Positions 1 to 64,000 of a stretch of 64,000 bases of DNA are shown here, piece by piece. Numbering within the stretch: the stretch's first letter is position 1; every line of letters starts with the position of its first letter. Below the pieces are notes generated by a model that had not been told where the DNA came from, made no database searches, and was given only the letters and a program-made list of their open reading frames with translations. The stretch spans positions 744,001 to 808,000 of the forward strand of contig CAMBMM010000001.1 of the NCBI GenBank assembly GCA_945868825.1. The letters are read 5' to 3'. The stretch comes from Sphingobacterium thalpophilum. Lineage in GTDB: Bacteria > Bacteroidota > Bacteroidia > Sphingobacteriales > Sphingobacteriaceae. The position numbers and the translations under genes are program-made.

Positions 1-573
1 TACATCACGTTGTTTACGTCTGTAGCAAATTCAATCCACGATCCCTTAAAAGGAATTACACGGGCTGAATATAATTTGGTTCCGTTGGTGTGGCGGCTTT
101 GGCCAAAAAATACACCTGGTGAACGGTGTAGTTGAGAAACAATTACACGCTCGGCACCGTTGATAACAAAAGTACCCTTAGGAGTCATATAGGGAATAGT
201 TCCCAAATAAACATCTTGAACGATGGTTTCAAAATCTTCGTGTTCCTCGTCATTACAAGATAAACGGAGTTTAGCTTTAAGAGGAACACTATAGGTTAAG
301 CCACGTTCTATACATTCCTGAATGTCGTATCGTGGCGGATCTACGAAATAATCTAAAAACTCTAATACGAAGATGTTTCTAGAATCAGAAATGGGGAAAT
401 TTTCAGAGAATACTTTAAATAAACCTTCTTGATGACGGTTATCTGAAGTAGTTTCTAACTGAAAGAATTCCCTGAATGATTGCAATTGTACATCCAGAAA
501 GTCGGGATAGTCCAACACATGCTTGCTGGTTGCAAAATTGATTCTTTCGGTATGTTTAATAGTGTTTGCCAAG
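1..573 (-). CDS. rpoB: RNA polymerase beta subunit, N-terminal part (runs off window)
   Basis: This is the first 191 codons of the RNA polymerase beta subunit; the rest lies beyond base 1. The translation shows typical beta N-terminal sequence ([17 protein letters not shown] near residue 14, then [20 protein letters not shown] near 140). The reading frame opens with TTG at 571-573 and there is no in-frame ATG near that position. The TTG start gives [13 protein letters not shown], which fits the family N-terminus. It is the last gene visible in the leftward secE-nusG-rplKAJL-rpoB cluster, 149 bp after rplL, with a hairpin in the gap. Identification is certain; the TTG start is inferred. Confidence 0.96.
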
Positions 574-675
574 GGATTTAGTTTTTAGTTTAAAAATAAA
601 CTGTGCGACTTTTTTACTCTTTTTTCGGAGAGCGCTGTAGGTCAAACAGCAATAGAAACCGATAGAAACAGCAAT

Positions 676-699
676 AGACCCCGGTGAAAACCGGAGTCT
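676..699 (-). promoter_or_regulatory. Hairpin between rplL and rpoB (attenuator or processing site)
   Basis: Nine-base-pair arms (agaccccgg and ccggagtct, with one G-U pair) enclose a six-base loop. On the transcribed strand no U-run follows, so it is not a standard terminator. In E. coli the rplL-rpoB gap holds a partial terminator and an RNase III site that lower rpoB expression relative to L7/L12. A similar role here is inferred from position only. Confidence 0.5.
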
Positions 700-722
700 A
701 AGGCCATTTTTAGCGTGTCAGA

Positions 723-1103
723 TTATTGAATTTCAACAACTGCGCCGGCTTCTTCTAATTGTTTTTTCAAAGCATCAGCTTCGTCTTTAGCAACACCTGC
801 TTTTATTTCAGATGGGGCTGCATCAACTAAGTCTTTAGCTTCTTTCAAACCTAAACCGGTTAAATCTTTCACTAATTTTACTACTGCTAGTTTCTGACCA
901 CCAGCTTCTTTCAATAATACATTAAAGCTGGTTTTTTCTTCTGCAGCACCAGCGGCAGCGCCACCAGCAGCAGGAGCAGCAACTGCAACAGCTGCAGCAG
1001 CAGGCTCAATACCATACTCATCTTTAAGAATTTGAGCTAACTCATTAACTTCTTTTACTGTTAAGTTTACTAATTGCTCAGCAAACGATTTTAAATCTGC
1101 CAT
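723..1103 (-). CDS. rplL: 50S ribosomal protein L7/L12
   Basis: Stalk protein of the large ribosomal subunit that recruits translation GTPases; it binds L10 as dimers. The 126-residue length is normal. The N-terminal dimerisation part is followed by an Ala/Gly-rich hinge (about residues 35-55) and the conserved C-terminal domain with [15 protein letters not shown] near residue 83. It lies 56 bp downstream of rplJ, in the expected order. Very secure. Confidence 0.98.
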
Positions 1104-1159
1104 TTTATTTGAATTTTAACGTTAAATACTTTGTTTTTTAATCAAGCTTTAGGTGCTTG

Positions 1160-1678
1160 TTAACCTCTTTGTTCTAATGCTTTAACAATACCTGCTAATT
1201 TACTTTTACCAGACTGTAAGCCTGAAATAACATTTTTAGCTGGTGATTGTAACAATCCGATGATTTCTCCGATTAATTCCTCTTTAGATTTTAAGTTCAC
1301 TAAAGCGTTCAACTGGTTATCGCCAATGAAGATAGCACTGTCTATATACGCTGCTTTTAAAAGGGGCTTATCACCGCTAGCTCTCAAAGCTTTAATCAGT
1401 TTTGCCGGAGCATTGGCTGAGTTTGAGAATAATAGAGTTGATGACCCTTTAAGTACATCGTATAATTCAGCAAATTCACCTGATGCGGCTTCTAAAGCCT
1501 TTTTAATTAAGGTGTTTTTTGCTACCTGCATTTTGATATCACTATCGAAACATTTGCGGCGAATATCATTCACTGCTGCTACAGTCAGGTTAGAGGTATC
1601 AGTAATGTAAACATTGCTGAAGCTATTAATCTGCTCTTTTAAAGCAAGAACAACATCGTGTTTTTCTTCTTTTCTCAT
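1160..1678 (-). CDS. rplJ: 50S ribosomal protein L10
   Basis: Stalk base protein that anchors L7/L12 to 23S rRNA. It is 172 residues long, with the family pattern of an N-terminal globular domain (KMQVAKNTLIKKAL near residue 50) and a C-terminal helix for L12 binding. The start codon follows the rplA stop after only two bases, so the long L10-binding leader found in E. coli between rplA and rplJ cannot exist here. Translation is probably coupled to rplA. Confidence 0.97.
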   Translation of the reverse strand: MRKEEKHDVVLALKEQINSFSNVYITDTSNLTVAAVNDIRRKCFDSDIKMQVAKNTLIKKALEAASGEFAELYDVLKGSSTLLFSNSANAPAKLIKALRASGDKPLLKAAYIDSAIFIGDNQLNALVNLKSKEELIGEIIGLLQSPAKNVISGLQSGKSKLAGIVKALEQRG

Positions 1679-1680
1679 GA

Positions 1681-2379
1681 TTAGATTCCTGCTATAGTTT
1701 TAGTTTCAATTTCGATTCCAGAACTCATTGTAGAAGACATGTAAATGCTTTTAAAATAAGTTCCTTTTGCAGCTGATGGTTTTAATTTAGAGATCACTTG
1801 AATTACTTCTAATGCATTCTCATAAATTTTCTCGGCAGAGAAAGATACTTTCCCTACAGAAGCATGAATGATTCCGGTTTTATCAACCTTGAAATCAATT
1901 TTACCGCCTTTAACATCAGTTACTGCTTTACCTACTTCGGTAGTTACGGTTCCTGATTTAGGGTTTGGCATCAGGTTTCTTGGACCTAAAACACGGCCTA
2001 ATTTACCTACTTTTGCCATCACACTAGGCATGGTAATAATGATATCAATATCAGTCCATCCTGCTTCAATTTTAGCAATATAATCGTCCAAACCTACGTA
2101 GTCTGCACCTGCTGCTTTAGCTTCCTCTTCTTTATCGGGGGTTACTAAGGCCAATACACGTACATTTTTGCCGGTACCATGAGGAAGTGTTGCAATACCA
2201 CGTACCATTTGGTTCGCCTTACGAGGATCTACGCCTAAACGTACATTCAAGTCAACCGATGCATCAAATTTGGTAGTAGTAATATCTTTTACTAAAGCCG
2301 AAGCTTGTTGCAAAGAATATGCTTTACCATCCTCAATTTTGGAAATTGCCGTTTTTTGATTTTTTGTTAATCTAGCCAC
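1681..2379 (-). CDS. rplA: 50S ribosomal protein L1
   Basis: Primary 23S rRNA-binding protein forming the L1 stalk, which moves deacylated tRNA out of the E site. The 232-residue length is typical. The conserved stretch [18 protein letters not shown] (near residue 125) and [16 protein letters not shown] (near 157) are characteristic. It lies 22 bp after rplK, in the usual rplK-rplA pair. L1 often represses its own operon; no obvious L1-binding mimic was recognised by eye. Confidence 0.98.
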
Positions 2380-2401
2380 TTCTTAAACTGATTTGTGTTA
2401 A

Positions 2402-2845
2402 TTAATTATTCCAGGGTGCGTTACCATTTACGGTAATTCCCATACTGCGTGCAGTACCTGCAACCATTTTCATGGCCGACTCAATGGTAAATGCGTTTAA
2501 ATCGGTCATTTTATCTTTTGCAATTGCTTCAACCTGCTCCCAGCTTACGCTAGCAACTTTTTGACGGTTTGGCTCTGCTGAACCACTTTTTTGACCAGAA
2601 ACTTCCAATAATTGGATAGCTACTGGAGGGGTTTTAATGATAAATTCGAACGATTTGTCAGCATATACAGAAATTACTACCGGTAATACTTTACCTGGCT
2701 TGTCTTGGGTACGAGCGTTAAATTGCTTGCAAAAATCCATAATGTTTACCCCTTTAGCACCTAATGCAGGTCCTACCGGTGGCGATGGGTTTGCAGCTCC
2801 TCCCTTGATCTGTAATTTTACTAACGCTTCGACTTCTTTTGCCAT
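2402..2845 (-). CDS. rplK: 50S ribosomal protein L11
   Basis: Component of the GTPase-associated centre of the large subunit. The 147-residue protein has the family N-terminus ([20 protein letters not shown]) and the C-terminal rRNA-binding domain ending with [10 protein letters not shown]. The gene follows nusG after a 179-bp gap that contains a long AT-rich hairpin, so it may have its own promoter or regulatory leader. Confidence 0.98.
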
Positions 2846-2915
2846 TTTTTTGTTGTTTATTTAATACTCAATGTTAGTAAGTTGGAAGCTATGTAACATT
2901 TGATTTATCTAGATT

Positions 2916-2947
2916 TTAGAATTTGAACAAGAGTGTTTAAATTCTAA
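2916..2947 (-). promoter_or_regulatory. Long AT-rich hairpin between nusG and rplK
   Basis: Arms ttagaatttgaaca and tgtttaaattctaa pair over 14 positions (one G-U) around a four-base loop. No U-run follows on the transcribed strand, so simple termination is unlikely. It sits in the 179-bp nusG-rplK gap and could be an mRNA processing site, an attenuator or a protein-binding structure. Function is unknown. Confidence 0.45.
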
Positions 2948-3024
2948 TTCAATTCTGCCATCTAAATGCTTTTAATATGTATTTATTGAGGAGTAATTCT
3001 AGGCTTATACACCATTCCTCAACA

Positions 3025-3567
3025 CTATTCTTTTTCTACTTGCATGTAATTTAATTCAAGTGGCGTACGACGGCCGAAGATTTTAACCATTACTTTTAGT
3101 TTTTTCTTCTCGTCGTTTACCTCTTCAATTACACCAGAGAAGCCTTGGAATGGACCATCCATTACCTTCACCTGCTCTCCTACCATATAGTTGATGTTAA
3201 TTACCTCACTTTGAGAGGCCATCTCATCTACTTTACCTAAGATGCGGTTCACTTCTGCTTGGCGCATAGGCATCGGAGTACCCGATTTATCACCTAAAAA
3301 TCCAATTACACTATTAATATTTTTAATGATATGCTGTAATTCAGCATCCATATTAGCTTCAATTAAAACATATCCTGGGTAAAAATTACGCTCTTTAGCA
3401 ATTTTCTTACCGTCTTTCATCTGCAAGTATTTTTCCATCGGAATTAATACTTGAGGCAATAAATGAACTATACCCAAACGATTAATTTCGGCTTCTAGAT
3501 ATTGTTTTACCTTTTTCTCTTTGCCGCTAACCGCACGTACTACGTACCATTTCAGTTGATCACCCAT
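3025..3567 (-). CDS. nusG: Transcription termination/antitermination factor NusG
   Basis: General elongation factor that binds RNA polymerase beta' and links it to Rho or the ribosome. The 180-residue protein has the N-terminal NGN domain (WYVVRAVSGKEKKVKQYL at residues 7-24, FYPGYVLIEA near 62) and a C-terminal KOW domain (GEQVKVMDGPFQGFSGVIEEV near 130). It follows secE by 19 bp, the near-universal secE-nusG pair. Confidence 0.97.
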   Translation of the reverse strand: MGDQLKWYVVRAVSGKEKKVKQYLEAEINRLGIVHLLPQVLIPMEKYLQMKDGKKIAKERNFYPGYVLIEANMDAELQHIIKNINSVIGFLGDKSGTPMPMRQAEVNRILGKVDEMASQSEVININYMVGEQVKVMDGPFQGFSGVIEEVNDEKKKLKVMVKIFGRRTPLELNYMQVEKE

Positions 3568-3586
3568 CGTTTTGTTCTAAAAAATG

Positions 3587-3781
3587 TTAAGCAAGAGATT
3601 TATAGAAAAGTTTCAACGCAGTACCAGCCGATTCATCCATTGCCAAAACCAAAAAGGCAATAACAATAGAGGCTACCAATACCAAGACTGCAGAGTTTTG
3701 TAACTCAGACCACGTAGGCCAAGATACTTTCTGCGTCATTTCGTTATACGATTCTTTAAAAAATTCAATAACTTTTGCCAT
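3587..3781 (-). CDS. secE: Preprotein translocase subunit SecE
   Basis: Small essential membrane subunit of the SecYEG channel. It is 64 residues long, the short single-span form common outside the enterobacteria. It has an amphipathic N-terminal segment (FFKESYNEMTQKVSWPTWSEL) and one hydrophobic span (VLVLVASIVIAFLVLA). It lies between tRNA-Trp and nusG, as in many bacteria. Confidence 0.95.
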   Translation of the reverse strand: MAKVIEFFKESYNEMTQKVSWPTWSELQNSAVLVLVASIVIAFLVLAMDESAGTALKLFYKSLA

Positions 3782-3801
3782 CTGTTCTATTATATCTTAA
3801 G

Positions 3802-3872
3802 CACGGGAACAAGGATTCGAACCCTGATCAAAGGTTTTGGAGACCTCTATTCTACCGTTGAACTATTCCCGT
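3802..3872 (-). tRNA. tRNA-Trp (CCA)
   Basis: Reads on the minus strand as a 71-nt cloverleaf with ACGGGAA/TTCCCGT acceptor stem, anticodon loop CTCCAAA giving CCA, and GGTTCGAATCC T-arm. It sits between tuf and secE, the classical location. Confidence 0.95.
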
Positions 3873-3951
3873 AGTTAATTAACAAGAAAACATAAGACCG
3901 CAATAAAGCGGACTTATGTTATCCAATTAACCTTATTTATGTGAAATCTTG

Positions 3952-5139
3952 TTATTTCAAAATTTCGGTTACCTGTCCGGCACCTACAGTTCTACCACCC
4001 TCACGGATAGCGAAACGTAAACCTTTCTCCATAGCAATTGCGTTGATCAATTTTACACTGATCGTAACGTTATCACCTGGCATAACCATTTCTACTCCAG
4101 CTGCTAATGAAATTTCACCAGTAACATCTGTAGTACGGAAATAGAATTGTGGACGGTATTTGTTGAAGAATGGAGTGTGACGTCCACCTTCAGCTTTTGA
4201 TAATACGTAAATCTCGGCTTTGAAATCAGTGTGAGGAGTTACAGAACCTGGTTTACAGATTACCATACCACGACGGATATCGGTTTTCTCAATACCCCGT
4301 AATAATAAACCTACGTTATCACCAGCTTCACCGTAATCTAAGATTTTGCGGAACATCTCTACGCCAGTAACAGTTGATTTCAAGTTCTCAGCACCCATAC
4401 CTAAGATATCAACTGAATCACCTGAGTTGATTACACCACGCTCGATACGACCAGTTGCTACTGTACCACGACCTGTGATAGAGAATACATCCTCAATCGG
4501 CATCAAGAAAGGTAATTCAGTTAAACGTGGTGGAATTGGAATGTAGCTATCTACTGCATCCATTAACTCCATAATTTTACCTACCCATTTAGGATCTCCG
4601 TTCAAGCCACCAAGAGCTGAACCTTGTATAACAGGAATATCATCACCAGGGAAGTCATAAAAAGATAATAATTCACGGATTTCCATCTCTACTAATTCTA
4701 GTAATTCTGGATCATCCACCATATCAACTTTGTTCATGAAAACAACTAATGTTGGTACACCTACCTGACGAGCAAGAAGGATGTGCTCACGAGTTTGGGG
4801 CATTGGACCATCAGTTGCAGCAACAACGATGATAGCACCATCCATTTGAGCCGCACCAGTAACCATGTTTTTCACATAATCCGCGTGACCTGGACAATCT
4901 ACGTGTGCGTAGTGACGGTTTGCAGTTGAATACTCAACGTGAGCAGTATTAATAGTAATACCTCTTTCTTTTTCCTCAGGAGCTGAGTCAATTGAATCGA
5001 ATGAACGTGCCTCAGATAAACCAGCATCAGCCAAAACTTTTGTAATAGCTGCTGTTAAAGTTGTTTTACCGTGATCGACGTGACCAATAGTACCGATATT
5101 TAAATGCGGCTTACTACGGTCAAATTTTTCTTTTGCCAT
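3952..5139 (-). CDS. tuf: Elongation factor Tu
   Basis: GTPase that delivers aminoacyl-tRNA to the ribosomal A site. The 395-residue protein has G1 GHVDHGKTT (residues 18-26), G3 DCPGHADY (about 81), G4 NKVD (about 136), and the beta-barrel domains 2 and 3 with the usual C-terminus [13 protein letters not shown]. It is flanked by four tRNA genes upstream and tRNA-Trp/secE downstream, matching the tufB arrangement of E. coli. Confidence 0.98.
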
Positions 5140-5195
5140 TTTAAAATCTAATTAAAGGTTAATTGTTGTTTGTTATTGTTTTTATAAAATTTTTG

Positions 5196-5267
<72 letters not shown>

Positions 5268-5332
5268 TGTTAACTTTCGCTAAGCTTAAGATTAACATCT
5301 CTGCAAACCGTAGCCCATTTATTCTTTTTCTG

Positions 5333-5405
5333 AGCGGAAGACGAGGTTCGAACTCGCGACCTATAGCTTGGAAGGCTATCGCTCTACCAACTGAGCTACT
5401 CCCGC
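5333..5405 (-). tRNA. tRNA-Gly (TCC)
   Basis: 73-nt cloverleaf on the minus strand with GCGGGAG/CTTCCGC acceptor stem and anticodon loop CTTCCAA giving TCC. It is third in the Thr-Tyr-Gly-Thr tRNA series before tuf. Confidence 0.95.
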
Positions 5406-5449
5406 ATTGTATACTGATAAAAAAGTTCAAAACCCAATCTGCTAAAATG

Positions 5450-5530
5450 TGGGCAGGAGAGGATTCGAACCTTCGAAACCGAAGTAACGGATTTACAGTC
5501 CGTCCCATTTGACCGCTCTGGAACCCCCCC
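5450..5530 (-). tRNA. tRNA-Tyr (GTA), with stem mismatches
   Basis: 81-nt class II tRNA on the minus strand with a long variable arm and anticodon loop CTGTAAA giving GTA. The 5' acceptor strand reads GGGGGGG against CCTGCCC, leaving a G-G mismatch at 4-69 and a G-U at 5-68. The T-stem GAAGG/CCTCT also has an A-C mismatch. The D-stem (CCA/TGG) is intact. It may be a diverged but working tRNA, or the run of G may be a sequencing or assembly error. Confidence 0.88.
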
Positions 5531-5537
5531 AATATGG

Positions 5538-5610
<73 letters not shown>

Positions 5611-5699
5611 TTTTTGCATATAAAAAGCTTTTTAATACATGAATGAACATCACCTTATACTATTCGAAAGCGCATAACATAGCCTTGCGAAAGGGACTG

Positions 5700-5728
5700 C
5701 AAATCTACACAATTTAAGAGTGGAACAA
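5700..5728 (-). promoter_or_regulatory. Promoter of the tRNA-tuf operon
   Basis: On the minus strand TAGATTTG (5707-5700) matches the Bacteroidota -7 consensus TAnnTTTG. A TTG (5728-5726) lies 18 bases upstream as the -33 element. The sequence just downstream continues CAGTCCC, also seen at the rpsT and tRNA-Phe promoters in this window. Confidence 0.65.
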
Positions 5729-5811
5729 AATTTTTTCTGAAAAAAATTTAGACGGCCTTTTTTACCGCCCAAACTCTTAAAAAAAATAGCCTTGTTTTGT
5801 ACCTAAAAGGC

Positions 5812-6153
5812 CTATAAAGTATCCTCGGGGTAAAGCAATTGCTTGTGGTTACTGGCGTGTTTTTTTACACGTTCTTTATGCTTATGTATTTGCATTTTTA
5901 TACAATCCATAGCCAAGTCGGTAGCGGCTTCAAAACTTAATGCTATTTCGCTACAAAACAAATCTTTACCAGGTAAGGCCAACTTAATTTCTACTTGCTT
6001 ATTTTCATTGGTTTCTGAGGGCGCTACTTTAAGATAAATATCACCCTGAATGATTTGGTCGAAATAGTGATCAAGTTTCGCGATTTTAGTTTCAATATAA
6101 TCTAATAAGTTACGGTCTGCATCAAAATGAATAGATTGTACGTTGATTTTCAT
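5812..6153 (-). CDS. hpf: Ribosome hibernation promoting factor, short HPF/RaiA type
   Basis: Binds the decoding region of idle 30S subunits and shuts down or protects ribosomes in stationary phase. The 113-residue protein is a single HPF/RaiA domain (MKINVQSIHFDADRNLLDYI start, basic C-terminal segment HKHKERVKKHASNHK). It lacks the long-HPF C-terminal dimerisation domain. It is 17 bp downstream of xerC in the same direction. Family is sure; hpf versus raiA naming is less so. Confidence 0.88.
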   Translation of the reverse strand: MKINVQSIHFDADRNLLDYIETKIAKLDHYFDQIIQGDIYLKVAPSETNENKQVEIKLALPGKDLFCSEIALSFEAATDLAMDCIKMQIHKHKERVKKHASNHKQLLYPEDTL

Positions 6154-6170
6154 CTTTTCCTCCTTTGTTT

Positions 6171-7049
6171 TTAAGCCTTTGGGTGGGCTTGTTTATAGAT
6201 AGATTTTAATTTTTCGATGGAATTATGGGTATATACTTGCGTGGCTGATAAATTGGCATGACCCAAAAGCTCTTTAATGGCTGTTAACTCTGCTCCTTTA
6301 TTTAATAAAGCGGTTGCAAAGCTATGGCGCAAAATATGTGGGCTCTTTTTATCTTGGGTTGATACCTCTCCTAAGGCATGTTTTACTAAGCGATAAATGA
6401 GTTGCGGATAGGCTGCTGTACCCTTATCGGTAACTATTAATTTATCAGTGTTAGTAAAGCCAAACTCGTTTTTTTGGTCGAGATATACTTTTAATAAAGC
6501 GTAAAGATGTTTAGCCAAAGGGATGATTCGTTCTTTATTACGCTTACCAAGTACTTTAATTTGCTGATTATAATCGTCTATATCGCTGTTTTTAAGTCCC
6601 AAAAGTTCGGCTAATCGAATACCGGTTCCATAAAGCAACTCTAGCACTACTCGGTCTCTCAATCCCTCGAAACCCGAGGGAAACAAAGCTTCATCATCTA
6701 ATAAGGCATTTAGTTTCGCTTCTTCAACAATTACAGGTAAGCGTTTAGGTATTTTGGGTGACTGTACTTGCTCCATAGGGCTTTTTACTACCAAGCCTTC
6801 TCGTTGTAAAAATTTATAAAAAGAGCGCAGCGAAGATATTTTACGATTAATGGATTTAGCACCCGTGCTAGCCTCCATACACTCCATCACCCATGAGCGC
6901 ACCAAAGTATGCGTGGCTTCGGCTAAGGTAGTTTCGTAGGTAGTAAGAAAGGTTTGGAATTGTAAAAGATCGGTTTCATAGGCTTTTATAGTATGCGGAG
7001 AGAATCTTTTCTCGTACCGTACATACCGTATAAAACGCTCTATAAACAT
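6171..7049 (-). CDS. xerC: Tyrosine recombinase XerC-like
   Basis: Chromosome dimer resolution recombinase or close relative. The 292-residue protein has an N-terminal SAM-like core-binding domain (residues 1-85) and a catalytic domain with Arg145 (GTGIRLAEL), Lys169, His238-Arg241 (HILRHSFAT), His264 (LLGHANLS) and nucleophile Tyr273. All catalytic residues are present. The rpsU-xerC-hpf order is a common chromosomal arrangement in Bacteroidota, so this is a housekeeping Xer and not a mobile integrase. XerC versus XerD is not proven here. Confidence 0.9.
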   Translation of the reverse strand: MFIERFIRYVRYEKRFSPHTIKAYETDLLQFQTFLTTYETTLAEATHTLVRSWVMECMEASTGAKSINRKISSLRSFYKFLQREGLVVKSPMEQVQSPKIPKRLPVIVEEAKLNALLDDEALFPSGFEGLRDRVVLELLYGTGIRLAELLGLKNSDIDDYNQQIKVLGKRNKERIIPLAKHLYALLKVYLDQKNEFGFTNTDKLIVTDKGTAAYPQLIYRLVKHALGEVSTQDKKSPHILRHSFATALLNKGAELTAIKELLGHANLSATQVYTHNSIEKLKSIYKQAHPKA

Positions 7050-7119
7050 GAAAAACTAGTTGAATATTCGAATACATGAATATACAACTAGTTTTTAATA
7101 TATGCGATACAAATGGGTA

Positions 7120-7311
7120 TTAAATCGTTTCGCGATTTAATCCGACTTTGTAAATTGCTTTTTTGATTTCGGTACGACGAGTGATTGATTTTTTCTCGTA
7201 GGCCTGACGGCTACGTAACTCACGCATTACACCCGTTTTCTCGAATTTCTTCTTGAAACGTTTTAAGGCTTTATCTAATGATTCGCCGTCTTTAATGTTA
7301 ATAATAATCAT
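7120..7311 (-). CDS. rpsU: 30S ribosomal protein S21
   Basis: Small basic 30S protein (63 residues) with the family pattern ESLDKALKRFKKKFEKTGV and a basic C-terminus. It leads the rpsU-xerC-hpf transcription unit; a matching promoter lies 37 bp upstream. Confidence 0.95.
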   Translation of the reverse strand: MIIINIKDGESLDKALKRFKKKFEKTGVMRELRSRQAYEKKSITRRTEIKKAIYKVGLNRETI

Positions 7312-7347
7312 AAAGTGAAATACCCCCTCTCGTTTAATTTAGGATTG

Positions 7348-7375
7348 CAAACTTAAGCAAAATCTTGAGAATCAA
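7348..7375 (-). promoter_or_regulatory. Promoter of rpsU
   Basis: On the minus strand TAAGTTTG (7355-7348) fits the TAnnTTTG -7 element, with a TTTG (-33) ending 17 bases upstream at 7373. Spacing is at the short end of the Bacteroidota range. Confidence 0.55.
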
Positions 7376-7431
7376 AAATTAATACATCAATTTAAGAAGC
7401 TTCACCCTCAAATAGTTAACTTAGTACGCCT

Positions 7432-7803
7432 ATGAGAGATATTGAAAAAAGAGAAGACATTGTATTAATGGTGGATACTTTCTACCAAAAAGTGCAGCAA
7501 GATGAGCTCATTGGGCCTATTTTCAATAGTCGCATTGCACCCGATGCCTGGCCGGCTCATTTAAATAGAATGTGTACTTTTTGGACCACCATATTGCTCA
7601 ATCAACCCGGGTATAGTGGCCAGCCTTTTGAAAAACACCGTGACATGCCTATTCATAAAGCACATTTTGAACGTTGGGTAAGCATGTTTAAGACTATTGT
7701 TGATGGTTTATTTGAAGGCCCAATTGCAAATGATGCCAAATACCGAGCCGAATTAATGGGCCATTTATTTTTAGCAAAACTAGAAAAAGGGCGTTTGGCT
7801 TAG
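7432..7803 (+). CDS. Group III truncated hemoglobin
   Basis: Haem protein of the bacterial-type globin fold, probably for oxygen or NO chemistry in the cytoplasm; the exact role is unknown for group III members. The 123-residue protein has VDTFYQKVQQDELIGPIF near the N-terminus and HLNRMCTFWTTILL near residue 40. The proximal-helix region FEKHRDMPIHKAHFERWVSMF (around 66) is characteristic of group III. It stands alone on the plus strand and its stop overlaps the end of apt by four bases. Confidence 0.88.
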   Translation: MRDIEKREDIVLMVDTFYQKVQQDELIGPIFNSRIAPDAWPAHLNRMCTFWTTILLNQPGYSGQPFEKHRDMPIHKAHFERWVSMFKTIVDGLFEGPIANDAKYRAELMGHLFLAKLEKGRLA

Positions 7804-8327
7804 TAATTAACTAAGCTAATACAGGTATTAGAATAAGTGGCTAATTTACTTTTACCATCCAAAAAATCTAAACTCACCACAAAGGCAAAAGCGCTAGTAC
7901 TAGCGCCTAATTGATCTACCAAATTAGCAGCTGCAGCAACGGTACCGCCTGTAGCTAATAAATCGTCGTGAATTAGCACTTTTTGGCCAGGCTGTAAGGC
8001 ATCGACATGAATTTCTAAGGTAGCGGAGCCATACTCTAAGTCATATGATTGGCTGAGTGTTTTATAAGGTAATTTTCCTTGCTTACGAATGGGCACAAAA
8101 GGCACATCTAAGGCATTGGCCAACAACATTCCGAATAAAAAGCCTCGGCTTTCAATACCCACCACCACATCAATATCGAGGGTTTGTACTTCTGCTACAA
8201 AGGCGGCTACCACTTGGCGGCACAATTCGGGATCTTTTAAAATGGGCGTAATATCTTTAAAAACGATACCGGGTTTAGGGAAATCTACAATATCGCGAAT
8301 GGCGTGTTTTAGTGCTGTTTCAATCAT
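7800..8327 (-). CDS. apt: Adenine phosphoribosyltransferase
   Basis: Salvages adenine with PRPP to form AMP in the cytoplasm. The 175-residue length is standard. The PRPP-binding motif VLIHDDLLATGGT (near residue 117) and DIVDFPKPGIVFKDITPIL (near residue 12) are diagnostic. Its ATG overlaps the stop of the upstream helix-hairpin-helix gene by four bases, indicating translational coupling. Confidence 0.95.
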   Translation of the reverse strand: MIETALKHAIRDIVDFPKPGIVFKDITPILKDPELCRQVVAAFVAEVQTLDIDVVVGIESRGFLFGMLLANALDVPFVPIRKQGKLPYKTLSQSYDLEYGSATLEIHVDALQPGQKVLIHDDLLATGGTVAAAANLVDQLGASTSAFAFVVSLDFLDGKSKLATYSNTCISLVNY

Positions 8328-9196
8328 TTAAAAATAAAATATGGAGCTAGTTTACGCAAAATTTCGTCAGTAAAAAGCGGAATATTTTTTAAATCTAACA
8401 AGCTTGCGTAAGCCCCATGTTGTTTTCTGTATTGAATGAGCGCATTTATTTGTTTGTAACTTAAATATGGATGGCGTTTAAGCTCCTCAAAGGAAGCGGT
8501 ATTGATGTCAATTTTTCTGATGGCAGTCGCATTGAGGGCTAGCTGAGACAGCCATTGAGCAAAATGTGCAGAATCTACCCCATACACTTCTTTAAGTTGT
8601 TCTAACGCATAAAAACCACCCAAGCGCTCACGGTACTTGAGTATGCGGCTAGCAAATGCAGGACCAATGCCACTCACTTGATCTAAGGCCAAGGAATCGG
8701 CCGTATTTAAATCGATACGGATTTTTGGTGCTTTAGTGGGCGTATTTTTTTGTTCAAATTGTGGGGGCGGAATTTGTATGTAGGGTTCTAATTTGGCATA
8801 GGTTTCGGGTGATATGACGTACATTTTTTGCACATCTTCTTTTTTATAAAAATGTCCTCCCTTTGCTTCAAAACGTTTAATTACCGCTATTTGTTTTTCA
8901 CTTAAGCCCAGTTGTTTCCAACGCTCTGCAGAAAGTCCGTTGGGGTCGAAATCGGCATACGTGGCACGCCCTAGCTTGAGTTCTATCTCCCTATAACTGT
9001 AAACCTTATCGGGAGCCAAATTGCGCTCAAATTCGGCTATTTCTTGCTTGGCTTTTTCTACATCAAAGCTTTCGGGTATATCGTTTAAAAAAATGGGAAT
9101 TAGCCAAACAATTACTAGCAATAAAAGCAGTACCAATACGCCATTGTGCTCTTTTTGGCTAAAATTAAAATACTGACGCAGTGATTTTAGAAACAT
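8324..9196 (-). CDS. Helix-hairpin-helix protein, ComEA-like, membrane anchored
   Basis: A 290-residue protein with an N-terminal membrane span (VLVLLLLLVIVWLIPIFL, about residues 21-38) and repeated helix-hairpin-helix units further on. One reads IDLNTADSLALDQVSGIGPAFASRI (near 155) and another IDINTASFEELKRHPYLSYKQINALI (near 230). HhH motifs bind DNA backbone non-specifically; ComEA relatives act in DNA uptake. DNA binding outside the inner membrane is inferred from the domain layout. It overlaps apt by four bases. Confidence 0.8.
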   Translation of the reverse strand: MFLKSLRQYFNFSQKEHNGVLVLLLLLVIVWLIPIFLNDIPESFDVEKAKQEIAEFERNLAPDKVYSYREIELKLGRATYADFDPNGLSAERWKQLGLSEKQIAVIKRFEAKGGHFYKKEDVQKMYVISPETYAKLEPYIQIPPPQFEQKNTPTKAPKIRIDLNTADSLALDQVSGIGPAFASRILKYRERLGGFYALEQLKEVYGVDSAHFAQWLSQLALNATAIRKIDINTASFEELKRHPYLSYKQINALIQYRKQHGAYASLLDLKNIPLFTDEILRKLAPYFIFK

Positions 9197-9258
9197 TAAT
9201 GAATTTTTTAGTGAATAAACCTGAAATTTTTGTGAAATTTGATTACCCTAGAGAACGA

Positions 9259-11013
9259 ATGGACGAAACTAAAATTATAAGCACCGAAGAATTTGCCAAG
9301 GCAACCAAAATAGATAAATTGGGCATGCCGGGCTTGGCTTCGCTGTTAATGGAGGTGATGAAGATTAACGAGGTAAATGACACGTTTAATAAGGTGAGGC
9401 ACCTAAAAGGCATTGCCTTTATTGATAAACTACTAGAAATTTTAGGGGTTAAAGTAGAGTTTGACGAGGAGGATTTAAAAAATTTACCCAAAGAGGGAGG
9501 CTTTTTAGCCATTGCCAACCATCCCTACGGTGGTATAGAAGGCTTGGTATTAATTAAACTTACCTTATTGGTAAACCCCGACAGCAAGCAACTATCTAAT
9601 TTTATATTAACGAAAGTACCTACGCTAAGTGATTTTTTAATTGCAGTAAACCCCTTTGAAACGATAGATAACCCGGCCAGCATTAGTGGCATAAAAACAG
9701 CCCTGGGCTTGTTAAAAGAAGGAGTGCCTATTAGCGTTTTTCCGGCAGGCGAAGTATCTACCTATAAATTAAGTAGTCAAAGCATTACCGACCGTCAATG
9801 GCACCCCGTAGTAGCTAAGTTGGCTATTAAGGCAAAAGTACCCGTAGTACCCGTATACTTCCATGGCAATAATAGCTTACTATTCAATTTGCTGAGCTTT
9901 ATACACCCCATGTTGCGTACAGCTAAACTGCCTTCAGAAATGTTTAACAAGCAGGGCCACGTACTTAAACTACGCATAGGCAAACCTATAAAAATAGAAG
10001 ACACCCCATACGCCAACAACCCCACCAAACTGCTCGATTATTTACGAGCACGCACCTATGCTTTAGGAGCTGGTTTAGAGGAACATAAAAAACTATTTTC
10101 GGCCAAAAGCTTATTTAAAATTGAGAAAAAACCACAGGATATTGTGGCTGAAATATCTAGCAAAGTTTTAGTTAAAGAAATTGCAGACATACAAGATTTT
10201 AAAACCTGGACCGAAAAAAACTACGAGGTGTACATTTCACCGAGTACTAAAATTCCGAACATTTTAAAAGAAATTGGGCGTTTACGTGAAATTACCTTCC
10301 GCGAAATAGGCGAAGGAACCAATAATAGCACCGATTTAGATGCCTATGATATTTATTACCACCACTTATTTATTTGGGATAACGACGCTAAAAAATTAGT
10401 GGGTGCTTACCGTATTGGCAAAGGAAACGATATTTATTACAGCTACGGCAAAAAAGGCTTCTACACGGCCGAAATATTTAAAATACACGATGATTTTTCG
10501 CCCATCTTAAAAAAGAGCTTAGAATTAGGCCGCTCTTGGATACGTAAAGAATACCAACAAAAGCCCCTACCCCTATTTTTGCTTTGGAAAGGTATTTTAA
10601 AGTTTATTGCCGACAATTCGGAGCACGTAAAATACCTTATTGGGCCAGTGAGTATTAGCAATAGCTTTTCTAAAATCTCTAAAACCTTAATGGTTGATTA
10701 TATCTTAAAAAACCATTTCGACGAAAATTTGGCCCAATACATTAAGCCACGTAAGAAGTTTAAATTTGAGTTGGATAAAGACGATATGGCGCTCTTAGTA
10801 GATTCGAGAGAGAGCTTAAAGGATTTAGATCAATTGATTTCAGACATTGAGCAATCGAATATGAAAATCCCGGTGCTCTTGCGCCAATACTTGGGCTTAA
10901 ACGGTAAAATTATTTGTTTCAATATCGACCCTAAATTCTCCGACAGTTTAGATGGTTTCCTGATTGTAGATATGGAAAACATACCGCTCGATAAAATCGA
11001 AAAACTCCAGTAA
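9259..11013 (+). CDS. Lysophospholipid acyltransferase-like / hemolysin-type GNAT fusion
   Basis: A two-domain protein of about 584 residues. The first half is a PlsC-type acyltransferase with FLAIANHPYGGIEG (HxxxxG-like catalytic motif) and VFPAGEVSTY. The second half is a GNAT-like domain of the hemolysin-associated (ornithine-acyl-ACP acyltransferase) type with LREITFREIGEGTNNSTDLDAYD and LGRSWIRKEYQ. Such fusions in Bacteroidota make amino-acid-based or lyso lipids; the substrate here is not known. I chose ATG 9259 (MDETKIISTEEF); upstream ATGs at 9181 and 9199 would overlap or abut the divergent gene's start. Confidence 0.82.
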   Translation: MDETKIISTEEFAKATKIDKLGMPGLASLLMEVMKINEVNDTFNKVRHLKGIAFIDKLLEILGVKVEFDEEDLKNLPKEGGFLAIANHPYGGIEGLVLIKLTLLVNPDSKQLSNFILTKVPTLSDFLIAVNPFETIDNPASISGIKTALGLLKEGVPISVFPAGEVSTYKLSSQSITDRQWHPVVAKLAIKAKVPVVPVYFHGNNSLLFNLLSFIHPMLRTAKLPSEMFNKQGHVLKLRIGKPIKIEDTPYANNPTKLLDYLRARTYALGAGLEEHKKLFSAKSLFKIEKKPQDIVAEISSKVLVKEIADIQDFKTWTEKNYEVYISPSTKIPNILKEIGRLREITFREIGEGTNNSTDLDAYDIYYHHLFIWDNDAKKLVGAYRIGKGNDIYYSYGKKGFYTAEIFKIHDDFSPILKKSLELGRSWIRKEYQQKPLPLFLLWKGILKFIADNSEHVKYLIGPVSISNSFSKISKTLMVDYILKNHFDENLAQYIKPRKKFKFELDKDDMALLVDSRESLKDLDQLISDIEQSNMKIPVLLRQYLGLNGKIICFNIDPKFSDSLDGFLIVDMENIPLDKIEKLQ

Positions 11014-11019
11014 CAAAAA

Positions 11020-11042
11020 AGCCTCCCGAAATTCGGGAGGCT
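11020..11042. terminator. Bidirectional rho-independent terminator
   Basis: An 11-bp perfect stem (agcctcccgaa / ttcgggaggct) is flanked by A6 on the left and TTT on the right. It ends the acyltransferase gene on the plus strand and the lipoprotein gene on the minus strand. Confidence 0.85.
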
Positions 11043-11071
11043 TTACACTTATAAATAACCAATCAATCGTA

Positions 11072-12559
11072 TTAGTTTGCCATTACTTTACCAGGAGTGG
11101 TATAGTTTAAAGTGCTTGGATCGTACATGGCCCAACCTGCAGACCAATCTGTAGTTCCGAAAGCACCTTTGAAAGCAACCGTTTTATCAAAAAACGAATC
11201 ACCTGTAAATTTAGCATCGGTAAATAATGCACCGCTAGCGGCTGCACCAGCAGCTACTGCAGTAAAGTTTGGTGTAGCTGCACCAGTTGCAACAAACTCT
11301 GCACCGAATGCAAAGCCTGAAGTTAATAAAGCACTTACAGTAGTAGCTACAAAGGTATTATCAGTAGTTAGACCTGCTTCAAATACTAATTTGCTAGTAG
11401 CATCTTTACCTTTAATTTGACCGTTGTTTGGTGCAGTAGTTGCATTATATTTGGTATTGCAACCGTAAATTAAGTTGTTTTTAATAACCATTGAACCTGC
11501 AGTGTAGTTATCAGAAGATTTATTACCAGATGCAGGAAGTGAATCATCGATATAAATACCTTCAGTATAGTTACCCAACACCGAGTTGAATAAACTCAAA
11601 GCTGAGTTACGACGAATTTGCGCAGCATGTTGGAAGTTGGCATTGTTATTACTAGAAGACAAAGATGATGATAATGGACCAATAATGGTTACGTTAGAGA
11701 AAATTGGGGCTGTTTTTGGAGTACCTGAAGTACCAGTTGCATCGTTATCCGATTCAAAACCGTTAGATCCAGAAACGTCAGCAATTTCTTTAACACGTTG
11801 CGCCAAGGCAAATTGCACTTTACCTACATAACCGAAATCGGTATCAAAATCGTCATCCCAAGTACCAATAGCAAGCAAGTATTTTGCATTTACGGTACCA
11901 CCAAACCATTCGAAGGCATCGTCGCCAGCACGGTAAACTTGAATGTATTCTATAGTAGTACCAGAACCAACACCACCCATAGTTAAAGAGTTAATTTCGT
12001 TGTTAGTTACAAAAGGTACACCAGCATATTCAATACGTACATATTTCATGGTACCTGAATTATCAGCAGCATTGGTACCACCATAGGTAGTATATTTTGA
12101 TGCTGATCCACCACCAGTTGGTAATAAACCACCTTCAATAACTACCTCACCTCCTGTTTGGTTAACTGGAGCTTTACCTAAAATGATAATTCCGCCCCAA
12201 TCACCTTGAGTACGAGAACCAGTAGGAAAATTAGAAGTGAATACAATAGGATTGGTTGCCGTACCAATGGCACTAATTTTAGAACCACGAGTAATAATTA
12301 AAGAACCTTTAGAGATTTTATCGCCTTTAATGATTGTACCTGGCTGAATAGTTAAGGTTGCGTCGTCTGTTACATACACAAAGCCTTTTAATAAATAAAT
12401 TTTATCTGCAGACCACGTAGTGTTTACTTTAATATCACCAGTAACTTCAACTACATTACTTGTTGGAGTTGGAGTAACAATGGGATCACTTGAGCTTTTT
12501 TTACAAGCAGCAACAACAGTAAGTGCTAAAACAGAAAATAGGATAATAGTTTTTTTCAT
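11072..12559 (-). CDS. Surface or periplasmic lipoprotein, beta-helix-like
   Basis: A 495-residue protein starting with a signal peptide and lipobox ending at Cys19 (VVAAC). A low-complexity Pro/Thr linker follows, then a long Gly/Thr/Asn-rich repetitive body (LTIQPGTIIKGDK, DWGGIIILGKAPVN, YVRIEYAG, DDAFEWFGG) that resembles a right-handed parallel beta-helix. It lies 94 bp downstream of a TonB-dependent receptor gene, so it may be a surface partner of that receptor. The receptor promoter suggests phosphate control. No enzymatic activity can be assigned. Confidence 0.7.
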   Translation of the reverse strand: MKKTIILFSVLALTVVAACKKSSSDPIVTPTPTSNVVEVTGDIKVNTTWSADKIYLLKGFVYVTDDATLTIQPGTIIKGDKISKGSLIITRGSKISAIGTATNPIVFTSNFPTGSRTQGDWGGIIILGKAPVNQTGGEVVIEGGLLPTGGGSASKYTTYGGTNAADNSGTMKYVRIEYAGVPFVTNNEINSLTMGGVGSGTTIEYIQVYRAGDDAFEWFGGTVNAKYLLAIGTWDDDFDTDFGYVGKVQFALAQRVKEIADVSGSNGFESDNDATGTSGTPKTAPIFSNVTIIGPLSSSLSSSNNNANFQHAAQIRRNSALSLFNSVLGNYTEGIYIDDSLPASGNKSSDNYTAGSMVIKNNLIYGCNTKYNATTAPNNGQIKGKDATSKLVFEAGLTTDNTFVATTVSALLTSGFAFGAEFVATGAATPNFTAVAAGAAASGALFTDAKFTGDSFFDKTVAFKGAFGTTDWSAGWAMYDPSTLNYTTPGKVMAN

Positions 12560-12653
12560 GATTGATTTTTTTGATTAATAATTTCTGTAAAAATGATAAT
12601 TTAGTGTAAGGTTTATTTAAATGAATTGTTATGAAATTGTTAAGTGTATGCTA

Positions 12654-15449
12654 TTAGAATGAGTAATTAAACGATAAAGACACATTGGTACCTAATTTGG
12701 TTTTATAAATTTCATCGTCAACAAATTGGGTGTATTTTTTATTGGCATTGCGGTCGAAATAAAATACACTCCGTTGGTTGAATATATCGCCTACATTTAA
12801 TTTAAACTCTCCTTTAGTTTTAAAAGTTTTTACACCAATCTGAAAGTCTAGTACATCGCGGGGGTCTTCCCAAACGTTTGGAAATGTAGTACCACCTACG
12901 CGGAAAATACGACGGCCAACTCGGTTGTATAAAAGGTTAAAATTGAGTTTATTGTTTGAAGTGCTGTGTTGCAAGCCGGCATTAACTACATAAGGCGATT
13001 GACCAATTAAGGGGCGCCCTGCACTGTTTGGGTTTTGATCGCCTGCAAAATTTACCTCAGAGTGGATGATAGATATATTGGTATAAAATGTAGTGCGTTC
13101 AAAAAAGGCTCTATCTGCTAAGAATTTTAAATTTTTTCTGAATTCAAGTTCAAATCCATAGGTAGTTGCTTTTGCGGCATTGCTGTATGAAATATCTGGT
13201 GTAGAGTTTACATCGTAAAAAGTAGCTTCGATAGCGTTGGTGAATTTTTTATAAAATGCCGAGATCGAAAATATTTGTCCAGCAGCCGGATAGGTCTCAA
13301 AGCGTAAATCGGCATTTAAAATTTGAGTGCGTTTTAAATTTGGATTTCCTTTTTGAACCGCTGATTGTTCGTAATCGAAATAGGCAAATGGTGCCAATTC
13401 TCTAAACTCGGGGCGGGCAACAGTTTGATAAATCGAAGCTCTTAAATTGCTTTTTTCGGTTAAACCCAAAGTAAGGTTTAGTGATGGGAGAAGATCTAAT
13501 TGATTGCGTTTCACCGTTGGCTCAAGGGGATCAAATGTTTCGAGTGATAAATTAAATTGCTCGGCACGTAGCCCCCAAACCACACGCAATTTTTCAGCCA
13601 ATTGGTTATCGAGCATGAAGTAACCGGCGTTTACCATCGAATTAGAGGTATAGCGATCGGCGCTATTGCCAATTTCGTCTAACTCGTATATGCCTTGATC
13701 GATTAAATCGTTTCCGAAAACGGTACCCAATGAACGCTGACGTATGACATTGGCGTTGGGGGTAAAGGAAGGCAATATTAAACCAATAAAACGTACATCA
13801 AAATTACGGTTTCGGTAAATGGAACTGAAACCCGTTTTTAAACTTCCTTTGTTGGCTTTTTTAGATAAGGGGAAACTTAAATTTACTTCGCCGTTAAAAA
13901 TATCTTCAGTTAAATTGGAGAATAAACGACTATTAGTTCTATCCAGAGAGGTGATATTAGCTGAATAATTTACATTCGGGTTGTTAATATCTGCTTGGTT
14001 TTTGATATAACTAATTTTACGTTGATCAGGTTGGTTATTTATAACGTTGCTATAACCCAATACCCATTTTAATTTGGTTTTCGATTCGCCAAATTTATGC
14101 TCCCCTTCTAAAGATGATTTAAGCAAGGTTTTTTGAATAAAATCGAATGCGAAAAACTTGGTTGCATTGGATTGGCCGAAATTTAAACCTGAACGACTTA
14201 AATATTGATCGTCTTGTATGCGGTTATAAATGTTTTTTAAGGTGATTTTATTATTACCAAATAAATAGGAGAAATTGGCTAAACCGCCCACAGTAGTAGA
14301 AAATTTATAGGTTTCATCTTTAAAATCGAATTCACCAGCTAAATTTCTAGAAATTTCCGGGTTTACGTTTTGTGCATTTCGGTACGAAAGGGAAATAATG
14401 GCACCTAAACGGTTACCGCTTTTTTCATAATCTTTAACTCTACCAACCGTAAATTGGTAATTTTGACCTAAAAAAGCAGTAGAATTAAAAACAGCATAGT
14501 CGGTATTAAGTGAACGTATGGCTGCTATTTCTTGAGTAGGACTTAACGTATTGTTGTAAATACTACTTGTGCTAGGAAAATTTACCGGTAAATTTCTCGT
14601 AGTGTTGAAACCTAAATAATCAGCAGCTGTTTTTTCATTACCCTTAAAATCTTTAAAAGTAGATTGTGAATTGTAGCTATATCCCACTCCATAGGTTAAG
14701 AAGTTTTGATCAGGAATATCTTTAGTTAAGATCTGAACAGCACCACCAGCAAAATCTCCAGACATATCTGGTGTAGCGGTTTTACTAATCACAATATTAT
14801 CAATCATGTTCGAAGGAACAATATCGAAAGAGAAAGCTTTACGGTTTGGCTCAGAACTTGGTAATGCGCCATTATCTAATGTTGCAGAGTTATAGCGATC
14901 GCTCAAACCACGTACAATTACAAACTTATTATCTTGAATGGTAGCACCGCTCACACGTTTCAACACATCGGCTGTGTTTTTGTCGGGCGATTTTTTAATA
15001 GATTCGGCAGAAACCCCATCGGAAATGCGTGAACTATTTTTTTGCTGTGCATACAAGGTATTGGTACTTTCTTGCTTTGCTGAAGCTGTAATAACTACCT
15101 CTTTTAGATTTTGTGTAAGGGCTTCATCCATTACAATATCTAAGGTGGTGGTTTTACCACTGGCTACCTCAATATCTGTAATTTGTTTGGTTTGATAACC
15201 TATATAAGAAAAAAGCAAGGTGTATTTTCCTGGCTTTAGTCCGGCTAATACGTATTGGCCATTTACATTGGTAGAAACTCCAGAAGTAGTTCCAGAAATT
15301 TTAACCGATAAACCAATTAGCGTTTCGCCTGTTTTTTTGTCGGTAATTTTTCCGAAAATTTTACCAGATTCTTGCGCTTTGACTTGAATTGCACTTGCTA
15401 ACATCACGATAGCTAGCATGAGTACACTTTTAAATAGTTTTAATTTCAC
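12654..15449 (-). CDS. TonB-dependent outer membrane receptor with carboxypeptidase-like regulatory domain
   Basis: A 931-residue outer-membrane protein. It has a signal peptide (residues 1-25, ending AIQVKA), a carboxypeptidase-regulatory-like domain (about 31-115: GKIFGKITDKKTGETLIGLSV), a plug domain (about 130-245, with VLKRVSGATIQDNKFVIVRGL and TPDMSGDFAGGAVQI) and a beta-barrel ending in aromatic Phe (SLSFNYSF). Expected substrate is a ligand imported with TonB energy. The Pho-box-like promoter and neighbouring ppk-ppx genes point to a phosphorus compound, which is an inference. Confidence 0.88.
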   Translation of the reverse strand: MKLKLFKSVLMLAIVMLASAIQVKAQESGKIFGKITDKKTGETLIGLSVKISGTTSGVSTNVNGQYVLAGLKPGKYTLLFSYIGYQTKQITDIEVASGKTTTLDIVMDEALTQNLKEVVITASAKQESTNTLYAQQKNSSRISDGVSAESIKKSPDKNTADVLKRVSGATIQDNKFVIVRGLSDRYNSATLDNGALPSSEPNRKAFSFDIVPSNMIDNIVISKTATPDMSGDFAGGAVQILTKDIPDQNFLTYGVGYSYNSQSTFKDFKGNEKTAADYLGFNTTRNLPVNFPSTSSIYNNTLSPTQEIAAIRSLNTDYAVFNSTAFLGQNYQFTVGRVKDYEKSGNRLGAIISLSYRNAQNVNPEISRNLAGEFDFKDETYKFSTTVGGLANFSYLFGNNKITLKNIYNRIQDDQYLSRSGLNFGQSNATKFFAFDFIQKTLLKSSLEGEHKFGESKTKLKWVLGYSNVINNQPDQRKISYIKNQADINNPNVNYSANITSLDRTNSRLFSNLTEDIFNGEVNLSFPLSKKANKGSLKTGFSSIYRNRNFDVRFIGLILPSFTPNANVIRQRSLGTVFGNDLIDQGIYELDEIGNSADRYTSNSMVNAGYFMLDNQLAEKLRVVWGLRAEQFNLSLETFDPLEPTVKRNQLDLLPSLNLTLGLTEKSNLRASIYQTVARPEFRELAPFAYFDYEQSAVQKGNPNLKRTQILNADLRFETYPAAGQIFSISAFYKKFTNAIEATFYDVNSTPDISYSNAAKATTYGFELEFRKNLKFLADRAFFERTTFYTNISIIHSEVNFAGDQNPNSAGRPLIGQSPYVVNAGLQHSTSNNKLNFNLLYNRVGRRIFRVGGTTFPNVWEDPRDVLDFQIGVKTFKTKGEFKLNVGDIFNQRSVFYFDRNANKKYTQFVDDEIYKTKLGTNVSLSFNYSF

Positions 15450-15470
15450 TTTGCTTTAATTTAGTTGGTG

Positions 15471-15527
15471 CAAACCTACCTGCATAGTGTTAGCCAGGAG
15501 TTAGCTTAATGTTAAGGAAAAGTTAAG
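15471..15527 (-). promoter_or_regulatory. Pho-box-like promoter of the TonB receptor gene
   Basis: Read on the minus strand, four hexamers CTTAAC, CTTAAC, GCTAAC, GCTAAC (starting at 15527, 15516, 15505, 15494) repeat with an exact 11-bp period. Ten bases after the last one comes TAGGTTTG (15478-15471), a -7 element. The 11-bp direct repeats and their spacing to the promoter match the known architecture of PhoB/PhoP boxes, where the activator replaces the upstream promoter element. The regulator itself is not in this window. Confidence 0.65.
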
Positions 15528-15588
15528 AGCGGTAAAATTTATCCACATTTTTACGTAGCGGGAGTACCTAAACATGGAAATAAAGCGT

Positions 15589-15596
15589 TATATTTG
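15589..15596 (+). promoter_or_regulatory. -7 element before the H1-like gene
   Basis: TATATTTG fits TAnnTTTG and lies 28 bp before ATG 15624. It supports that ATG as the start and not the earlier one at 15594, which overlaps this element. No clear -33 TTG was seen. Confidence 0.45.
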
Positions 15597-15623
15597 GGTA
15601 TAACAAATAAAAAAATATCAACA

Positions 15624-16034
15624 ATGAAAAATCCAGAGACAAAAATTACCAAGAAAACCCCCAAGCAAGATTTATTCGAAAAACTATCGAGCAAATTACA
15701 TCAGGCCGTAAAAAGTTTAGGTATAGACTCTGTTTTACTGAGCAACAAAATTGAAAAATCAGCAAAAAAACTGGTTAAGAGTGTATTGAAGAAAAAAGCA
15801 GTAACAGCGAAAAAAGTAAACAAGCCACTTGTCTCTACTGTATCCATTAAAAAAAACATTCAAACAAAACCAGTAAAAACAGCTACAACTACCAGCCCAG
15901 CAAAGCCCAAGGTTAGTGCAGCAAAACCAAAAGTTAGCGCATCGAAGCCTAAGGTTAGTGCAGAAAAGCCAAAGGTTAGTGCATCGAAGCCTAAAACGAG
16001 CCTCAAAACAACAACTACGAAGAAAACCTCTTAA
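15624..16034 (+). CDS. Lys/Ala/Pro-rich histone H1-like protein
   Basis: A roughly 136-residue, strongly basic protein (MKNPETKITKKTPKQDLFEK start). It has a short possibly helical N-terminal part and a Lys/Ser/Ala/Pro/Thr tail with heptad repeats. The composition resembles H1-type bacterial DNA-binding proteins that compact DNA; nucleic-acid binding is inferred from charge only. The start is chosen at ATG 15624 because the -7 element lies just upstream. It is divergent from the TonB receptor gene and precedes ppk by 100 bp. Confidence 0.65.
   Translation: MKNPETKITKKTPKQDLFEKLSSKLHQAVKSLGIDSVLLSNKIEKSAKKLVKSVLKKKAVTAKKVNKPLVSTVSIKKNIQTKPVKTATTTSPAKPKVSAAKPKVSASKPKVSAEKPKVSASKPKTSLKTTTTKKTS
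15903..16004 (+). repeat. 21-bp tandem coding repeat (KPKVSAx heptads)
   Basis: Four in-frame 21-bp units encode KPKVSAA, KPKVSAS, KPKVSAE, KPKVSAS, followed by a partial fifth (KPKTSL). Codons vary between units (aag/aaa, ccc/cca/cct), so the repeat is not brand new. Copy number may vary between strains. Confidence 0.85.
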
Positions 16035-16134
16035 TTCATTTTTTACTTCCAATTCGATAAACTTCATATTCAGTTAACATAGTTTTTTTTAGAATTGTAG
16101 GACTCCTTGAATAAAGCTAGGAGCTTGATGTTGT

Positions 16135-18186
16135 ATGAACTCTAAAAAAATACCATTCTTAAATAGAGAAATAAGCTGGCTATATTTTAACGATAGGGTG
16201 CTGCAAGAAGCGGCAGATAAAACCGTGCCTTTACTGGAGAGATTACGTTTTTTAGCCATTTTCTCTTCCAACCTAGACGAATTTTATAGAGTGCGTATTG
16301 CCATTCTAAACAGGCTAGCACGCACCAATAATAAATTCAACGATGTATTAGGCTACAACCCCAAAAAACTACTAAATCAAATTCGGTCTATTGTTGTAAC
16401 GCAAGAAAAAAAGTTTAATTCACTGTTTGAAACACAGCTGGTAAAACAATTAGCCGAAAACAAAATCTTTATCCTAAACGAACATCAATTAAATGTAAGT
16501 CGAGGAGAATTTGTTCGAAACCACTTTAACGAGCAAATACTCTCTACACTTGTTCCCATCATTTTAACAGACGAATTACCTTTCCCCGAATTAAAAGATC
16601 GCTACGAATATTTTTTCATTAAGCTCACTAAAAAATCACGTAAAACGCATGTAAAATATGCACTAATAGAGCTCCCTAAAAACCTAAAGCGTTTTTTAGT
16701 GCTTCCACAAACCAATCAACTGCAATTTGTAATTCTTGTTGACGATATTATTCGGTATTGCCTAAAAGACATATTTTATACCCTAGATTACGATACCATT
16801 GAAGCCTATACCATACAATTAACCCGTGATGCCGAACTCGACTTATCACACGATGTGAGTGATAAGTTTATAGATGTATTAACCAAAAGTTTGCAAAAAC
16901 GTAGGTATGGGAAACCCATGCGTTTATTGTGTGACCGTGAAATGCCGGCAGAAATGCGTGCTTTGCTAGTATCAAAACTGCATTTAAACAACGATAGTTT
17001 AATACCTGGCAATAGGTACCATAATTTTAAAGACTTTATTAACTTCCCTAATGTGGGTAACCCGGCTTTAGAATATGAAAAACAACTGCCCCTAAAAATT
17101 TCGGAACTAGATTTAGGAACAAGCTTATTAAACCAAATTGCCGAAAAAGACTATTTAGTAAACCTGCCTTATCAATCTTTCGATTACATTATACACTTTT
17201 TAAGAGAGGCCGCCATAGACCCTAAAGTAAAAGAAATTAAAATTACACTCTACCGCTTGGCAGAAAACTCAAGCATTATAAATGCATTAATTAATGCAGC
17301 AAAAAATGGCAAAAAAGTGGACTGCTTTTTAGAGTTAAAGGCCCGTTTTGATGAAGAAGCTAATATTTATTGGACCGATAAGCTAAGAGACGGAGGTGTA
17401 CATGTAGATTTTGGCATTTGGGATTTTAAAGTACACTCTAAAATTTGCTTAGTTACCCGTTTAGAAAAACGAAAAAAAGTATACTACGCAAACCTCTCTA
17501 CCGGTAACTTTAACGAAAAAACGGCAAAATTATATTGCGATCATAGCTTATTTACTGCAAACCAACTTATAACCAACGAAGTACAACGTGTATTTACTGG
17601 CTTGCTTAAAAAAACATTTTATAAAGACTACAAACAGCTTATTGTATCCCCGCTAGAAAGCAGAAAAAAACTTTTCCATTTAATTGATTCGGAAATAACA
17701 CATGCCAAAAAAGGTAAAGAGGCCTATATAATTCTTAAAATGAATAGCCTAACCGACCATAAAATAATTGAAAAACTATACCAAGCCAGCCAAGCAGGCG
17801 TTAAAATTGAGTTAATTATTAGAGGCATGTGCTCTTTACTACCAGGCATAAAAGGTTATAGCGAAAATATCAACATCATAAGTATAATAGATAGATACCT
17901 AGAACACGCTCGAGTGTGGATTTTTGGCAACAAAGGTGACGAAAAAATATACCTCAGTTCTGCCGATTTAATGACCCGAAATTTAGATCATAGACTAGAA
18001 GTAGGTTTCCCGATTCTGGATCCATACATCAAACTACAAATACGAGATATCATAGATTTGCAATTGAGAGACAATACTAAAGCAAGAATTATTCAATCAA
18101 ATGGCTTATCGCCACGCAAAAAACCGAAGAAAAATAATACCTTTCGGGCACAAATCAATACCTATACCTATTTAAAAAATCTATAA
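16135..18186 (+). CDS. ppk1: Polyphosphate kinase 1
   Basis: Makes polyphosphate from ATP, reversibly. The 683-residue length fits PPK1. It starts with the N-terminal helical domain (FLNREISWLYFNDRVLQEA), followed by the head domain and two phospholipase-D-like catalytic domains. VHSKICLVTRL holds the candidate autophosphorylated His, and NLDHRLEVGFPI lies near the C-terminus. The ppx gene begins on the base after its stop, so polyphosphate synthesis and breakdown enzymes are co-transcribed. Confidence 0.96.
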   Translation: MNSKKIPFLNREISWLYFNDRVLQEAADKTVPLLERLRFLAIFSSNLDEFYRVRIAILNRLARTNNKFNDVLGYNPKKLLNQIRSIVVTQEKKFNSLFETQLVKQLAENKIFILNEHQLNVSRGEFVRNHFNEQILSTLVPIILTDELPFPELKDRYEYFFIKLTKKSRKTHVKYALIELPKNLKRFLVLPQTNQLQFVILVDDIIRYCLKDIFYTLDYDTIEAYTIQLTRDAELDLSHDVSDKFIDVLTKSLQKRRYGKPMRLLCDREMPAEMRALLVSKLHLNNDSLIPGNRYHNFKDFINFPNVGNPALEYEKQLPLKISELDLGTSLLNQIAEKDYLVNLPYQSFDYIIHFLREAAIDPKVKEIKITLYRLAENSSIINALINAAKNGKKVDCFLELKARFDEEANIYWTDKLRDGGVHVDFGIWDFKVHSKICLVTRLEKRKKVYYANLSTGNFNEKTAKLYCDHSLFTANQLITNEVQRVFTGLLKKTFYKDYKQLIVSPLESRKKLFHLIDSEITHAKKGKEAYIILKMNSLTDHKIIEKLYQASQAGVKIELIIRGMCSLLPGIKGYSENINIISIIDRYLEHARVWIFGNKGDEKIYLSSADLMTRNLDHRLEVGFPILDPYIKLQIRDIIDLQLRDNTKARIIQSNGLSPRKKPKKNNTFRAQINTYTYLKNL

Positions 18187-19068
18187 TTGAGATACGCCGC
18201 CATAGATATTGGCTCAAACGCCATACGATTATTAATAGCTGACATATTTACAAAAGGAAAGACCCACACCTTTAAAAAAAATACGCTTCTACGCATTCCC
18301 CTACGCTTAGGCGAAGATGCCTTTATGCATCAACGCATTTCTGAAGAAAAAGCAGAGCAACTCATTAAAACCATTTTTTCCTTCGCCCTGCTTATGGATG
18401 TATATCAGGTAGATGATTACATGGCTTGTGCAACATCAGCCATGCGTGAGGCTAAAAACGGACCAGAATTGGTTAAAAAAATCTTCAAAACCTGTAACAT
18501 TAAAATTAATATTGTTGAAGGGCAAGAGGAAGCAAATATTATTTATGCTAGCCATATAGAACAATTACTAGATCAAGATAAAAACTACTTATATATAGAT
18601 GTTGGTGGAGGTAGTACCGAATTATCAGTTTTTTCGGCCAATAATTTAGTAGCATCTAAATCATTTGATATTGGCACCATTAGAATTCTGGATAAAAAAG
18701 TGAAACCCGAAAATTGGACCAATGCAAAAGAGTGGTTGAAGAAAATGGGTGCAAGCCATCCGAATTTAACAGCCATAGGTACCGGTGGAAACATCAACAA
18801 AATATACCGTTTGGCTAATTTAAAAGAGGGTGAAAGCCTATCTACAAAAAAATTTAACCAAGTAACCAAACAATTGCAAGCATTAACCTTAGAGCAACGC
18901 ATTGTAGAACTAGGTTTAAAGCCCGACAGAGCAGATGTAATTATACCGGCTTGTGAAATTTACGCCAACTTGTTTAAATGGGGTAATGTAAAAGAAACCA
19001 TTGTACCAAGTGTAGGCTTGGTTGATGGAATTATTCAATTACTTATCGATAAAAATTTAGGTAACTAA
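18187..19068 (+). CDS. ppx: Exopolyphosphatase / Ppx-GppA phosphatase
   Basis: Hydrolyses terminal phosphates of polyphosphate or pppGpp; it belongs to the actin-like ATPase fold. The 293 residues include phosphate-binding loop 1 (AAIDIGSNAIRLLIADI, residues 4-20) and loop 2 (YIDVGGGSTELSVF, near 137). It is short, having only the two actin-like lobes without the HD extension of E. coli Ppx. It starts at TTG 18187 directly after the ppk stop codon, so translation is likely coupled. Ppx versus GppA specificity is not resolvable by sequence reading. Confidence 0.9.
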   Translation: MRYAAIDIGSNAIRLLIADIFTKGKTHTFKKNTLLRIPLRLGEDAFMHQRISEEKAEQLIKTIFSFALLMDVYQVDDYMACATSAMREAKNGPELVKKIFKTCNIKINIVEGQEEANIIYASHIEQLLDQDKNYLYIDVGGGSTELSVFSANNLVASKSFDIGTIRILDKKVKPENWTNAKEWLKKMGASHPNLTAIGTGGNINKIYRLANLKEGESLSTKKFNQVTKQLQALTLEQRIVELGLKPDRADVIIPACEIYANLFKWGNVKETIVPSVGLVDGIIQLLIDKNLGN

Positions 19069-19568
19069 TACTTAATACCCGCTTTTTTAAACAGAAAGTG
19101 TATGAGCCAAATAGGGCCAATTAATAAAAACTTCAAATCATCAAAAAATGAAGGTTTTTTACCTTCAATTTTATGACCGATAAATTGGCCAGCCCAAGCC
19201 AAAACAAAAATACCTAAACAGCTTTGCCACATGGCGGGGCCTCCTAGTGCTGCCCATTTTTCTAGGGCAATAATTCCCCCAGAAAAAACAAACATCAGTA
19301 AAAGCATTATATACGATAATACCGGAGATAAGCGGTAGTAGTAATAAATAGAGAAGGCAATAAAAAAAGAAGCCCAATTGATATAACCTTGGTATTGGCC
19401 TAAAAAACCCAATGTTGGGAACGGAATTGACCAAATAAGGCCAAAAAGACTGAATACAATAGCGGGCACACAAATCCAATGAATAGTTTTGTTGGTGTGG
19501 TTTTGGTGGCTTTCTGCGTATTTTTCAAAATACACATCTACTGGGCGAAGGGTTTGTTTTGTAGCCAT
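19065..19568 (-). CDS. Mpo1/DUF962 family membrane protein
   Basis: A 167-residue membrane protein with RPVDVYFEKYAESHQNHTNKTIHWICVPAIVFSLFG at the N-terminus, four or so hydrophobic spans, and GQFIGHKIEGKKPSFFDDLKFLLIGPIW near the C-terminus. The His-rich pattern is that of the Mpo1-like (DUF962) family, whose yeast member is a 2-hydroxy fatty acid dioxygenase of sphingolipid breakdown. Role in this bacterium is unknown. Its stop overlaps the ppx stop by four bases (convergent). Confidence 0.82.
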   Translation of the reverse strand: MATKQTLRPVDVYFEKYAESHQNHTNKTIHWICVPAIVFSLFGLIWSIPFPTLGFLGQYQGYINWASFFIAFSIYYYYRLSPVLSYIMLLLMFVFSGGIIALEKWAALGGPAMWQSCLGIFVLAWAGQFIGHKIEGKKPSFFDDLKFLLIGPIWLIHFLFKKAGIKY

Positions 19569-19574
19569 ATTTAC

Positions 19575-21128
19575 TTATTTAGCAAAAGCAACCGAACGTG
19601 TTTCACGGATAACGGTTACTTTAATTTGTCCAGGATACGTCATTTCAGTTTGAATACGGTTCGAAATATCGGCGGCCAATACTTCTGCCTCGGCATCGGT
19701 AACACGTTCACTTTCTACCACTACTCGTAATTCTCTACCGGCTTGTATCGCAAAGGTTTTTTCTACTCCTGGGTACGACAGAGCTAATGATTCTAATTCT
19801 TTCAACCGCTTAATATAGCTTTCAACCACCTCACGGCGGGCACCCGGACGGGCGCCAGAAATGGCATCACAAGCCTGAATAATGGGCGAAATCATCGAAG
19901 TCATTTCTATCTCGTCGTGGTGAGCACCAATGGCGTTACACACTTCCGGATGTTCTTTATACTTCTCGGCCAATTGCATCCCTAAAAGTGCGTGTGGCAA
20001 TTCGGGGTTATCGTCAGGCACTTTACCAATATCGTGGAGCAAGCCCGCACGTTTAGCTAATTTTACGTTTAAACCCAATTCGGCAGCCATAGTGGCACAA
20101 AAATTAGCTACCTCACGTGAGTGTTGCAGCAAGTTTTGTCCGTACGATGAACGGTAACGCATACGGCCCACCATCCGAATTAACTCGGGGTGTAAACCAT
20201 GAATACCCAAATCAATAACGGTACGTTCCCCAATTTCTACAATTTCGTCTTCAATTTGTTTTTTGGTTTTGGCCACCACTTCCTCAATACGGGCTGGGTG
20301 AATACGACCATCGGTTACCAAACGGTGTAAAGCCAAACGGGCAATTTCTCTACGTACCGGATCAAAGCCCGATAAAATGATTGCTTCCGGAGTATCGTCT
20401 ACAATAATTTCAATACCGGTAGCCGCTTCGAGGGCTCTAATATTACGGCCTTCGCGACCAATAACACGACCTTTAACCTCATCACTTTCGATATTGAAAA
20501 TAGATACGGTATTTTCGATGGCACTCTCGGTAGCGGTACGCTGAATGGTTTGAATAACCACCTTTTTAGCTTCTTTAGAGGCCGTTAGCTTGGCTTCGTC
20601 CACAATATCTTTAATCTGCATCATGGCTTGCGTACGGGCCTCTTCTTTCAGCGCTTCTACCATTTGGTTTTTTGCTTCCTCGGCCGATAAATTAGCTAAG
20701 GTTTCCAATTGGCTTACTTGTTGAGCTTTCACCAAATCAAGTTCTTCTTGCTTTTTACGAGTCAATTCCGTTTGCTTTTCAAAATTCTGGCGGCTTTGAT
20801 CTAAATCTTGCTCCTTACGGCTTAAATGCTCTAGCTTTTGGTTGAGCGATTGCTCCTTTTGGCGCAAGCTATTTTCCCGCTGGTTGGCTTGGTTGTTTTT
20901 TTCACTAATTTCTTGCTCGTGTTCCGATTTCATTTGCAAGAACTTCTCTTTAGCCTCTAATAATTTATTTTTTCGTAAGATTTCCGCATTTTCTTCGGCA
21001 TCTCTCAAAATTTTCTTGGCTTTTGCCTGAGCGGCAACTTCTTCACTTTGGTAAAAACGTTTCAACATAAACCTGCCGGCACCAAGGCCAAACAGTAAAC
21101 TTCCTACCACATATGCTATTATTTCCAT
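19575..21128 (-). CDS. rny: Ribonuclease Y
   Basis: Membrane-anchored endoribonuclease that initiates mRNA decay. An N-terminal membrane span ([16 protein letters not shown]) is followed by a long coiled coil (about 25-170), a KH domain ([21 protein letters not shown]) and an HD domain ([25 protein letters not shown]). From ATG 21128 it is 517 residues, close to the family norm. An upstream in-frame ATG at 21158 would add ten unusual residues. It is 6 bp upstream of the Mpo1-like gene. Confidence 0.95.
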
Positions 21129-21148
21129 TTTGTTTATAAATAATAAAA

Positions 21149-21238
21149 CCGTTAACAATTCTTAAGTGCAGGCATGTGTATTCGCGGCTTGCTCGAAGCA
21201 ACGAATAGCTAGCTAGTGAAACCTAAAAACCTTAACGG
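21149..21238 (-). ncRNA. Possible structured RNA between zapA and rny
   Basis: The 141-bp gap holds CCGTTAA (21149-21155) matched by TTAACGG (21232-21238) as a 7-bp outer stem. Inside lies a hairpin, TATTCG + TTGCT paired to AGCAA + CGAATA (21179-21207), with a four-base bulge on one side. An outer stem, large internal bubble and terminal hairpin recall 6S RNA, which follows zapA in gammaproteobacteria, but this element is short. It could also be an mRNA leader structure for rny. Confidence 0.25.
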
Positions 21239-21269
21239 CTTATATAAAACTCAATATTTTAAAAAAGTA

Positions 21270-21563
21270 TTACTTCGTTGCGAAGAATTCCGTAAGCAAT
21301 TGATCGAGCTGAAAAACCTTTTCAGCCACTTCATTATCGGTAGTTCCTGCTTTGCTCTCGGCCTTTATCGTAGCCGTAGCAAAATGCAGTACACTCATCG
21401 ATAACAGATCTTGTTTATCACGAACCGAATAGGCATCCTGATATTCTTTGATCCTGTCGTTGATCAATTTTGCTGCCCTACGTATCACTTCCTCCTCTTC
21501 CTGATTCACCTTTAAAGGGTAAATCCGGTCAGCAATATTTATTTTTATGGAGATTTCTCCCAT
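21270..21563 (-). CDS. zapA: Cell division protein ZapA
   Basis: FtsZ-ring bundling protein. The 97-residue product has the ZapA pattern ISIKINIADRIYPLKVNQEEEEVIRRAAKLINDRI at the N-terminus and a C-terminal helix for dimerisation. It is preceded by a coiled-coil gene and pheT and followed by rny in the same direction. Confidence 0.88.
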   Translation of the reverse strand: MGEISIKINIADRIYPLKVNQEEEEVIRRAAKLINDRIKEYQDAYSVRDKQDLLSMSVLHFATATIKAESKAGTTDNEVAEKVFQLDQLLTEFFATK

Positions 21564-21585
21564 TTTGAGCTTGTTTCACTTTGTA

Positions 21586-21876
21586 TTACTTCTTCAGCAA
21601 TACAATACACTTATCTATTTCGCGTACAAATTCGCTAATTTTTTGCTTGATGTCAAAACTTTTTTCACTATCGCCTTCTAATGAGCGTGCTAACTTTAAA
21701 GCTCGTACCCGTTCTTCTAGTTCTAAAGTAAGTTTTTTGCTTGTTTCAACAGCTACCTGAAGGCTCTGATTATCTAATTTTAAGCTATCATTTTCTTCTT
21801 GCAAGGCAGCACACAACTCCACTAATCGAGCTGTTTTATCTAAAACTTGTGTTAATTGATCGGCTACCCTTGACAT
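21586..21876 (-). CDS. Coiled-coil protein upstream of zapA (possible division factor)
   Basis: A 96-residue, almost entirely helical, Leu/Glu-rich protein (LVELCAALQEENDSLKLDNQSL, then LTLELEERVRALKLA). It predicts one long coiled coil, like ZapB-type proteins, without a clear family match by eye. Gaps of 17 bp (to pheT) and 22 bp (to zapA) put it in one operon with them, so a division role with ZapA is a reasonable inference. Confidence 0.65.
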   Translation of the reverse strand: MSRVADQLTQVLDKTARLVELCAALQEENDSLKLDNQSLQVAVETSKKLTLELEERVRALKLARSLEGDSEKSFDIKQKISEFVREIDKCIVLLKK

Positions 21877-21893
21877 AAATTTGCTAAAATCGA

Positions 21894-24296
21894 TTAGGTG
21901 CGAATTGTTGCACCGGCTTCTTTCTCTAAATTTAGTATTAATTTTTGCATAATCGCATCAATCTGCTTATCGTTCAGCGTTTTCTCATCGTCTTGTAACA
22001 CAAAACTCAACGCGTATGATTTTTTATCGGCTGGCAATTTATCACCTTGGTACACATCAAAAACACTTACTTCTTTTAACAAGCTGCGTTCTGTTTTTAG
22101 GCTGATATTTTTTAAGGTCTCAAAACTCATATTCCGATCAATCAACAAAGATAAATCTCGTTTAACCGCCGGAAACTTAGCCACCTCTTGATAGGTAATT
22201 TTATGATTTTTAAGCGATTTTAACACCGCATCCCAATCAATTTCGGCATAAAACACCTCCGAATTTACATCCAATTGTTTTAAAATTTTAGTAGATACGG
22301 CACCAAAATCGACTAATGATTTTTCGCCACGACCATAGGACAAGCCATAAGCCAAGGTATTTAATTCGCTTTCTTTAGTTTGTAAATTCTGAATACCCAA
22401 TTTTGCAAATAAAGCATCTACTACCGATTTGATATGATAAAAAGACGATTCTTTAACTGCTTGGTTCCAACCAGCCAACTGACTTTTTCCGGTAATAAAA
22501 ATAGCCAAACGTTGGTGTTCTTGATAACCTTCTTCTTTTTTTAAGAAATAGGTTTTGCCAAACTCATAACATTTCAAATCGGCATTTTTACGATTTTGGT
22601 TGTACACAATAGCTTCTAAACCCGAAAACAAGAGCGTTTGACGCATGGTATCCAAATCGCTGCTCAGTGGATTTAAAAGAGTCACGGCTCTAGTTGCATC
22701 TAAGGTATACTTTCCACTCGTTAGAGAGTTCGATAAGCACTCGAAATAGCCATTGGCACTTAACCAATCGGCCACCTGATGTTGCACCGCTTCTCTATCG
22801 GGTTTAGCAGAATAATTTAGCGAAGCCCGCACTTGGTTCGGAATTTCTACTTGGTTATAGCCAACCATGCGCAAAATTTCTTCAATAATATCTACTTCAC
22901 GGGTTACATCTACACGGTAAGCCGGTACTTTTAGGCTTAAACCTTCTGCCGTTTCGGCTACAATTTCTATTTGCAAGCCACTAATAATGGCTTTTACTTT
23001 TGCTGGCTCAATTGCCTTGCCAATTAATCGGTTTACATTTTGGTAGCTAATAGCTACCTCAAACGGCTTAATAGGATTTGGATAAAAATCGGCTATGGGC
23101 GACGTGATTTGCCCACCGGCTACTTCTTGGATCAATAAAGCGGCTCTTTTTAAGGCAAAAATCGTCATTTCTGGGTCGGTACCACGCTCAAAACGAAAAG
23201 AAGCATCTGTTTTTAAACCGAAACGCTTGCTGCTTTTACGCACACTTACCGAATTAAAATACGCACTTTCTAAGAAAATGCTAGTAGTTTCAGCGTTTAC
23301 GCCCGAACCCAATCCGCCAAATACACCGGCCAAACACAAAGGACCTTTAGTATCGCAAATCATTAAATCTTGCGCCGAAAGCTTACGTTCTACACCATCC
23401 AGCGCAACAAAAGGCGTATTTTCAGCACAGGTTTTCACCAAAATTTTGCCGCCAGAAATTTTAGCAGCATCAAAAGCGTGCAAAGGCTGACCCAATTCGT
23501 GTAAAACGTAATTGGTTACATCTACCACATTATTAATGGGGCGCACCCCAATGGTGTTCAATTTGTTTTTTAACCAGCTTGGCGATTCTTGCACTCTAAC
23601 TCCGCTAATACTCAACGACGAATAACGTGGGCAAGCTTCGGTAGCGTGTACTTCTACCGGAATCATCAACGATTCGTTGTCGATTTTAAAGCTCGATACA
23701 TCTGGCAAAATCACTTTTGAATTGAAAAAAGCAGCCAAATCTCTAGCTACACCTACATGCGAAGCCGCATCTGCTCGATTGGGCGTTAAACCGATTTCAA
23801 ACAAATAATCGTCTTCTAACTTAAAATATGTTTTTGCTAAGGTGCCTACCTTCACGTCTTCAGGCAGCACCAAAATACCTTCGTGCGAAGTGCCTAAGCC
23901 TATTTCATCTTCGGCACAAATCATACCTTGCGATACTTCGCCACGAATTTTAGAATCTTTAATTTTAAAAGGTTCGCCCGATGTTGGGTACACCGTGGTG
24001 CCATCTAACGCCACAACCACCTTTTGCCCGGAGGCTACATTGGCAGCTCCGCACACAATTTGTAACGCTTCACTTTTGCCCACATCTACCGTAGTAATTT
24101 TCAACCTATCGGCATTGGGGTGTTGTATACAAGTAAGCACCTGGCCTATAAACAAGCCTTCTAACCCACCAGGAACAGATTGAACCTTTTCTACACGCTC
24201 TACTTCTAAACCAATATCGGTTAAAATAAGCGACAGTTCATCGGGTGTTTTATCGGTAGCTATATAGTGTTTAAGCCAAGAATACGAAATCTTCAT
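21894..24296 (-). CDS. pheT: Phenylalanine-tRNA ligase beta subunit
   Basis: Large subunit of the heterotetrameric PheRS. From ATG 24296 it is 800 residues: MKISYSWLKHYI start, tRNA-binding OB domain (about 40-150, IGQVLTCIQHPNADRLKITTVDVG), B3/B4 editing domain, B5 domain, and C-terminal FDX-ACB domain (FPAVKRDLSLLID). An ATG at 24401 exists but would add 35 residues not typical of PheT. The alpha subunit gene is not in this window. Confidence 0.97.
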   Translation of the reverse strand: MKISYSWLKHYIATDKTPDELSLILTDIGLEVERVEKVQSVPGGLEGLFIGQVLTCIQHPNADRLKITTVDVGKSEALQIVCGAANVASGQKVVVALDGTTVYPTSGEPFKIKDSKIRGEVSQGMICAEDEIGLGTSHEGILVLPEDVKVGTLAKTYFKLEDDYLFEIGLTPNRADAASHVGVARDLAAFFNSKVILPDVSSFKIDNESLMIPVEVHATEACPRYSSLSISGVRVQESPSWLKNKLNTIGVRPINNVVDVTNYVLHELGQPLHAFDAAKISGGKILVKTCAENTPFVALDGVERKLSAQDLMICDTKGPLCLAGVFGGLGSGVNAETTSIFLESAYFNSVSVRKSSKRFGLKTDASFRFERGTDPEMTIFALKRAALLIQEVAGGQITSPIADFYPNPIKPFEVAISYQNVNRLIGKAIEPAKVKAIISGLQIEIVAETAEGLSLKVPAYRVDVTREVDIIEEILRMVGYNQVEIPNQVRASLNYSAKPDREAVQHQVADWLSANGYFECLSNSLTSGKYTLDATRAVTLLNPLSSDLDTMRQTLLFSGLEAIVYNQNRKNADLKCYEFGKTYFLKKEEGYQEHQRLAIFITGKSQLAGWNQAVKESSFYHIKSVVDALFAKLGIQNLQTKESELNTLAYGLSYGRGEKSLVDFGAVSTKILKQLDVNSEVFYAEIDWDAVLKSLKNHKITYQEVAKFPAVKRDLSLLIDRNMSFETLKNISLKTERSLLKEVSVFDVYQGDKLPADKKSYALSFVLQDDEKTLNDKQIDAIMQKLILNLEKEAGATIRT

Positions 24297-24354
24297 ACGG
24301 ATGCAATCGGGTAAAAAGCAAAGATATAAAAATTGCGTTGCAGGGGATAGCAAA

Positions 24355-25059
24355 TTAAAGCAAACCTTCGTCGGCAAAGCTAAAATATGCCCGATTGGCA
24401 AAAATGAGGTGATCTAAGATGCTCAGATCGAGCAAACGTGCTGCCGAAATAAGCTTTTGGGTAAGATCTTTATCGGCTTGGCTGGGTGCTGCATTACCCG
24501 AGGGATGGTTATGCGCCAAAATAAGTGATGCGGCATGGTGTGAAATAGCCGTTTGAAAAATAATTTTAGGATCGGCAATGGTACCGGCCTGGCCCCCTTT
24601 GCTAATGAGGTGTTTAGAAAGCACCGTATTGGCTCTATTAAGCAGTATAATCCAAAATTCTTCGTGATTTAAATCGGCAAAATACGGTCCCAATAATAAA
24701 AAAGCATCTTTGCTATGCCCAATTTTAGGCTTTTGTTCTTCCGTTTCCTCTTTACGCCTCCGGCCCAATTCTAAGGCGGCTATAATGCTAATGGCTTTGG
24801 CTTCGCCGATGCCTTTAAAAGCCGATAATTCTTGTACCGATAATTTTGCTAAGTGATTGAGGTTGTTAGATTGGGCACTCAATATTCGTTTGCTTAATTC
24901 TACAGCGGTTTCGTTTTTATTACCCGAACCAATTAAAATGGCTATTAACTCGGCATCGGTAAGGCTTCTTCGCCCCTGCAGCATTAATTTTTCTCTGGGC
25001 CGATCTTCTTCGTTCCACTGCTTAATAGAAATATTTTGCGATTCGTAAGGCAAACTCAT
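24355..25059 (-). CDS. radC: RadC family JAB-domain protein
   Basis: A 234-residue protein of unsettled function, once linked to DNA repair. It has an N-terminal helix-hairpin-helix region (ELSAFKGIGEAKAISIIAALELG) and a C-terminal JAB/MPN metalloprotease-like domain with HNHPSGNAAPSQAD, matching the HxHPSG..D zinc motif. All metal ligands are visible. It lies 58 bp upstream of pheT. Confidence 0.92.
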   Translation of the reverse strand: MSLPYESQNISIKQWNEEDRPREKLMLQGRRSLTDAELIAILIGSGNKNETAVELSKRILSAQSNNLNHLAKLSVQELSAFKGIGEAKAISIIAALELGRRRKEETEEQKPKIGHSKDAFLLLGPYFADLNHEEFWIILLNRANTVLSKHLISKGGQAGTIADPKIIFQTAISHHAASLILAHNHPSGNAAPSQADKDLTQKLISAARLLDLSILDHLIFANRAYFSFADEGLL

Positions 25060-25081
25060 TCCACATAAAACGCCCTAAAAC

Positions 25082-25117
25082 AAAAAAGAGTATTGGAAAA
25101 AACCAATACTCTTTTTT
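25082..25117 (-). terminator. Terminator of rpsT
   Basis: A 15-bp perfect stem (aaaaaagagtattgg / ccaatactctttttt) with a six-A loop. On the minus strand the arm ends in a T6 run. It separates rpsT from radC. Confidence 0.85.
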
Positions 25118-25136
25118 AATGCGGTATAAGAAAAAC

Positions 25137-25391
25137 TTATTTAAGTCCGTTAACGTATTTAGTCAATTTAGACTTGTTGTTAGCGGCTTTGTTTTTGTGA
25201 ATTACACTTTTCTTAGCTAAACGATCAATCATAGAAAAAACTTTAGTCAACAGTGGGCTAGCCTCTTTTTTTGACGTGGTTTCACGTAATTTTTTGATCG
25301 CATTTCTAGTGGTTTTGGCTTGATAGCGATTACGCAAACGCTTAGCTGCGTTAGCTCTGATTCTTTTGATGGACGATTTATGATTTGCCAT
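25137..25391 (-). CDS. rpsT: 30S ribosomal protein S20
   Basis: Basic helical protein binding 16S rRNA. The 84 residues start [22 protein letters not shown], typical of S20. It is monocistronic: a strong promoter lies upstream and a perfect terminator downstream. Confidence 0.97.
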
Positions 25392-25425
25392 TTATATACG
25401 TTTAGCTGTTCTTTTTTAAGGACTG

Positions 25426-25457
25426 CAAATATAGCGTGCTAGTTTCAAAAATACAAA
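25426..25457 (-). promoter_or_regulatory. Promoter of rpsT
   Basis: On the minus strand TTTG (25457-25454), a 20-base spacer and TATATTTG (25433-25426) form a near-ideal Bacteroidota promoter. The sequence continues CAGTCC into the predicted leader. Confidence 0.75.
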
Positions 25458-25488
25458 CCGATTGAAAAATTATTCAAATTAAATTAAT

Positions 25489-26457
25489 ATGAAACCCCTA
25501 AAACCCATTCTATTTACCTCCATTTTATTCATTTTAGCTCAAATATGCAGTTCTTGGGGCTTTTTTGCGCATCAAAAAATAAATCGATTGGCCGTATTTA
25601 CGTTGCCGAAAGGAATGATTGGTTTTTATAAAAAACAAATAGATTACCTCACCGAACATGCCGTTGACCCCGACAAACGCCGCTATGCCGATTCATTAGA
25701 GGCGCCACGACATTATTTAGATGCCGATCATTATGGTCTCCACCCATTTGATTCTATACCTAAAAAGTGGACTGATGCCGTTGCCAAATTTGGCAAAGAT
25801 AGCTTGGAAGCCTATGGCATGGTGCCCTGGGTTATTGAACGCAATTATTACGCCTTGGTAAAGGCTTTTAAAGAACGTGATTCCTTGAAAATTTTGCATT
25901 ATTCTGCCGATTTAGGCCATTACGTGGGCGACGCACACGTACCCCTACACACCACCGAAAACTACAATGGGCAGCAGACCAATCAAATGGGTATTCATGG
26001 TTTTTGGGAAAGCAGATTACCGGAATTATTCTCTACCGAATATGATTTTATTGTGGGCAAGGCCCAATACATTGAGCATCCGCTGAACAAAGCTTGGGAA
26101 ATTGTACAAACCGCCAATAGTTTTAAAGATTCGGTCTTGCTTGTTGAAGCTCGGCTAAACCGAGAATTCCCTAAAGACCGTAAATATGGCTTCAGTCAAC
26201 GCAATGGCAAAGTAGAGCGTAATTACTCGGAGGCATACGCCCGAGCCTACCACGAGGCTTTAAAAGGTATGGTAGAGCGACAGATGCGCTCCTCCATTTT
26301 AGATATTGGAAGTTATTGGTATTCTGCCTGGGTTGATGCTGGGCAACCTACACTTAAAAATTTGGTTCGGATAGAGCCTAATGAAGCAGAGAAAAAACGT
26401 AAACAAAAAGAAGAACTAGAGTTTAAGAAAGGTACTATGAAAGGGCGTGGAGAATAG
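25489..26457 (+). CDS. Secreted zinc-dependent phospholipase C / S1-P1 nuclease-like protein
   Basis: A 322-residue exported protein with a signal peptide (about residues 1-22). The mature part begins WGFFAHQKINRLAVFTLP, and the central motif LGHYVGDAHVPLHTTENYNG (near 143) has the His/Asp pattern of the zinc-dependent phospholipase C and P1 nuclease superfamily. An N-terminal Trp as zinc ligand is typical of that superfamily, which fits WGFFAHQ. Whether it cuts lipids or nucleic acid is unknown. The C-terminal end is a Lys/Glu-rich tail. Confidence 0.75.
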   Translation: MKPLKPILFTSILFILAQICSSWGFFAHQKINRLAVFTLPKGMIGFYKKQIDYLTEHAVDPDKRRYADSLEAPRHYLDADHYGLHPFDSIPKKWTDAVAKFGKDSLEAYGMVPWVIERNYYALVKAFKERDSLKILHYSADLGHYVGDAHVPLHTTENYNGQQTNQMGIHGFWESRLPELFSTEYDFIVGKAQYIEHPLNKAWEIVQTANSFKDSVLLVEARLNREFPKDRKYGFSQRNGKVERNYSEAYARAYHEALKGMVERQMRSSILDIGSYWYSAWVDAGQPTLKNLVRIEPNEAEKKRKQKEELEFKKGTMKGRGE

Positions 26458-26460
26458 AAT

Positions 26461-27099
26461 TTACTTTTTAGCAGATTTTAAAGCAGCAAAAATGGCGGGT
26501 AACACAGATACTACGATAATAGACAATACCACCAAACTAAAATTTTGTTTCACAAAGGGTAAATTGCCGAAAAAATAACCTAGGGCTAAAAAGCTTACAA
26601 TCCAACTTAAACCACCTACTATATTGTAAAGCATATACTTTGCAATAGGCATATGCCCCACCCCGGCAACAAAAGGTGCAACCGTTCTAAAAATGGGTAA
26701 AAAACGACTAAATATTACGGCTTTAGCACCATGCTTACTAAAAAAATCTTGGGTTTTTTGGTAGTACTCTAGTTTCAATATTTTATTCTCGGGCTTAAAG
26801 ACTTTTTTACCAAAATAACTGCCCAAATAATAGTTTAGTGTATTGCCAGAAATAGCTGCTAAAGTCAATAAAAAGCCCATTAATGCCAAGCTTAAACCTG
26901 TATCGCCTTTGGCCAATAAGGCTCCGGCGGCAAATAGCAAGGAATCGCCAGGCAAAAAGGGGGTTATTACAAAACCGGTTTCCGAAAAGATAATAAGGAA
27001 TAGAACTAAATAGGTCCAAGTCTGATACGTTTGCACAATAGCAACCAAATGTTGGTCTATGTGCAGAATAAAATCAAGCAATTGCTGTATAAGTTCCAA
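26461..27099 (-). CDS. DedA family membrane protein
   Basis: A 212-residue polytopic protein with the DedA/SNARE-associated motifs ETGFVITPFLPGDSLLFAAGALLA, GNTLNYYLGSYFG and FSRFLPIFRTVAPFVAGVGHM. DedA proteins help flip undecaprenyl-phosphate or phospholipids and affect pH homeostasis. It starts 9 bp after the dnaN stop in the same direction. Confidence 0.9.
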   Translation of the reverse strand: MELIQQLLDFILHIDQHLVAIVQTYQTWTYLVLFLIIFSETGFVITPFLPGDSLLFAAGALLAKGDTGLSLALMGFLLTLAAISGNTLNYYLGSYFGKKVFKPENKILKLEYYQKTQDFFSKHGAKAVIFSRFLPIFRTVAPFVAGVGHMPIAKYMLYNIVGGLSWIVSFLALGYFFGNLPFVKQNFSLVVLSIIVVSVLPAIFAALKSAKK

Positions 27100-27107
27100 G
27101 GAAACGC

Positions 27108-28232
27108 TTAAGCGTAATTGTTTAACATTACTGGCATTACCAACATCAACACGTTTTCATTATCGTTATTAGTTTGCGGTATTAATAAACCTGCACGGTT
27201 AGGAGTACTCATTTCTAGGGTTACTTCATCGCCCTCTAAATTACCCAACATTTCTATTAAGAATTTGGCATTAAAACCAATTTCCATGTCCTCACCTTCG
27301 TATTGGCAACCTAAACGCTCGTGTGCTTCGTTAGAGAAATCTACATCTTCTGAAGAAATGTTTAACTCACTACCGTTTATTTTTAAACGAACTTGGTGGG
27401 TAGTTTTATTGGCAAAAATAACCACACGACGTAAGCTGTTTAAGAATTGGCTTCTGTCTAGGGTTAATTTATTTGGGTTGCTTTGAGGAATTACAGCTTC
27501 ATAATCTGGATAGCGTTCGTCAATTAAACGACAAATTAGGTTGATGTTTCCAAAACGGAAGAATGCACTGGTGCTGTTGTATTCTAAACTTACGGTAGAA
27601 TCATCGGAACCTAGAGATGCTTTCAATAAGGTTAAAGCTTTTTTAGGCAGAATGAAAGATGCAGCAGCATCCGATTTAGTATCGTTTCGGCGGTAACGCA
27701 CTAATTTGTGCGCATCTGTTGCTACAAAGGTTATATTTTGAGGACTTAATTGGCAATATACCCCCGTCATTGCCGGACGTAAATCGTCGTTACTAACCGC
27801 AAAAATGGTTTTATTTATGGCTTCGGCCAATACCGATGCCGGCATACTTACCGAAGAAGCATTTTCTACAGTCGGAATTTTGGGGAAATCTTCCCCATTT
27901 TCGCCACTCAATTTATATTTACCATCGCCGGCACTAATCTCAATAGCAAAGGTTTGGGCATCTACGCTGAATGCTACTGGCTGATCGGGAAGCGTTTTTA
28001 AAGTTTCTAATAAAATTTTAGACGGCACGGCCACTTTTCCATCTTCTTTTGACTCTACAGGCAAAGAAGTAGTCATGCTGGTTTGCAAATCGGTAGCCGA
28101 TATGGTTAAAGAACCATCTTTAATTTCGAATAAAAAGTTCTCTAAAATAGGCAATACCGTGCTGCTGCTAGATGCACCATTTACGGCTTGCAATTGTTTT
28201 AAGAGAGTGGATGTAGAAACAATAAATCTCAT
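27108..28232 (-). CDS. dnaN: DNA polymerase III beta sliding clamp
   Basis: Processivity clamp that encircles DNA. The 374-residue length and three-domain pattern are standard. The N-terminus MRFIVSTSTLLKQLQAV and the C-terminal end LMLVMPVMLNNYA fit the family. It is not next to dnaA here; its neighbours are the gliding-type ABC gene and dedA, so the window gives no sign of a replication origin. Confidence 0.97.
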   Translation of the reverse strand: MRFIVSTSTLLKQLQAVNGASSSSTVLPILENFLFEIKDGSLTISATDLQTSMTTSLPVESKEDGKVAVPSKILLETLKTLPDQPVAFSVDAQTFAIEISAGDGKYKLSGENGEDFPKIPTVENASSVSMPASVLAEAINKTIFAVSNDDLRPAMTGVYCQLSPQNITFVATDAHKLVRYRRNDTKSDAAASFILPKKALTLLKASLGSDDSTVSLEYNSTSAFFRFGNINLICRLIDERYPDYEAVIPQSNPNKLTLDRSQFLNSLRRVVIFANKTTHQVRLKINGSELNISSEDVDFSNEAHERLGCQYEGEDMEIGFNAKFLIEMLGNLEGDEVTLEMSTPNRAGLLIPQTNNDNENVLMLVMPVMLNNYA

Positions 28233-28266
28233 ACGTTTTAGCTAATTGAATTCAAAAATAGAAAAT

Positions 28267-30642
28267 TTAAACGGTATACTTTCGTTTGCGGTACCAATGT
28301 TGAAAAAATCCTAATATTGCTAACATTAATAGAGGCAAAAGTACATTAATGATCTGCCAAAACGATTTGTCGGCTTTTACCAATGCCTTATCTAATAACC
28401 TCATTTTAAGTTCTTTTGACCTCAAATTCAGTAAATCACCATCGCCACTCATAAAATCTACCGCATTTAACAAAAATGCTTTGTTCCCATATTGCTGTTG
28501 GGTATACCTGTCGTAACCCAATGGATATGCCGATCCATCGGCTCCTACTTGGTTTTTAAATACATCTCCATCAGACAATACAAGCATTTGTGTGGGCTGA
28601 GATTGATTTAAACGATTACTAAAGTTTCCCAGTTGTGCAGGTATAGGTCTGTTTTTAAAGTTCGATTTAAAACGACCCTCTAACAATACGGCTATAGGCT
28701 GTGGATCTGACCGAAACGTGGCCGGATCGGGCTGCTGCTCTGCCAATTGCAGGGAAATAAGGTTCGGCACCTCCATCAACTTGCTATAGGGTGATGAACT
28801 CAATAACACGGTTGTACGAAGCCCTGAAACGGCTAATGTATCTATGGTGCTGGCAAATTCGGATCGAATGCCTTCTAAATTTTTTACCAATGGATGCGTA
28901 CTTAGCGGCACAAATACCGGAAAAAACAACCAGGGCACTAGCTCAATTTGACCCTGATTACCCATATTACCCACGTTTAAGGGAATTTGAGCACAATTCA
29001 TATCGGCAATAAGCTGATAATTAATGCGTACACCATAGGTGAATAATAGATCGTCGAGGTTGAGTTTTTTGGCAAAAGCCAATTGCTCTCCCGCACCTTT
29101 TAAACTATCTAAGTCGGCATTTACCTGATCAATGGCCCAAATTACTTTTCCGCCATGCATCACATACTGGTCGAGCTTAAACTTTTCGGATTCCGTAAAG
29201 CCTATATTGGGCTTTGGAACCACCAATACAGCTAATTTTTGCAAACTGGCTAAAGAAATACTTGCTAAATCTACCCTCCCTACCTCATAAACCGATTGCA
29301 AAGAAATTATGGCATCACTCAATTGCACATCGCTCAATTCCTGATGCCCCTCGGTGAAGCCCACCCGAGGTTTATCGCCTTTACTAATTTTGCTAATGGC
29401 GCTTATAAAGACGTATTCTAAATTTTGGATAGAATTATGAAGTGCTTCTTCAGGCGATTTGCCTTGTTGTGTTTGTAGAAATTTTACGGCTAATTTCCGG
29501 CCTTCATACTCAAGCACTGCACCCGGAAAGATTGTTTTTTGACTCAGTCCTTCTTCCGTTTTTACACTCAAATTGGTGGGCTCTAAACCCATTGCATACA
29601 ATTCGTTAAGCAAGGCTGTACTTGTATCTGCACCTGGATTAATTACCTGTACCCGAATACCAGCAGATGAATACGCCGACAGATCGTTCGTTAAATCGAG
29701 AGCGGCCGTTTTCAGTTGATCAAAACCCGAAGGCAAATCGCCACCTAAGTAAATAGTAATACGCAGTGGTTTTGGCAATGCATTTACCAGTTCCCTGCTT
29801 TTTTCCGAAAGGGTAAAGCGTTTATCTGTTGTAAAATCATAACGTACATGCACAAAATTAGAGATACTGAGTATAGCAATGACTGCTATTATGAACGCAC
29901 CCCATTGAACTCTAGTAATGGCTTTTACGCTTACCGCACAATACGCAAAGAACAAGAAAGTAGCCATTAATACCAAAAAATACACCACATCTCGGCTATC
30001 TAATACCCCTCTGCTCATAGCCTCGTAATGCGCCTGTATGCCCAATGTTTGCACATAGGATTCAAAAGGTTGTAAAAAAGCTACTCCGTTCAGTAAATCG
30101 AAACCGATAAAAAAGAATAAAGAACCCAATACTGCCAATACCAAGGCAGTAACTTGGCTTTTGGTTATACTAGAGGCAAATACACCTATTGCGGCAAAAC
30201 TGGCACTTAAAAATACCAAACCGATGTAAGAACCTATGATGGCGCCTCCATCTAAATTTCCTTTGGGCGCCCCTAAATTATATACCGAGTACACATAAAC
30301 CAGAGTGGGGAGCAAGCTTAAACACACAATGGCAAGTATGGCCAAATATTTGGCAATCACAATGTGTATTGTCGAAATTGGTCTACTTAATAACAAATCG
30401 AGGGTGCCTTCTTTGCGCTCCTCTGCAAGTGTGCGCATACATACCGCCGGTATTAAAAGCAAAAATACATAGGGAGCTAACGCGAAGAAATTGGCTAGGC
30501 TGGCATAACCAGAATTTATAATGCTGTATTCGGGAAAAATCCACAATACCGAACTGGTGCACAGCAAAAATACCCCAATAATAAGGTAAGCAATGGGGGA
30601 GCTAAAAAAACCAGCTAATTCTTTTTTAAAGAGTGCAAACAC
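28267..30642 (-). CDS. Fused GldF-GldG-type ABC transporter protein
   Basis: A 791-residue protein joining two units. Residues 1-240 form an ABC-2 permease of GldF type with six membrane spans (LFKKELAGFFSSPIAYLIIG, TLAEERKEGTLDLLLSRP). Residues about 240-760 form the GldG-type extracytoplasmic domain (SNFVHVRYDFTTDKRFTLSEKS, KPRVGFTEGHQELSD), and a final membrane span follows. In Flavobacterium johnsoniae gldF and gldG are separate genes needed for gliding. The matching ATPase (GldA-like) lies 1.5 kb upstream. Motility of this organism is not established. Confidence 0.85.
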   Translation of the reverse strand: MFALFKKELAGFFSSPIAYLIIGVFLLCTSSVLWIFPEYSIINSGYASLANFFALAPYVFLLLIPAVCMRTLAEERKEGTLDLLLSRPISTIHIVIAKYLAILAIVCLSLLPTLVYVYSVYNLGAPKGNLDGGAIIGSYIGLVFLSASFAAIGVFASSITKSQVTALVLAVLGSLFFFIGFDLLNGVAFLQPFESYVQTLGIQAHYEAMSRGVLDSRDVVYFLVLMATFLFFAYCAVSVKAITRVQWGAFIIAVIAILSISNFVHVRYDFTTDKRFTLSEKSRELVNALPKPLRITIYLGGDLPSGFDQLKTAALDLTNDLSAYSSAGIRVQVINPGADTSTALLNELYAMGLEPTNLSVKTEEGLSQKTIFPGAVLEYEGRKLAVKFLQTQQGKSPEEALHNSIQNLEYVFISAISKISKGDKPRVGFTEGHQELSDVQLSDAIISLQSVYEVGRVDLASISLASLQKLAVLVVPKPNIGFTESEKFKLDQYVMHGGKVIWAIDQVNADLDSLKGAGEQLAFAKKLNLDDLLFTYGVRINYQLIADMNCAQIPLNVGNMGNQGQIELVPWLFFPVFVPLSTHPLVKNLEGIRSEFASTIDTLAVSGLRTTVLLSSSPYSKLMEVPNLISLQLAEQQPDPATFRSDPQPIAVLLEGRFKSNFKNRPIPAQLGNFSNRLNQSQPTQMLVLSDGDVFKNQVGADGSAYPLGYDRYTQQQYGNKAFLLNAVDFMSGDGDLLNLRSKELKMRLLDKALVKADKSFWQIINVLLPLLMLAILGFFQHWYRKRKYTV

Positions 30643-30684
30643 AGCGATTTTATTTTTTTTCGAAATTAAGATTTATAACGGCAT

Positions 30685-30716
30685 AAAAAAAGCCCCCCAG
30701 ATTGGGAGGCTTTTTT
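30685..30716 (-). terminator. Terminator after the first outer-membrane barrel gene
   Basis: A GC-rich stem (gccccccag / ttgggaggc, one mismatch) between A7 and T6 runs, 17 bp past the stop at 30733. The orientation fits the minus-strand gene. Confidence 0.75.
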
Positions 30717-30732
30717 CAAAATATCAATTTTA

Positions 30733-31191
30733 TTATTTTTTGAAGTGGATTTGGAAACCAACTCCTAAACCAAATGAGCCTTGTAAATCACCCATTTTAT
30801 GATAATTGGCTCCTAGTTCTAAAGCTACAGATTTGTTTAAAAAAGAAGCGTAGCCCAAACCTGCACCATAGGTAAATTGAGAATCCATTGAACCTAATGA
30901 AGCTTTTGCAAACATTTTACCATTTTCTGCCTTGCCAAAATAAGGTTTAACAAAGGCACCAATATTGGTCATTGTTTCGCCGTCAGATCCAGATAAACCT
31001 ACTGTACCACCAATAGCTAAATTGTCTTTTACAAACATTCCTAATTCTGGTGTAAGCGACCAAACGGTTGTACCATCTGTTGATTTAAAATTGGCACCGC
31101 CGCCTAATAACCACGTACCCTTTGCAGTTTGAGAAGAGGCACTAAATGCAATGGCAAAAACCATCATACTTGTAAATAATACTTTTTTCAT
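30733..31191 (-). CDS. Small outer-membrane beta-barrel protein
   Basis: A 152-residue protein with a signal peptide (VLFTSMMVFAIAFSASSQTA) and alternating hydrophobic/polar strands (GTWLLGGGANFKS, LAIGGTVGLSG). It ends LGVGFQIHFKK, as expected for an eight-stranded barrel of OmpA/porin-like type. The ligand is unknown. It resembles the next gene in layout (GKWLVGASIGFNS, IGIKFHLGK), suggesting related barrels. Confidence 0.75.
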   Translation of the reverse strand: MKKVLFTSMMVFAIAFSASSQTAKGTWLLGGGANFKSTDGTTVWSLTPELGMFVKDNLAIGGTVGLSGSDGETMTNIGAFVKPYFGKAENGKMFAKASLGSMDSQFTYGAGLGYASFLNKSVALELGANYHKMGDLQGSFGLGVGFQIHFKK

Positions 31192-31330
31192 GTTTTTGTT
31201 TTTAGTTAAAAATAAGGTTAGTTATTACTCAAATTTACCCTACTAAATAGATACCTACTGACGATATTTTTCTTTTTTATCCACAGCTGTTAATAAATAT
31301 ACGTTTAAACGTTAATTGAAAAACGATATA

Positions 31331-31358
31331 AAAAAAGCCCCCGAAATTCGGGGGCTTT
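31331..31358. terminator. Terminator after the second barrel gene
   Basis: A perfect stem agcccccgaa / ttcgggggct with A7 on the left and TTTT on the right. It lies about 22 bp past the stop of the 31380-32087 gene and can work in both directions. Confidence 0.85.
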
Positions 31359-31379
31359 TAACTCCTAAAATTTATAAAC

Positions 31380-32087
31380 TTATTTACCTAAATGAAACTT
31401 GATACCGATGGTGGCTGGGTTATAGCTACCGAAGTTAGCGCTACTCTGGTATAAATCTTCTCCCAACATGCTAACGCCCATATTTGTTTCTTTCTCATCT
31501 CCAGTTTTTGCACTTTGAAAATAAATAGAACCCAAGTTTAGCTCCAAACTTATTTTTGATGAAGGGAAAAAGGCAAAGCCCGGAATGAGGTTTACCCCCA
31601 TGGTTTGTGTTTCCACGTCCACTGCCGCACCACCCAAAAGAGTAGTTTTCTCGGAGCCAATGGGCACCAATAACTGGCCATAAAATTTAACCCGATTGCC
31701 AATGGGCATGTAATAACGTACAGAAGGAGCAATACTTAAACCCGATGATTTTTCATTGTCAACCCCAGCCACTTGTTGTTTGTAAGAAGCTAAACCCAAA
31801 ACCAGGCCAACCGCTAAATCGTCTTTAATAAAATAACTCACCGCTGGCTGAAAAAGTAATATATTGTTTTTAACTCCTTCTACCCCTGCTGTTTCATCTT
31901 TACCAGAGTTAAATCCAATACTAGCGCCAACCAGCCATTTACCTTGCTGAGTTGGGCTATTCATGGCCATCATCTCCGATTTAACCATGGGGCTTTTTGG
32001 AGGCATAGGCGCTGCTTTTTTTGTTTGTGCAAAGGCCATTACTGTAAAAGAAAGTGTGCATACACTTAATAGGAATAATTTTTTCAT
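31380..32087 (-). CDS. Outer-membrane beta-barrel protein
   Basis: A 235-residue protein with a signal peptide (FLLSVCTLSFTVMAFAQT), a short Lys/Pro/Met-rich linker (KKAAPMPPKSPMVKSEMMAMN) and then a barrel-like domain. Visible strands include GKWLVGASIGFNSG, LAVGLVLGLASY and VRYYMPIGNRVKFYGQLLVPIGS. It sits between the smaller barrel and the GldA-like ATPase gene, each with its own terminator. Function unknown. Confidence 0.75.
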   Translation of the reverse strand: MKKLFLLSVCTLSFTVMAFAQTKKAAPMPPKSPMVKSEMMAMNSPTQQGKWLVGASIGFNSGKDETAGVEGVKNNILLFQPAVSYFIKDDLAVGLVLGLASYKQQVAGVDNEKSSGLSIAPSVRYYMPIGNRVKFYGQLLVPIGSEKTTLLGGAAVDVETQTMGVNLIPGFAFFPSSKISLELNLGSIYFQSAKTGDEKETNMGVSMLGEDLYQSSANFGSYNPATIGIKFHLGK

Positions 32088-32187
32088 AGTATGTGTTTTA
32101 TGTTAAACAGATTAAACTTTCAACAAAAACGCATACTATTGGCAGATTATTGTGCGAACAAACTCTACCAGCTAATAAACTGATCTT

Positions 32188-32895
32188 TTAGTTGGTGAGC
32201 TCCTGAAAAATTTGCTCTAGGGTTTTAGCAGGATGGGCGGCAAGTAAATGGGTTAGGGAACTGTTGGCCACGAGGCGACCTTTAGAAAGAATGATAACAT
32301 CGTCGCAAATGGCGGCAACCTCTTGTAAAATATGGGTAGAAATAAGCACGGTAGTGCTTTTACCTATTTCCTTAATTAAATCGCGAATACCCAACACTTG
32401 GTTGGGGTCTAAACCTGAGGTAGGTTCATCTAAAATGAGTACGGCTGGTTTATGCAAAATGGCTTGTGCCAAGCCCACCCGTTGTTGGTAGCCTTTAGAA
32501 AGCTGCCCAATACGTTTATGCTGCTCGGGGCCAAGACCGGTAAGGGCAATTACTTCGGCTATTCGGGCTTCTTTGTTGTCAATTTGATAAATATCTGCCA
32601 TAAAAGCCAAAGCTTCTATTACATACAAATCGGAGTAAAGCGGATTTTGTTCGGGCAAATAACCCAAGCAGCGTTTTACTACTAGGCTTTGCGTAGCTAC
32701 ATCCAATCCGTTTACCTGCAGGCTACCGCTATCAGGGACCAATAAACCGGCCAAGCATTTCATGGTAGTAGATTTTCCGGCACCATTGGGCCCCAAAAAA
32801 CCAGTTACCCGACCCGATTTAGCCGTAAAACTAATGCCTTTTAGCACTTCTTGTTTGCCATAGGCTTTGCTTAATTGGTTTACCTCAATACTCAT
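32188..32895 (-). CDS. gldA: ABC transporter ATPase, GldA-like
   Basis: A 235-residue ATP-binding subunit with Walker A GPNGAGKST (near residue 36), signature LSKGYQQRVGLAQA (near 133), Walker B VLILDEPTSGLDPNQ and switch His (ISTHILQE). It probably powers the fused GldF-GldG protein encoded downstream, as GldA does in gliding Flavobacterium. The gldA symbol rests on locus context; other ABC-2 ATPases have the same motifs. Confidence 0.8.
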   Translation of the reverse strand: MSIEVNQLSKAYGKQEVLKGISFTAKSGRVTGFLGPNGAGKSTTMKCLAGLLVPDSGSLQVNGLDVATQSLVVKRCLGYLPEQNPLYSDLYVIEALAFMADIYQIDNKEARIAEVIALTGLGPEQHKRIGQLSKGYQQRVGLAQAILHKPAVLILDEPTSGLDPNQVLGIRDLIKEIGKSTTVLISTHILQEVAAICDDVIILSKGRLVANSSLTHLLAAHPAKTLEQIFQELTN

Positions 32896-32979
32896 AAGCT
32901 ACTAAAATAGGGCTTTGATAGCAATTTGAAGCATTTTTAAAATATTTCACTCAAAATTAGATAAAAAAGCAAGCAAGCG

Positions 32980-32987
32980 TATCTTTG
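32980..32987 (+). promoter_or_regulatory. -7 element of glyS
   Basis: TATCTTTG fits TAnnTTTG and is followed by CAGTACC, then ATG eight bases after the element. The leader must therefore be extremely short or nearly leaderless. Confidence 0.55.
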
Positions 32988-32994
32988 CAGTACC

Positions 32995-34455
32995 ATGAGC
33001 AAAAGTAACGACGAACTTTTTAAACAAGTAACCTCCCATTCCAAAGAGTATGGCTTTGTATTTCAATCGAGTGAAATTTACGACGGTTTAAGTGCCGTAT
33101 ACGATTACGGACAGTTGGGTGCCGAACTCAAAAATAACCTAAAAACCTATTGGTGGAAAAGCATGGTACAACTCCATGAAAACATTGTAGGCATTGATTC
33201 GGCCATTTTTATGCATCCTAAAGTATGGAAAGCATCGGGCCACGTAGATGGGTTTAACGACCCCATGATTGATAATAAAGATTCGAAAAAGCGTTACCGT
33301 GCCGACCAGTTGATTGAAGATAAAATTACCCGGTACCAAAAAGATGGTAAAACGGCTAAAGCCGAAGAATTACAAAACGAATTAGATGCCGCCTTATCGT
33401 CAGATAATTTAGCAGCATTGAAAGATATTATTGAGAAGCATGAAATTGTGTGTCCGGTTTCGGGCACTCGAAGTTGGACCGATGTGCGCCAATTTAATTT
33501 AATGTTCTCTACCCGTATGGGCGCCATGGCCGAAGGTTCGGATGAAGTATATCTTCGCCCGGAAACCGCTCAAGGTATTTTTGTAAACTTTTTAAACGTC
33601 CAAAAATCAGGGCGCATGAAAATTCCGTTTGGCATTGCCCAAATTGGAAAAGCGTTTAGAAACGAGGTAATTGCCCGCCAGTTCATTATGCGTATGCGTG
33701 AGTTTGAACAAATGGAGATGCAATTTTTCGTAAAACCTGGCACCGAAATGCAGTGGTACACCTACTGGAAAGAAGCTCGTTTAAAATGGCACATCGCCAT
33801 GGGCATTCCGGCAGCAAAGTACCGCTACCATGATCATGCTAAATTAGCACATTATGCGAATGCAGCTGTAGATATTGAGTTCGAATTTCCCTTTGGATTT
33901 AAAGAAGTGGAAGGTATTCATAGCCGTACCGATTTTGATTTAACTCAGCACCAAGAATTATCTGGCAAGAAATTACAGTATTTCGATACCGAAACGAACC
34001 AAAGTTATGTGCCTTATGTGATTGAAACCTCTATTGGTTTAGATCGTTTATTCTTACTAACTCTTTGTACCGCTTACGAAGAGCAAGATTTAAGTACAGA
34101 CGAAAAACAAGACAGTCGTACCGTATTACACCTACACCCTGCCTTGGCTCCGGTTAAAGCCGCTATTTTCCCGCTAACCAAAAAAGATGGCTTGCCCGAA
34201 AAAGCACGAGAAATTATGGATCGCTTAAAATTCGAATTCTCCTTGCAATACGACGAGAAAGACTCTATCGGAAAGCGTTACCGCCGACAAGATGCCATTG
34301 GAACACCTTGCTGTATTACCGTTGATCACCAGACTTTAGAAGATAATACCGTAACCATTCGCCACCGCGATAGCATGGAGCAAGAGCGTGTGGCCATTGC
34401 CGATCTCGAAAAATTAGTGGCCGATATGGTTAGTTGGAAAAACTTACTACACTAA
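32995..34455 (+). CDS. glyS: Glycine-tRNA ligase, single-chain (alpha2) type
   Basis: Class II synthetase of 486 residues. Motif 1/2 regions are visible (EVYLRPETAQGIFVNF, IAQIGKAFRNEV, REFEQMEMQFF), as is motif 3 (ETSIGLDRLFLLTL), followed by the anticodon-binding C-terminal domain (HPALAPVKAAIFPL). It is the homodimeric form and needs no beta subunit. Promoter and ATG nearly touch. Confidence 0.96.
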   Translation: MSKSNDELFKQVTSHSKEYGFVFQSSEIYDGLSAVYDYGQLGAELKNNLKTYWWKSMVQLHENIVGIDSAIFMHPKVWKASGHVDGFNDPMIDNKDSKKRYRADQLIEDKITRYQKDGKTAKAEELQNELDAALSSDNLAALKDIIEKHEIVCPVSGTRSWTDVRQFNLMFSTRMGAMAEGSDEVYLRPETAQGIFVNFLNVQKSGRMKIPFGIAQIGKAFRNEVIARQFIMRMREFEQMEMQFFVKPGTEMQWYTYWKEARLKWHIAMGIPAAKYRYHDHAKLAHYANAAVDIEFEFPFGFKEVEGIHSRTDFDLTQHQELSGKKLQYFDTETNQSYVPYVIETSIGLDRLFLLTLCTAYEEQDLSTDEKQDSRTVLHLHPALAPVKAAIFPLTKKDGLPEKAREIMDRLKFEFSLQYDEKDSIGKRYRRQDAIGTPCCITVDHQTLEDNTVTIRHRDSMEQERVAIADLEKLVADMVSWKNLLH

Positions 34456-34482
34456 AAAAAAATGGGAGCTGCCCTATTTTTT
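34454..34482 (+). terminator. Probable terminator of glyS
   Basis: An A-rich arm ending in tGGG and a CCCtaTTTTTT arm around an agctg loop, with one bulged base, just after the glyS stop. Confidence 0.5.
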
Positions 34483-34555
34483 CTCTTTGCACCAGCTTGC
34501 TCGTTAAATTGAGCCTAGTTACTCAGTTATAGTTTTTATATTTAGAGAAGGGCCT

Positions 34556-36478
34556 ATGAGCACAAGAAAAACCTTTAAAACCCACCCAATACTAGTATTA
34601 ACCTTCCGCATTGGAATGGTAGTCATACTTTATTCCGTGTGTCGAATTCTGTTTTACTTGCTCAATAAAGATTTATTTGGGCCCATTGATTGGACCAATT
34701 TTAACACCATACTTTTTGGCGGTACCCGGTTCGATATATCGGCCATACTCTATTTAAATAGCCTGTACATTTTACTTTTTATGCTACCCATACCCTATTC
34801 GTTCAGAAAAATGGGAGATGCTGTAAGTAAATGGTGGTTTATTGGCACCAATGGCCTGGCTTTGCTAAGCAATATTGCTGATATTGGCTATTACCGTTTT
34901 TCATTAAAAAGAACAACATTTTCTGTTTTTAATCAGTTTAGCAACGAGCGTAATAAATTCAAATTAAGCATCGAATTTTTAGTAGAGTACTGGTATTTCC
35001 TTATCCTATTTAGCTTTTTCATCTGGTTGTTATTCAAATTGTATCGACTTTTTGAGGTAAAGGAGGAGTATTTTACCTGGCTTGGCTTTACCAAAAACAG
35101 CATAAGCCTTGTACTTGCTTTAGGGCTAAGCGTTATTGGCATGAGAGGCGGCTGGCGCCACAGCACACGCCCTATTGCCATGAGTAATGCCGGCGATTAC
35201 ATTAGCAAGCCCGAAGAAAGCAGCATTGTTTTAAACACGCCTTTCTGCATCATTAAAACAATATTGGTAAAGCCCTTGCTAGAAGTACATTATTTTGAAC
35301 AAACCGAACTTGATAGCATTTACACGCCTATTCATCAGCCTAAAACAAGCCAAGCATTAAAAAAGCTGAATGTGGTAGTACTTATTGTAGAAAGTTTAGG
35401 GAAAGAGCATATTGGAAGTTTAAATACCGACTTGGACAAGGGAACATATAAAGGCTACACGCCCTTTATCGATTCTTTGGTGGGGCAGAGTTTGAGTTTT
35501 CGTTATTCATTTGCCAACGGACGCAAGTCTATTGATGGCTTACCATCTATTTTGGCTAGTATTCCATCTATTAATGAACCGTATGTATTAACCACCTATG
35601 GCAATAATACTACCAAAAGTTTACCGGCACTCCTTAAAAAAGAAGGATACCACACCTCCTTTTTTCACGGGGCGGCAAACGGATCGATGGGTTTTAGTGC
35701 TTTTACCAAACAAGCAGGCATAGACTCCTACTTTGGAAGAACCGAATACAACAACGATGCCGACTTTGATGGTATGTGGGGTATTTGGGACGAGCCTTTT
35801 TTACAATTTATGGCTCAAAAACTCAATACATTCAAAGAGCCATTCTTTAGTAGCGTATTTACTACCTCTTCGCACCATCCATTTAAAGTACCCGAACAAT
35901 ACAGTGGTAAATTTAAAAAAGGGCCACTCCCGGTGCAAGAATGCATTGGCTATACCGATATGGCTTTAAAACAATTTTTTAACAAGGTCTCAGAAATGCC
36001 TTGGTTTAAAAATACGCTCTTTGTGCTTACCGCCGACCATGCCACCGTTTCTCATTTTCCTGAATACCAAAATACCATAGGCTACTACTCGGTACCCATT
36101 GTATTCTATCATCCAGCCGGAAATTTAAAAGGAATGCAAGAACAATCGATACAACAGATTGACATTATGCCTACCGTATTAGGATTATTAAATTATAATA
36201 AACCCTATTTTGCATTTGGCTTTAATGCGCTTGCAGCTAACAACGAACGCTTTGAAGTGAATAACAACGAGGGCTCATACAGTTTATTTTGGAAGAACTA
36301 TGTATTGATGAACGATGGAAGAAAAACAACAGCTATTTATGCCTATAAAAGCGATCGTTTGCTGAAGCAAAATTTAGTGGGTAAACTTGCCGAACAAAGC
36401 AGTATGGAGATAAAATTAAAAGCATTTATTCAGCAATACAATAATCGAATGATTCATAATCAATTAATTGTAAAGTAA
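34556..36478 (+). CDS. LTA synthase family sulfatase-like membrane protein
   Basis: A 640-residue protein with about five membrane spans in residues 15-215 and a large outside alkaline-phosphatase/sulfatase-fold domain. Visible landmarks are VVVLIVESLGKEHIGSL (first metal site), ANGRKSIDGLPSILASIPSI (nucleophile region), FVLTADHATVSHFP (Asp-His metal site) and QQIDIMPTVLGLL. The family transfers phosphoglycerol or phosphoethanolamine groups to envelope glycans; Gram-negative members are poorly defined. The nucleophile position looks like Ser where LtaS has Thr. It lies 4 bp before a GtrA gene. Confidence 0.85.
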   Translation: MSTRKTFKTHPILVLTFRIGMVVILYSVCRILFYLLNKDLFGPIDWTNFNTILFGGTRFDISAILYLNSLYILLFMLPIPYSFRKMGDAVSKWWFIGTNGLALLSNIADIGYYRFSLKRTTFSVFNQFSNERNKFKLSIEFLVEYWYFLILFSFFIWLLFKLYRLFEVKEEYFTWLGFTKNSISLVLALGLSVIGMRGGWRHSTRPIAMSNAGDYISKPEESSIVLNTPFCIIKTILVKPLLEVHYFEQTELDSIYTPIHQPKTSQALKKLNVVVLIVESLGKEHIGSLNTDLDKGTYKGYTPFIDSLVGQSLSFRYSFANGRKSIDGLPSILASIPSINEPYVLTTYGNNTTKSLPALLKKEGYHTSFFHGAANGSMGFSAFTKQAGIDSYFGRTEYNNDADFDGMWGIWDEPFLQFMAQKLNTFKEPFFSSVFTTSSHHPFKVPEQYSGKFKKGPLPVQECIGYTDMALKQFFNKVSEMPWFKNTLFVLTADHATVSHFPEYQNTIGYYSVPIVFYHPAGNLKGMQEQSIQQIDIMPTVLGLLNYNKPYFAFGFNALAANNERFEVNNNEGSYSLFWKNYVLMNDGRKTTAIYAYKSDRLLKQNLVGKLAEQSSMEIKLKAFIQQYNNRMIHNQLIVK

Positions 36479-36482
36479 ACCT

Positions 36483-36974
36483 ATGCGGGCATTTCTACTA
36501 TGTATTATTGATTTTTTTCACAAGCCGGTAGCCAAATGGATTCCCGTAGCAAGCTTTCGCTATGCGGTTACAGGTGGAGGAACAGCGGCCATGGGTATTC
36601 TCATCTATTTTATCACCTATAACTTCGTTTTAAAACAACAGGGCATTAACCTGCCTTTCATTTTTATTAGTGGGCATATAAGTGCTCTACTTATCGAATT
36701 GAGTATCACCTTTCCTATTGGGTTTTTACTTAACAAATACCTGGTTTTTACCCAATCTGATTTAAGAGGAAGAGTGCAATTAATACGCTACGGAACTATT
36801 GTCGGCCTAAATATTTTTCTGAACTACGTACTCATTAAACTCATGGTAGAAGTTTTGGCCTTTTACCCCACCATAGCCAAAACCATTACCACTATTTTGC
36901 TGGCTATTTTTAGCTATTTCTCTCAAAAAAACTACACGTTTAAAGTCTCTAAAAGCGCTAAAGTCACTAAGTAA
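36483..36974 (+). CDS. GtrA family membrane protein
   Basis: A 163-residue protein with four predicted membrane spans (FRYAVTGGGTAAMGILIYFITYN, LIELSITFPIGFLLNKYLVF, YGTIVGLNIFLNYVLIKLMV, TTILLAIFSYFSQKNYTF). This is the GtrA/DPMS-like fold that moves lipid-linked sugars or modifies surface glycans. It is 4 bp after the LTA-synthase-like gene, so a shared envelope role is likely. Confidence 0.85.
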   Translation: MRAFLLCIIDFFHKPVAKWIPVASFRYAVTGGGTAAMGILIYFITYNFVLKQQGINLPFIFISGHISALLIELSITFPIGFLLNKYLVFTQSDLRGRVQLIRYGTIVGLNIFLNYVLIKLMVEVLAFYPTIAKTITTILLAIFSYFSQKNYTFKVSKSAKVTK

Positions 36975-37046
36975 AAAAATCTTGAAAGCAACTTGCTTTA
37001 CACCGCTAATCGCCGTAATTTAGTCACCAACTAATAGCCTAGCTAC

Positions 37047-38819
37047 ATGAGCGATTTCAACGATTTCAATAATCGGCAAGTTGCCAGTCTACCTAAACAT
37101 TTAAAGCAGTTTATTGTAGCGCAACATTACGAGCATTACACCCCGGTTGATCATGCGGTGTGGCGCTACGTAATGCGCCAAAATTATAGCTATCTTAAAA
37201 ATGTAGCCTATTACCCCTACATTCCGGGTTTAGAACAAGCCGGTTTAAGTATCGAAAAAGTACCGAATTTGCAGGAAATGAACGATGCTCTCGGAAAAAT
37301 TGGCTGGGGTGCAGTAACTGTTGATGGATTTATTCCTCCAGTAGCATTTATGGAGTATCAAGCCTATAAAGTATTGGTAATTGCAGCCGATATTCGTCAG
37401 TTAAATCACATTGAATACACGCCAGCTCCCGATATTATACACGAATCGGCCGGGCACGCTCCTATTATTGGCGATACTGCTTACAACCAATACTTAAGTT
37501 ATTTCGGCTCTATTGGCTCCAAAGCCATTTTTTCATCTAAAGATTTCGAATTATACGAAGCTATTAGACGCTTATCTATTTTAAAAGAGATGCCCGATGC
37601 CGATGTAGCCGCCATAGCCAAAGCCGAAAAAGAAGTCGCTTTTTGCCAAAAAAACTTGGGAGATCCATCAGAAATGGCTCTATTGAGCCGTTTGCATTGG
37701 TGGACGGTAGAATATGGCTTAATCGGCAGCCTAGAGAATCCAAAAATTTACGGCGCAGGTTTATTATCATCTATTGGCGAAAGTGCCAATTGCATGAAAC
37801 CTGAGGTGAAAAAAATCGCTTACACGCTAGATGCGGTAAATTATCCTTTCGACATTACTAAGGAACAACCGCAGCTTTTCGTAACCCCTACTTTCCAAAA
37901 CTTAATTGAGGTACTGGAAGCCTTTGCCGATACTATGGCTTTTAGAAGAGGGGGGACTGAAAGTGTACTCAAGGCTATTGAATGCAAAAACCCATGTACC
38001 GCCGTATTTAGTTCGGGGCTCCAATTAAGCGGTGTATTTACCGATGTGGGCATGGATCTAGTAAATCAAACTACCTTTATTAAAACTACCGGACCAAGTG
38101 CCCTGGCTTTTAACAATATAGAATTAGAAGGGCACGGGAAAAGTTATCATGCTGAGGGCTACTCTTCTCCAGTGGGAAAGCTAAAAGGTAGCGAAAAGGC
38201 TTTAGAAGATTATTCAGATTCAGACTTAGCCGATACTGGCATAAGCATAAATAGCACCTGCCAACTACTTTTCGAAAATGGATTCCATTTACAAGGCACC
38301 GCAGAAAATTGGCTTCGTAAAGAGGGAAAATTACTAGTCATTCGTTTCAGCAATTGTACGCTGAGTGACAGTAAGGGAAATATATTTTATAAACCCGAGT
38401 GGGGAACTTTTGATATGGCGGTTGGCGAAAAAATTGTGTCGGTATACAATGGCGCTGCCGATAAAGATGCCTTTGAGGAACATGCTTTGGTATCTAACAC
38501 CAATACCCATCACCCCAATAACAACGAACTTACCTTGGCTTACCACCGTTTATTTGAGCAAGTGAGAACCTGCAGAGAAAATAACAGTGGTTACGAGGCT
38601 TTACCAGAAATTTGGGCAAGCTTGCAAATAAAACACCGGGAAGATTGGCTTTGTTCACTCGAAATTCTAGAACTTTTAGAACTAAATGGGTTAAATGCTA
38701 CCTTAGCTAGAGAGATTAGAACGTACTTAGAAAATAAGGCCTCTGCCGAACCCGAGTACAGCAAATTAATACACGACGGCTTATACATTATTAAACATCC
38801 GGTAAGCCAATTAAACTAA
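37047..38819 (+). CDS. Aromatic amino acid hydroxylase (phenylalanine 4-monooxygenase type)
   Basis: Pterin- and iron-dependent enzyme converting phenylalanine to tyrosine. The iron ligands are His132 and His137 in PDIIHESAGHAPII and Glu222 in HWWTVEYGLIG. The catalytic domain covers about residues 20-310. Unlike short bacterial PhhA (about 260-300 residues) this protein has 590 residues, and the C-terminal half (about 310-590) has no domain I recognise. No N-terminal ACT domain is present. It opens the aromatic catabolism cluster and is followed after one base by an SDR gene. Confidence 0.9.
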   Translation: MSDFNDFNNRQVASLPKHLKQFIVAQHYEHYTPVDHAVWRYVMRQNYSYLKNVAYYPYIPGLEQAGLSIEKVPNLQEMNDALGKIGWGAVTVDGFIPPVAFMEYQAYKVLVIAADIRQLNHIEYTPAPDIIHESAGHAPIIGDTAYNQYLSYFGSIGSKAIFSSKDFELYEAIRRLSILKEMPDADVAAIAKAEKEVAFCQKNLGDPSEMALLSRLHWWTVEYGLIGSLENPKIYGAGLLSSIGESANCMKPEVKKIAYTLDAVNYPFDITKEQPQLFVTPTFQNLIEVLEAFADTMAFRRGGTESVLKAIECKNPCTAVFSSGLQLSGVFTDVGMDLVNQTTFIKTTGPSALAFNNIELEGHGKSYHAEGYSSPVGKLKGSEKALEDYSDSDLADTGISINSTCQLLFENGFHLQGTAENWLRKEGKLLVIRFSNCTLSDSKGNIFYKPEWGTFDMAVGEKIVSVYNGAADKDAFEEHALVSNTNTHHPNNNELTLAYHRLFEQVRTCRENNSGYEALPEIWASLQIKHREDWLCSLEILELLELNGLNATLAREIRTYLENKASAEPEYSKLIHDGLYIIKHPVSQLN

Positions 38820-38820
38820 T

Positions 38821-39525
38821 ATGAACATACTATTAACCGGAGCCAGCAGTGGCGTAGGCTTTGAAGCCGTTTTAGAACTCATTTTAAACTCAGAAAACAA
38901 GGTAATAGCCTTGGCTAGGTCGGCCGATAAATTGAATCGATTGTTGGAAATTGCTAAAGGCTTCAATCCCGATTGCAATTTATTTCCGGTGCAGTTTGAT
39001 TTATTGAATGATGATATTGAAAAAGAACTAAAACCTTTGATTGCTCAGCAATTTAGTCAAATAGATGTCTTGATAAATAATGCAGGAAACTTAGAAGTGA
39101 AACCATTTGCAGAAAGTAGCGAAGTAGATTTTGTAGAGATGCTACAAAGCAATTTCTTAAACCACGTTCGCCTAATTCAAGGGGTGTTACCTCTCCTAAA
39201 ATCGCCTAGCCACATTGTGAATATTGGTAGCATGGGTGGCTTTCAAGGGAGCGCTAAATTTGCTGGTTTAAGTGCTTACTCGGCAAGCAAAGCGGCCCTA
39301 CACAACTTTACCGAATGCTTGGCCGAAGAATTGAAAGAAAAAAAAATCAGTGTAAATTGTTTGGCGCTAGGTTCAGCACAAACCGAAATGTTAGAGAAAG
39401 CATTTCCGGGCTACGAATCGCCGGTAATGGCTTTTGAAATGGGCAAATACATTGCCGATTTTGCCTTAACGGGACATAAATTTTTTAATGGAAAAGTAAT
39501 TCCCGTAGCGGTAACTACGCCTTAA
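38821..39525 (+). CDS. Short-chain dehydrogenase/reductase
   Basis: A 234-residue SDR with the NAD(P)-binding motif TGASSGVGFEA (residues 6-16), NNAG (near 90), and the catalytic Ser region with YSASK (near 155). The substrate is unknown. A role regenerating a pterin or handling a pathway by-product can be guessed because the start is one base after the hydroxylase stop. Its stop overlaps the convergent flavin reductase gene by four bases. Confidence 0.85.
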   Translation: MNILLTGASSGVGFEAVLELILNSENKVIALARSADKLNRLLEIAKGFNPDCNLFPVQFDLLNDDIEKELKPLIAQQFSQIDVLINNAGNLEVKPFAESSEVDFVEMLQSNFLNHVRLIQGVLPLLKSPSHIVNIGSMGGFQGSAKFAGLSAYSASKAALHNFTECLAEELKEKKISVNCLALGSAQTEMLEKAFPGYESPVMAFEMGKYIADFALTGHKFFNGKVIPVAVTTP

Positions 39526-40409
39526 ACCAATAGGATTTTCCAAGCTAATTCCACATCGCCTTCATCTAAAAACACCTTGGCTTGGCTGTGTAAATGCAAT
39601 GCTCTAGTACTGTGATCGCCCATAGTAGCGTCTAAAATATCTTTAACTATCGGATGCTTTTTTATGGCTTCAATAGATTCTTCAGAGGGCAAATGCTCCA
39701 CATTAGCCAATTGCCCCAAATTATTAGCACTTAAAATATGTGATTGACGAATAGCACTAGGCAAGGCATCTATGCCAATACCCAACTTGGCTAAGGGTTT
39801 AGCCACTTTAAACAATACATCGGGGGTGGTACGGCAATACCAATCGCCACCCAAACGGGCTACCAAATCAATTTTGATTTGATCTATTTTACCCGATTCG
39901 TCTAAAATAGCTTCATCAATATGAATTAATTTCACCTCGGCCACTACCAAATTGCCAGCACCTGCCTGATCGCCAAGCGGAATGACTTGGGTAACCACGC
40001 ACTCCAATTGAACCGGAGCTTCAGCCACACGTGGAGGACGTACAATTTCAGATTTTAGCTCCGTAAAGCCTGCTTTGAAAAATTCATTTACACCCCTTGG
40101 ATAGTCAGTACTTGCCAAAGATGTTTGTTGCACCATGGCATAGTTTACCACATTAATTACACATTCGGGCACTTCCAACACATTATCAAGGGTGTGTTTG
40201 GTGCTATTGTCACGTACCCTTCGGGCAGGTGAGAAAACACATATAGGCGGATTAGAACTGAATAAATTAAAAAAACTAAATGGACTTAAGTTCACATTTC
40301 CGGCCTTATCTATGGTAGACGCAAAACAAATGGGCCTAGGCGCAATGGCATATTGCAAATAGTTTTGCAGTTCCATTGGCGATAAATCGGCGGTTTTTAA
40401 GGTGAGCAT
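39522..40409 (-). CDS. Flavin reductase family protein
   Basis: A 295-residue FMN-binding split-barrel protein with the flavin-reductase-like domain in the first 190 residues (MELQNYLQYAIAPRPICFASTIDKAGNVNLSPFSFFNLFSSNPP). The helical C-terminal extension (KKHPIVKDILDATMG) is less common. FMN reduction or flavoprotein ester chemistry is expected. Its start is 4 bp after the FAH-family gene, so it is probably co-transcribed and linked to aromatic catabolism. Exact role unknown. Confidence 0.82.
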   Translation of the reverse strand: MLTLKTADLSPMELQNYLQYAIAPRPICFASTIDKAGNVNLSPFSFFNLFSSNPPICVFSPARRVRDNSTKHTLDNVLEVPECVINVVNYAMVQQTSLASTDYPRGVNEFFKAGFTELKSEIVRPPRVAEAPVQLECVVTQVIPLGDQAGAGNLVVAEVKLIHIDEAILDESGKIDQIKIDLVARLGGDWYCRTTPDVLFKVAKPLAKLGIGIDALPSAIRQSHILSANNLGQLANVEHLPSEESIEAIKKHPIVKDILDATMGDHSTRALHLHSQAKVFLDEGDVELAWKILLV

Positions 40410-40413
40410 GTCT

Positions 40414-41409
40414 TTATTTTTTCAATTTTAAGATAGACCAATCGGTTGGTTCTTTACGAATAGTATTACTCAAACGGCCCAAGCCTGTAATTTCCATTTC
40501 TACTACATCGCCCTCTTGCAACCATTGTGGCTTATAGCTAGGATCGTTTAACAATCCGGTTCCGTTTAATTCCAAGAAACAACCCGTACCCACCGTTCCA
40601 GAGCCAATTACATCGCCGGGTAAAATATCTACGCCATAGGCACAACGCTCTATAATTTCGGCAAAGGTCCAATCCATATCTGCCACCGAACCGCTAGATA
40701 CTTCAACGCCGTTTACCCAACATTTCATACTTAAATTATAAGCATTCCCAACATGGCCAAGTTTAGCGGGCACTTTGTAAGCCTCCAATTCATCGGGTGT
40801 AACCAACCAAGGGCCAATAACCGTAGAAAAATCTTTGCCTTTAGCAGGGCCTAAATTCAAGAGCATTTCCTCCATTTGCAGGGTTCGAGCACTCATATCG
40901 TTCATAATCATGTAACCGGCAATGTAATCATCTGCTTCGGCGGCACAAATGTTTCTGCCTTTTTTACCAATTACCACGGCTGCTTCCAATTCAAAATCAA
41001 GTTTTTCGAAATGATCGGGCATGCAGGTAATTTCACCCGGGCCTTGAATAGCATTGTGGTTGGTAAAATAAAATATAGGGTATGAATCGAACTCGGGAAT
41101 CATATCTAACTTTCTATTACGACGAGCAGATGCCACGTGTTGGCGGAAAGCATAACCATCTCTACAAGAGCTAGGGTGTGGCACTGGAGCCAATACCTCA
41201 AAGAAAATTTCTTCCTTGGCAGCAAGTGTACCGGTTATAATGGCTGTATTTATTTTTTTGGCCCGCTCCATCAACTCTTCGCCTCCGGCTAAAAAGGCGT
41301 TCATACTGTCCGGAATGAGTTTATCGCAAGAATTTAAATTATAAATATGCCCGTTCACAAATACACCTAAATGTTCGCTTTCTTCTGTTTTATAGGAAAC
41401 TAATTTCAT
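40414..41409 (-). CDS. Fumarylacetoacetate hydrolase family protein
   Basis: Hydrolase of the last step of tyrosine degradation, or of a related beta-keto acid. The 331-residue FAH-fold protein has LDFELEAAVVIGKKGRNI (Glu metal ligands), YMIMNDMSARTLQ and GDVIGSGTVGTGCFLELNG. It is shorter than the 420-residue eukaryotic FAH and belongs to the broader FAH family. Divergent from hmgA-hppD across a 142-bp region, it probably shares control with them. Confidence 0.85.
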   Translation of the reverse strand: MKLVSYKTEESEHLGVFVNGHIYNLNSCDKLIPDSMNAFLAGGEELMERAKKINTAIITGTLAAKEEIFFEVLAPVPHPSSCRDGYAFRQHVASARRNRKLDMIPEFDSYPIFYFTNHNAIQGPGEITCMPDHFEKLDFELEAAVVIGKKGRNICAAEADDYIAGYMIMNDMSARTLQMEEMLLNLGPAKGKDFSTVIGPWLVTPDELEAYKVPAKLGHVGNAYNLSMKCWVNGVEVSSGSVADMDWTFAEIIERCAYGVDILPGDVIGSGTVGTGCFLELNGTGLLNDPSYKPQWLQEGDVVEMEITGLGRLSNTIRKEPTDWSILKLKK

Positions 41410-41495
41410 AGGTTTTTCTTTTAGCTTGTCTCAAAACTAAAAAAAAATAAGCGCTTTCAGGTCGAATATTTTTTTGTTTAGATCAGCCGTGGAAT

Positions 41496-41521
41496 CTTTT
41501 AAATTATGTGTAATTTTAAAG
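41496..41521. promoter_or_regulatory. Candidate operator between FAH gene and hmgA
   Basis: An imperfect palindrome, cttttaaatta - tgtg - taattttaaag, with 11-base arms and one mismatch. It lies 30 bp before the hmgA start and in the divergent promoter region. It could bind a regulator of tyrosine breakdown; no regulator gene is adjacent. Confidence 0.35.
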
Positions 41522-41551
41522 CAGATTTTTTAAGCAATTATCAATCAAAAT

Positions 41552-42718
41552 ATGCCTATTTATCATAGTTTAGGACAAGTTCCTGCAAAAAGACATACCG
41601 TATTTCGCAAACCGAACGGAGAGCTGTATGCCGAAGAATTGGTTTCAACCGAAGGCTTTTCCAGCTTATATTCTTTAGTATACCATACTCATCCGCCTAC
41701 CCTAGTTAAAAGTTTGGGCGAAGCGTACTCTGTAGAACCTAAAATAGCTCGAGAAAAACACTTGCGCCATACCAGCCTCATTGGGTTTAACATAAAACCT
41801 GAGGATGACTTTTTGAAAAGTAGAAAACCTGTATTGGTAAACAGCGATTTACACATTTCGTTAGCGGCTCCTCGTAAATCGATGACCGACTATTTTTATA
41901 AAAATAGCCAAGCCGATGAAGTGATTTTTATCCACGAAGGTACCGGAACGCTAAAAACAGGTTTCGGCAAAATAAAATTCGAATACGGCGACTATTTAGT
42001 TATTCCACGAGGCACCATTTACCAAATGGAGTTTAATACGGAAAACAATCGACTGTTTATTATCGAAAGTTTTAGCCCTATTCGTACCCCAAAACGTTAC
42101 CGCAACGAGTGGGGCCAATTAATGGAACATTCTCCTTTTTGCGAACGTGATATTAAACGCCCTACTGATTTAGAAACGATAGACCAAAAAGGTGATTTTA
42201 AAGTGCTTATTAAAAAACAAGGGCTCATTTATCCATACACCTATGGCACTCATCCCTTCGATTTTATTGGTTGGGACGGCTTTCATTACCCATGGGCCTT
42301 TTCAATTCATAATTTCGAGCCCATTACCGGCCGAGTTCATCAACCGCCACCGGTTCACCAAACTTTTGAGGGGCATAATTTTGTGATTTGCTCTTTTGTT
42401 CCTCGTAAATACGATTATCACCCAGAAGCCATTCCGGCACCATACAACCACAGCAATGTAGATAGCGACGAGGTATTGTATTATGTAGATGGCGATTTTA
42501 TGAGCCGAAAAAGTGTAGTAAAGGGACAAATTACGCTACATCCCGGTGGTATTCCACACGGTCCACACCCGGGTACCGTAGAAAAATCTATCGGGAAAGA
42601 ACGCACCGAAGAATTAGCGGTAATGATTGATCCGTTTAAACCCCTGATGCTTACCGAAGAAGCCCTACAAATTGAAGACGAAAGCTACCACAAAAGTTGG
42701 CAGCACACTATTGAATAA
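41552..42718 (+). CDS. hmgA: Homogentisate 1,2-dioxygenase
   Basis: Iron-dependent ring-cleaving enzyme making maleylacetoacetate from homogentisate. The 388-residue cupin-type protein has SDEVLYYVDGDF and HPGGIPHGPHPG (iron-binding His/Glu region near residues 308-345). It starts with YHSLGQVPAKRHTVFRKPNG, typical of the bacterial short form. hppD follows after 5 bp. Confidence 0.95.
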   Translation: MPIYHSLGQVPAKRHTVFRKPNGELYAEELVSTEGFSSLYSLVYHTHPPTLVKSLGEAYSVEPKIAREKHLRHTSLIGFNIKPEDDFLKSRKPVLVNSDLHISLAAPRKSMTDYFYKNSQADEVIFIHEGTGTLKTGFGKIKFEYGDYLVIPRGTIYQMEFNTENNRLFIIESFSPIRTPKRYRNEWGQLMEHSPFCERDIKRPTDLETIDQKGDFKVLIKKQGLIYPYTYGTHPFDFIGWDGFHYPWAFSIHNFEPITGRVHQPPPVHQTFEGHNFVICSFVPRKYDYHPEAIPAPYNHSNVDSDEVLYYVDGDFMSRKSVVKGQITLHPGGIPHGPHPGTVEKSIGKERTEELAVMIDPFKPLMLTEEALQIEDESYHKSWQHTIE

Positions 42719-42723
42719 AACCT

Positions 42724-43821
42724 ATGCAAACAACTGATTTTTTGCCGCTAAACGGCACCGATTATGTAGAATTATACGTCGGCAATGCCAAACAAGCAGC
42801 CCATTATTATAAAACAGCCTTTGGTTTTCAGAGTTTGGCTTATGCCGGTCCCGAAACTGGTATAAAAGACCGATCTTCGTACGTTTTGGTTCAAAATAAA
42901 ATGCGCTTGGTATTAACCACAGCCCTTCAACCCGAACATCCTATTTCGGAACATGTTAAAAAGCATGGCGATGGCGTAAAAATACTAGCCTTATGGGTAG
43001 AGGATGCGTATAAAGCCTTTGAAGAAACCACCAAACGTGGCGCCAAACCCTATTTGCAACCCGAAACCCTAACAGACGAATTTGGCGAAGTGCGCCGAAG
43101 CGGTATTTATACCTATGGCGAAACAGTTCATTTATTTATTGAGCGTAAAAATTACAGCGGACCTTTTATGCCGGGCTATAAAAAATGGGAAAGTGACTAT
43201 CAACCCGCTTCTACAGGATTGTTGTACGTAGATCATTGCGTGGGTAATGTTGGCTGGAACCAAATGAATAAATGGGTGAAATTTTACGAAGATGTGATGG
43301 GTTTTCGCAACATCCTAACTTTTGACGATAAGCAAATTTCTACCGAATACTCGGCTTTAATGAGCAAAGTAATGAGCAACGGGAATGGCTATGTCAAATT
43401 TCCTATCAATGAGCCGGCCGAAGGCAAAAAGAAATCGCAGGTAGAAGAATATTTAGATTTTTATGGCGATGAAGGCGTACAACACGTAGCCATTGCCACC
43501 AACAATATTGTAGAAACCGTTACCGATTTACAAAACCGTGGCGTAGAATTTTTAAAAATACCGGATACATATTATGATGATTTAGAAGCTCGGGTGGGTA
43601 AAATTGAAGAAGATATGGAACCGCTAAAACAACTAGGTATTTTAGTGGATAGAGATGATGAGGGTTATCTACTTCAAATTTTCACCAAACCTGTAGAAGA
43701 CCGACCTACTTTATTCTACGAAATTATTCAACGAAAAGGTGCTAAATCTTTTGGGGCGGGTAATTTTAAGGCCTTGTTCGAGGCACTGGAACGTGAACAA
43801 GCTGCTAGAGGCAACCTCTAA
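42724..43821 (+). CDS. hppD: 4-hydroxyphenylpyruvate dioxygenase
   Basis: Converts 4-hydroxyphenylpyruvate to homogentisate using Fe(II). The 365-residue protein has two vicinal-oxygen-chelate domains. Iron ligands are expected at VDHCVGNV (near 159), EGVQHVAIAT (near 250) and YEIIQRKG (near 338), all visible. It feeds HmgA, encoded directly upstream. Confidence 0.95.
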   Translation: MQTTDFLPLNGTDYVELYVGNAKQAAHYYKTAFGFQSLAYAGPETGIKDRSSYVLVQNKMRLVLTTALQPEHPISEHVKKHGDGVKILALWVEDAYKAFEETTKRGAKPYLQPETLTDEFGEVRRSGIYTYGETVHLFIERKNYSGPFMPGYKKWESDYQPASTGLLYVDHCVGNVGWNQMNKWVKFYEDVMGFRNILTFDDKQISTEYSALMSKVMSNGNGYVKFPINEPAEGKKKSQVEEYLDFYGDEGVQHVAIATNNIVETVTDLQNRGVEFLKIPDTYYDDLEARVGKIEEDMEPLKQLGILVDRDDEGYLLQIFTKPVEDRPTLFYEIIQRKGAKSFGAGNFKALFEALEREQAARGNL

Positions 43822-43861
43822 AAAAAGTATAGATAACGAGGAAACTCTCTGCTATTCTATA

Positions 43862-43892
43862 TTGTTATAATTTGATTTAAACAATATATTTG
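43862..43892 (+). promoter_or_regulatory. Promoter of purN
   Basis: TTG (43862-43864), a 20-base spacer and TATATTTG (43885-43892) form a good Bacteroidota promoter 23 bp before the TTG start of purN. Confidence 0.7.
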
Positions 43893-43915
43893 CGCCTCAC
43901 ATTAAAACAAGGTTT

Positions 43916-44494
43916 TTGAAAAAACGTATCGCCATATTTGCTTCCGGTTCTGGCTCCAATGCTCAGAAGATTATGGAATACTTCAAAAAGCATACCGATG
44001 CTGAAGTGGCCATTGTACTGACTAATAATCCGGAGGCCTATGTATTGCAACGTGCCGATAATTTCGAAATTCCCACGCATATTTTTGAGAAACACGAGTT
44101 TTATCAAACAAACGAGGTCCTCGACTTGCTCAAAAATCTAAACATAGATATAATAGTTTTAGCAGGCTTTTTATGGCTAGTTCCCGATACTATTTTAGCA
44201 AACTACCCGAAACGAATTATAAATATTCATCCGGCTTTATTACCAAAATATGGTGGCAAAGGCATGTATGGAGACCGAGTACATAAAGAAGTTTTGGCAA
44301 ATGGTGATGAAGAATCTGGTATCAGCATTCACTATGTTAACCAAGATTTTGATACTGGCGAAATCATCTATCAAGCTCGATTTAAAATAGAAAAAAACGA
44401 CGATTTAGAGATTATTAAATTTAAGGGGCAACAACTAGAACACCAGTATTTTCCAAAAATTATTGAGCAAGTACTTAAAAAAATAAAATCGTAA
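43916..44494 (+). CDS. purN: Phosphoribosylglycinamide formyltransferase
   Basis: Transfers a formyl group from 10-formyl-THF to GAR in purine synthesis. The 192-residue protein has RIAIFASGSGSNAQKIMEY, and the catalytic region NIHPALLPKYGGKGMYG contains the His of the NxHxxxLP pattern. GEESGISIHYVNQDFDTG follows. The start is TTG 43916, supported by the promoter spacing and the family N-terminus. purH follows on the same strand. Confidence 0.94.
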   Translation: MKKRIAIFASGSGSNAQKIMEYFKKHTDAEVAIVLTNNPEAYVLQRADNFEIPTHIFEKHEFYQTNEVLDLLKNLNIDIIVLAGFLWLVPDTILANYPKRIINIHPALLPKYGGKGMYGDRVHKEVLANGDEESGISIHYVNQDFDTGEIIYQARFKIEKNDDLEIIKFKGQQLEHQYFPKIIEQVLKKIKS

Positions 44495-44537
44495 GATTTT
44501 ATCACCAAACTGCCTTTAAAAAACGAGGCTAAAAACC

Positions 44538-44545
44538 TATCTTTA
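44538..44545 (+). promoter_or_regulatory. -7 element of purH
   Basis: TATCTTTA, one base off TAnnTTTG, 24 bp before the purH ATG. No convincing -33 element. Confidence 0.4.
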
Positions 44546-44568
44546 CGGTCATTAAGTCCCTTTATTTA

Positions 44569-46095
44569 ATGAGCCATCCCGTAAAAATTAAAAACGCCCT
44601 TGTTTCTGTATATTATAAAGACAATTTAGAACCCTTAATTCGTGCATTAGCAGCCAATGGGGTGCACTTTTATTCTACTGGAGGTACCGAAAAATTTATT
44701 ACAGATCTTGGTTATCACGTTACAGCAGTGGAAGATCTAACCGGCTATCCTTCCATTTTAGGGGGCCGAGTAAAAACATTGCATCCCAAAGTTTTTGGTG
44801 GCATATTAAGTCGTCGTGCATTAGCCGAAGATCGAGCCCAACTAAACGAATATCAAATCCCAGAATTCGACTTGGTGATTGTAGACTTATACCCATTCGA
44901 AGAAACCTTGCAATCGGGTGCAGCTGAAAAAGACATTATTGAAAAAATTGATATTGGCGGAATTTCCCTAATACGTGCTGCAGCCAAAAACTTTAACGAC
45001 GTGGTAATTATTGCATCAAAAGATGATTATCCGGTATTAACGAATATGATTGAAGAGAATAGCGGCAGCACGGATTTAGCAGACCGCAAACGCTTTGCAC
45101 AAAAAGCTTTCCATGTATCTTCTCATTACGATAGCGGTATTTTCAATTACTTTAATCAGGCGGAACCTTTAACGGTTTTAAAAATTAGCGAAACGCAAGC
45201 ACAGCCTTTACGTTATGGAGAAAATCCACACCAAAAAGGTACGTTTTACGGCAATTTGGATGCGCTGTTTACCAAGCTAAACGGCAAAGAACTATCGTAT
45301 AATAATTTGGTAGATGTAGATGCCGCAATAGCCTTAATAGATGAATTCAATACACCTACTTTTGCTATTTTAAAACATACCAATGCTTGCGGTATAGCCA
45401 GTCGCCCTACACTACTGGAGGCTTGGCATACCGCACTTGCCTGCGACCCTATTTCGGCATTTGGGGGCGTAATTATTTGCAACGGAGAGCTAAATGCGGA
45501 AACCGCAACAGCCATTAACGACTTATTTTTCGAAGTGCTTATTGCCCCATCTTTTTCAGCAGACGCTTTAACTATTTTACAAGCCAAAAAGAACCGAATA
45601 TTATTACAACGCAACACGGTAGAATTGCCTCAAAAACAAGTTAAAACTTTACTGAACGGCTATATCGAGCAAGATAAAGACTTGCAGATAGAAGGCCCAG
45701 AGCAAATGACTTGCGTAACCAACAAACAAGCAACCACAGCAGAATTAGCAGATTTATATTTTGCAAATAAAGTGGTAAAACACACCAAATCTAATACCAT
45801 TGTATTTGCTAAAAACCAAACTTTATTAGCCAGTGGCGTAGGACAAACCTCTCGGGTAGATTCATTAAAACAAGCCATTGTAAAAGCCGAAGCCTTTGGA
45901 TTTGAATTACAAGGATCCGTAATGGCCTCCGATGCCTTCTTCCCCTTCCCAGATTGTGTGGAGATAGCTTCCGATGCCGGAATTACAGCCGTATTGCAGC
46001 CTGGAGGCTCTATTAAAGACCAGGATTCGATAGAAATGGCGAACCAAAAAGGTATCTGTATGGTTACCACCGGAATTCGTCATTTTAAACATTAA
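44569..46095 (+). CDS. purH: Bifunctional AICAR transformylase / IMP cyclohydrolase
   Basis: Catalyses the last two steps of IMP synthesis. The 508-residue protein begins with the IMP cyclohydrolase domain (ALVSVYYKDNLEPLI, HPKVFGGILSRR) and continues with the transformylase domain (LRYGENPHQKGTFYG, CVTNKQATTAELADLYFANKV, ASDAFFPFPDCVE). Length and motifs are complete. Confidence 0.97.
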   Translation: MSHPVKIKNALVSVYYKDNLEPLIRALAANGVHFYSTGGTEKFITDLGYHVTAVEDLTGYPSILGGRVKTLHPKVFGGILSRRALAEDRAQLNEYQIPEFDLVIVDLYPFEETLQSGAAEKDIIEKIDIGGISLIRAAAKNFNDVVIIASKDDYPVLTNMIEENSGSTDLADRKRFAQKAFHVSSHYDSGIFNYFNQAEPLTVLKISETQAQPLRYGENPHQKGTFYGNLDALFTKLNGKELSYNNLVDVDAAIALIDEFNTPTFAILKHTNACGIASRPTLLEAWHTALACDPISAFGGVIICNGELNAETATAINDLFFEVLIAPSFSADALTILQAKKNRILLQRNTVELPQKQVKTLLNGYIEQDKDLQIEGPEQMTCVTNKQATTAELADLYFANKVVKHTKSNTIVFAKNQTLLASGVGQTSRVDSLKQAIVKAEAFGFELQGSVMASDAFFPFPDCVEIASDAGITAVLQPGGSIKDQDSIEMANQKGICMVTTGIRHFKH

Positions 46096-46142
46096 AAAAA
46101 TCGTAAAAAAATTTAACTTTACATCTTACAGCATAAAAACGC

Positions 46143-47165
46143 ATGGGAATATTTAACTGGTTTACACAAGAAATTGCCATTGATTTGGGTACTGCAAACA
46201 CCCTTATCATTCACAACGATAAAGTGGTGGTAGATGAACCATCTATTGTAGCTTTTGATAGAGCAACCAACAAACTTATTGCTATTGGCAAGCAAGCCAT
46301 GCAAATGGAAGGCAAAACGCACGAAAACATCATAACCGTTCGCCCGTTGAAAGATGGAGTAATTGCAGATTTTAACGCCGCAGAACACATGATTCGCGGT
46401 ATGATTAAAATGCTAAACAACGGTAAAGGTTGGTTTTTCCCATCGTTACGTATGGTTATTTGCATTCCATCGGGTATTACCGAGGTAGAAAAAAGAGCCG
46501 TGCGTGATTCTGCAGAAATTGCGGGTGCTAAAGAAGTGTACTTAATTCATGAGCCTATGGCTGCTGCCGTTGGTATTGGTATCGACGTAGAAGAGCCTAT
46601 GGGAAACATGATTATTGATATTGGTGGAGGTACTACCGAAATTGCTGTAATTGCGCTTTCGGGTATTGTGTGCGACCAGTCTATCCGTGTAGCGGGCGAT
46701 AACTTTGATAGCGATATCGTACAATATATTCGTCGTCAGCATAACATTATGATTGGTGATCGTACCGCTGAAAAAATTAAAATTGAGGTGGGTTCTGCCC
46801 TTCCAGAATTACAAGATCCACCACCAGATTTAGCCGTACAAGGACGTGATTTGATGACTGGCGTACCGATGCAAATCATGGTATCATACACCGAAATTGC
46901 ACATTGCTTAGATAAATCGATTTCAAAAATTGAAGAAGCGATTCTAAAAGCTTTAGAGATTACTCCACCAGAACTTTCGGCTGATATTTACCAAACAGGT
47001 ATTTATTTAACCGGTGGCGGTGCCTTGTTAAGAGGATTAGACAAGCGTATTTCATCTAAAACCAAACTACCCGTTCACGTGGCCGAAGATCCATTGAGAG
47101 CGGTTGTTAGAGGAACCGGCATTGCGCTAAAAAATATCGAGAATTTTAAATTTTTAATGCAATAA
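46143..47165 (+). CDS. mreB: Rod shape-determining protein MreB
   Basis: Actin-like filament protein guiding side-wall peptidoglycan synthesis. The 340 residues include IAIDLGTANTLIIH (phosphate 1), IDIGGGTTEIAVIALSG (phosphate 2) and GIYLTGGGALLRGLDKRI (adenosine motif). It is the first gene of the mreB-mreC-mreD-mrdA-rodA cluster and is separated from mreC by a hairpin. Confidence 0.97.
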   Translation: MGIFNWFTQEIAIDLGTANTLIIHNDKVVVDEPSIVAFDRATNKLIAIGKQAMQMEGKTHENIITVRPLKDGVIADFNAAEHMIRGMIKMLNNGKGWFFPSLRMVICIPSGITEVEKRAVRDSAEIAGAKEVYLIHEPMAAAVGIGIDVEEPMGNMIIDIGGGTTEIAVIALSGIVCDQSIRVAGDNFDSDIVQYIRRQHNIMIGDRTAEKIKIEVGSALPELQDPPPDLAVQGRDLMTGVPMQIMVSYTEIAHCLDKSISKIEEAILKALEITPPELSADIYQTGIYLTGGGALLRGLDKRISSKTKLPVHVAEDPLRAVVRGTGIALKNIENFKFLMQ

Positions 47166-47173
47166 GCACTTAT

Positions 47174-47208
47174 TTGGTCGTTTAGTAGCTCTTTTACTAA
47201 ACGACCAA
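47174..47208 (+). promoter_or_regulatory. Strong hairpin between mreB and mreC
   Basis: A perfect 14-bp stem (ttggtcgtttagta / tactaaacgaccaa) with a seven-base loop starts 9 bp after the mreB stop. Only two T follow, so it is a weak terminator at best. It could protect or process the mRNA and let MreB be made in excess over MreC. Confidence 0.6.
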
Positions 47209-47230
47209 TTATACACCCCTAAACTGTACA

Positions 47231-48064
47231 ATGCGCAACCTCTGGATTTACATCAGCAAGCACAATGCAGTTATTCTATTTTTCATTTTCTTTGCCAGCT
47301 CATTTCTTCTACTCATCAACAACAATTCCTTTCAAAGGGCTAGTACTTGGAATTCTTCAAATGAATGGGTGGCTTCTCAGTACCAAAAAGTTCAAAACTT
47401 AAAAGATTATCTTCGTTTAAGAGCCATTAACGACAGTCTAGCTTCAGAAAACGGAAGGCTATTAAATTTACTTCCACAAAGAGACAGTAGCGAAACCAAA
47501 GGGCTTACGAAGGTTGTAGATACCGTTTCGAATCAGCAATACAGCTATTATACCGCTAAAGTAATTAACAATTCTGTTCGCCAAAAAAACAATTATATTA
47601 CCATAGACAAGGGTGCTTTGCAGGGCATCAAAAAAGGCATGGGTGTACTCGGCCCCAATGGCGTGGTAGGTATTGTACTTAATGTATCGCCTAAATTTGC
47701 TACCATCCAATCGTTACTCCATAGCGAAACTCGTATTAGTGCTAGCCTAGCCAGCAACCGTGCTTTTGGTTCTTTGGTATGGGGTGCCGGTAATTTCAAT
47801 TCGGCCTATGCAGTTTTGCAAGATATCCCGAACCATATTAAAGTAAAGGTGGGCGAAAAAGTAGTTGCTTCAGGTTATTCTTTGTTCCCTTCCGGAATCC
47901 CTATTGGCACAGTGAGCCAAACCGGGGTAAAAGGCGGCGAAAACTTTTTAAGTATTGAAGTGAAATTAGCCACAAATTTTGCCACTCTAAGCTATGTATA
48001 TGTGGTAAATAATGCCTTTGGCAACGAACAAAAAGTGCTAGAAGCAAAAAATAAAACTGAATAA
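47231..48064 (+). CDS. mreC: Rod shape-determining protein MreC
   Basis: Periplasmic scaffold of the elongasome. The 277 residues have one N-terminal membrane span (AVILFFIFFASSFLLLI), a coiled-coil region and a beta domain (GVVGIVLNVSPKFATIQSLLHSETRISASLASNRAFGSLVWG). The mreD ATG follows the stop directly. Confidence 0.92.
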   Translation: MRNLWIYISKHNAVILFFIFFASSFLLLINNNSFQRASTWNSSNEWVASQYQKVQNLKDYLRLRAINDSLASENGRLLNLLPQRDSSETKGLTKVVDTVSNQQYSYYTAKVINNSVRQKNNYITIDKGALQGIKKGMGVLGPNGVVGIVLNVSPKFATIQSLLHSETRISASLASNRAFGSLVWGAGNFNSAYAVLQDIPNHIKVKVGEKVVASGYSLFPSGIPIGTVSQTGVKGGENFLSIEVKLATNFATLSYVYVVNNAFGNEQKVLEAKNKTE

Positions 48065-48577
48065 ATGGAACGCATCCCGCTACATATTGCACGTTTTTTT
48101 GGCTTGGTGTTCATCCAATTATTCTTGCTTAAGAATATTGGTTTTTACAACCTGTCTACCCCTTACATTTACATCCTATTCATCTTATTATTGCCCTTTA
48201 AAATACCTAATTGGGCATTATATAGCTTGGCTTTTTGCTGTGGAATAACTATTGATGTTTTTCACGACACCCTAGGTTTACACGCCTTAGCCTGCACAGT
48301 ATTGGCTTTGGGCCGAGTTTTATTTTTAAACCTTACCATTACCAACGATGCATTGGAAACAGAACCAGAACCTAGCTTAAGTAGTATGGGCGCTCGATGG
48401 TTTTTGTTGTATGGTTTACTAATGGCTTTTTTACATCACCTCACACTTTTCACCTTTGAGTTGTTTAGCCTTTCTAACTTCGGCGGAACACTTTTACGAA
48501 GTATTCTGAGTGCATTTTTTACCTTATTTTTGATGCTGGTCATCTCACTGGTATTTTACCGTAAAAAAGCACGTTAA
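48065..48577 (+). CDS. mreD: Rod shape-determining protein MreD
   Basis: A 170-residue integral membrane protein with five or so hydrophobic spans, poorly conserved in sequence as usual for MreD. Assignment rests mostly on position between mreC and the PBP2 gene and on the membrane profile (LLPFKIPNWALYSLAFCCGI). Its stop overlaps the next start by one base. Confidence 0.85.
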   Translation: MERIPLHIARFFGLVFIQLFLLKNIGFYNLSTPYIYILFILLLPFKIPNWALYSLAFCCGITIDVFHDTLGLHALACTVLALGRVLFLNLTITNDALETEPEPSLSSMGARWFLLYGLLMAFLHHLTLFTFELFSLSNFGGTLLRSILSAFFTLFLMLVISLVFYRKKAR

Positions 48578-50460
48578 TGAATCCGTATTTCGCTCGAAAA
48601 TTCGTTATTCAAGGAATATTTATTGCAACGGCGGTCATTTTATTAGTTCGCTTATTCTACCTACAAATTGTAAACGATAAATACCTGCTTTCGGCCAATA
48701 ACAACGTACTCCGTAAAATACTCATTTACCCTGCACGAGGGGTTATTTTAGACCGAAAAGACCGTATTTTAGTTCAAAATGAACCCGTATACGATGTAAT
48801 GGTGATACCAAAAGAGGTTAAACCATTTGATACTCTGGCTTTTTGCCGGCTCCTAGAAATCAGCAAGGAGCGTTTCGATAAGCAGTTTAAAAAGGCAGTT
48901 AACCAATCCATTTATAGGGCATCGGTACTAGAAAAACAATTATCGGCCAAAGTATATGCTGCTTTTCAGGAGCGTTTGTATCAATTCCCAGGCTTTTATG
49001 TACAAAACCGTACGGTACGCATGTATCCGGATAGTTTGGCTGCTCAATTTTTGGGTTACATTGGGGAGGTAAATGAAAAAGCGATTGAAAAATCTAAGGG
49101 CTTTTATGCCAAAGGAGATTATATTGGTATCAGTGGCGTAGAAAAATCGTACGAAGATTTATTAAGAGGCCAAAGAGGCGTACAAAACTTAATGGTAGAT
49201 GCCTTTAGCCGCCCGAAAGGTCATTTTGCAGAAGGGCGCTACGACACCTTAGCCGTTTCTGGAGAGGGATTAAAATCATCGCTAGATATAGAACTTCAGA
49301 AAATGGGCGAAAAGCTCATGAAGCATAAAATTGGCAGTATTGTTGCTATTGAACCCGCTACCGGAGAAATTTTAGCATTTGTGAGTAGCCCAAGCTACAA
49401 CCCCAATTTAATGGTGGGTAGGCAACGGGGAAACAATTATATGAAATTGCTCAATAACCCGTATAAACCTATGTTTATTCGCCCTATACAGGCAGAATAC
49501 CCTCCCGGTTCTATTTTTAAAATTGTAAATGCATTGGTGGCTCAGCAATTGGGACTTATTAACCCAAGTACCACTTTTGTGTGTGGTGGTGGTTATCGGT
49601 ATGGCAACCGTGTAATGGGCTGTACACACGTTCACGGCCCCATGAATTTAAGTCAATCTATTCAATACTCTTGCAATACCTATTACGGGTATACCTTTAA
49701 CCGCATGGTCGATCATGCCGGTATGCGCTCGGTTGAAGGCTACAAAAAGTGGCAAGCAGCCGTAGCTAAATTTGGTATTGGCTCTAAGCTAAACATCGAT
49801 CTACCAAACGAACGTAAGGGCTTACTCCCTAGCGCCGATTATTATACCAAACGTTTTGGTAGCGATAAATGGACCTCTAGTTTTAATATTTCACTTTCTA
49901 TCGGGCAAGGCGAATTGGGTATTACACCCCTCCAAATGGCCAATGTGATGGCTATTGTGGCCAACAGAGGTTATTTTTACAAACCGCACCTAATTAAGGC
50001 TATTGGAGCGAATAAAGTAGTTAAGAAGGAATTTACCGAGCGCATTAATGTAGGCATCAACATTGCTTATTTTAATTCGGTTATTGAGGGCATGAGCCGG
50101 GTGGTAAACCAAGGCGGCGGAACAGCAATTTATTCTAAAATTCCGGGTATTGAAATGTGCGGCAAGACCGGTACGGTACAAAACCCTCATGGAGCCGATC
50201 ACTCGGTTTTTGTGGCTTTTGCTCCCCGAAATAATCCGAAAATTGCCATTGCAGTCATTGTAGAAAATTCGGGCTACGGGGCTACGTGGTCGGCACCTAT
50301 TGCCAGTTTGTTGGTAGAAAAATATTTAAGAGATTCTATTACACGGCCACAGGCCTATATGGATCGCATTAGCAATGCCAACTTATTACCAGCCGTGGCC
50401 AGGATTAGTAGCAAACCCAAAATAGATACGCTCAAAACAAAATTGAAAGCTAAACGATAG
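48577..50460 (+). CDS. mrdA: Penicillin-binding protein 2
   Basis: Transpeptidase of the rod complex. The 627-residue protein has an N-terminal membrane anchor (GIFIATAVILLVRLFYLQIV), a dimerisation domain (ARGVILDRKDRILVQNEPVYDVMV) and a transpeptidase domain. Active Ser lies in YPPGSIFKI (SxxK), with SCNT and KTGT motifs further on. Pairs with RodA, encoded next after 7 bp. Confidence 0.95.
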   Translation: MNPYFARKFVIQGIFIATAVILLVRLFYLQIVNDKYLLSANNNVLRKILIYPARGVILDRKDRILVQNEPVYDVMVIPKEVKPFDTLAFCRLLEISKERFDKQFKKAVNQSIYRASVLEKQLSAKVYAAFQERLYQFPGFYVQNRTVRMYPDSLAAQFLGYIGEVNEKAIEKSKGFYAKGDYIGISGVEKSYEDLLRGQRGVQNLMVDAFSRPKGHFAEGRYDTLAVSGEGLKSSLDIELQKMGEKLMKHKIGSIVAIEPATGEILAFVSSPSYNPNLMVGRQRGNNYMKLLNNPYKPMFIRPIQAEYPPGSIFKIVNALVAQQLGLINPSTTFVCGGGYRYGNRVMGCTHVHGPMNLSQSIQYSCNTYYGYTFNRMVDHAGMRSVEGYKKWQAAVAKFGIGSKLNIDLPNERKGLLPSADYYTKRFGSDKWTSSFNISLSIGQGELGITPLQMANVMAIVANRGYFYKPHLIKAIGANKVVKKEFTERINVGINIAYFNSVIEGMSRVVNQGGGTAIYSKIPGIEMCGKTGTVQNPHGADHSVFVAFAPRNNPKIAIAVIVENSGYGATWSAPIASLLVEKYLRDSITRPQAYMDRISNANLLPAVARISSKPKIDTLKTKLKAKR

Positions 50461-50467
50461 CTGTATT

Positions 50468-51730
50468 ATGGTAACCAAACAACGCAACATATTTTTTAAT
50501 GTAGACAAGGTTAGCTTGGCATTGTTTGCTACGCTATGCATTATTGGCTGGTTAAACATTTATGCGGCGGTGTATGATCCGGAGAAAGGTAACCTGTTCA
50601 ATTTAGGCACCAATTACGGAAAACAATTTATTTTTCTGCTTACGGCAGGTATATTGGGCATCTTTATTTTAGTACTGGATGTTAAGTTTTTTAGCACCTT
50701 TAGCCCGCTTTTTTATGGAATCAGTATTTTATTACTCTTGGTAGTATTGGTAGTGGGCCGTAATGTGGGCGGAAATCAGGCTTGGATTCCTTTGGGTAAT
50801 TTTAGATTGCAACCCTCCGAATTTGCAAAATTTGCTACCTGCTTGGTATTGGCCCAATTCTTATCTACTGCCACCATAAAACACAAAGCCTGGCAAACAA
50901 CCTTACAAGCAGCTGCCATTATTGGCATCCCTGTTGGGCTTATTTTAGCACAACCAGATGTGGGTTCGGCGCTTACTTTTGCATCCTTAATATTTGTGTT
51001 ATACCGAGAAGGGTTATCTGGCTATTTCTTAATATTTGGTTTATTAGGGATCATACTTTTCATCCTTACACTATTACTTAGCAAAATTGTGCTTATTGTT
51101 TGCCTAGTTGTAATTGCGGGTTTTTTACTTACCCAAATACGCAATAAAAAACAATGGATGCGCCCAATTGTGCTCGGTACTATAGGCTCTATCCTATTTA
51201 TTTTTACGGTAGATTTTACCTACACAAACATTTTAAAACCTCACCACCGTAACCGGATAGATGTATTATTAGGTAAGGTAGAAGATTTACGTGGCGAAGG
51301 CTACAATGTAAATCAATCTAAAATTGCTATTGGATCGGGTAGATTTTGGGGCAAGGGTTTCTTACAAGGCACGCAAACTAAATACGATTTTGTGCCCGAG
51401 CAAAGTACCGATTTTATCTTTTGCACCGTGGGCGAAGAGTGGGGTTTTGTAGGCAGTTTGGTGGTGGTTGGTTTGTATTTATTCTTATTACTGCGAATTA
51501 TATTTATTGCCGAGCGACAGCGTTCTTCCTTCTCCAGAATATATGGCTACGGGGTGGCTTCCATTCTCTTTTGCCATTTCTTTTTAAACCTGGGCATGAC
51601 CATGGGCTTGGTTCCCGTCATCGGAATTCCGTTACCATTTATAAGCTATGGAGGTTCTTCGCTTTGGGGCTTTACCGTCTTACTATTTATTTTGTTACGC
51701 TTAGATGCGAACCGTATGGGAATCATTTAG
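50468..51730 (+). CDS. rodA: Peptidoglycan glycosyltransferase RodA
   Basis: SEDS-family glycan polymerase. The 420-residue polytopic protein has LQPSEFAKFATCL, AQPDVGSALTFASLIF and PVIGIPLPFISYGGSS, all SEDS hallmarks including the catalytic Asp in QPDVG. It closes the mre-mrd cluster; its stop overlaps the convergent gene by 8 bp. Confidence 0.95.
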   Translation: MVTKQRNIFFNVDKVSLALFATLCIIGWLNIYAAVYDPEKGNLFNLGTNYGKQFIFLLTAGILGIFILVLDVKFFSTFSPLFYGISILLLLVVLVVGRNVGGNQAWIPLGNFRLQPSEFAKFATCLVLAQFLSTATIKHKAWQTTLQAAAIIGIPVGLILAQPDVGSALTFASLIFVLYREGLSGYFLIFGLLGIILFILTLLLSKIVLIVCLVVIAGFLLTQIRNKKQWMRPIVLGTIGSILFIFTVDFTYTNILKPHHRNRIDVLLGKVEDLRGEGYNVNQSKIAIGSGRFWGKGFLQGTQTKYDFVPEQSTDFIFCTVGEEWGFVGSLVVVGLYLFLLLRIIFIAERQRSSFSRIYGYGVASILFCHFFLNLGMTMGLVPVIGIPLPFISYGGSSLWGFTVLLFILLRLDANRMGII

Positions 51731-52331
51731 TGTATCGTCTGCTCAAAAGTTCGTAAAAACGAGCCGTAGTAGCTTCATGGGCAGACCAATCGTTTGCTTG
51801 GACATAGTTTTCGTCTAAATAGCTTTTTGCTTCATCTAAACTGCCTAATTTATTTAGTGTATCAATAGCCTCTTGGTAGGCCAAAGAATAACCGTTAAAC
51901 AGGTCTTTTACAAAAACTAATTTATCATTTAAATTGATAATCGCTTTTAAATCGGCAATAGGCTCCGATTCAAATTTGGTGGCCAAGGTTACATCGGGTC
52001 TATCGGCTAGTAAATCATTAATAGTAGGCTTGGCCTCTTGCACCGGCTCAACTGTTGTCTCCACTTCGGGTGTTAAAATTGGAGTTTCTTCCACATGTGG
52101 GGTGGATATTACTACCACAGGCTCTACAGTTGGCAGGGGAACCGCAGGAGAAACATCCTGCAAACGTTTCATGATGTGTGCATGATCTACCAAAAATTTA
52201 GTATTGGCCAAAAAGAGGTCTAATTCAATATCCGAAATTTGATAGTGCTGTTGCTCAAAAGCACTTACCTGCTGCTGAATTTCAGCCAAAATCTCTTTAG
52301 TTTTTTGTAAAATCTCTTTTTTCTCCATCAC
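51723..52331 (-). CDS. Hypothetical protein (helical ends, Pro/Thr/Val-rich linker)
   Basis: A 202-residue soluble protein that I do not recognise. The first 60 residues are helical and acidic (ILQKTKEILAEIQQQVSAFEQQH). Residues about 64-105 form a Pro/Val/Thr/Glu-rich flexible linker. The final part is helical (IINLNDKLVFVKDLFNGYSLAYQEAI). No signal peptide or membrane span. It is convergent with rodA. Confidence 0.7.
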   Translation of the reverse strand: MMEKKEILQKTKEILAEIQQQVSAFEQQHYQISDIELDLFLANTKFLVDHAHIMKRLQDVSPAVPLPTVEPVVVISTPHVEETPILTPEVETTVEPVQEAKPTINDLLADRPDVTLATKFESEPIADLKAIINLNDKLVFVKDLFNGYSLAYQEAIDTLNKLGSLDEAKSYLDENYVQANDWSAHEATTARFYELLSRRYTK

Positions 52332-52421
52332 AAAACGAGTTAAACAGTAATTATATTTCCAAAAATAGCATTAAATTCTGATATTAGCCGAGCCTCAGAT
52401 AGGCTACAAAATCTACCTTAC

Positions 52422-53000
52422 ATGCTTCAGTACGAACATAATTTTAAGCGTAAACATCAATTGAGCGGCAGTATCGAAGTCATCTGCGGTTCTATGTTTT
52501 CGGGAAAAACCGAAGAGCTTATTCGTAGATTACGCCGGGCGCAAATTGCCAAACTAAACGTAGAAATATTTAAACCCAAAACCGATACCCGTTACGACGA
52601 AACGGCTGTGGTTTCGCACGATTCGAATTCCATTTCATCTACTCCTGTAGAAAGCTCATCCGCTATTTTAATATTGGGGGCCAACACCCAAGTGGTAGGC
52701 ATAGATGAAGCTCAATTTTTCGACGAAGAATTACCCGATGTGTGCACCCAATTGGCCAATAAAGGAATACGAGTTATTATTGCCGGTTTAGATATGGACT
52801 TTTCGGGCAAACCATTTGGGCCTATGCCTGCCCTCATGGCTATTGCCGACGACGTAAGTAAAGTACACGCCATTTGTCTGCAATGTGGCGGCCCAGCTAT
52901 GTATTCTTACCGAACTGTAACGGACAAAAGCCAACTATTACTTGGCGAAAAAGACAGTTACGAACCACGGTGTAGGGCTTGTTTTGAAAATGGGTTTTAG
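52422..53000 (+). CDS. tdk: Thymidine kinase
   Basis: Salvage enzyme phosphorylating thymidine with ATP. The 192-residue length is normal. P-loop [14 protein letters not shown] (near residue 23), Walker-B-like [14 protein letters not shown] and a zinc site (CLQCGG, CRACF at the C-terminus) are all visible. Confidence 0.96.
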
Positions 53001-53003
53001 GAA

Positions 53004-54440
53004 CTATTTTGATTTCGGAATGGTTAATTGTCCTAAAAACCGATCTATCCCTTTCGCATCTAGGTTTTTTGCTAGGATTTTTTTGTTCGCATCGAGCAAA
53101 TAAAGGGTGGGCGTTTGAACCACATCGTATAACTGCCGGTAATTAGGAATTTGATTTTTTTGCTCGGCTAATTTTTCACTCTCGGGTTGATAGATGTGCA
53201 GCCATTCTTCCAAGTGATGCTTTTGAATGAAGGCCTTCCAAGCCGTTTGTGCTTGCTCATCAATATTTATTCCCACCATTTTTAGACCTAGTTTTTTCCA
53301 GTTGGTTTGGTACAGCGAATCCAGCTGCGGCACATCCTGCAAGCAATGTGAACAGTTCGGATCCCAAAACACCAAAAGCGTATAAGGCGCTTTTATGACA
53401 TATATATTTTGCCGCTCTCCGGCCAAGGTACTCAACTGCAAGGCCGGGGCAGGGTTACCGATCTGATTAGATACCAAACTATATCCCCGATCAAAAATAT
53501 ATTTCTTTTGTTGGGCGCTCAACCAAGCAAAATCTTTCTTGGTATAGTATTCGGTAAACAAATGCACAAACACTTTATCTTGGCCCATAACCTGAGGGCG
53601 CACATAGCGGTCGGTAAGTTTAGAAAACAGGTAGCGGAAACACTCCCCTTGCTCATCGCCAGCTTGCCTTATTAACTCATCTATGGTTTTAATTAGTTCA
53701 TCGGGGTTAGGCGAAACGTAATAACTTAAAAACTCCTCTAGCTTTTGATCGAAGAAGGGTGTACGCAACAATCTCGGATCAGCCAGGCTAGTCCCCTCCC
53801 AAAAACGGGTTTGGTAATAGGCATACCAGTCTTCAGGCTTTTTAATGCTTGCTTTTGAAGGCGCATCGGGACGCTTACTGGCTTGGAATAAAAAACTGAG
53901 TAACGCTTTGGGATGTTTTTGCTGAAAAGTAGCTCTATAGGCATCTAAGCTTTTTAGCTTGATGGCTATGGCCTCATTCCATTTAACACTATCGGCCGGG
54001 CTAACCTGCTTTAGCTGTGTTTGGAGTTGGCTCATTTCTGGAGCAAATTTGGCTAAAAAAGCATTATACTGGCTGAAATAGGTATTCTCTACCGAACCAC
54101 TGACTTGAGGAACGCTAGTGGGTGTTTCTAAATAAATACTGAAGTGCTGTGCACTATCCATTAAAAACTCGGTAAGCAGTTCTTTGCGTTCGCTGGCTAA
54201 AAAATGGATGCCGGAAACATACTTTTTCTTAGCCCTAAACTCCCCCTCACCTGAATCGCTTAACACAATGGAGTCTACCACGGTTTGAAATTTACCGAAA
54301 TAACTCCCCATATACATCTTTTGGAGTTTTAATGCGGGAATATTTACCTGCACACGTACGGCATTGCTATCTACTAGCGTTATAGCCATAGATGCACTAC
54401 AGGAAATGTATAAAAGGAGAAAAAGTAATGTTCGTTTCAT
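53004..54440 (-). CDS. TlpA-like thioredoxin-fold protein (DUF5106-type)
   Basis: An exported 478-residue protein. The signal peptide is at the start (MKRTLLFLLLYISCSASMA). A helical middle region follows and a C-terminal thioredoxin-fold domain has the redox motif CSHC in VFWDPNCSHCLQDVPQLDSLY. Such proteins act as thiol oxidoreductases or sensors in the Bacteroidota periplasm. An upstream frame reaches 54524 but lies in the tRNA-Phe fragment, so ATG 54440 is used. It lies 18 bp from the left edge of the integrated element. Confidence 0.82.
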   Translation of the reverse strand: MKRTLLFLLLYISCSASMAITLVDSNAVRVQVNIPALKLQKMYMGSYFGKFQTVVDSIVLSDSGEGEFRAKKKYVSGIHFLASERKELLTEFLMDSAQHFSIYLETPTSVPQVSGSVENTYFSQYNAFLAKFAPEMSQLQTQLKQVSPADSVKWNEAIAIKLKSLDAYRATFQQKHPKALLSFLFQASKRPDAPSKASIKKPEDWYAYYQTRFWEGTSLADPRLLRTPFFDQKLEEFLSYYVSPNPDELIKTIDELIRQAGDEQGECFRYLFSKLTDRYVRPQVMGQDKVFVHLFTEYYTKKDFAWLSAQQKKYIFDRGYSLVSNQIGNPAPALQLSTLAGERQNIYVIKAPYTLLVFWDPNCSHCLQDVPQLDSLYQTNWKKLGLKMVGINIDEQAQTAWKAFIQKHHLEEWLHIYQPESEKLAEQKNQIPNYRQLYDVVQTPTLYLLDANKKILAKNLDAKGIDRFLGQLTIPKSK

Positions 54441-54457
54441 TTGGTGGCTATAAAAAT

Positions 54458-54551
54458 ACAAAACCCCAACCATTTCTGATTGAGGTTTTTTGTGGTACCA
54501 GCTGGAATCGAACCAGCGACACAAGGATTTTCAGTCCTTTGCTCTACCAAC
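54458..54551. repeat. Left attachment repeat (attL)
   Basis: Identical over 94 bases to 63708-63801. It holds the transcription terminator and the last 59 bases of tRNA-Phe on the minus strand. It was presumably the original 3' end of the gene before insertion. Confidence 0.9.
54493..54551 (-). pseudogene. Truncated tRNA-Phe (3' part only)
   Basis: Matches tRNA-Phe from the discriminator base through the T-arm, anticodon arm (GAA) and part of the D-arm, then diverges at 54552. The 5' acceptor strand is missing, so it cannot fold as a tRNA. It is the displaced end left by insertion. Confidence 0.9.
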
Positions 54552-54590
54552 CAATAGGACCTTGAATTACATTATTTAGAACAACTTTCA

Positions 54591-54614
54591 AAAAGTGCGT
54601 CAGTAAATGAGTCA
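54591..54614. repeat. Left subterminal 24-bp repeat (candidate integrase arm site)
   Basis: 24 bases match 63569-63592 at 21 positions. It contains two 6-mers, GCGTCA and GAGTCA, 12 bp apart. It sits 39 bp inside attL and just before the integrase start, as arm-type binding sites of tyrosine integrases often do. Confidence 0.5.
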
Positions 54615-54619
54615 TCTCA

Positions 54620-55741
54620 ATGTATACTGAACCAAAAATTTTTAACGATGGAGAGCTAAACAAAAGAGCCTACATCCATTTCAACTACAAAGGAAAGCGT
54701 GCCAGAATTTATAATGGGAATCTACTAAAACTAAGCATTCATCCAAACAGGAGCAAAACCGCTAAAGAGAGGGAGCGCCTATTAAATGTACTGCTCTTCG
54801 AACTAAAAGATGCACTTAAGAATAATACCTACTTAAAAGAAGAAGAACAACGAGCACCAATAAGTTTATCAGAATGCCTTGAAAATGCCTTAAATAGCAA
54901 GCAAGACTCCGATTTGAGCGATACTTATAAAAGAGATTTAAAAACTGTCTATAATCAATTCATTGCGTTCTTAACAGAAGATGAAAAACGAGCACCTCTT
55001 TGCTTATTAAAAATCAATAGAATACAAGCTTTTCTATCCCAATTTCAATCTTCAGGTACTTATTATATGAATAAAAGGAGAAACTTGGCTGTGCTCTTTT
55101 CAACTGCAGGTATGCTTCTTGAACAACCCCTTGACAGCGTAACTAAAACCAGCAAAAGAAAAACACATAGTAAGCTCCACAAAATATATGAACCCGAGCA
55201 ATTAAGGTCTGTTTTAAGCTATTTAAGGACTAATAATCAACAACTATGTTTATGTTGTCTGATAACCTACGGATGCTTCCTGAGACCGCATATAGAGGTT
55301 AGAAAGCTAACTGCTGGACACTTTAAGAAAGACAACTCTGAAATCCATTTATCAGGTAGTGAAAACAAGGGAAGAAAGGTAAGAGTGGTATATGTACCAG
55401 ATTATGTTAGGAAAGAAGTGGAAGCTCTCCTACCCTATATAAAATCCACTGATAATATATTTTCTAAGGACATTCAGCCCTATAATGAGGCGTATTTTAA
55501 TACCGCCTGGACAAGAGCCTGGAGCAAGATGTTTCAATTGGGCATCATTCAAGAGAATCAGACTATTTACTCCTTCAGACACACTGCTGCTGTAGATGTT
55601 TATAGAAGAACTAAGGATGTAAATTTACTTAAGAGCTTATTGGGACATTCGAGCATTGTGGTCACACTTAAATACTTACGGGGATTGGGAGAACATAATG
55701 AAGAAATCTTGAGAACTGCTGCCCCACAGCTGGATATTTAA
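54620..55741 (+). CDS. Tyrosine-type site-specific integrase
   Basis: Probably inserts the element at tRNA-Phe. The 373-residue protein has an N-terminal arm-binding-like region (1-75), a SAM-like core-binding domain (about 85-175) and a catalytic domain. Visible catalytic residues are Arg222 (CFLRPHIEVRKL), Arg320 (YSFRHTAA, the usual His of HxxR being Tyr317), His343 (LLGHSSI) and Tyr352. This pattern is common in Bacteroidota integrases. It reads inward from attL, 68 bp from the repeat. Confidence 0.9.
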   Translation: MYTEPKIFNDGELNKRAYIHFNYKGKRARIYNGNLLKLSIHPNRSKTAKERERLLNVLLFELKDALKNNTYLKEEEQRAPISLSECLENALNSKQDSDLSDTYKRDLKTVYNQFIAFLTEDEKRAPLCLLKINRIQAFLSQFQSSGTYYMNKRRNLAVLFSTAGMLLEQPLDSVTKTSKRKTHSKLHKIYEPEQLRSVLSYLRTNNQQLCLCCLITYGCFLRPHIEVRKLTAGHFKKDNSEIHLSGSENKGRKVRVVYVPDYVRKEVEALLPYIKSTDNIFSKDIQPYNEAYFNTAWTRAWSKMFQLGIIQENQTIYSFRHTAAVDVYRRTKDVNLLKSLLGHSSIVVTLKYLRGLGEHNEEILRTAAPQLDI

Positions 55742-56311
55742 TTCATTTAAAACATAGTGTAAATCAAATAAATCTCTGCCAAGAGATATCCCTTAATACC
55801 GATATAATGAACCTTTACAGATAGATTATACTCTTATTTTAAGGAAATTTGGGGTACGGGGTTCAGGCAAATCGTTTCCTTTCAGGGGTGCGGGCTCTAC
55901 CATATAGGGGATAATCTCCTCTGTATATACTCTTCAAATAATATTTAATCATACTATGCGTTTTCTGAACTTTTGTAGAGGGGAATTAATACCGTGTGAT
56001 TGATTTCTAATAGCCACTTGTTATACTAAAATATCACAACTTAGATTTAGTGCTTAAATAACTGATATACAGTATATTGTATATGATAGTTGTATGGGAG
56101 TATTTATATGCTTTTTACACAAACAAATCTGTTTTAATTCTCAATTGTTTACTATTTCCAATTCATTGAAAATGGTTATTGCCGAAGTCTATGCCAGTGC
56201 ACTAAATTTTATTTGTATGAGTAAATACAACTATATTAGGGGTGTATTCTGAATAATAAATTACCTCAATTTGGGAAATAGAAAATTTGGAAAATATTTT
56301 AAAAGTGAAAA
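55742..56311. other. Non-coding 570-bp gap between integrase and methyltransferase genes
   Basis: AT-rich and without a long ORF. It contains a locally GC-richer patch (55850-55915) holding a 25-codon minus-strand ORF, and an imperfect palindrome (arms atataca 56065-56071 and tgtatat 56078-56084). The palindrome could be an operator for the R-M-like operon. Its distance from the 56312 start (about 230 bp) is long. Nothing else was recognised. Confidence 0.5.
55826..55903 (-). CDS. Possible 25-residue proline-rich peptide or gene remnant
   Basis: ATG (55903-55901) to TAA (55828-55826) encodes MVEPAPLKGNDLPEPRTPNF and five more residues. Codon use and composition look more protein-like than the surrounding AT-rich DNA. 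It may be a real small gene, or the tail of a lost element gene. I know no function. Confidence 0.25.
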   Translation of the reverse strand: MVEPAPLKGNDLPEPRTPNFLKIRV

Positions 56312-56989
56312 ATGACCGAATTGACAGAAGAAATAAAGATAGAACATCAAGTAAAATCCAAAAAGCGAGTTACTGACCACGGAGAAGTTTTTACTAACCA
56401 ACGTGAAGTAAACGCTATGCTTGATTTGGTAAAACACGAAACAGAAAGAATTGACTCTCGTTTTTTGGAACCTGCGTGTGGTAACGGAAACTTTTTAGCT
56501 GAAGTATTGAAACGAAAATTAACAATTGTTGACAGCCGATATAGCAAAAGCCAAATTGAATGGGAACGCTATTCCGTTATTGCAGTTTCGAGCATTTACG
56601 GAGTGGACATTTTAGAAGATAATGCCCAAGAATGCCGAGACCGATTGCTTGGCATTTACACAGAATGGTATTCTAAAACATTCAAACAAGTAAATAATGA
56701 TTGTATTCGTTCTGTTCGGTTTTTATTGAGCAGAAATATACTTTGGGGTGATGCTTTGGACTTTACTAATCCTGAAACCAAACAACCAATCATTTTTTCT
56801 GAATGGAGTGCCGTAAACGGCTCTATGCTGAAACGCAGAGATTATATGTTTAAATTTTTGGTAGAGAAAACACACCAGTTTGCAATGTTCAATGACGAAG
56901 GTAATGCAGCAGCAATTGACGAACCCGTAAAAGATTTCCCGCTTATTCATTTCTTAAAACTTGGAGAAGATGATACAAACGAACTATAA
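56312..56989 (+). CDS. SAM-binding methyltransferase-like subunit lacking NPPY
   Basis: A 225-residue protein with the fold start of N6-adenine DNA methyltransferases. It has GEVFTN (residues 24-29), motif [13 protein letters not shown] (51-62), an acidic [10 protein letters not shown] (97-106) and [11 protein letters not shown] (146-156). The catalytic NPPY motif is absent where expected (about 160-170 reads [11 protein letters not shown]). It is much shorter than a full enzyme. The next gene starts inside its last 20 bases and has NPPY, so the two may form one enzyme. A regulatory role is possible too. Confidence 0.72.
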
Positions 56990-58490
56990 TCCCGATGTAC
57001 TCTCCTGCCTTGCCAATTTGAGCAATGACGAAGTGTTCACACCACCGAGTTTGGTAAACGACATTTTGGATTTGCTTCCTGTTGAATTGTGGAGCAACCC
57101 AAACGCCAAATTTTTAGACCCTGTTTCAAAAAGTGGTGTGTTTTTACGGGAAATGGCAAAGCGACTGATGCACGGTTTGGAAACTCAAATACCCGACAAG
57201 CAAGAACGCATTAACCATATTTTTAGCCAGCAATTGTATGGCATTGCCATAACCGATTTAACGGCTTTGCTTTCTCGCAGAAGCGTGTATTGCTCCAAAA
57301 CTGCCAATGGTAAATACTCCATTTGTGACACCTTTGATGATGAGCAAGGAAACATTCGTTACAAACGAATGAAACACACTTGGCAGAGTGGAAAATGTAC
57401 CTATTGCGGTGCAAGCCAAGAAGTGTACGACCGAGAAGATGCTTTGGAAACATACGCTTACAATTTTATTCACACAGACAAACCTGAAAAAATATTCAAT
57501 ATGAAATTTGACGTTATTGTTGGAAATCCGCCTTATCAGTTAAGTGATGGTGGTGCACAAGCAAGTGCTTCCCCTATATATCATTTATTTGTAGAACAAG
57601 CCAAAAAACTAAATCCCAAATATTTAGTAATGATTATTCCTTCCAGATGGTTTGCGGGCGGCAAGGGGCTTGACACATTTAGAGCAACAATGCTAAAAGA
57701 CAGAAGTATAAAAAAAATTGTAGATTTTCTTGATGCAGCAGATTGTTTTCCTGGTGTAGAAATAAAAGGTGGTGTATGTTATTTTTTGAGAGATAAAGAT
57801 TATAGCGGAGATTGTGAAGTAATTCCTGTTGTTAAATCTGAGTTCAAGAAACCAATGCTTAGAAATATTGGTGCTTATGATGTTTTAGTGAGATTAAACG
57901 AATCCATTTCAATTTTAGAAAAAGTTCGAGCCAAACAAGAAAAATCTTTTAGTGAACATATGTCTTCTCAAAAGCCTTTTGGTTTCAGAACCAATTTTAG
58001 GGGATTTAAGAAAGTACCGTTTAAAGGAGCAGTTAAAATTTATTCATTTAAAGAAATTGGTTGGATAGAAAGAGAAAAGGTAATTCAAAATCCACAATGG
58101 ATTGATGAATATAAAGTGATAATTAGTCGTTCATACAATGGTGGTTACACTTATCCACACCAAATTATTAATAAACCAATCGTTGCCGATAAGGGTAGTT
58201 GCTGCACAGAAACTTATATTGTTTGTGATATATTAGCGAATGAGAAGCGTGCAATTAACCTAAAAAATTATATCACGACGAAGTTTTTTAGATTTTTGGT
58301 GTTTCTAAGAAAAGTTTCACAGGATAATCCAAAAGATAGGTTCGCTTTTGCTCCAATACAAAATTATGATGAACCTTGGACAGACGAAAAACTTTACAAA
58401 AAATATGGATTAACAAATGATGAGATTACTTTTATAGACTCAATGATACGTCCAATGGATTTAACTCAAAATGACGACACCGATGAGTAA
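56970..58490 (+). CDS. Eco57I-type adenine methyltransferase-like protein with NPPY and zinc-knuckle-like region
   Basis: A 506-residue DNA methyltransferase-like protein. DEVFTPP (about 20-26) is followed by [19 protein letters not shown] (48-66), which is motif I with the central ACG/GSG pattern altered. A Cys pair CTYC (143-146), with other Cys upstream, may bind zinc. NPPY (186-189, in [16 protein letters not shown]) is intact. The C-terminal half (about 240-500) probably recognises DNA. ATG 56970 is chosen over TTG 56961. It overlaps the previous gene by 20 bp and the next by 20 bp. Confidence 0.82.
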
Positions 58491-61032
58491 AAAAGAATTT
58501 TTCCCGCCCCGTCCGTCCACGAATCCAATAATTTATGCTTATGAATTGGTTGGTGTGGATACGCACAAGGGCTTGCTCAAAATCGGTTTCACCGACCGCA
58601 ATGCCCAACAGCGTATTAAAGAGCAGTTAGGTACGGCAGCTATTCAATACAAAATTGCATTTGAAGAGTCTGCAATGAAACGTGACGGGAGTTCGTTTAC
58701 CGACCACGATGTACACCGCCTTTTAAGAGAATGGAAAGTTGTAAACGCAAGTGGCGAATGGTATAAATGCACATTAAATGATTTGCGAAGAGCTATTCAC
58801 CAAATTAAAACAGGAGAAAAAACAGAAGAAAACCGTGTACTTACTTTCGGTATGCGACCAGAACAGGAAGAAGCCGTAAATAAGTCAATCGCCTATTTCA
58901 AGAGTTTCAAAAAAGAAAACAAAGACAGAACACCCCATTTCCTTTGGAACGCCAAAATGCGTTTCGGAAAAACATTTGCCAGTTATCAATTGGCAAAAAA
59001 AATGGAATGGAAAAAAGTGTTGGTTTTGACTTTCAAACCAGCCGTTGAAGATGCTTGGAAAGAAGATTTACTTTCTCACGTAGATTTTAAAGGTTGGCAA
59101 TTCATTTCTAAACACGCAGCAGAATTATCGAGCCAAGATATTGACACCAAAAAACCTTTGGTTTGCTTTGGTTCGTTTCAGGATTTTTTAGGCAAAAACA
59201 CCAACACAGGCGGTATCAAAACCAAAAACGAATGGGTACACGCCACCGTTTGGGATTGTATCATTTTTGACGAATATCATTTTGGAGCTTGGCGAGAAAG
59301 TGCCAAGGATTTATTCGGTAAAGATTTAGAAGCCGAGAAGGAAATTGAAGAATACAAAAAGATTGAAAAAGAAGGGATTGCCGAAGAAGACAAAGCAGAA
59401 CACTTAGAGAAAATTATCCCAATCAGCACCAATCACTATTTGTATTTGTCGGGCACTCCGTTTCGTGCCATTAGTTCAGGCGAATTTATAGAAGAACAAA
59501 TTTTCAATTGGACGTATTCAGACGAGCAAAGGGAAAAAGGAAATTGGGACGATTCAAAAGGTACCAATCCTTATGCAGCCTTGCCAAGAATGGTAATGCT
59601 TACTTATCAATTACCCGATTCTATTCGACAAATTGCAATGCAAGGCGAATTTGACGGTTTTGATTTGAATATATTCTTTAAAGCAGAAGGTGAAGGAAGA
59701 ACAGCCCGTTTCAAATATGAAGATGAAGTACAAAAATGGTTGGATTTAATTCGGGGTTCGTTTAGCGAAACTACCGTTGACCATTTGAAAATGGGTGCTA
59801 AAAAACCGCCTTTCCCATTTTCACACGCCCCATTGCTAAATGTATTGAATCATACCTTTTGGTTTTTGCCGACCGTTGCAGCTTGTAACGCAATGGCATT
59901 ATTGCTCGAAAAGCGCCAAAATATTTTTTACAAAGATTATAAAGTTGTTGTTGCCGCAGGAATGCAAGCAGGCATTGGCATAGAAGCATTGCCTCCCATT
60001 TTAGATGCAATGACTGACAATCCCTTGGAATCAAAAACCATTACACTTTCGTGTGGCAAACTTACAACAGGTGTTTCAGTAAAACCGTGGACAGGAATTT
60101 TTATGTTGCGTAATTCTTCCAGTCCTGAAACCTATTTTCAAGCAGCATTTCGAGTACAAACGCCTTGGGTAATTAAAAACCCCGACAGCAAATCGCCCAA
60201 CAAAGAAGAAATTCTAAAAGAAGAATGTTATGTTTTTGACTTTGCTCCCGACCGAGCGTTAAGACAAATTGCCGATTACAGTTGCCGACTGAATGTTAAT
60301 GAATCGAACCCAGAAGCAAAAGTTGCCGAATTTATAAACTTCCTGCCTGTATTGGCTTATGATGGAAGTTCAATGAAACAAGTTGATGCCGCAGGAATTT
60401 TAGATATGGCAATGAGTGGCACAACTGCAACGCTTTTGGCAAGACGTTGGGAAAGTGCATTGCTCGTAAACGTGGACAACAACACGCTTGCTCGTTTGAT
60501 GGCAAACGAAGAAGCAATGAAAGCTTTAATGAGCATTGAAGGTTTTAGAAATTTGAATCAAGACATTGAAACCATTATCAATAAATCGGAAGCCGTTAAA
60601 AAAGCAAAGAAAGAAGCCAACGATAAAGAACTGACCAAAAAACAAAAGCAAGAATTAACAGAACAAGAAAAAGAATACAAAAGCCTTAGAAAACAAATAC
60701 AAGACAAGTTAATCAAGTTCGCTACTCGTGTTCCTGTGTTTATGTATTTGACAGACTACCGAGAAAGAAGTTTGAGAGACGTAATCACACAGTTAGAACC
60801 CGGACTTTTCAAAAAGGTAACAGGACTAACCGTAAAAGACTTTGAGTTATTGGTAAGTCTTGGTGTTTTCAATTCATCATTGATGAATGATGCGGTATAT
60901 AAATTCAAACGATATGAAGATTCAAGTTTGGCTTACGTGGGGATAAATAAGCACCAAGGAGAAGATATTGGACTTTATGACACCATTGTAAAGAGAGATG
61001 ATTACGAGGAGAATTTTGTGAATTTGGATTAA
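58471..61032 (+). CDS. GIY-YIG/T5orf172-SF2 helicase fusion, probable restriction subunit
   Basis: An 853-residue protein. Residues about 18-110 form a GIY-YIG/T5orf172-like nuclease module (IYAYEL 21-26, KIGFT 37-41, Arg48, Glu96). Residues about 125-570 form a DEAD/DEAH-type helicase: motif I RFGKT (164-168), DEYH (267-270), SGTP (327-330), TTGVSV (532-537) and QAAFRVQ (557-563). A Lys/Glu-rich coiled coil (about 590-680) and a C-terminal domain follow. A helicase-nuclease next to a methylase suggests an ATP-dependent restriction subunit. ATG 58483 is an alternative start. Confidence 0.82.
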
Positions 61033-61138
61033 ACACCCCCATCTGGGGTCAATATGCGACCTCTACATTGCAATATATTTTAGGTAACTTTAATGTGGTA
61101 TCTGATATGAGCAAATTAAATTTAAGTTCCATAAATCT

Positions 61139-61249
61139 ATGTTAGAGATAATATGTTTTAGTTTATTTGGAATTGTATATGTCGGTGTATGTGGGTATCT
61201 GAGTGCAAAAGGAATGAAATTTTGGGAGGAATATGATGAAAAAGATTAA
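61139..61249 (+). CDS. Possible 36-residue single-span membrane peptide
   Basis: Encodes a hydrophobic N-terminal stretch (LEIICFSLFGIVYVGVCGYL) and an acidic tail (FWEEYDEKD). The profile fits a small inner-membrane protein. No similarity is recognised, and short AT-rich ORFs can arise by chance. Confidence 0.3.
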   Translation: MLEIICFSLFGIVYVGVCGYLSAKGMKFWEEYDEKD

Positions 61250-61334
61250 ATCGATGCTGCGAGTAAGAAGATTTAAGTACCTAAGCAATATTAATAATAT
61301 AACAGGAACATTTCAACTAACCAAGATACAGTAG
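61233..61334 (+). CDS. Possible 33-residue basic peptide
   Basis: Starts with two consecutive ATG codons, six bases after GGGAGGA, a rare strong Shine-Dalgarno-like match in this genome. The product (MMKKIKSMLRVRRFKYLSN...) is Lys/Arg-rich. It overlaps the previous small ORF by 17 bases. Speculative. Confidence 0.25.
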   Translation: MMKKIKSMLRVRRFKYLSNINNITGTFQLTKIQ

Positions 61335-61361
61335 AGTACTTATCGACACCTTTGATTACAG

Positions 61362-63203
61362 TTAAACACTGACCCCTCGATACGGTTCTATAAGGATATA
61401 ACCTCGTACAGTTTTATTATTAATTTTTACAACAGAGTCTGATTCAGCTGGTATCTTAAAAAACCGCTTGATTTCATTAGCGACTACACCATCATTAGGG
61501 ATATCTAATTTACTATATACTTCCTTAATAGTTTTCTTACTTACAGATGAACTCACAAATTTGTTAGGAGAAAAATCAAGACAGACAATTAGTTCTTTGA
61601 GAATTTCAGGGTGTTTCTCTTCAATCAATTTTTGCCTACCACGTGCTTTAAGTTCATCTTTAATTTTTTTATGTTTTCCATCTAACTCAATAATACGTTC
61701 AAAACCAAGTGTATATACTGCCTCTTTGTAGAATGGGAATTTTTCTGCTGCTGAAAAAAAATCTTGCATTGTAATTAAATCTATCGTATTCCAGTCTGTT
61801 TCTCGCTTTAGTTTAATAGTTAAGTCTAAAATATTTTTTCCTTCGAATTCTGGTAGTATTAAAAAGTAGGAAGAGTCCTTAGTAGTCAGTAATTCAATAT
61901 TCCTATAAGTGGTGTACTCCTTTTCGAATGAAAGCAAATCTGAATATGTTTCATTGTGAAGCTTGTACTTAAACAGTGCAGTATTGTATTGATTATAATC
62001 TAAATAAGGTTCATTTGTTTCATTGTCTAATGAGATAAAATCTAACTCATCGTAATCCGTATAATTGTACTTAATTGCATTTATGAATATATCTTTTATG
62101 AACGGAACTTTATCTTGAGCCGAATAAATGAACATTTTATTCCTTGCTTTATCCATCTTAATATCTAAGTTGGTTTTATAATCTTGGTAACTTAGCTCTT
62201 CTGTATTATATCGTTTCGAAAAAATATGATATATCTCATCAGTATATTTTGTATCACGTATTCTACCTATTATTTGAACTATTTGCATCTCTATATCTAA
62301 AAGAGTATGCGTTCTTGCTCCGTCAGTAACTATGATAGTTCTACCTTCAGGGTCATAGATATCACATCCCTCAAATGCACTGCTGGTCAGGAAATTTATT
62401 CGTTTAGGAATGTCTGAACTTTTAGACCTCTTTATTCCATTACTCAGGACTCTTTCACTGTGTCGAGAGTAGATAACCCTGGTGTTAGATTCATTTAAAT
62501 CACACTCTTTAATAACCTTGTCAATTGTATCTAAACTATTGATAAAAATGTAGGCATTTCCTTCAATCTCGTTCTTTAAAAACTTGTTCACATTGTTTAT
62601 GAGTGTAGCATTCAGTGATTTTTCAGCCATTACACCTATAATCTTTGGAAGTCTAAGATTTGTCCAGGAGGCTTCTACCATTTCAATCCCCTTTAGCTCA
62701 GTAAATACGAAATCATCTGGAATTGGAGTTGCAGACATAAATGTATAAGACTTAAACTTCTTAAAATTCTTAAGTACAGTATTGCAGGCTGTTGACCTAT
62801 AATCAAATGCAGTTAACAAACAATGGTATTCATCAATTAGTAAATTAAACTCTTTGGGGGTTAAACAAGACGTTAGCTTCATTAAACTATCATACGTGAC
62901 CATAATCTTAGGAACTACAGCTCTCTTCAAATAGGATGTAACGTCTGAGGGTTTAAAGCCCGCGTAAATACCTAATATTTCATATGGGTAAGTATTTTTA
63001 TCCTTGTTAGATTGATTAATCTTATTGTCAATAAGCTCGGTTAGTGGTACGCATATAATAGTTGGTGAGCTGTCGGTAAGAGCAATTGTTGTTCCCCCAC
63101 ATCCAGTTTTGACTTTATTAAATATGCAGTCTTTAGGTAAGCCGTTCTTAAATTCTTCAACCTCTCCGAGATAAGAAAAATTGCCACAGTCAATTCTTTG
63201 CAT
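61362..63203 (-). CDS. SF2 helicase-like protein with lysine-less P-loop
   Basis: A 613-residue protein. Helicase landmarks are KVKTGCGGTT (residues 30-39, motif I position but GG in place of GK), LLIDEYHCL (DEYH at 124-127, motif II), FMSATP (motif III, 157-160), FLTSSAFEGCDIYD (271-284, motif V) and QIIGRIRD (310-317, motif VI). The C-terminal 290 residues have no recognised domain. It faces the R-M-like genes and reads away from the right end. It may be a replication, remodelling or defence ATPase; the missing Lys makes activity uncertain. Confidence 0.65.
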   Translation of the reverse strand: MQRIDCGNFSYLGEVEEFKNGLPKDCIFNKVKTGCGGTTIALTDSSPTIICVPLTELIDNKINQSNKDKNTYPYEILGIYAGFKPSDVTSYLKRAVVPKIMVTYDSLMKLTSCLTPKEFNLLIDEYHCLLTAFDYRSTACNTVLKNFKKFKSYTFMSATPIPDDFVFTELKGIEMVEASWTNLRLPKIIGVMAEKSLNATLINNVNKFLKNEIEGNAYIFINSLDTIDKVIKECDLNESNTRVIYSRHSERVLSNGIKRSKSSDIPKRINFLTSSAFEGCDIYDPEGRTIIVTDGARTHTLLDIEMQIVQIIGRIRDTKYTDEIYHIFSKRYNTEELSYQDYKTNLDIKMDKARNKMFIYSAQDKVPFIKDIFINAIKYNYTDYDELDFISLDNETNEPYLDYNQYNTALFKYKLHNETYSDLLSFEKEYTTYRNIELLTTKDSSYFLILPEFEGKNILDLTIKLKRETDWNTIDLITMQDFFSAAEKFPFYKEAVYTLGFERIIELDGKHKKIKDELKARGRQKLIEEKHPEILKELIVCLDFSPNKFVSSSVSKKTIKEVYSKLDIPNDGVVANEIKRFFKIPAESDSVVKINNKTVRGYILIEPYRGVSV

Positions 63204-63348
63204 TTAGTATAAGCATTTAGGTTTTCTATTATACAGCTCAAAGCTGGGGTTACATTTTTTTAGCTTTTAGTATGTTATATACCCCAGAATCAAATTTTGT
63301 AACTAATTTTATTAGCATAAATTTAGTATTTTAATATTAAATACTAAA
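63203..63348. promoter_or_regulatory. Cluster of TTTAGTAT motifs upstream of the helicase-like gene
   Basis: TTTAGTAT occurs at 63203-63210, 63266-63273 and 63322-63329, and its complement ATACTAAA at 63341-63348. The last two form a 10-base inverted repeat with 7-base spacer (63322-63348). A second inverted repeat, ctggggt / accccag, spans 63244-63287. This could be an operator of the helicase gene or iterons of an origin. Confidence 0.4.
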
Positions 63349-63707
63349 AATTTTACTATATAAGTTTTCCACAAGGCATAGTAAAATCTTAAATATTAGC
63401 TACTTACCCTATATATACAAATAATCAAAGAAAACTTGAGCTAATTATGGAATCTAAAGGTATTTAGCTCACAGAATCAGTTAAAATGAATTACTCTAAT
63501 AGCTAACAAACGCAAATCATTCTAAACAGAAATTATTAATAGTATTGATTTTGACCAAAGTTAATTCTAAAAGTGAGTCACTATATGAGTCAAATTTTAC
63601 TTAAATTAGTAGCTAATCAACCCAAGTGTTAACCAGACCCACTCGAGGGAGAAGTTCTTTAAAAAAGTAAGTAAAGGGAGAAAAAGGGATTAAAACCGCC
63701 TAAAACA
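63349..63707. other. Non-coding right end of the element
   Basis: About 360 bp of AT-rich DNA without a supported gene. It contains the right 24-bp subterminal repeat near 63569 and a purine-rich stretch just before the right attachment repeat. Nothing else was recognised. Confidence 0.5.
63569..63592. repeat. Right subterminal 24-bp repeat (candidate integrase arm site)
   Basis: Direct-orientation copy of 54591-54614 (21 of 24 bases). It contains GAGTCA twice, 12 bp apart. It lies 115 bp inside the right attachment repeat. Confidence 0.5.
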
Positions 63708-63801
63708 ACAAAACCCCAACCATTTCTGATTGAGGTTTTTTGTGGTACCAGCTGGAATCGAACCAGCGACACAAGGATTTTCAGTCCTTTGCTCTACCAA
63801 C
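63708..63801. repeat. Right attachment repeat (attR)
   Basis: Perfect 94-bp match to 54458-54551. It forms the 3' end and terminator of the intact tRNA-Phe, so the element brought a replacement for the displaced gene end. Confidence 0.9.
63710..63740 (-). terminator. Terminator of tRNA-Phe
   Basis: On the minus strand AAAACCTCAA and TTGGGGTTTT pair over about ten positions (one A-G mismatch), ending in a T run. It lies 3 bp after the tRNA and a second copy sits in the left repeat. Confidence 0.75.
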
Positions 63802-63815
63802 TGAGCTATGGTACC
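63743..63815 (-). tRNA. tRNA-Phe (GAA), intact
   Basis: 73-nt cloverleaf on the minus strand with GGTACC-starting acceptor stem, anticodon loop CTGAAAA giving GAA and GGTTCGATTCC T-arm. Its first 14 bases (63802-63815) are outside the repeat, i.e. original chromosome. Its own promoter lies just right. Confidence 0.95.
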
Positions 63816-63833
63816 CCTTCCCATTGGGGACTG

Positions 63834-63841
63834 CAAAAGTA
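63834..63841 (-). promoter_or_regulatory. -7 element of tRNA-Phe
   Basis: TACTTTTG on the minus strand fits TAnnTTTG and is followed by CAGTCCCC. It is 18 bp from the tRNA 5' end. No clear -33 element. The remaining bases to 64000 hold no gene that I can see. Confidence 0.55.
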
Positions 63842-64000
63842 ATCTCTTTTTTCGTTTCAGAAAATATTTTTTGAAAATAAATAGCCATAGGCATGAAATG
63901 CCTGATTTTATGCATTAAACCCCCTTGGCTTACTTAGAAAAATTCTAAATTAAAATTTATACATGCATAGCGATTTGAATTTCGGTTAATTCATTAAATT

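Follow-up and report, generated by a model that had tools for sequence, protein, structure and literature searches.

Genomic context of the receptor promoter

The 64-kb stretch of DNA analyzed here (hereafter, the window) encodes, on the minus strand, a predicted Pho operon of two genes. The first gene (12654..15449, minus strand) has a GTG start and encodes a TonB-dependent receptor (TBDR) of 931 aa (PF13715, PF07715 and PF00593). The second (11072..12559, minus strand) encodes a 495-aa lipoprotein-like receptor partner, for which Pfam and NCBIfam yielded no match, and which is 41-44% identical to the second genes that follow Pho-box TBDR genes in one Saprospiraceae (L307) and one Ignavibacteriaceae (L309) genome. 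On the plus strand, divergent from the receptor, lie a gene for a Lys/Ala-rich protein (15624-16034), polyphosphate kinase 1 (ppk1, 16135..18186; TIGR03705, 781 bits, above cut-off) and a Ppx/GppA-family exopolyphosphatase-like gene (18187..19068; PF02541 above and TIGR03706 below cut-off). The Lys/Ala-rich protein gene has a -7-like element of its own, TATATTTG (15589..15596, plus strand), with a spacing that is not of the Pho type. By its family match, ppk1 is a neighboring phosphate-metabolism gene, for which we claim no link to the array promoter described below.

In the window species, the Lys/Ala-rich gene, ppk1 and the ppx-like gene (15624-19068, plus strand) separate the receptor from the rny and Mpo1-like genes (19065-21158, minus strand); in many relatives, rny and the Mpo1-like gene directly precede the receptor on the same strand. 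A TTAAC/ATAAC pair between the receptor and lipoprotein genes (about 12628-12654) was considered as a second Pho promoter and rejected, as no phased -7 element was seen. Elsewhere in the window (54620-63203), the translations, judged by eye, include an integrase-like open reading frame (ORF) and, after it, two DNA-methylase-like as well as helicase-like ORFs; the region resembles an integrated island of the mobile or restriction-modification type.

Upstream of the receptor gene, the hexamers CTTAAC, CTTAAC, GCTAAC and GCTAAC (15527-15522, 15516-15511, 15505-15500 and 15494-15489, respectively, minus strand) recur at an 11-bp period, forming a direct-repeat array (15489..15527). The last unit is followed by a 10-bp spacer, ACTATGCAGG (15479..15488, minus strand), and a -7 element, TAGGTTTG (15478-15471, minus strand), which conforms to the TAnnTTTG type of the Bacteroidota primary sigma factor (PMC6847099). 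The four hexamers, their exact 11-bp period and the 10-bp gap in the original prediction proved correct to the base, and the predicted interval, 15471-15527, coincides exactly with the array plus the -7 element. A Pho box consists of at least two direct-repeat units at an 11-bp period located about 10 bp upstream of a -10 or -7 element; the receptor promoter has four such units and a gap of 10 bp. Between TAGGTTTG and the GTG start codon (15449) there are 21 bp, and, based on the spacing in Flavobacterium johnsoniae (PMC6847099), transcription is predicted to start 4-5 nt past the G of the -7 element (15465..15466, minus strand). No TTTG or TTG was present at the expected -33 position of the receptor promoter, where the sequence is GCTAACTCCTGGCTAAC, and this absence is consistent with the earlier proposal that the -33 element is replaced by an activator box.

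Strict matches in the window and its genome

The window contains two overlapping three-unit TAAC arrays, which together make up the single four-unit array, compared with a mean of 0.033 three-unit arrays and no four-unit arrays in dinucleotide shuffles of the window (n=60). The composite pattern TAAC-N7-TAAC-N10-TAnnTTTG has a single match in the window, and no match appeared in the 60 shuffles. Across the whole 1.66-Mb genome of the window species, the three-unit pattern without mismatches is found only at the receptor promoter, and the two-unit pattern with N10 and the -7 element, again without mismatches, is found twice. When two mismatches were allowed, neither the three-unit nor the composite pattern was enriched in this genome over the reversed control, and genome-wide scans at two to three mismatches likewise showed no enrichment compared to reversed or shuffled controls. 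Hence, within this genome only matches without mismatches carry information, and the case for the promoter type rests on strict matches, orthologues and spacing. Many of the two-mismatch matches in this genome were set aside as lying inside genes or lacking a phased -7 element.

The two exact composite matches are located at the receptor promoter and at the promoter of a phosphate-transport operon, in which a DUF47 (PhoU_div-like) gene is followed by a gene for a PiT phosphate transporter. Immediately upstream of the DUF47-PiT promoter, on the same strand, lies a gene for a PhoR-like sensor kinase, which matches the PnpS, WalK and PhoR models with scores below cut-off. The genes for the PhoR-like kinase, DUF47 and PiT follow one another on the same strand, and the Pho-type promoter lies between the first two (G000:C2:167500-175000, L183). 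A PhoB-like regulator gene (C1:505858-506547) has a three-unit array upstream, TAAT-TTAAC-TTAAT in 11-bp steps, located 21 bp (10+11) before a degenerate -7 element, TAGTTTAG. The best NCBIfam match of the encoded protein is TIGR02154 (PhoB), at 231.7 bits against a curated cut-off of 296.2.

A family search of this genome identified no PhoU, and no array was found upstream of its only PstS-like gene (C3:42224). The Pho regulon of this genome therefore seems reduced and unusually small. Phosphate sensing in this reduced genome may be tied to PiT rather than to Pst.

Conservation of the array and its phase

We compared the upstream regions of orthologues in up to 120 related genomes. Within the family of the window species, a TAAY-N7-TAAY pair is located exactly 10 bp before the -7 element in 44 of the 45 TBDR orthologues, and many of these promoters extend to five to seven units. 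The same spacing was found in 30 of 30 DUF47-PiT promoters. In the phoB promoters, the pair is located at 21 bp (10+11) in 29 of 34 cases and also at 32 bp in 29 of 34, amounting to three units. Receptor, phoB and PiT promoters from other families showed peaks at 21 bp (18/60) and 32 bp (19/60); outside the window's family, the DUF47-PiT promoters mostly lacked an array at N10. In-phase arrays are also carried by pstSCAB-phoU operons with verified gene order, for example, in genome G011, where four TTAAC/CTAAC units are followed by N10 and TACCTTTG.

These comparisons establish the conservation of the array and a phase rule, whereby the array ends 10+11k bp before the -7 element. Distances outside this 10+11k series are rare, so that the position of the box relative to the core promoter is fixed to whole helical turns. 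The same box precedes the pst, pit and phosphate porin genes of the lineage, as well as the regulator gene, in 29 of the 34 phoB promoters and in the window genome, a placement that does not by itself imply autoregulation.

In a genome from another family (G118), the receptor gene is divergent from a phoB-like gene and is followed by a gene for a protein similar to the 495-aa partner. A second array-like set of TAAT units occurs at this locus between the receptor and lipoprotein genes, 10 bp from TACTTTTG (L354:4629-4690).

Scans by sequence and geometry alone

We separately performed unbiased scans, in which only the sequence and geometry of the pattern were considered and genes were disregarded. 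A scan of the phylum (395 genomes) produced 23 matches, compared with 0 for the reversed control, and a scan of 84,980 genomes produced 29 matches, which came almost entirely from Bacteroidota, Ignavibacteria and Chlorobi; three were on contigs labeled Burkholderiaceae, Dehalococcoidia and Patescibacteria. The 44 first genes downstream of the matches in both scans included approximately 17 receptor-type genes, 7 Porin_O_P (phosphate-selective porins), 4 PstS-like, 3 DUF47, 1 PHO4 and 1 alkaline phosphatase, and the 23 second genes included 6 PstS-like and 3 PHO4. Most matches thus precede phosphate porins, PstS, DUF47/PiT or TBDR-lipoprotein pairs, and a few precede unrelated genes. A pattern defined by sequence and geometry alone finds phosphate genes.

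The search recommended with the original prediction, for the same pattern before phosphate and TonB genes, was positive at DUF47-PiT, phoB, pstSCAB-phoU, phosphate-selective porin/PstS and TonB genes. The pattern is not missing from known phosphate genes, an outcome that would have counted against the prediction; the reading as a Pho-box-like promoter gains computational support from geometry, conservation and association with phosphate genes.

The box and a TAnnTTTG promoter precede porin/PstS or PstS genes in genomes of the Ignavibacteria type and of Kryptonium (L308, L315, L316 and L319), which suggests that promoters of this type predate Bacteroidota sensu stricto. Pho-type promoters also precede a flippase-like (LPG_synthase_TM) gene and a glycosyltransferase-like gene (L336 and L351), possibly involved in the remodeling of membrane lipids or surface sugars under phosphate limitation.

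Relationship to known Pho boxes

The PhoP box of Bacillus subtilis consists of TT(A/C/T)ACA repeats, usually four, at an 11-bp period. The array described here resembles it in its TTAACA-like units, their period and the typical number of four, but the phylum, the lineage of the regulator and the core promoter all differ. The boxes bound by cyanobacterial SphR consist of CTTAACCT units recurring every 11 bp, with 3-bp linkers (PMC1906773), and share with the present array the CTTAAC core, the 11-bp period, at least three tandem units and the location upstream of pst and phosphatase genes; unlike those boxes, which belong to cyanobacterial promoters, the array keeps a distance of 10+11k bp from the Bacteroidota TAnnTTTG -7 element. 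The Escherichia coli PhoB box likewise has 11-bp tandem units and a 10-bp gap and stands in for the upstream core element (PMC1906773, PMC4415409). However, its core is TGTCA rather than TAAC, it works with sigma70 rather than with a TAnnTTTG -7 element and the corresponding sigma factor, and it differs from the arrays in relatives of the window species, which reach about seven units.

Within the phylum, the closest motif is that of Riemerella anatipestifer PhoP, TTTAACA, obtained by DAP-seq and compared by its authors with that of ArcA (PMC9603813). The regulator is of the PhoB type, the core is TTAACA, and a TonB-receptor promoter is among those bound, but in the available part of that report the motif comes without a phased 11-bp array or a -7 spacing and is not framed as a Pho box. 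In F. johnsoniae, the TBDR Fjoh_0545 and the lipoprotein Fjoh_0546, encoded in the phoBR cluster, are upregulated on phosphate depletion by log2 8.0 and 9.9, respectively (PMC8115612, a paper in which neither 'Pho box' nor 'promoter' occurs). This pairing of a TonB receptor and a lipoprotein beside phoB has the same gene order as L354 of G118, and gene order and annotation, rather than a comparison of sequences, lead us to infer that the window pair is orthologous to Fjoh_0545/0546. PhoB of Bacteroides fragilis binds a 512-bp fragment of the pstC promoter (PMC3547664), and a marine study, in its accessible part, marks Pho boxes near plcP without a Bacteroidota consensus (PMC4796936).

In the searchable literature, we found neither a defined Bacteroidota Pho box nor a description of a phased array combined with the -7 element. 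Judged by its sequence, therefore, the array is a lineage-specific form of the already known Pho-box type. The phase rule, by which TTAAC units recur at 11 bp and the last one lies 10+11k bp ahead of TAnnTTTG, makes phosphate regulons predictable from sequence in Bacteroidota and the neighboring Ignavibacteria and Chlorobi, and provides a testable template for phosphate-controlled promoters in Bacteroidota. It also suggests that the geometry between activator and sigma factor has survived the shift in core promoter sequence from -35/-10 to -33/-7.

A model of activation and its alternatives

PhoB protomers bind head to tail, each on one 11-bp unit (PMC4415409), and in E. coli the Pho box is located 10 bp before the -10 element (PMC1906773). 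The F. johnsoniae -7 element extends from T-12 A-11 to G-5 (PMC6847099), which places the TA of the present -7 element where the TA of the E. coli -10 element sits and makes the 10-bp gap about equal in the two. Together with the data above, this geometry makes it very probable that the array is a Pho box, that is, an activator site for a PhoB-type response regulator that would take over the role of the -33 element in recruiting the primary sigma factor. Weighing against this reading are the score of the PhoB-like protein below its cut-off, the small regulon, the mostly missing N10 arrays at DUF47-PiT promoters of other families, and the scan matches that precede unrelated genes or come from contigs labeled outside Bacteroidota, Ignavibacteria and Chlorobi. 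The model that we infer for the receptor promoter extends to PhoB binding, sigma contact, phosphate dependence and the transported substrate. Upon phosphate limitation, a PhoR-like kinase would phosphorylate PhoB, and each 11-bp TTAAC/CTAAC unit would be occupied by one PhoB~P protomer, in a head-to-tail row on a single face of the helix. The promoter-proximal protomer, on the unit with 10 bp between its TAAC and the TA of TAnnTTTG, would then touch sigma region 4, substituting for a -33 element, a contact that would recruit RNA polymerase with the Bacteroidota primary sigma factor. The operon driven in this manner, comprising the TBDR and its lipoprotein partner, probably takes up phosphorus compounds.

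Among the alternatives, the array could bind another regulator of the OmpR/PhoB family with a TTAAC-like tandem site, with the phosphate genes constituting only part of its regulon. The genome encodes four Trans_reg_C regulators, and the R. anatipestifer PhoP motif, with 583 peaks, was judged ArcA-like in the available part of that work (PMC9603813). Nevertheless, the strong enrichment of phosphate genes among the unbiased matches, the array before phoB itself in 29 of the 34 relatives and the receptor adjoining a divergent phoB in other families make such a regulator improbable. Even less probable is a regulator-independent phased A/T element, either UP-like or bent DNA, that strengthens the promoter constitutively: TTAA steps do recur in helical phase just upstream of the core promoter, but conservation falls on TAAC, separated by a variable spacer, rather than on A-tracts, and the array is selective for phosphate genes.

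The failure of loose matches (two to three mismatches) to rise above expectation is what a chance repeat in A/T-rich DNA would predict. Four-unit arrays were nevertheless absent from all 60 shuffles, the spacing is identical in 44 of 45 orthologous promoters, and the phylum scan gave 23 matches against 0; we consider the probability of a chance origin negligible, given that conservation already contradicts it.

A hairpin linking the -7 element to the start codon

In addition to its phased array, the receptor promoter of the window contains an inverted repeat that extends from the -7 element to the GTG start (15447..15477, minus strand) and would form a weak hairpin (-2.6 kcal/mol). The left arm consists of the ACTTTTG of the -7 element and the next 3-6 nt, and the right arm reaches the GTG or TTG start codon, so that the layout in the receptor genes of the family is ACTTTTGxxx...x'x'x'CAAAAGTG. 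The hairpin is weak in the window species and its two closest relatives and strong in most other relatives. For the 32-nt leaders of the window's family (28 non-redundant), the mean fold energy was -6.46 kcal/mol, compared to -3.65 +/- 0.35 kcal/mol for chimeras of their halves (0/5000), and the arms covary between genera (leaders including L038-L064). Leaders of DUF47-PiT, phoB and out-of-family receptor genes showed no such hairpin.

We rejected a hairpin within the Pho-promoter transcript itself: with the start expected 4-5 nt past the -7 element, the left arm is located upstream of it and would be missing from this RNA, and only read-through RNA could form the hairpin. The gap between the -7 element and the end of the co-directional gene upstream (rny, then Mpo1-like) is just 75-90 bp in many relatives, which leaves space for nothing but the boxes. 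Hairpin energy differed between receptor genes with co-directional and divergent neighbors as a trend only (p=0.07, relatedness uncorrected). A guard against read-through expression of the receptor gene is a plausible function for a structure with this layout. More specifically, and only tentatively given the weak hairpin of the window and the trend-level link to co-directional neighbors, the -7 element might double as a hairpin arm that hides the start codon in read-through RNA from rny and the Mpo1-like gene, such that only transcripts started by PhoB would be translated. The late genes of phage T4 provide a precedent for such a fail-safe.
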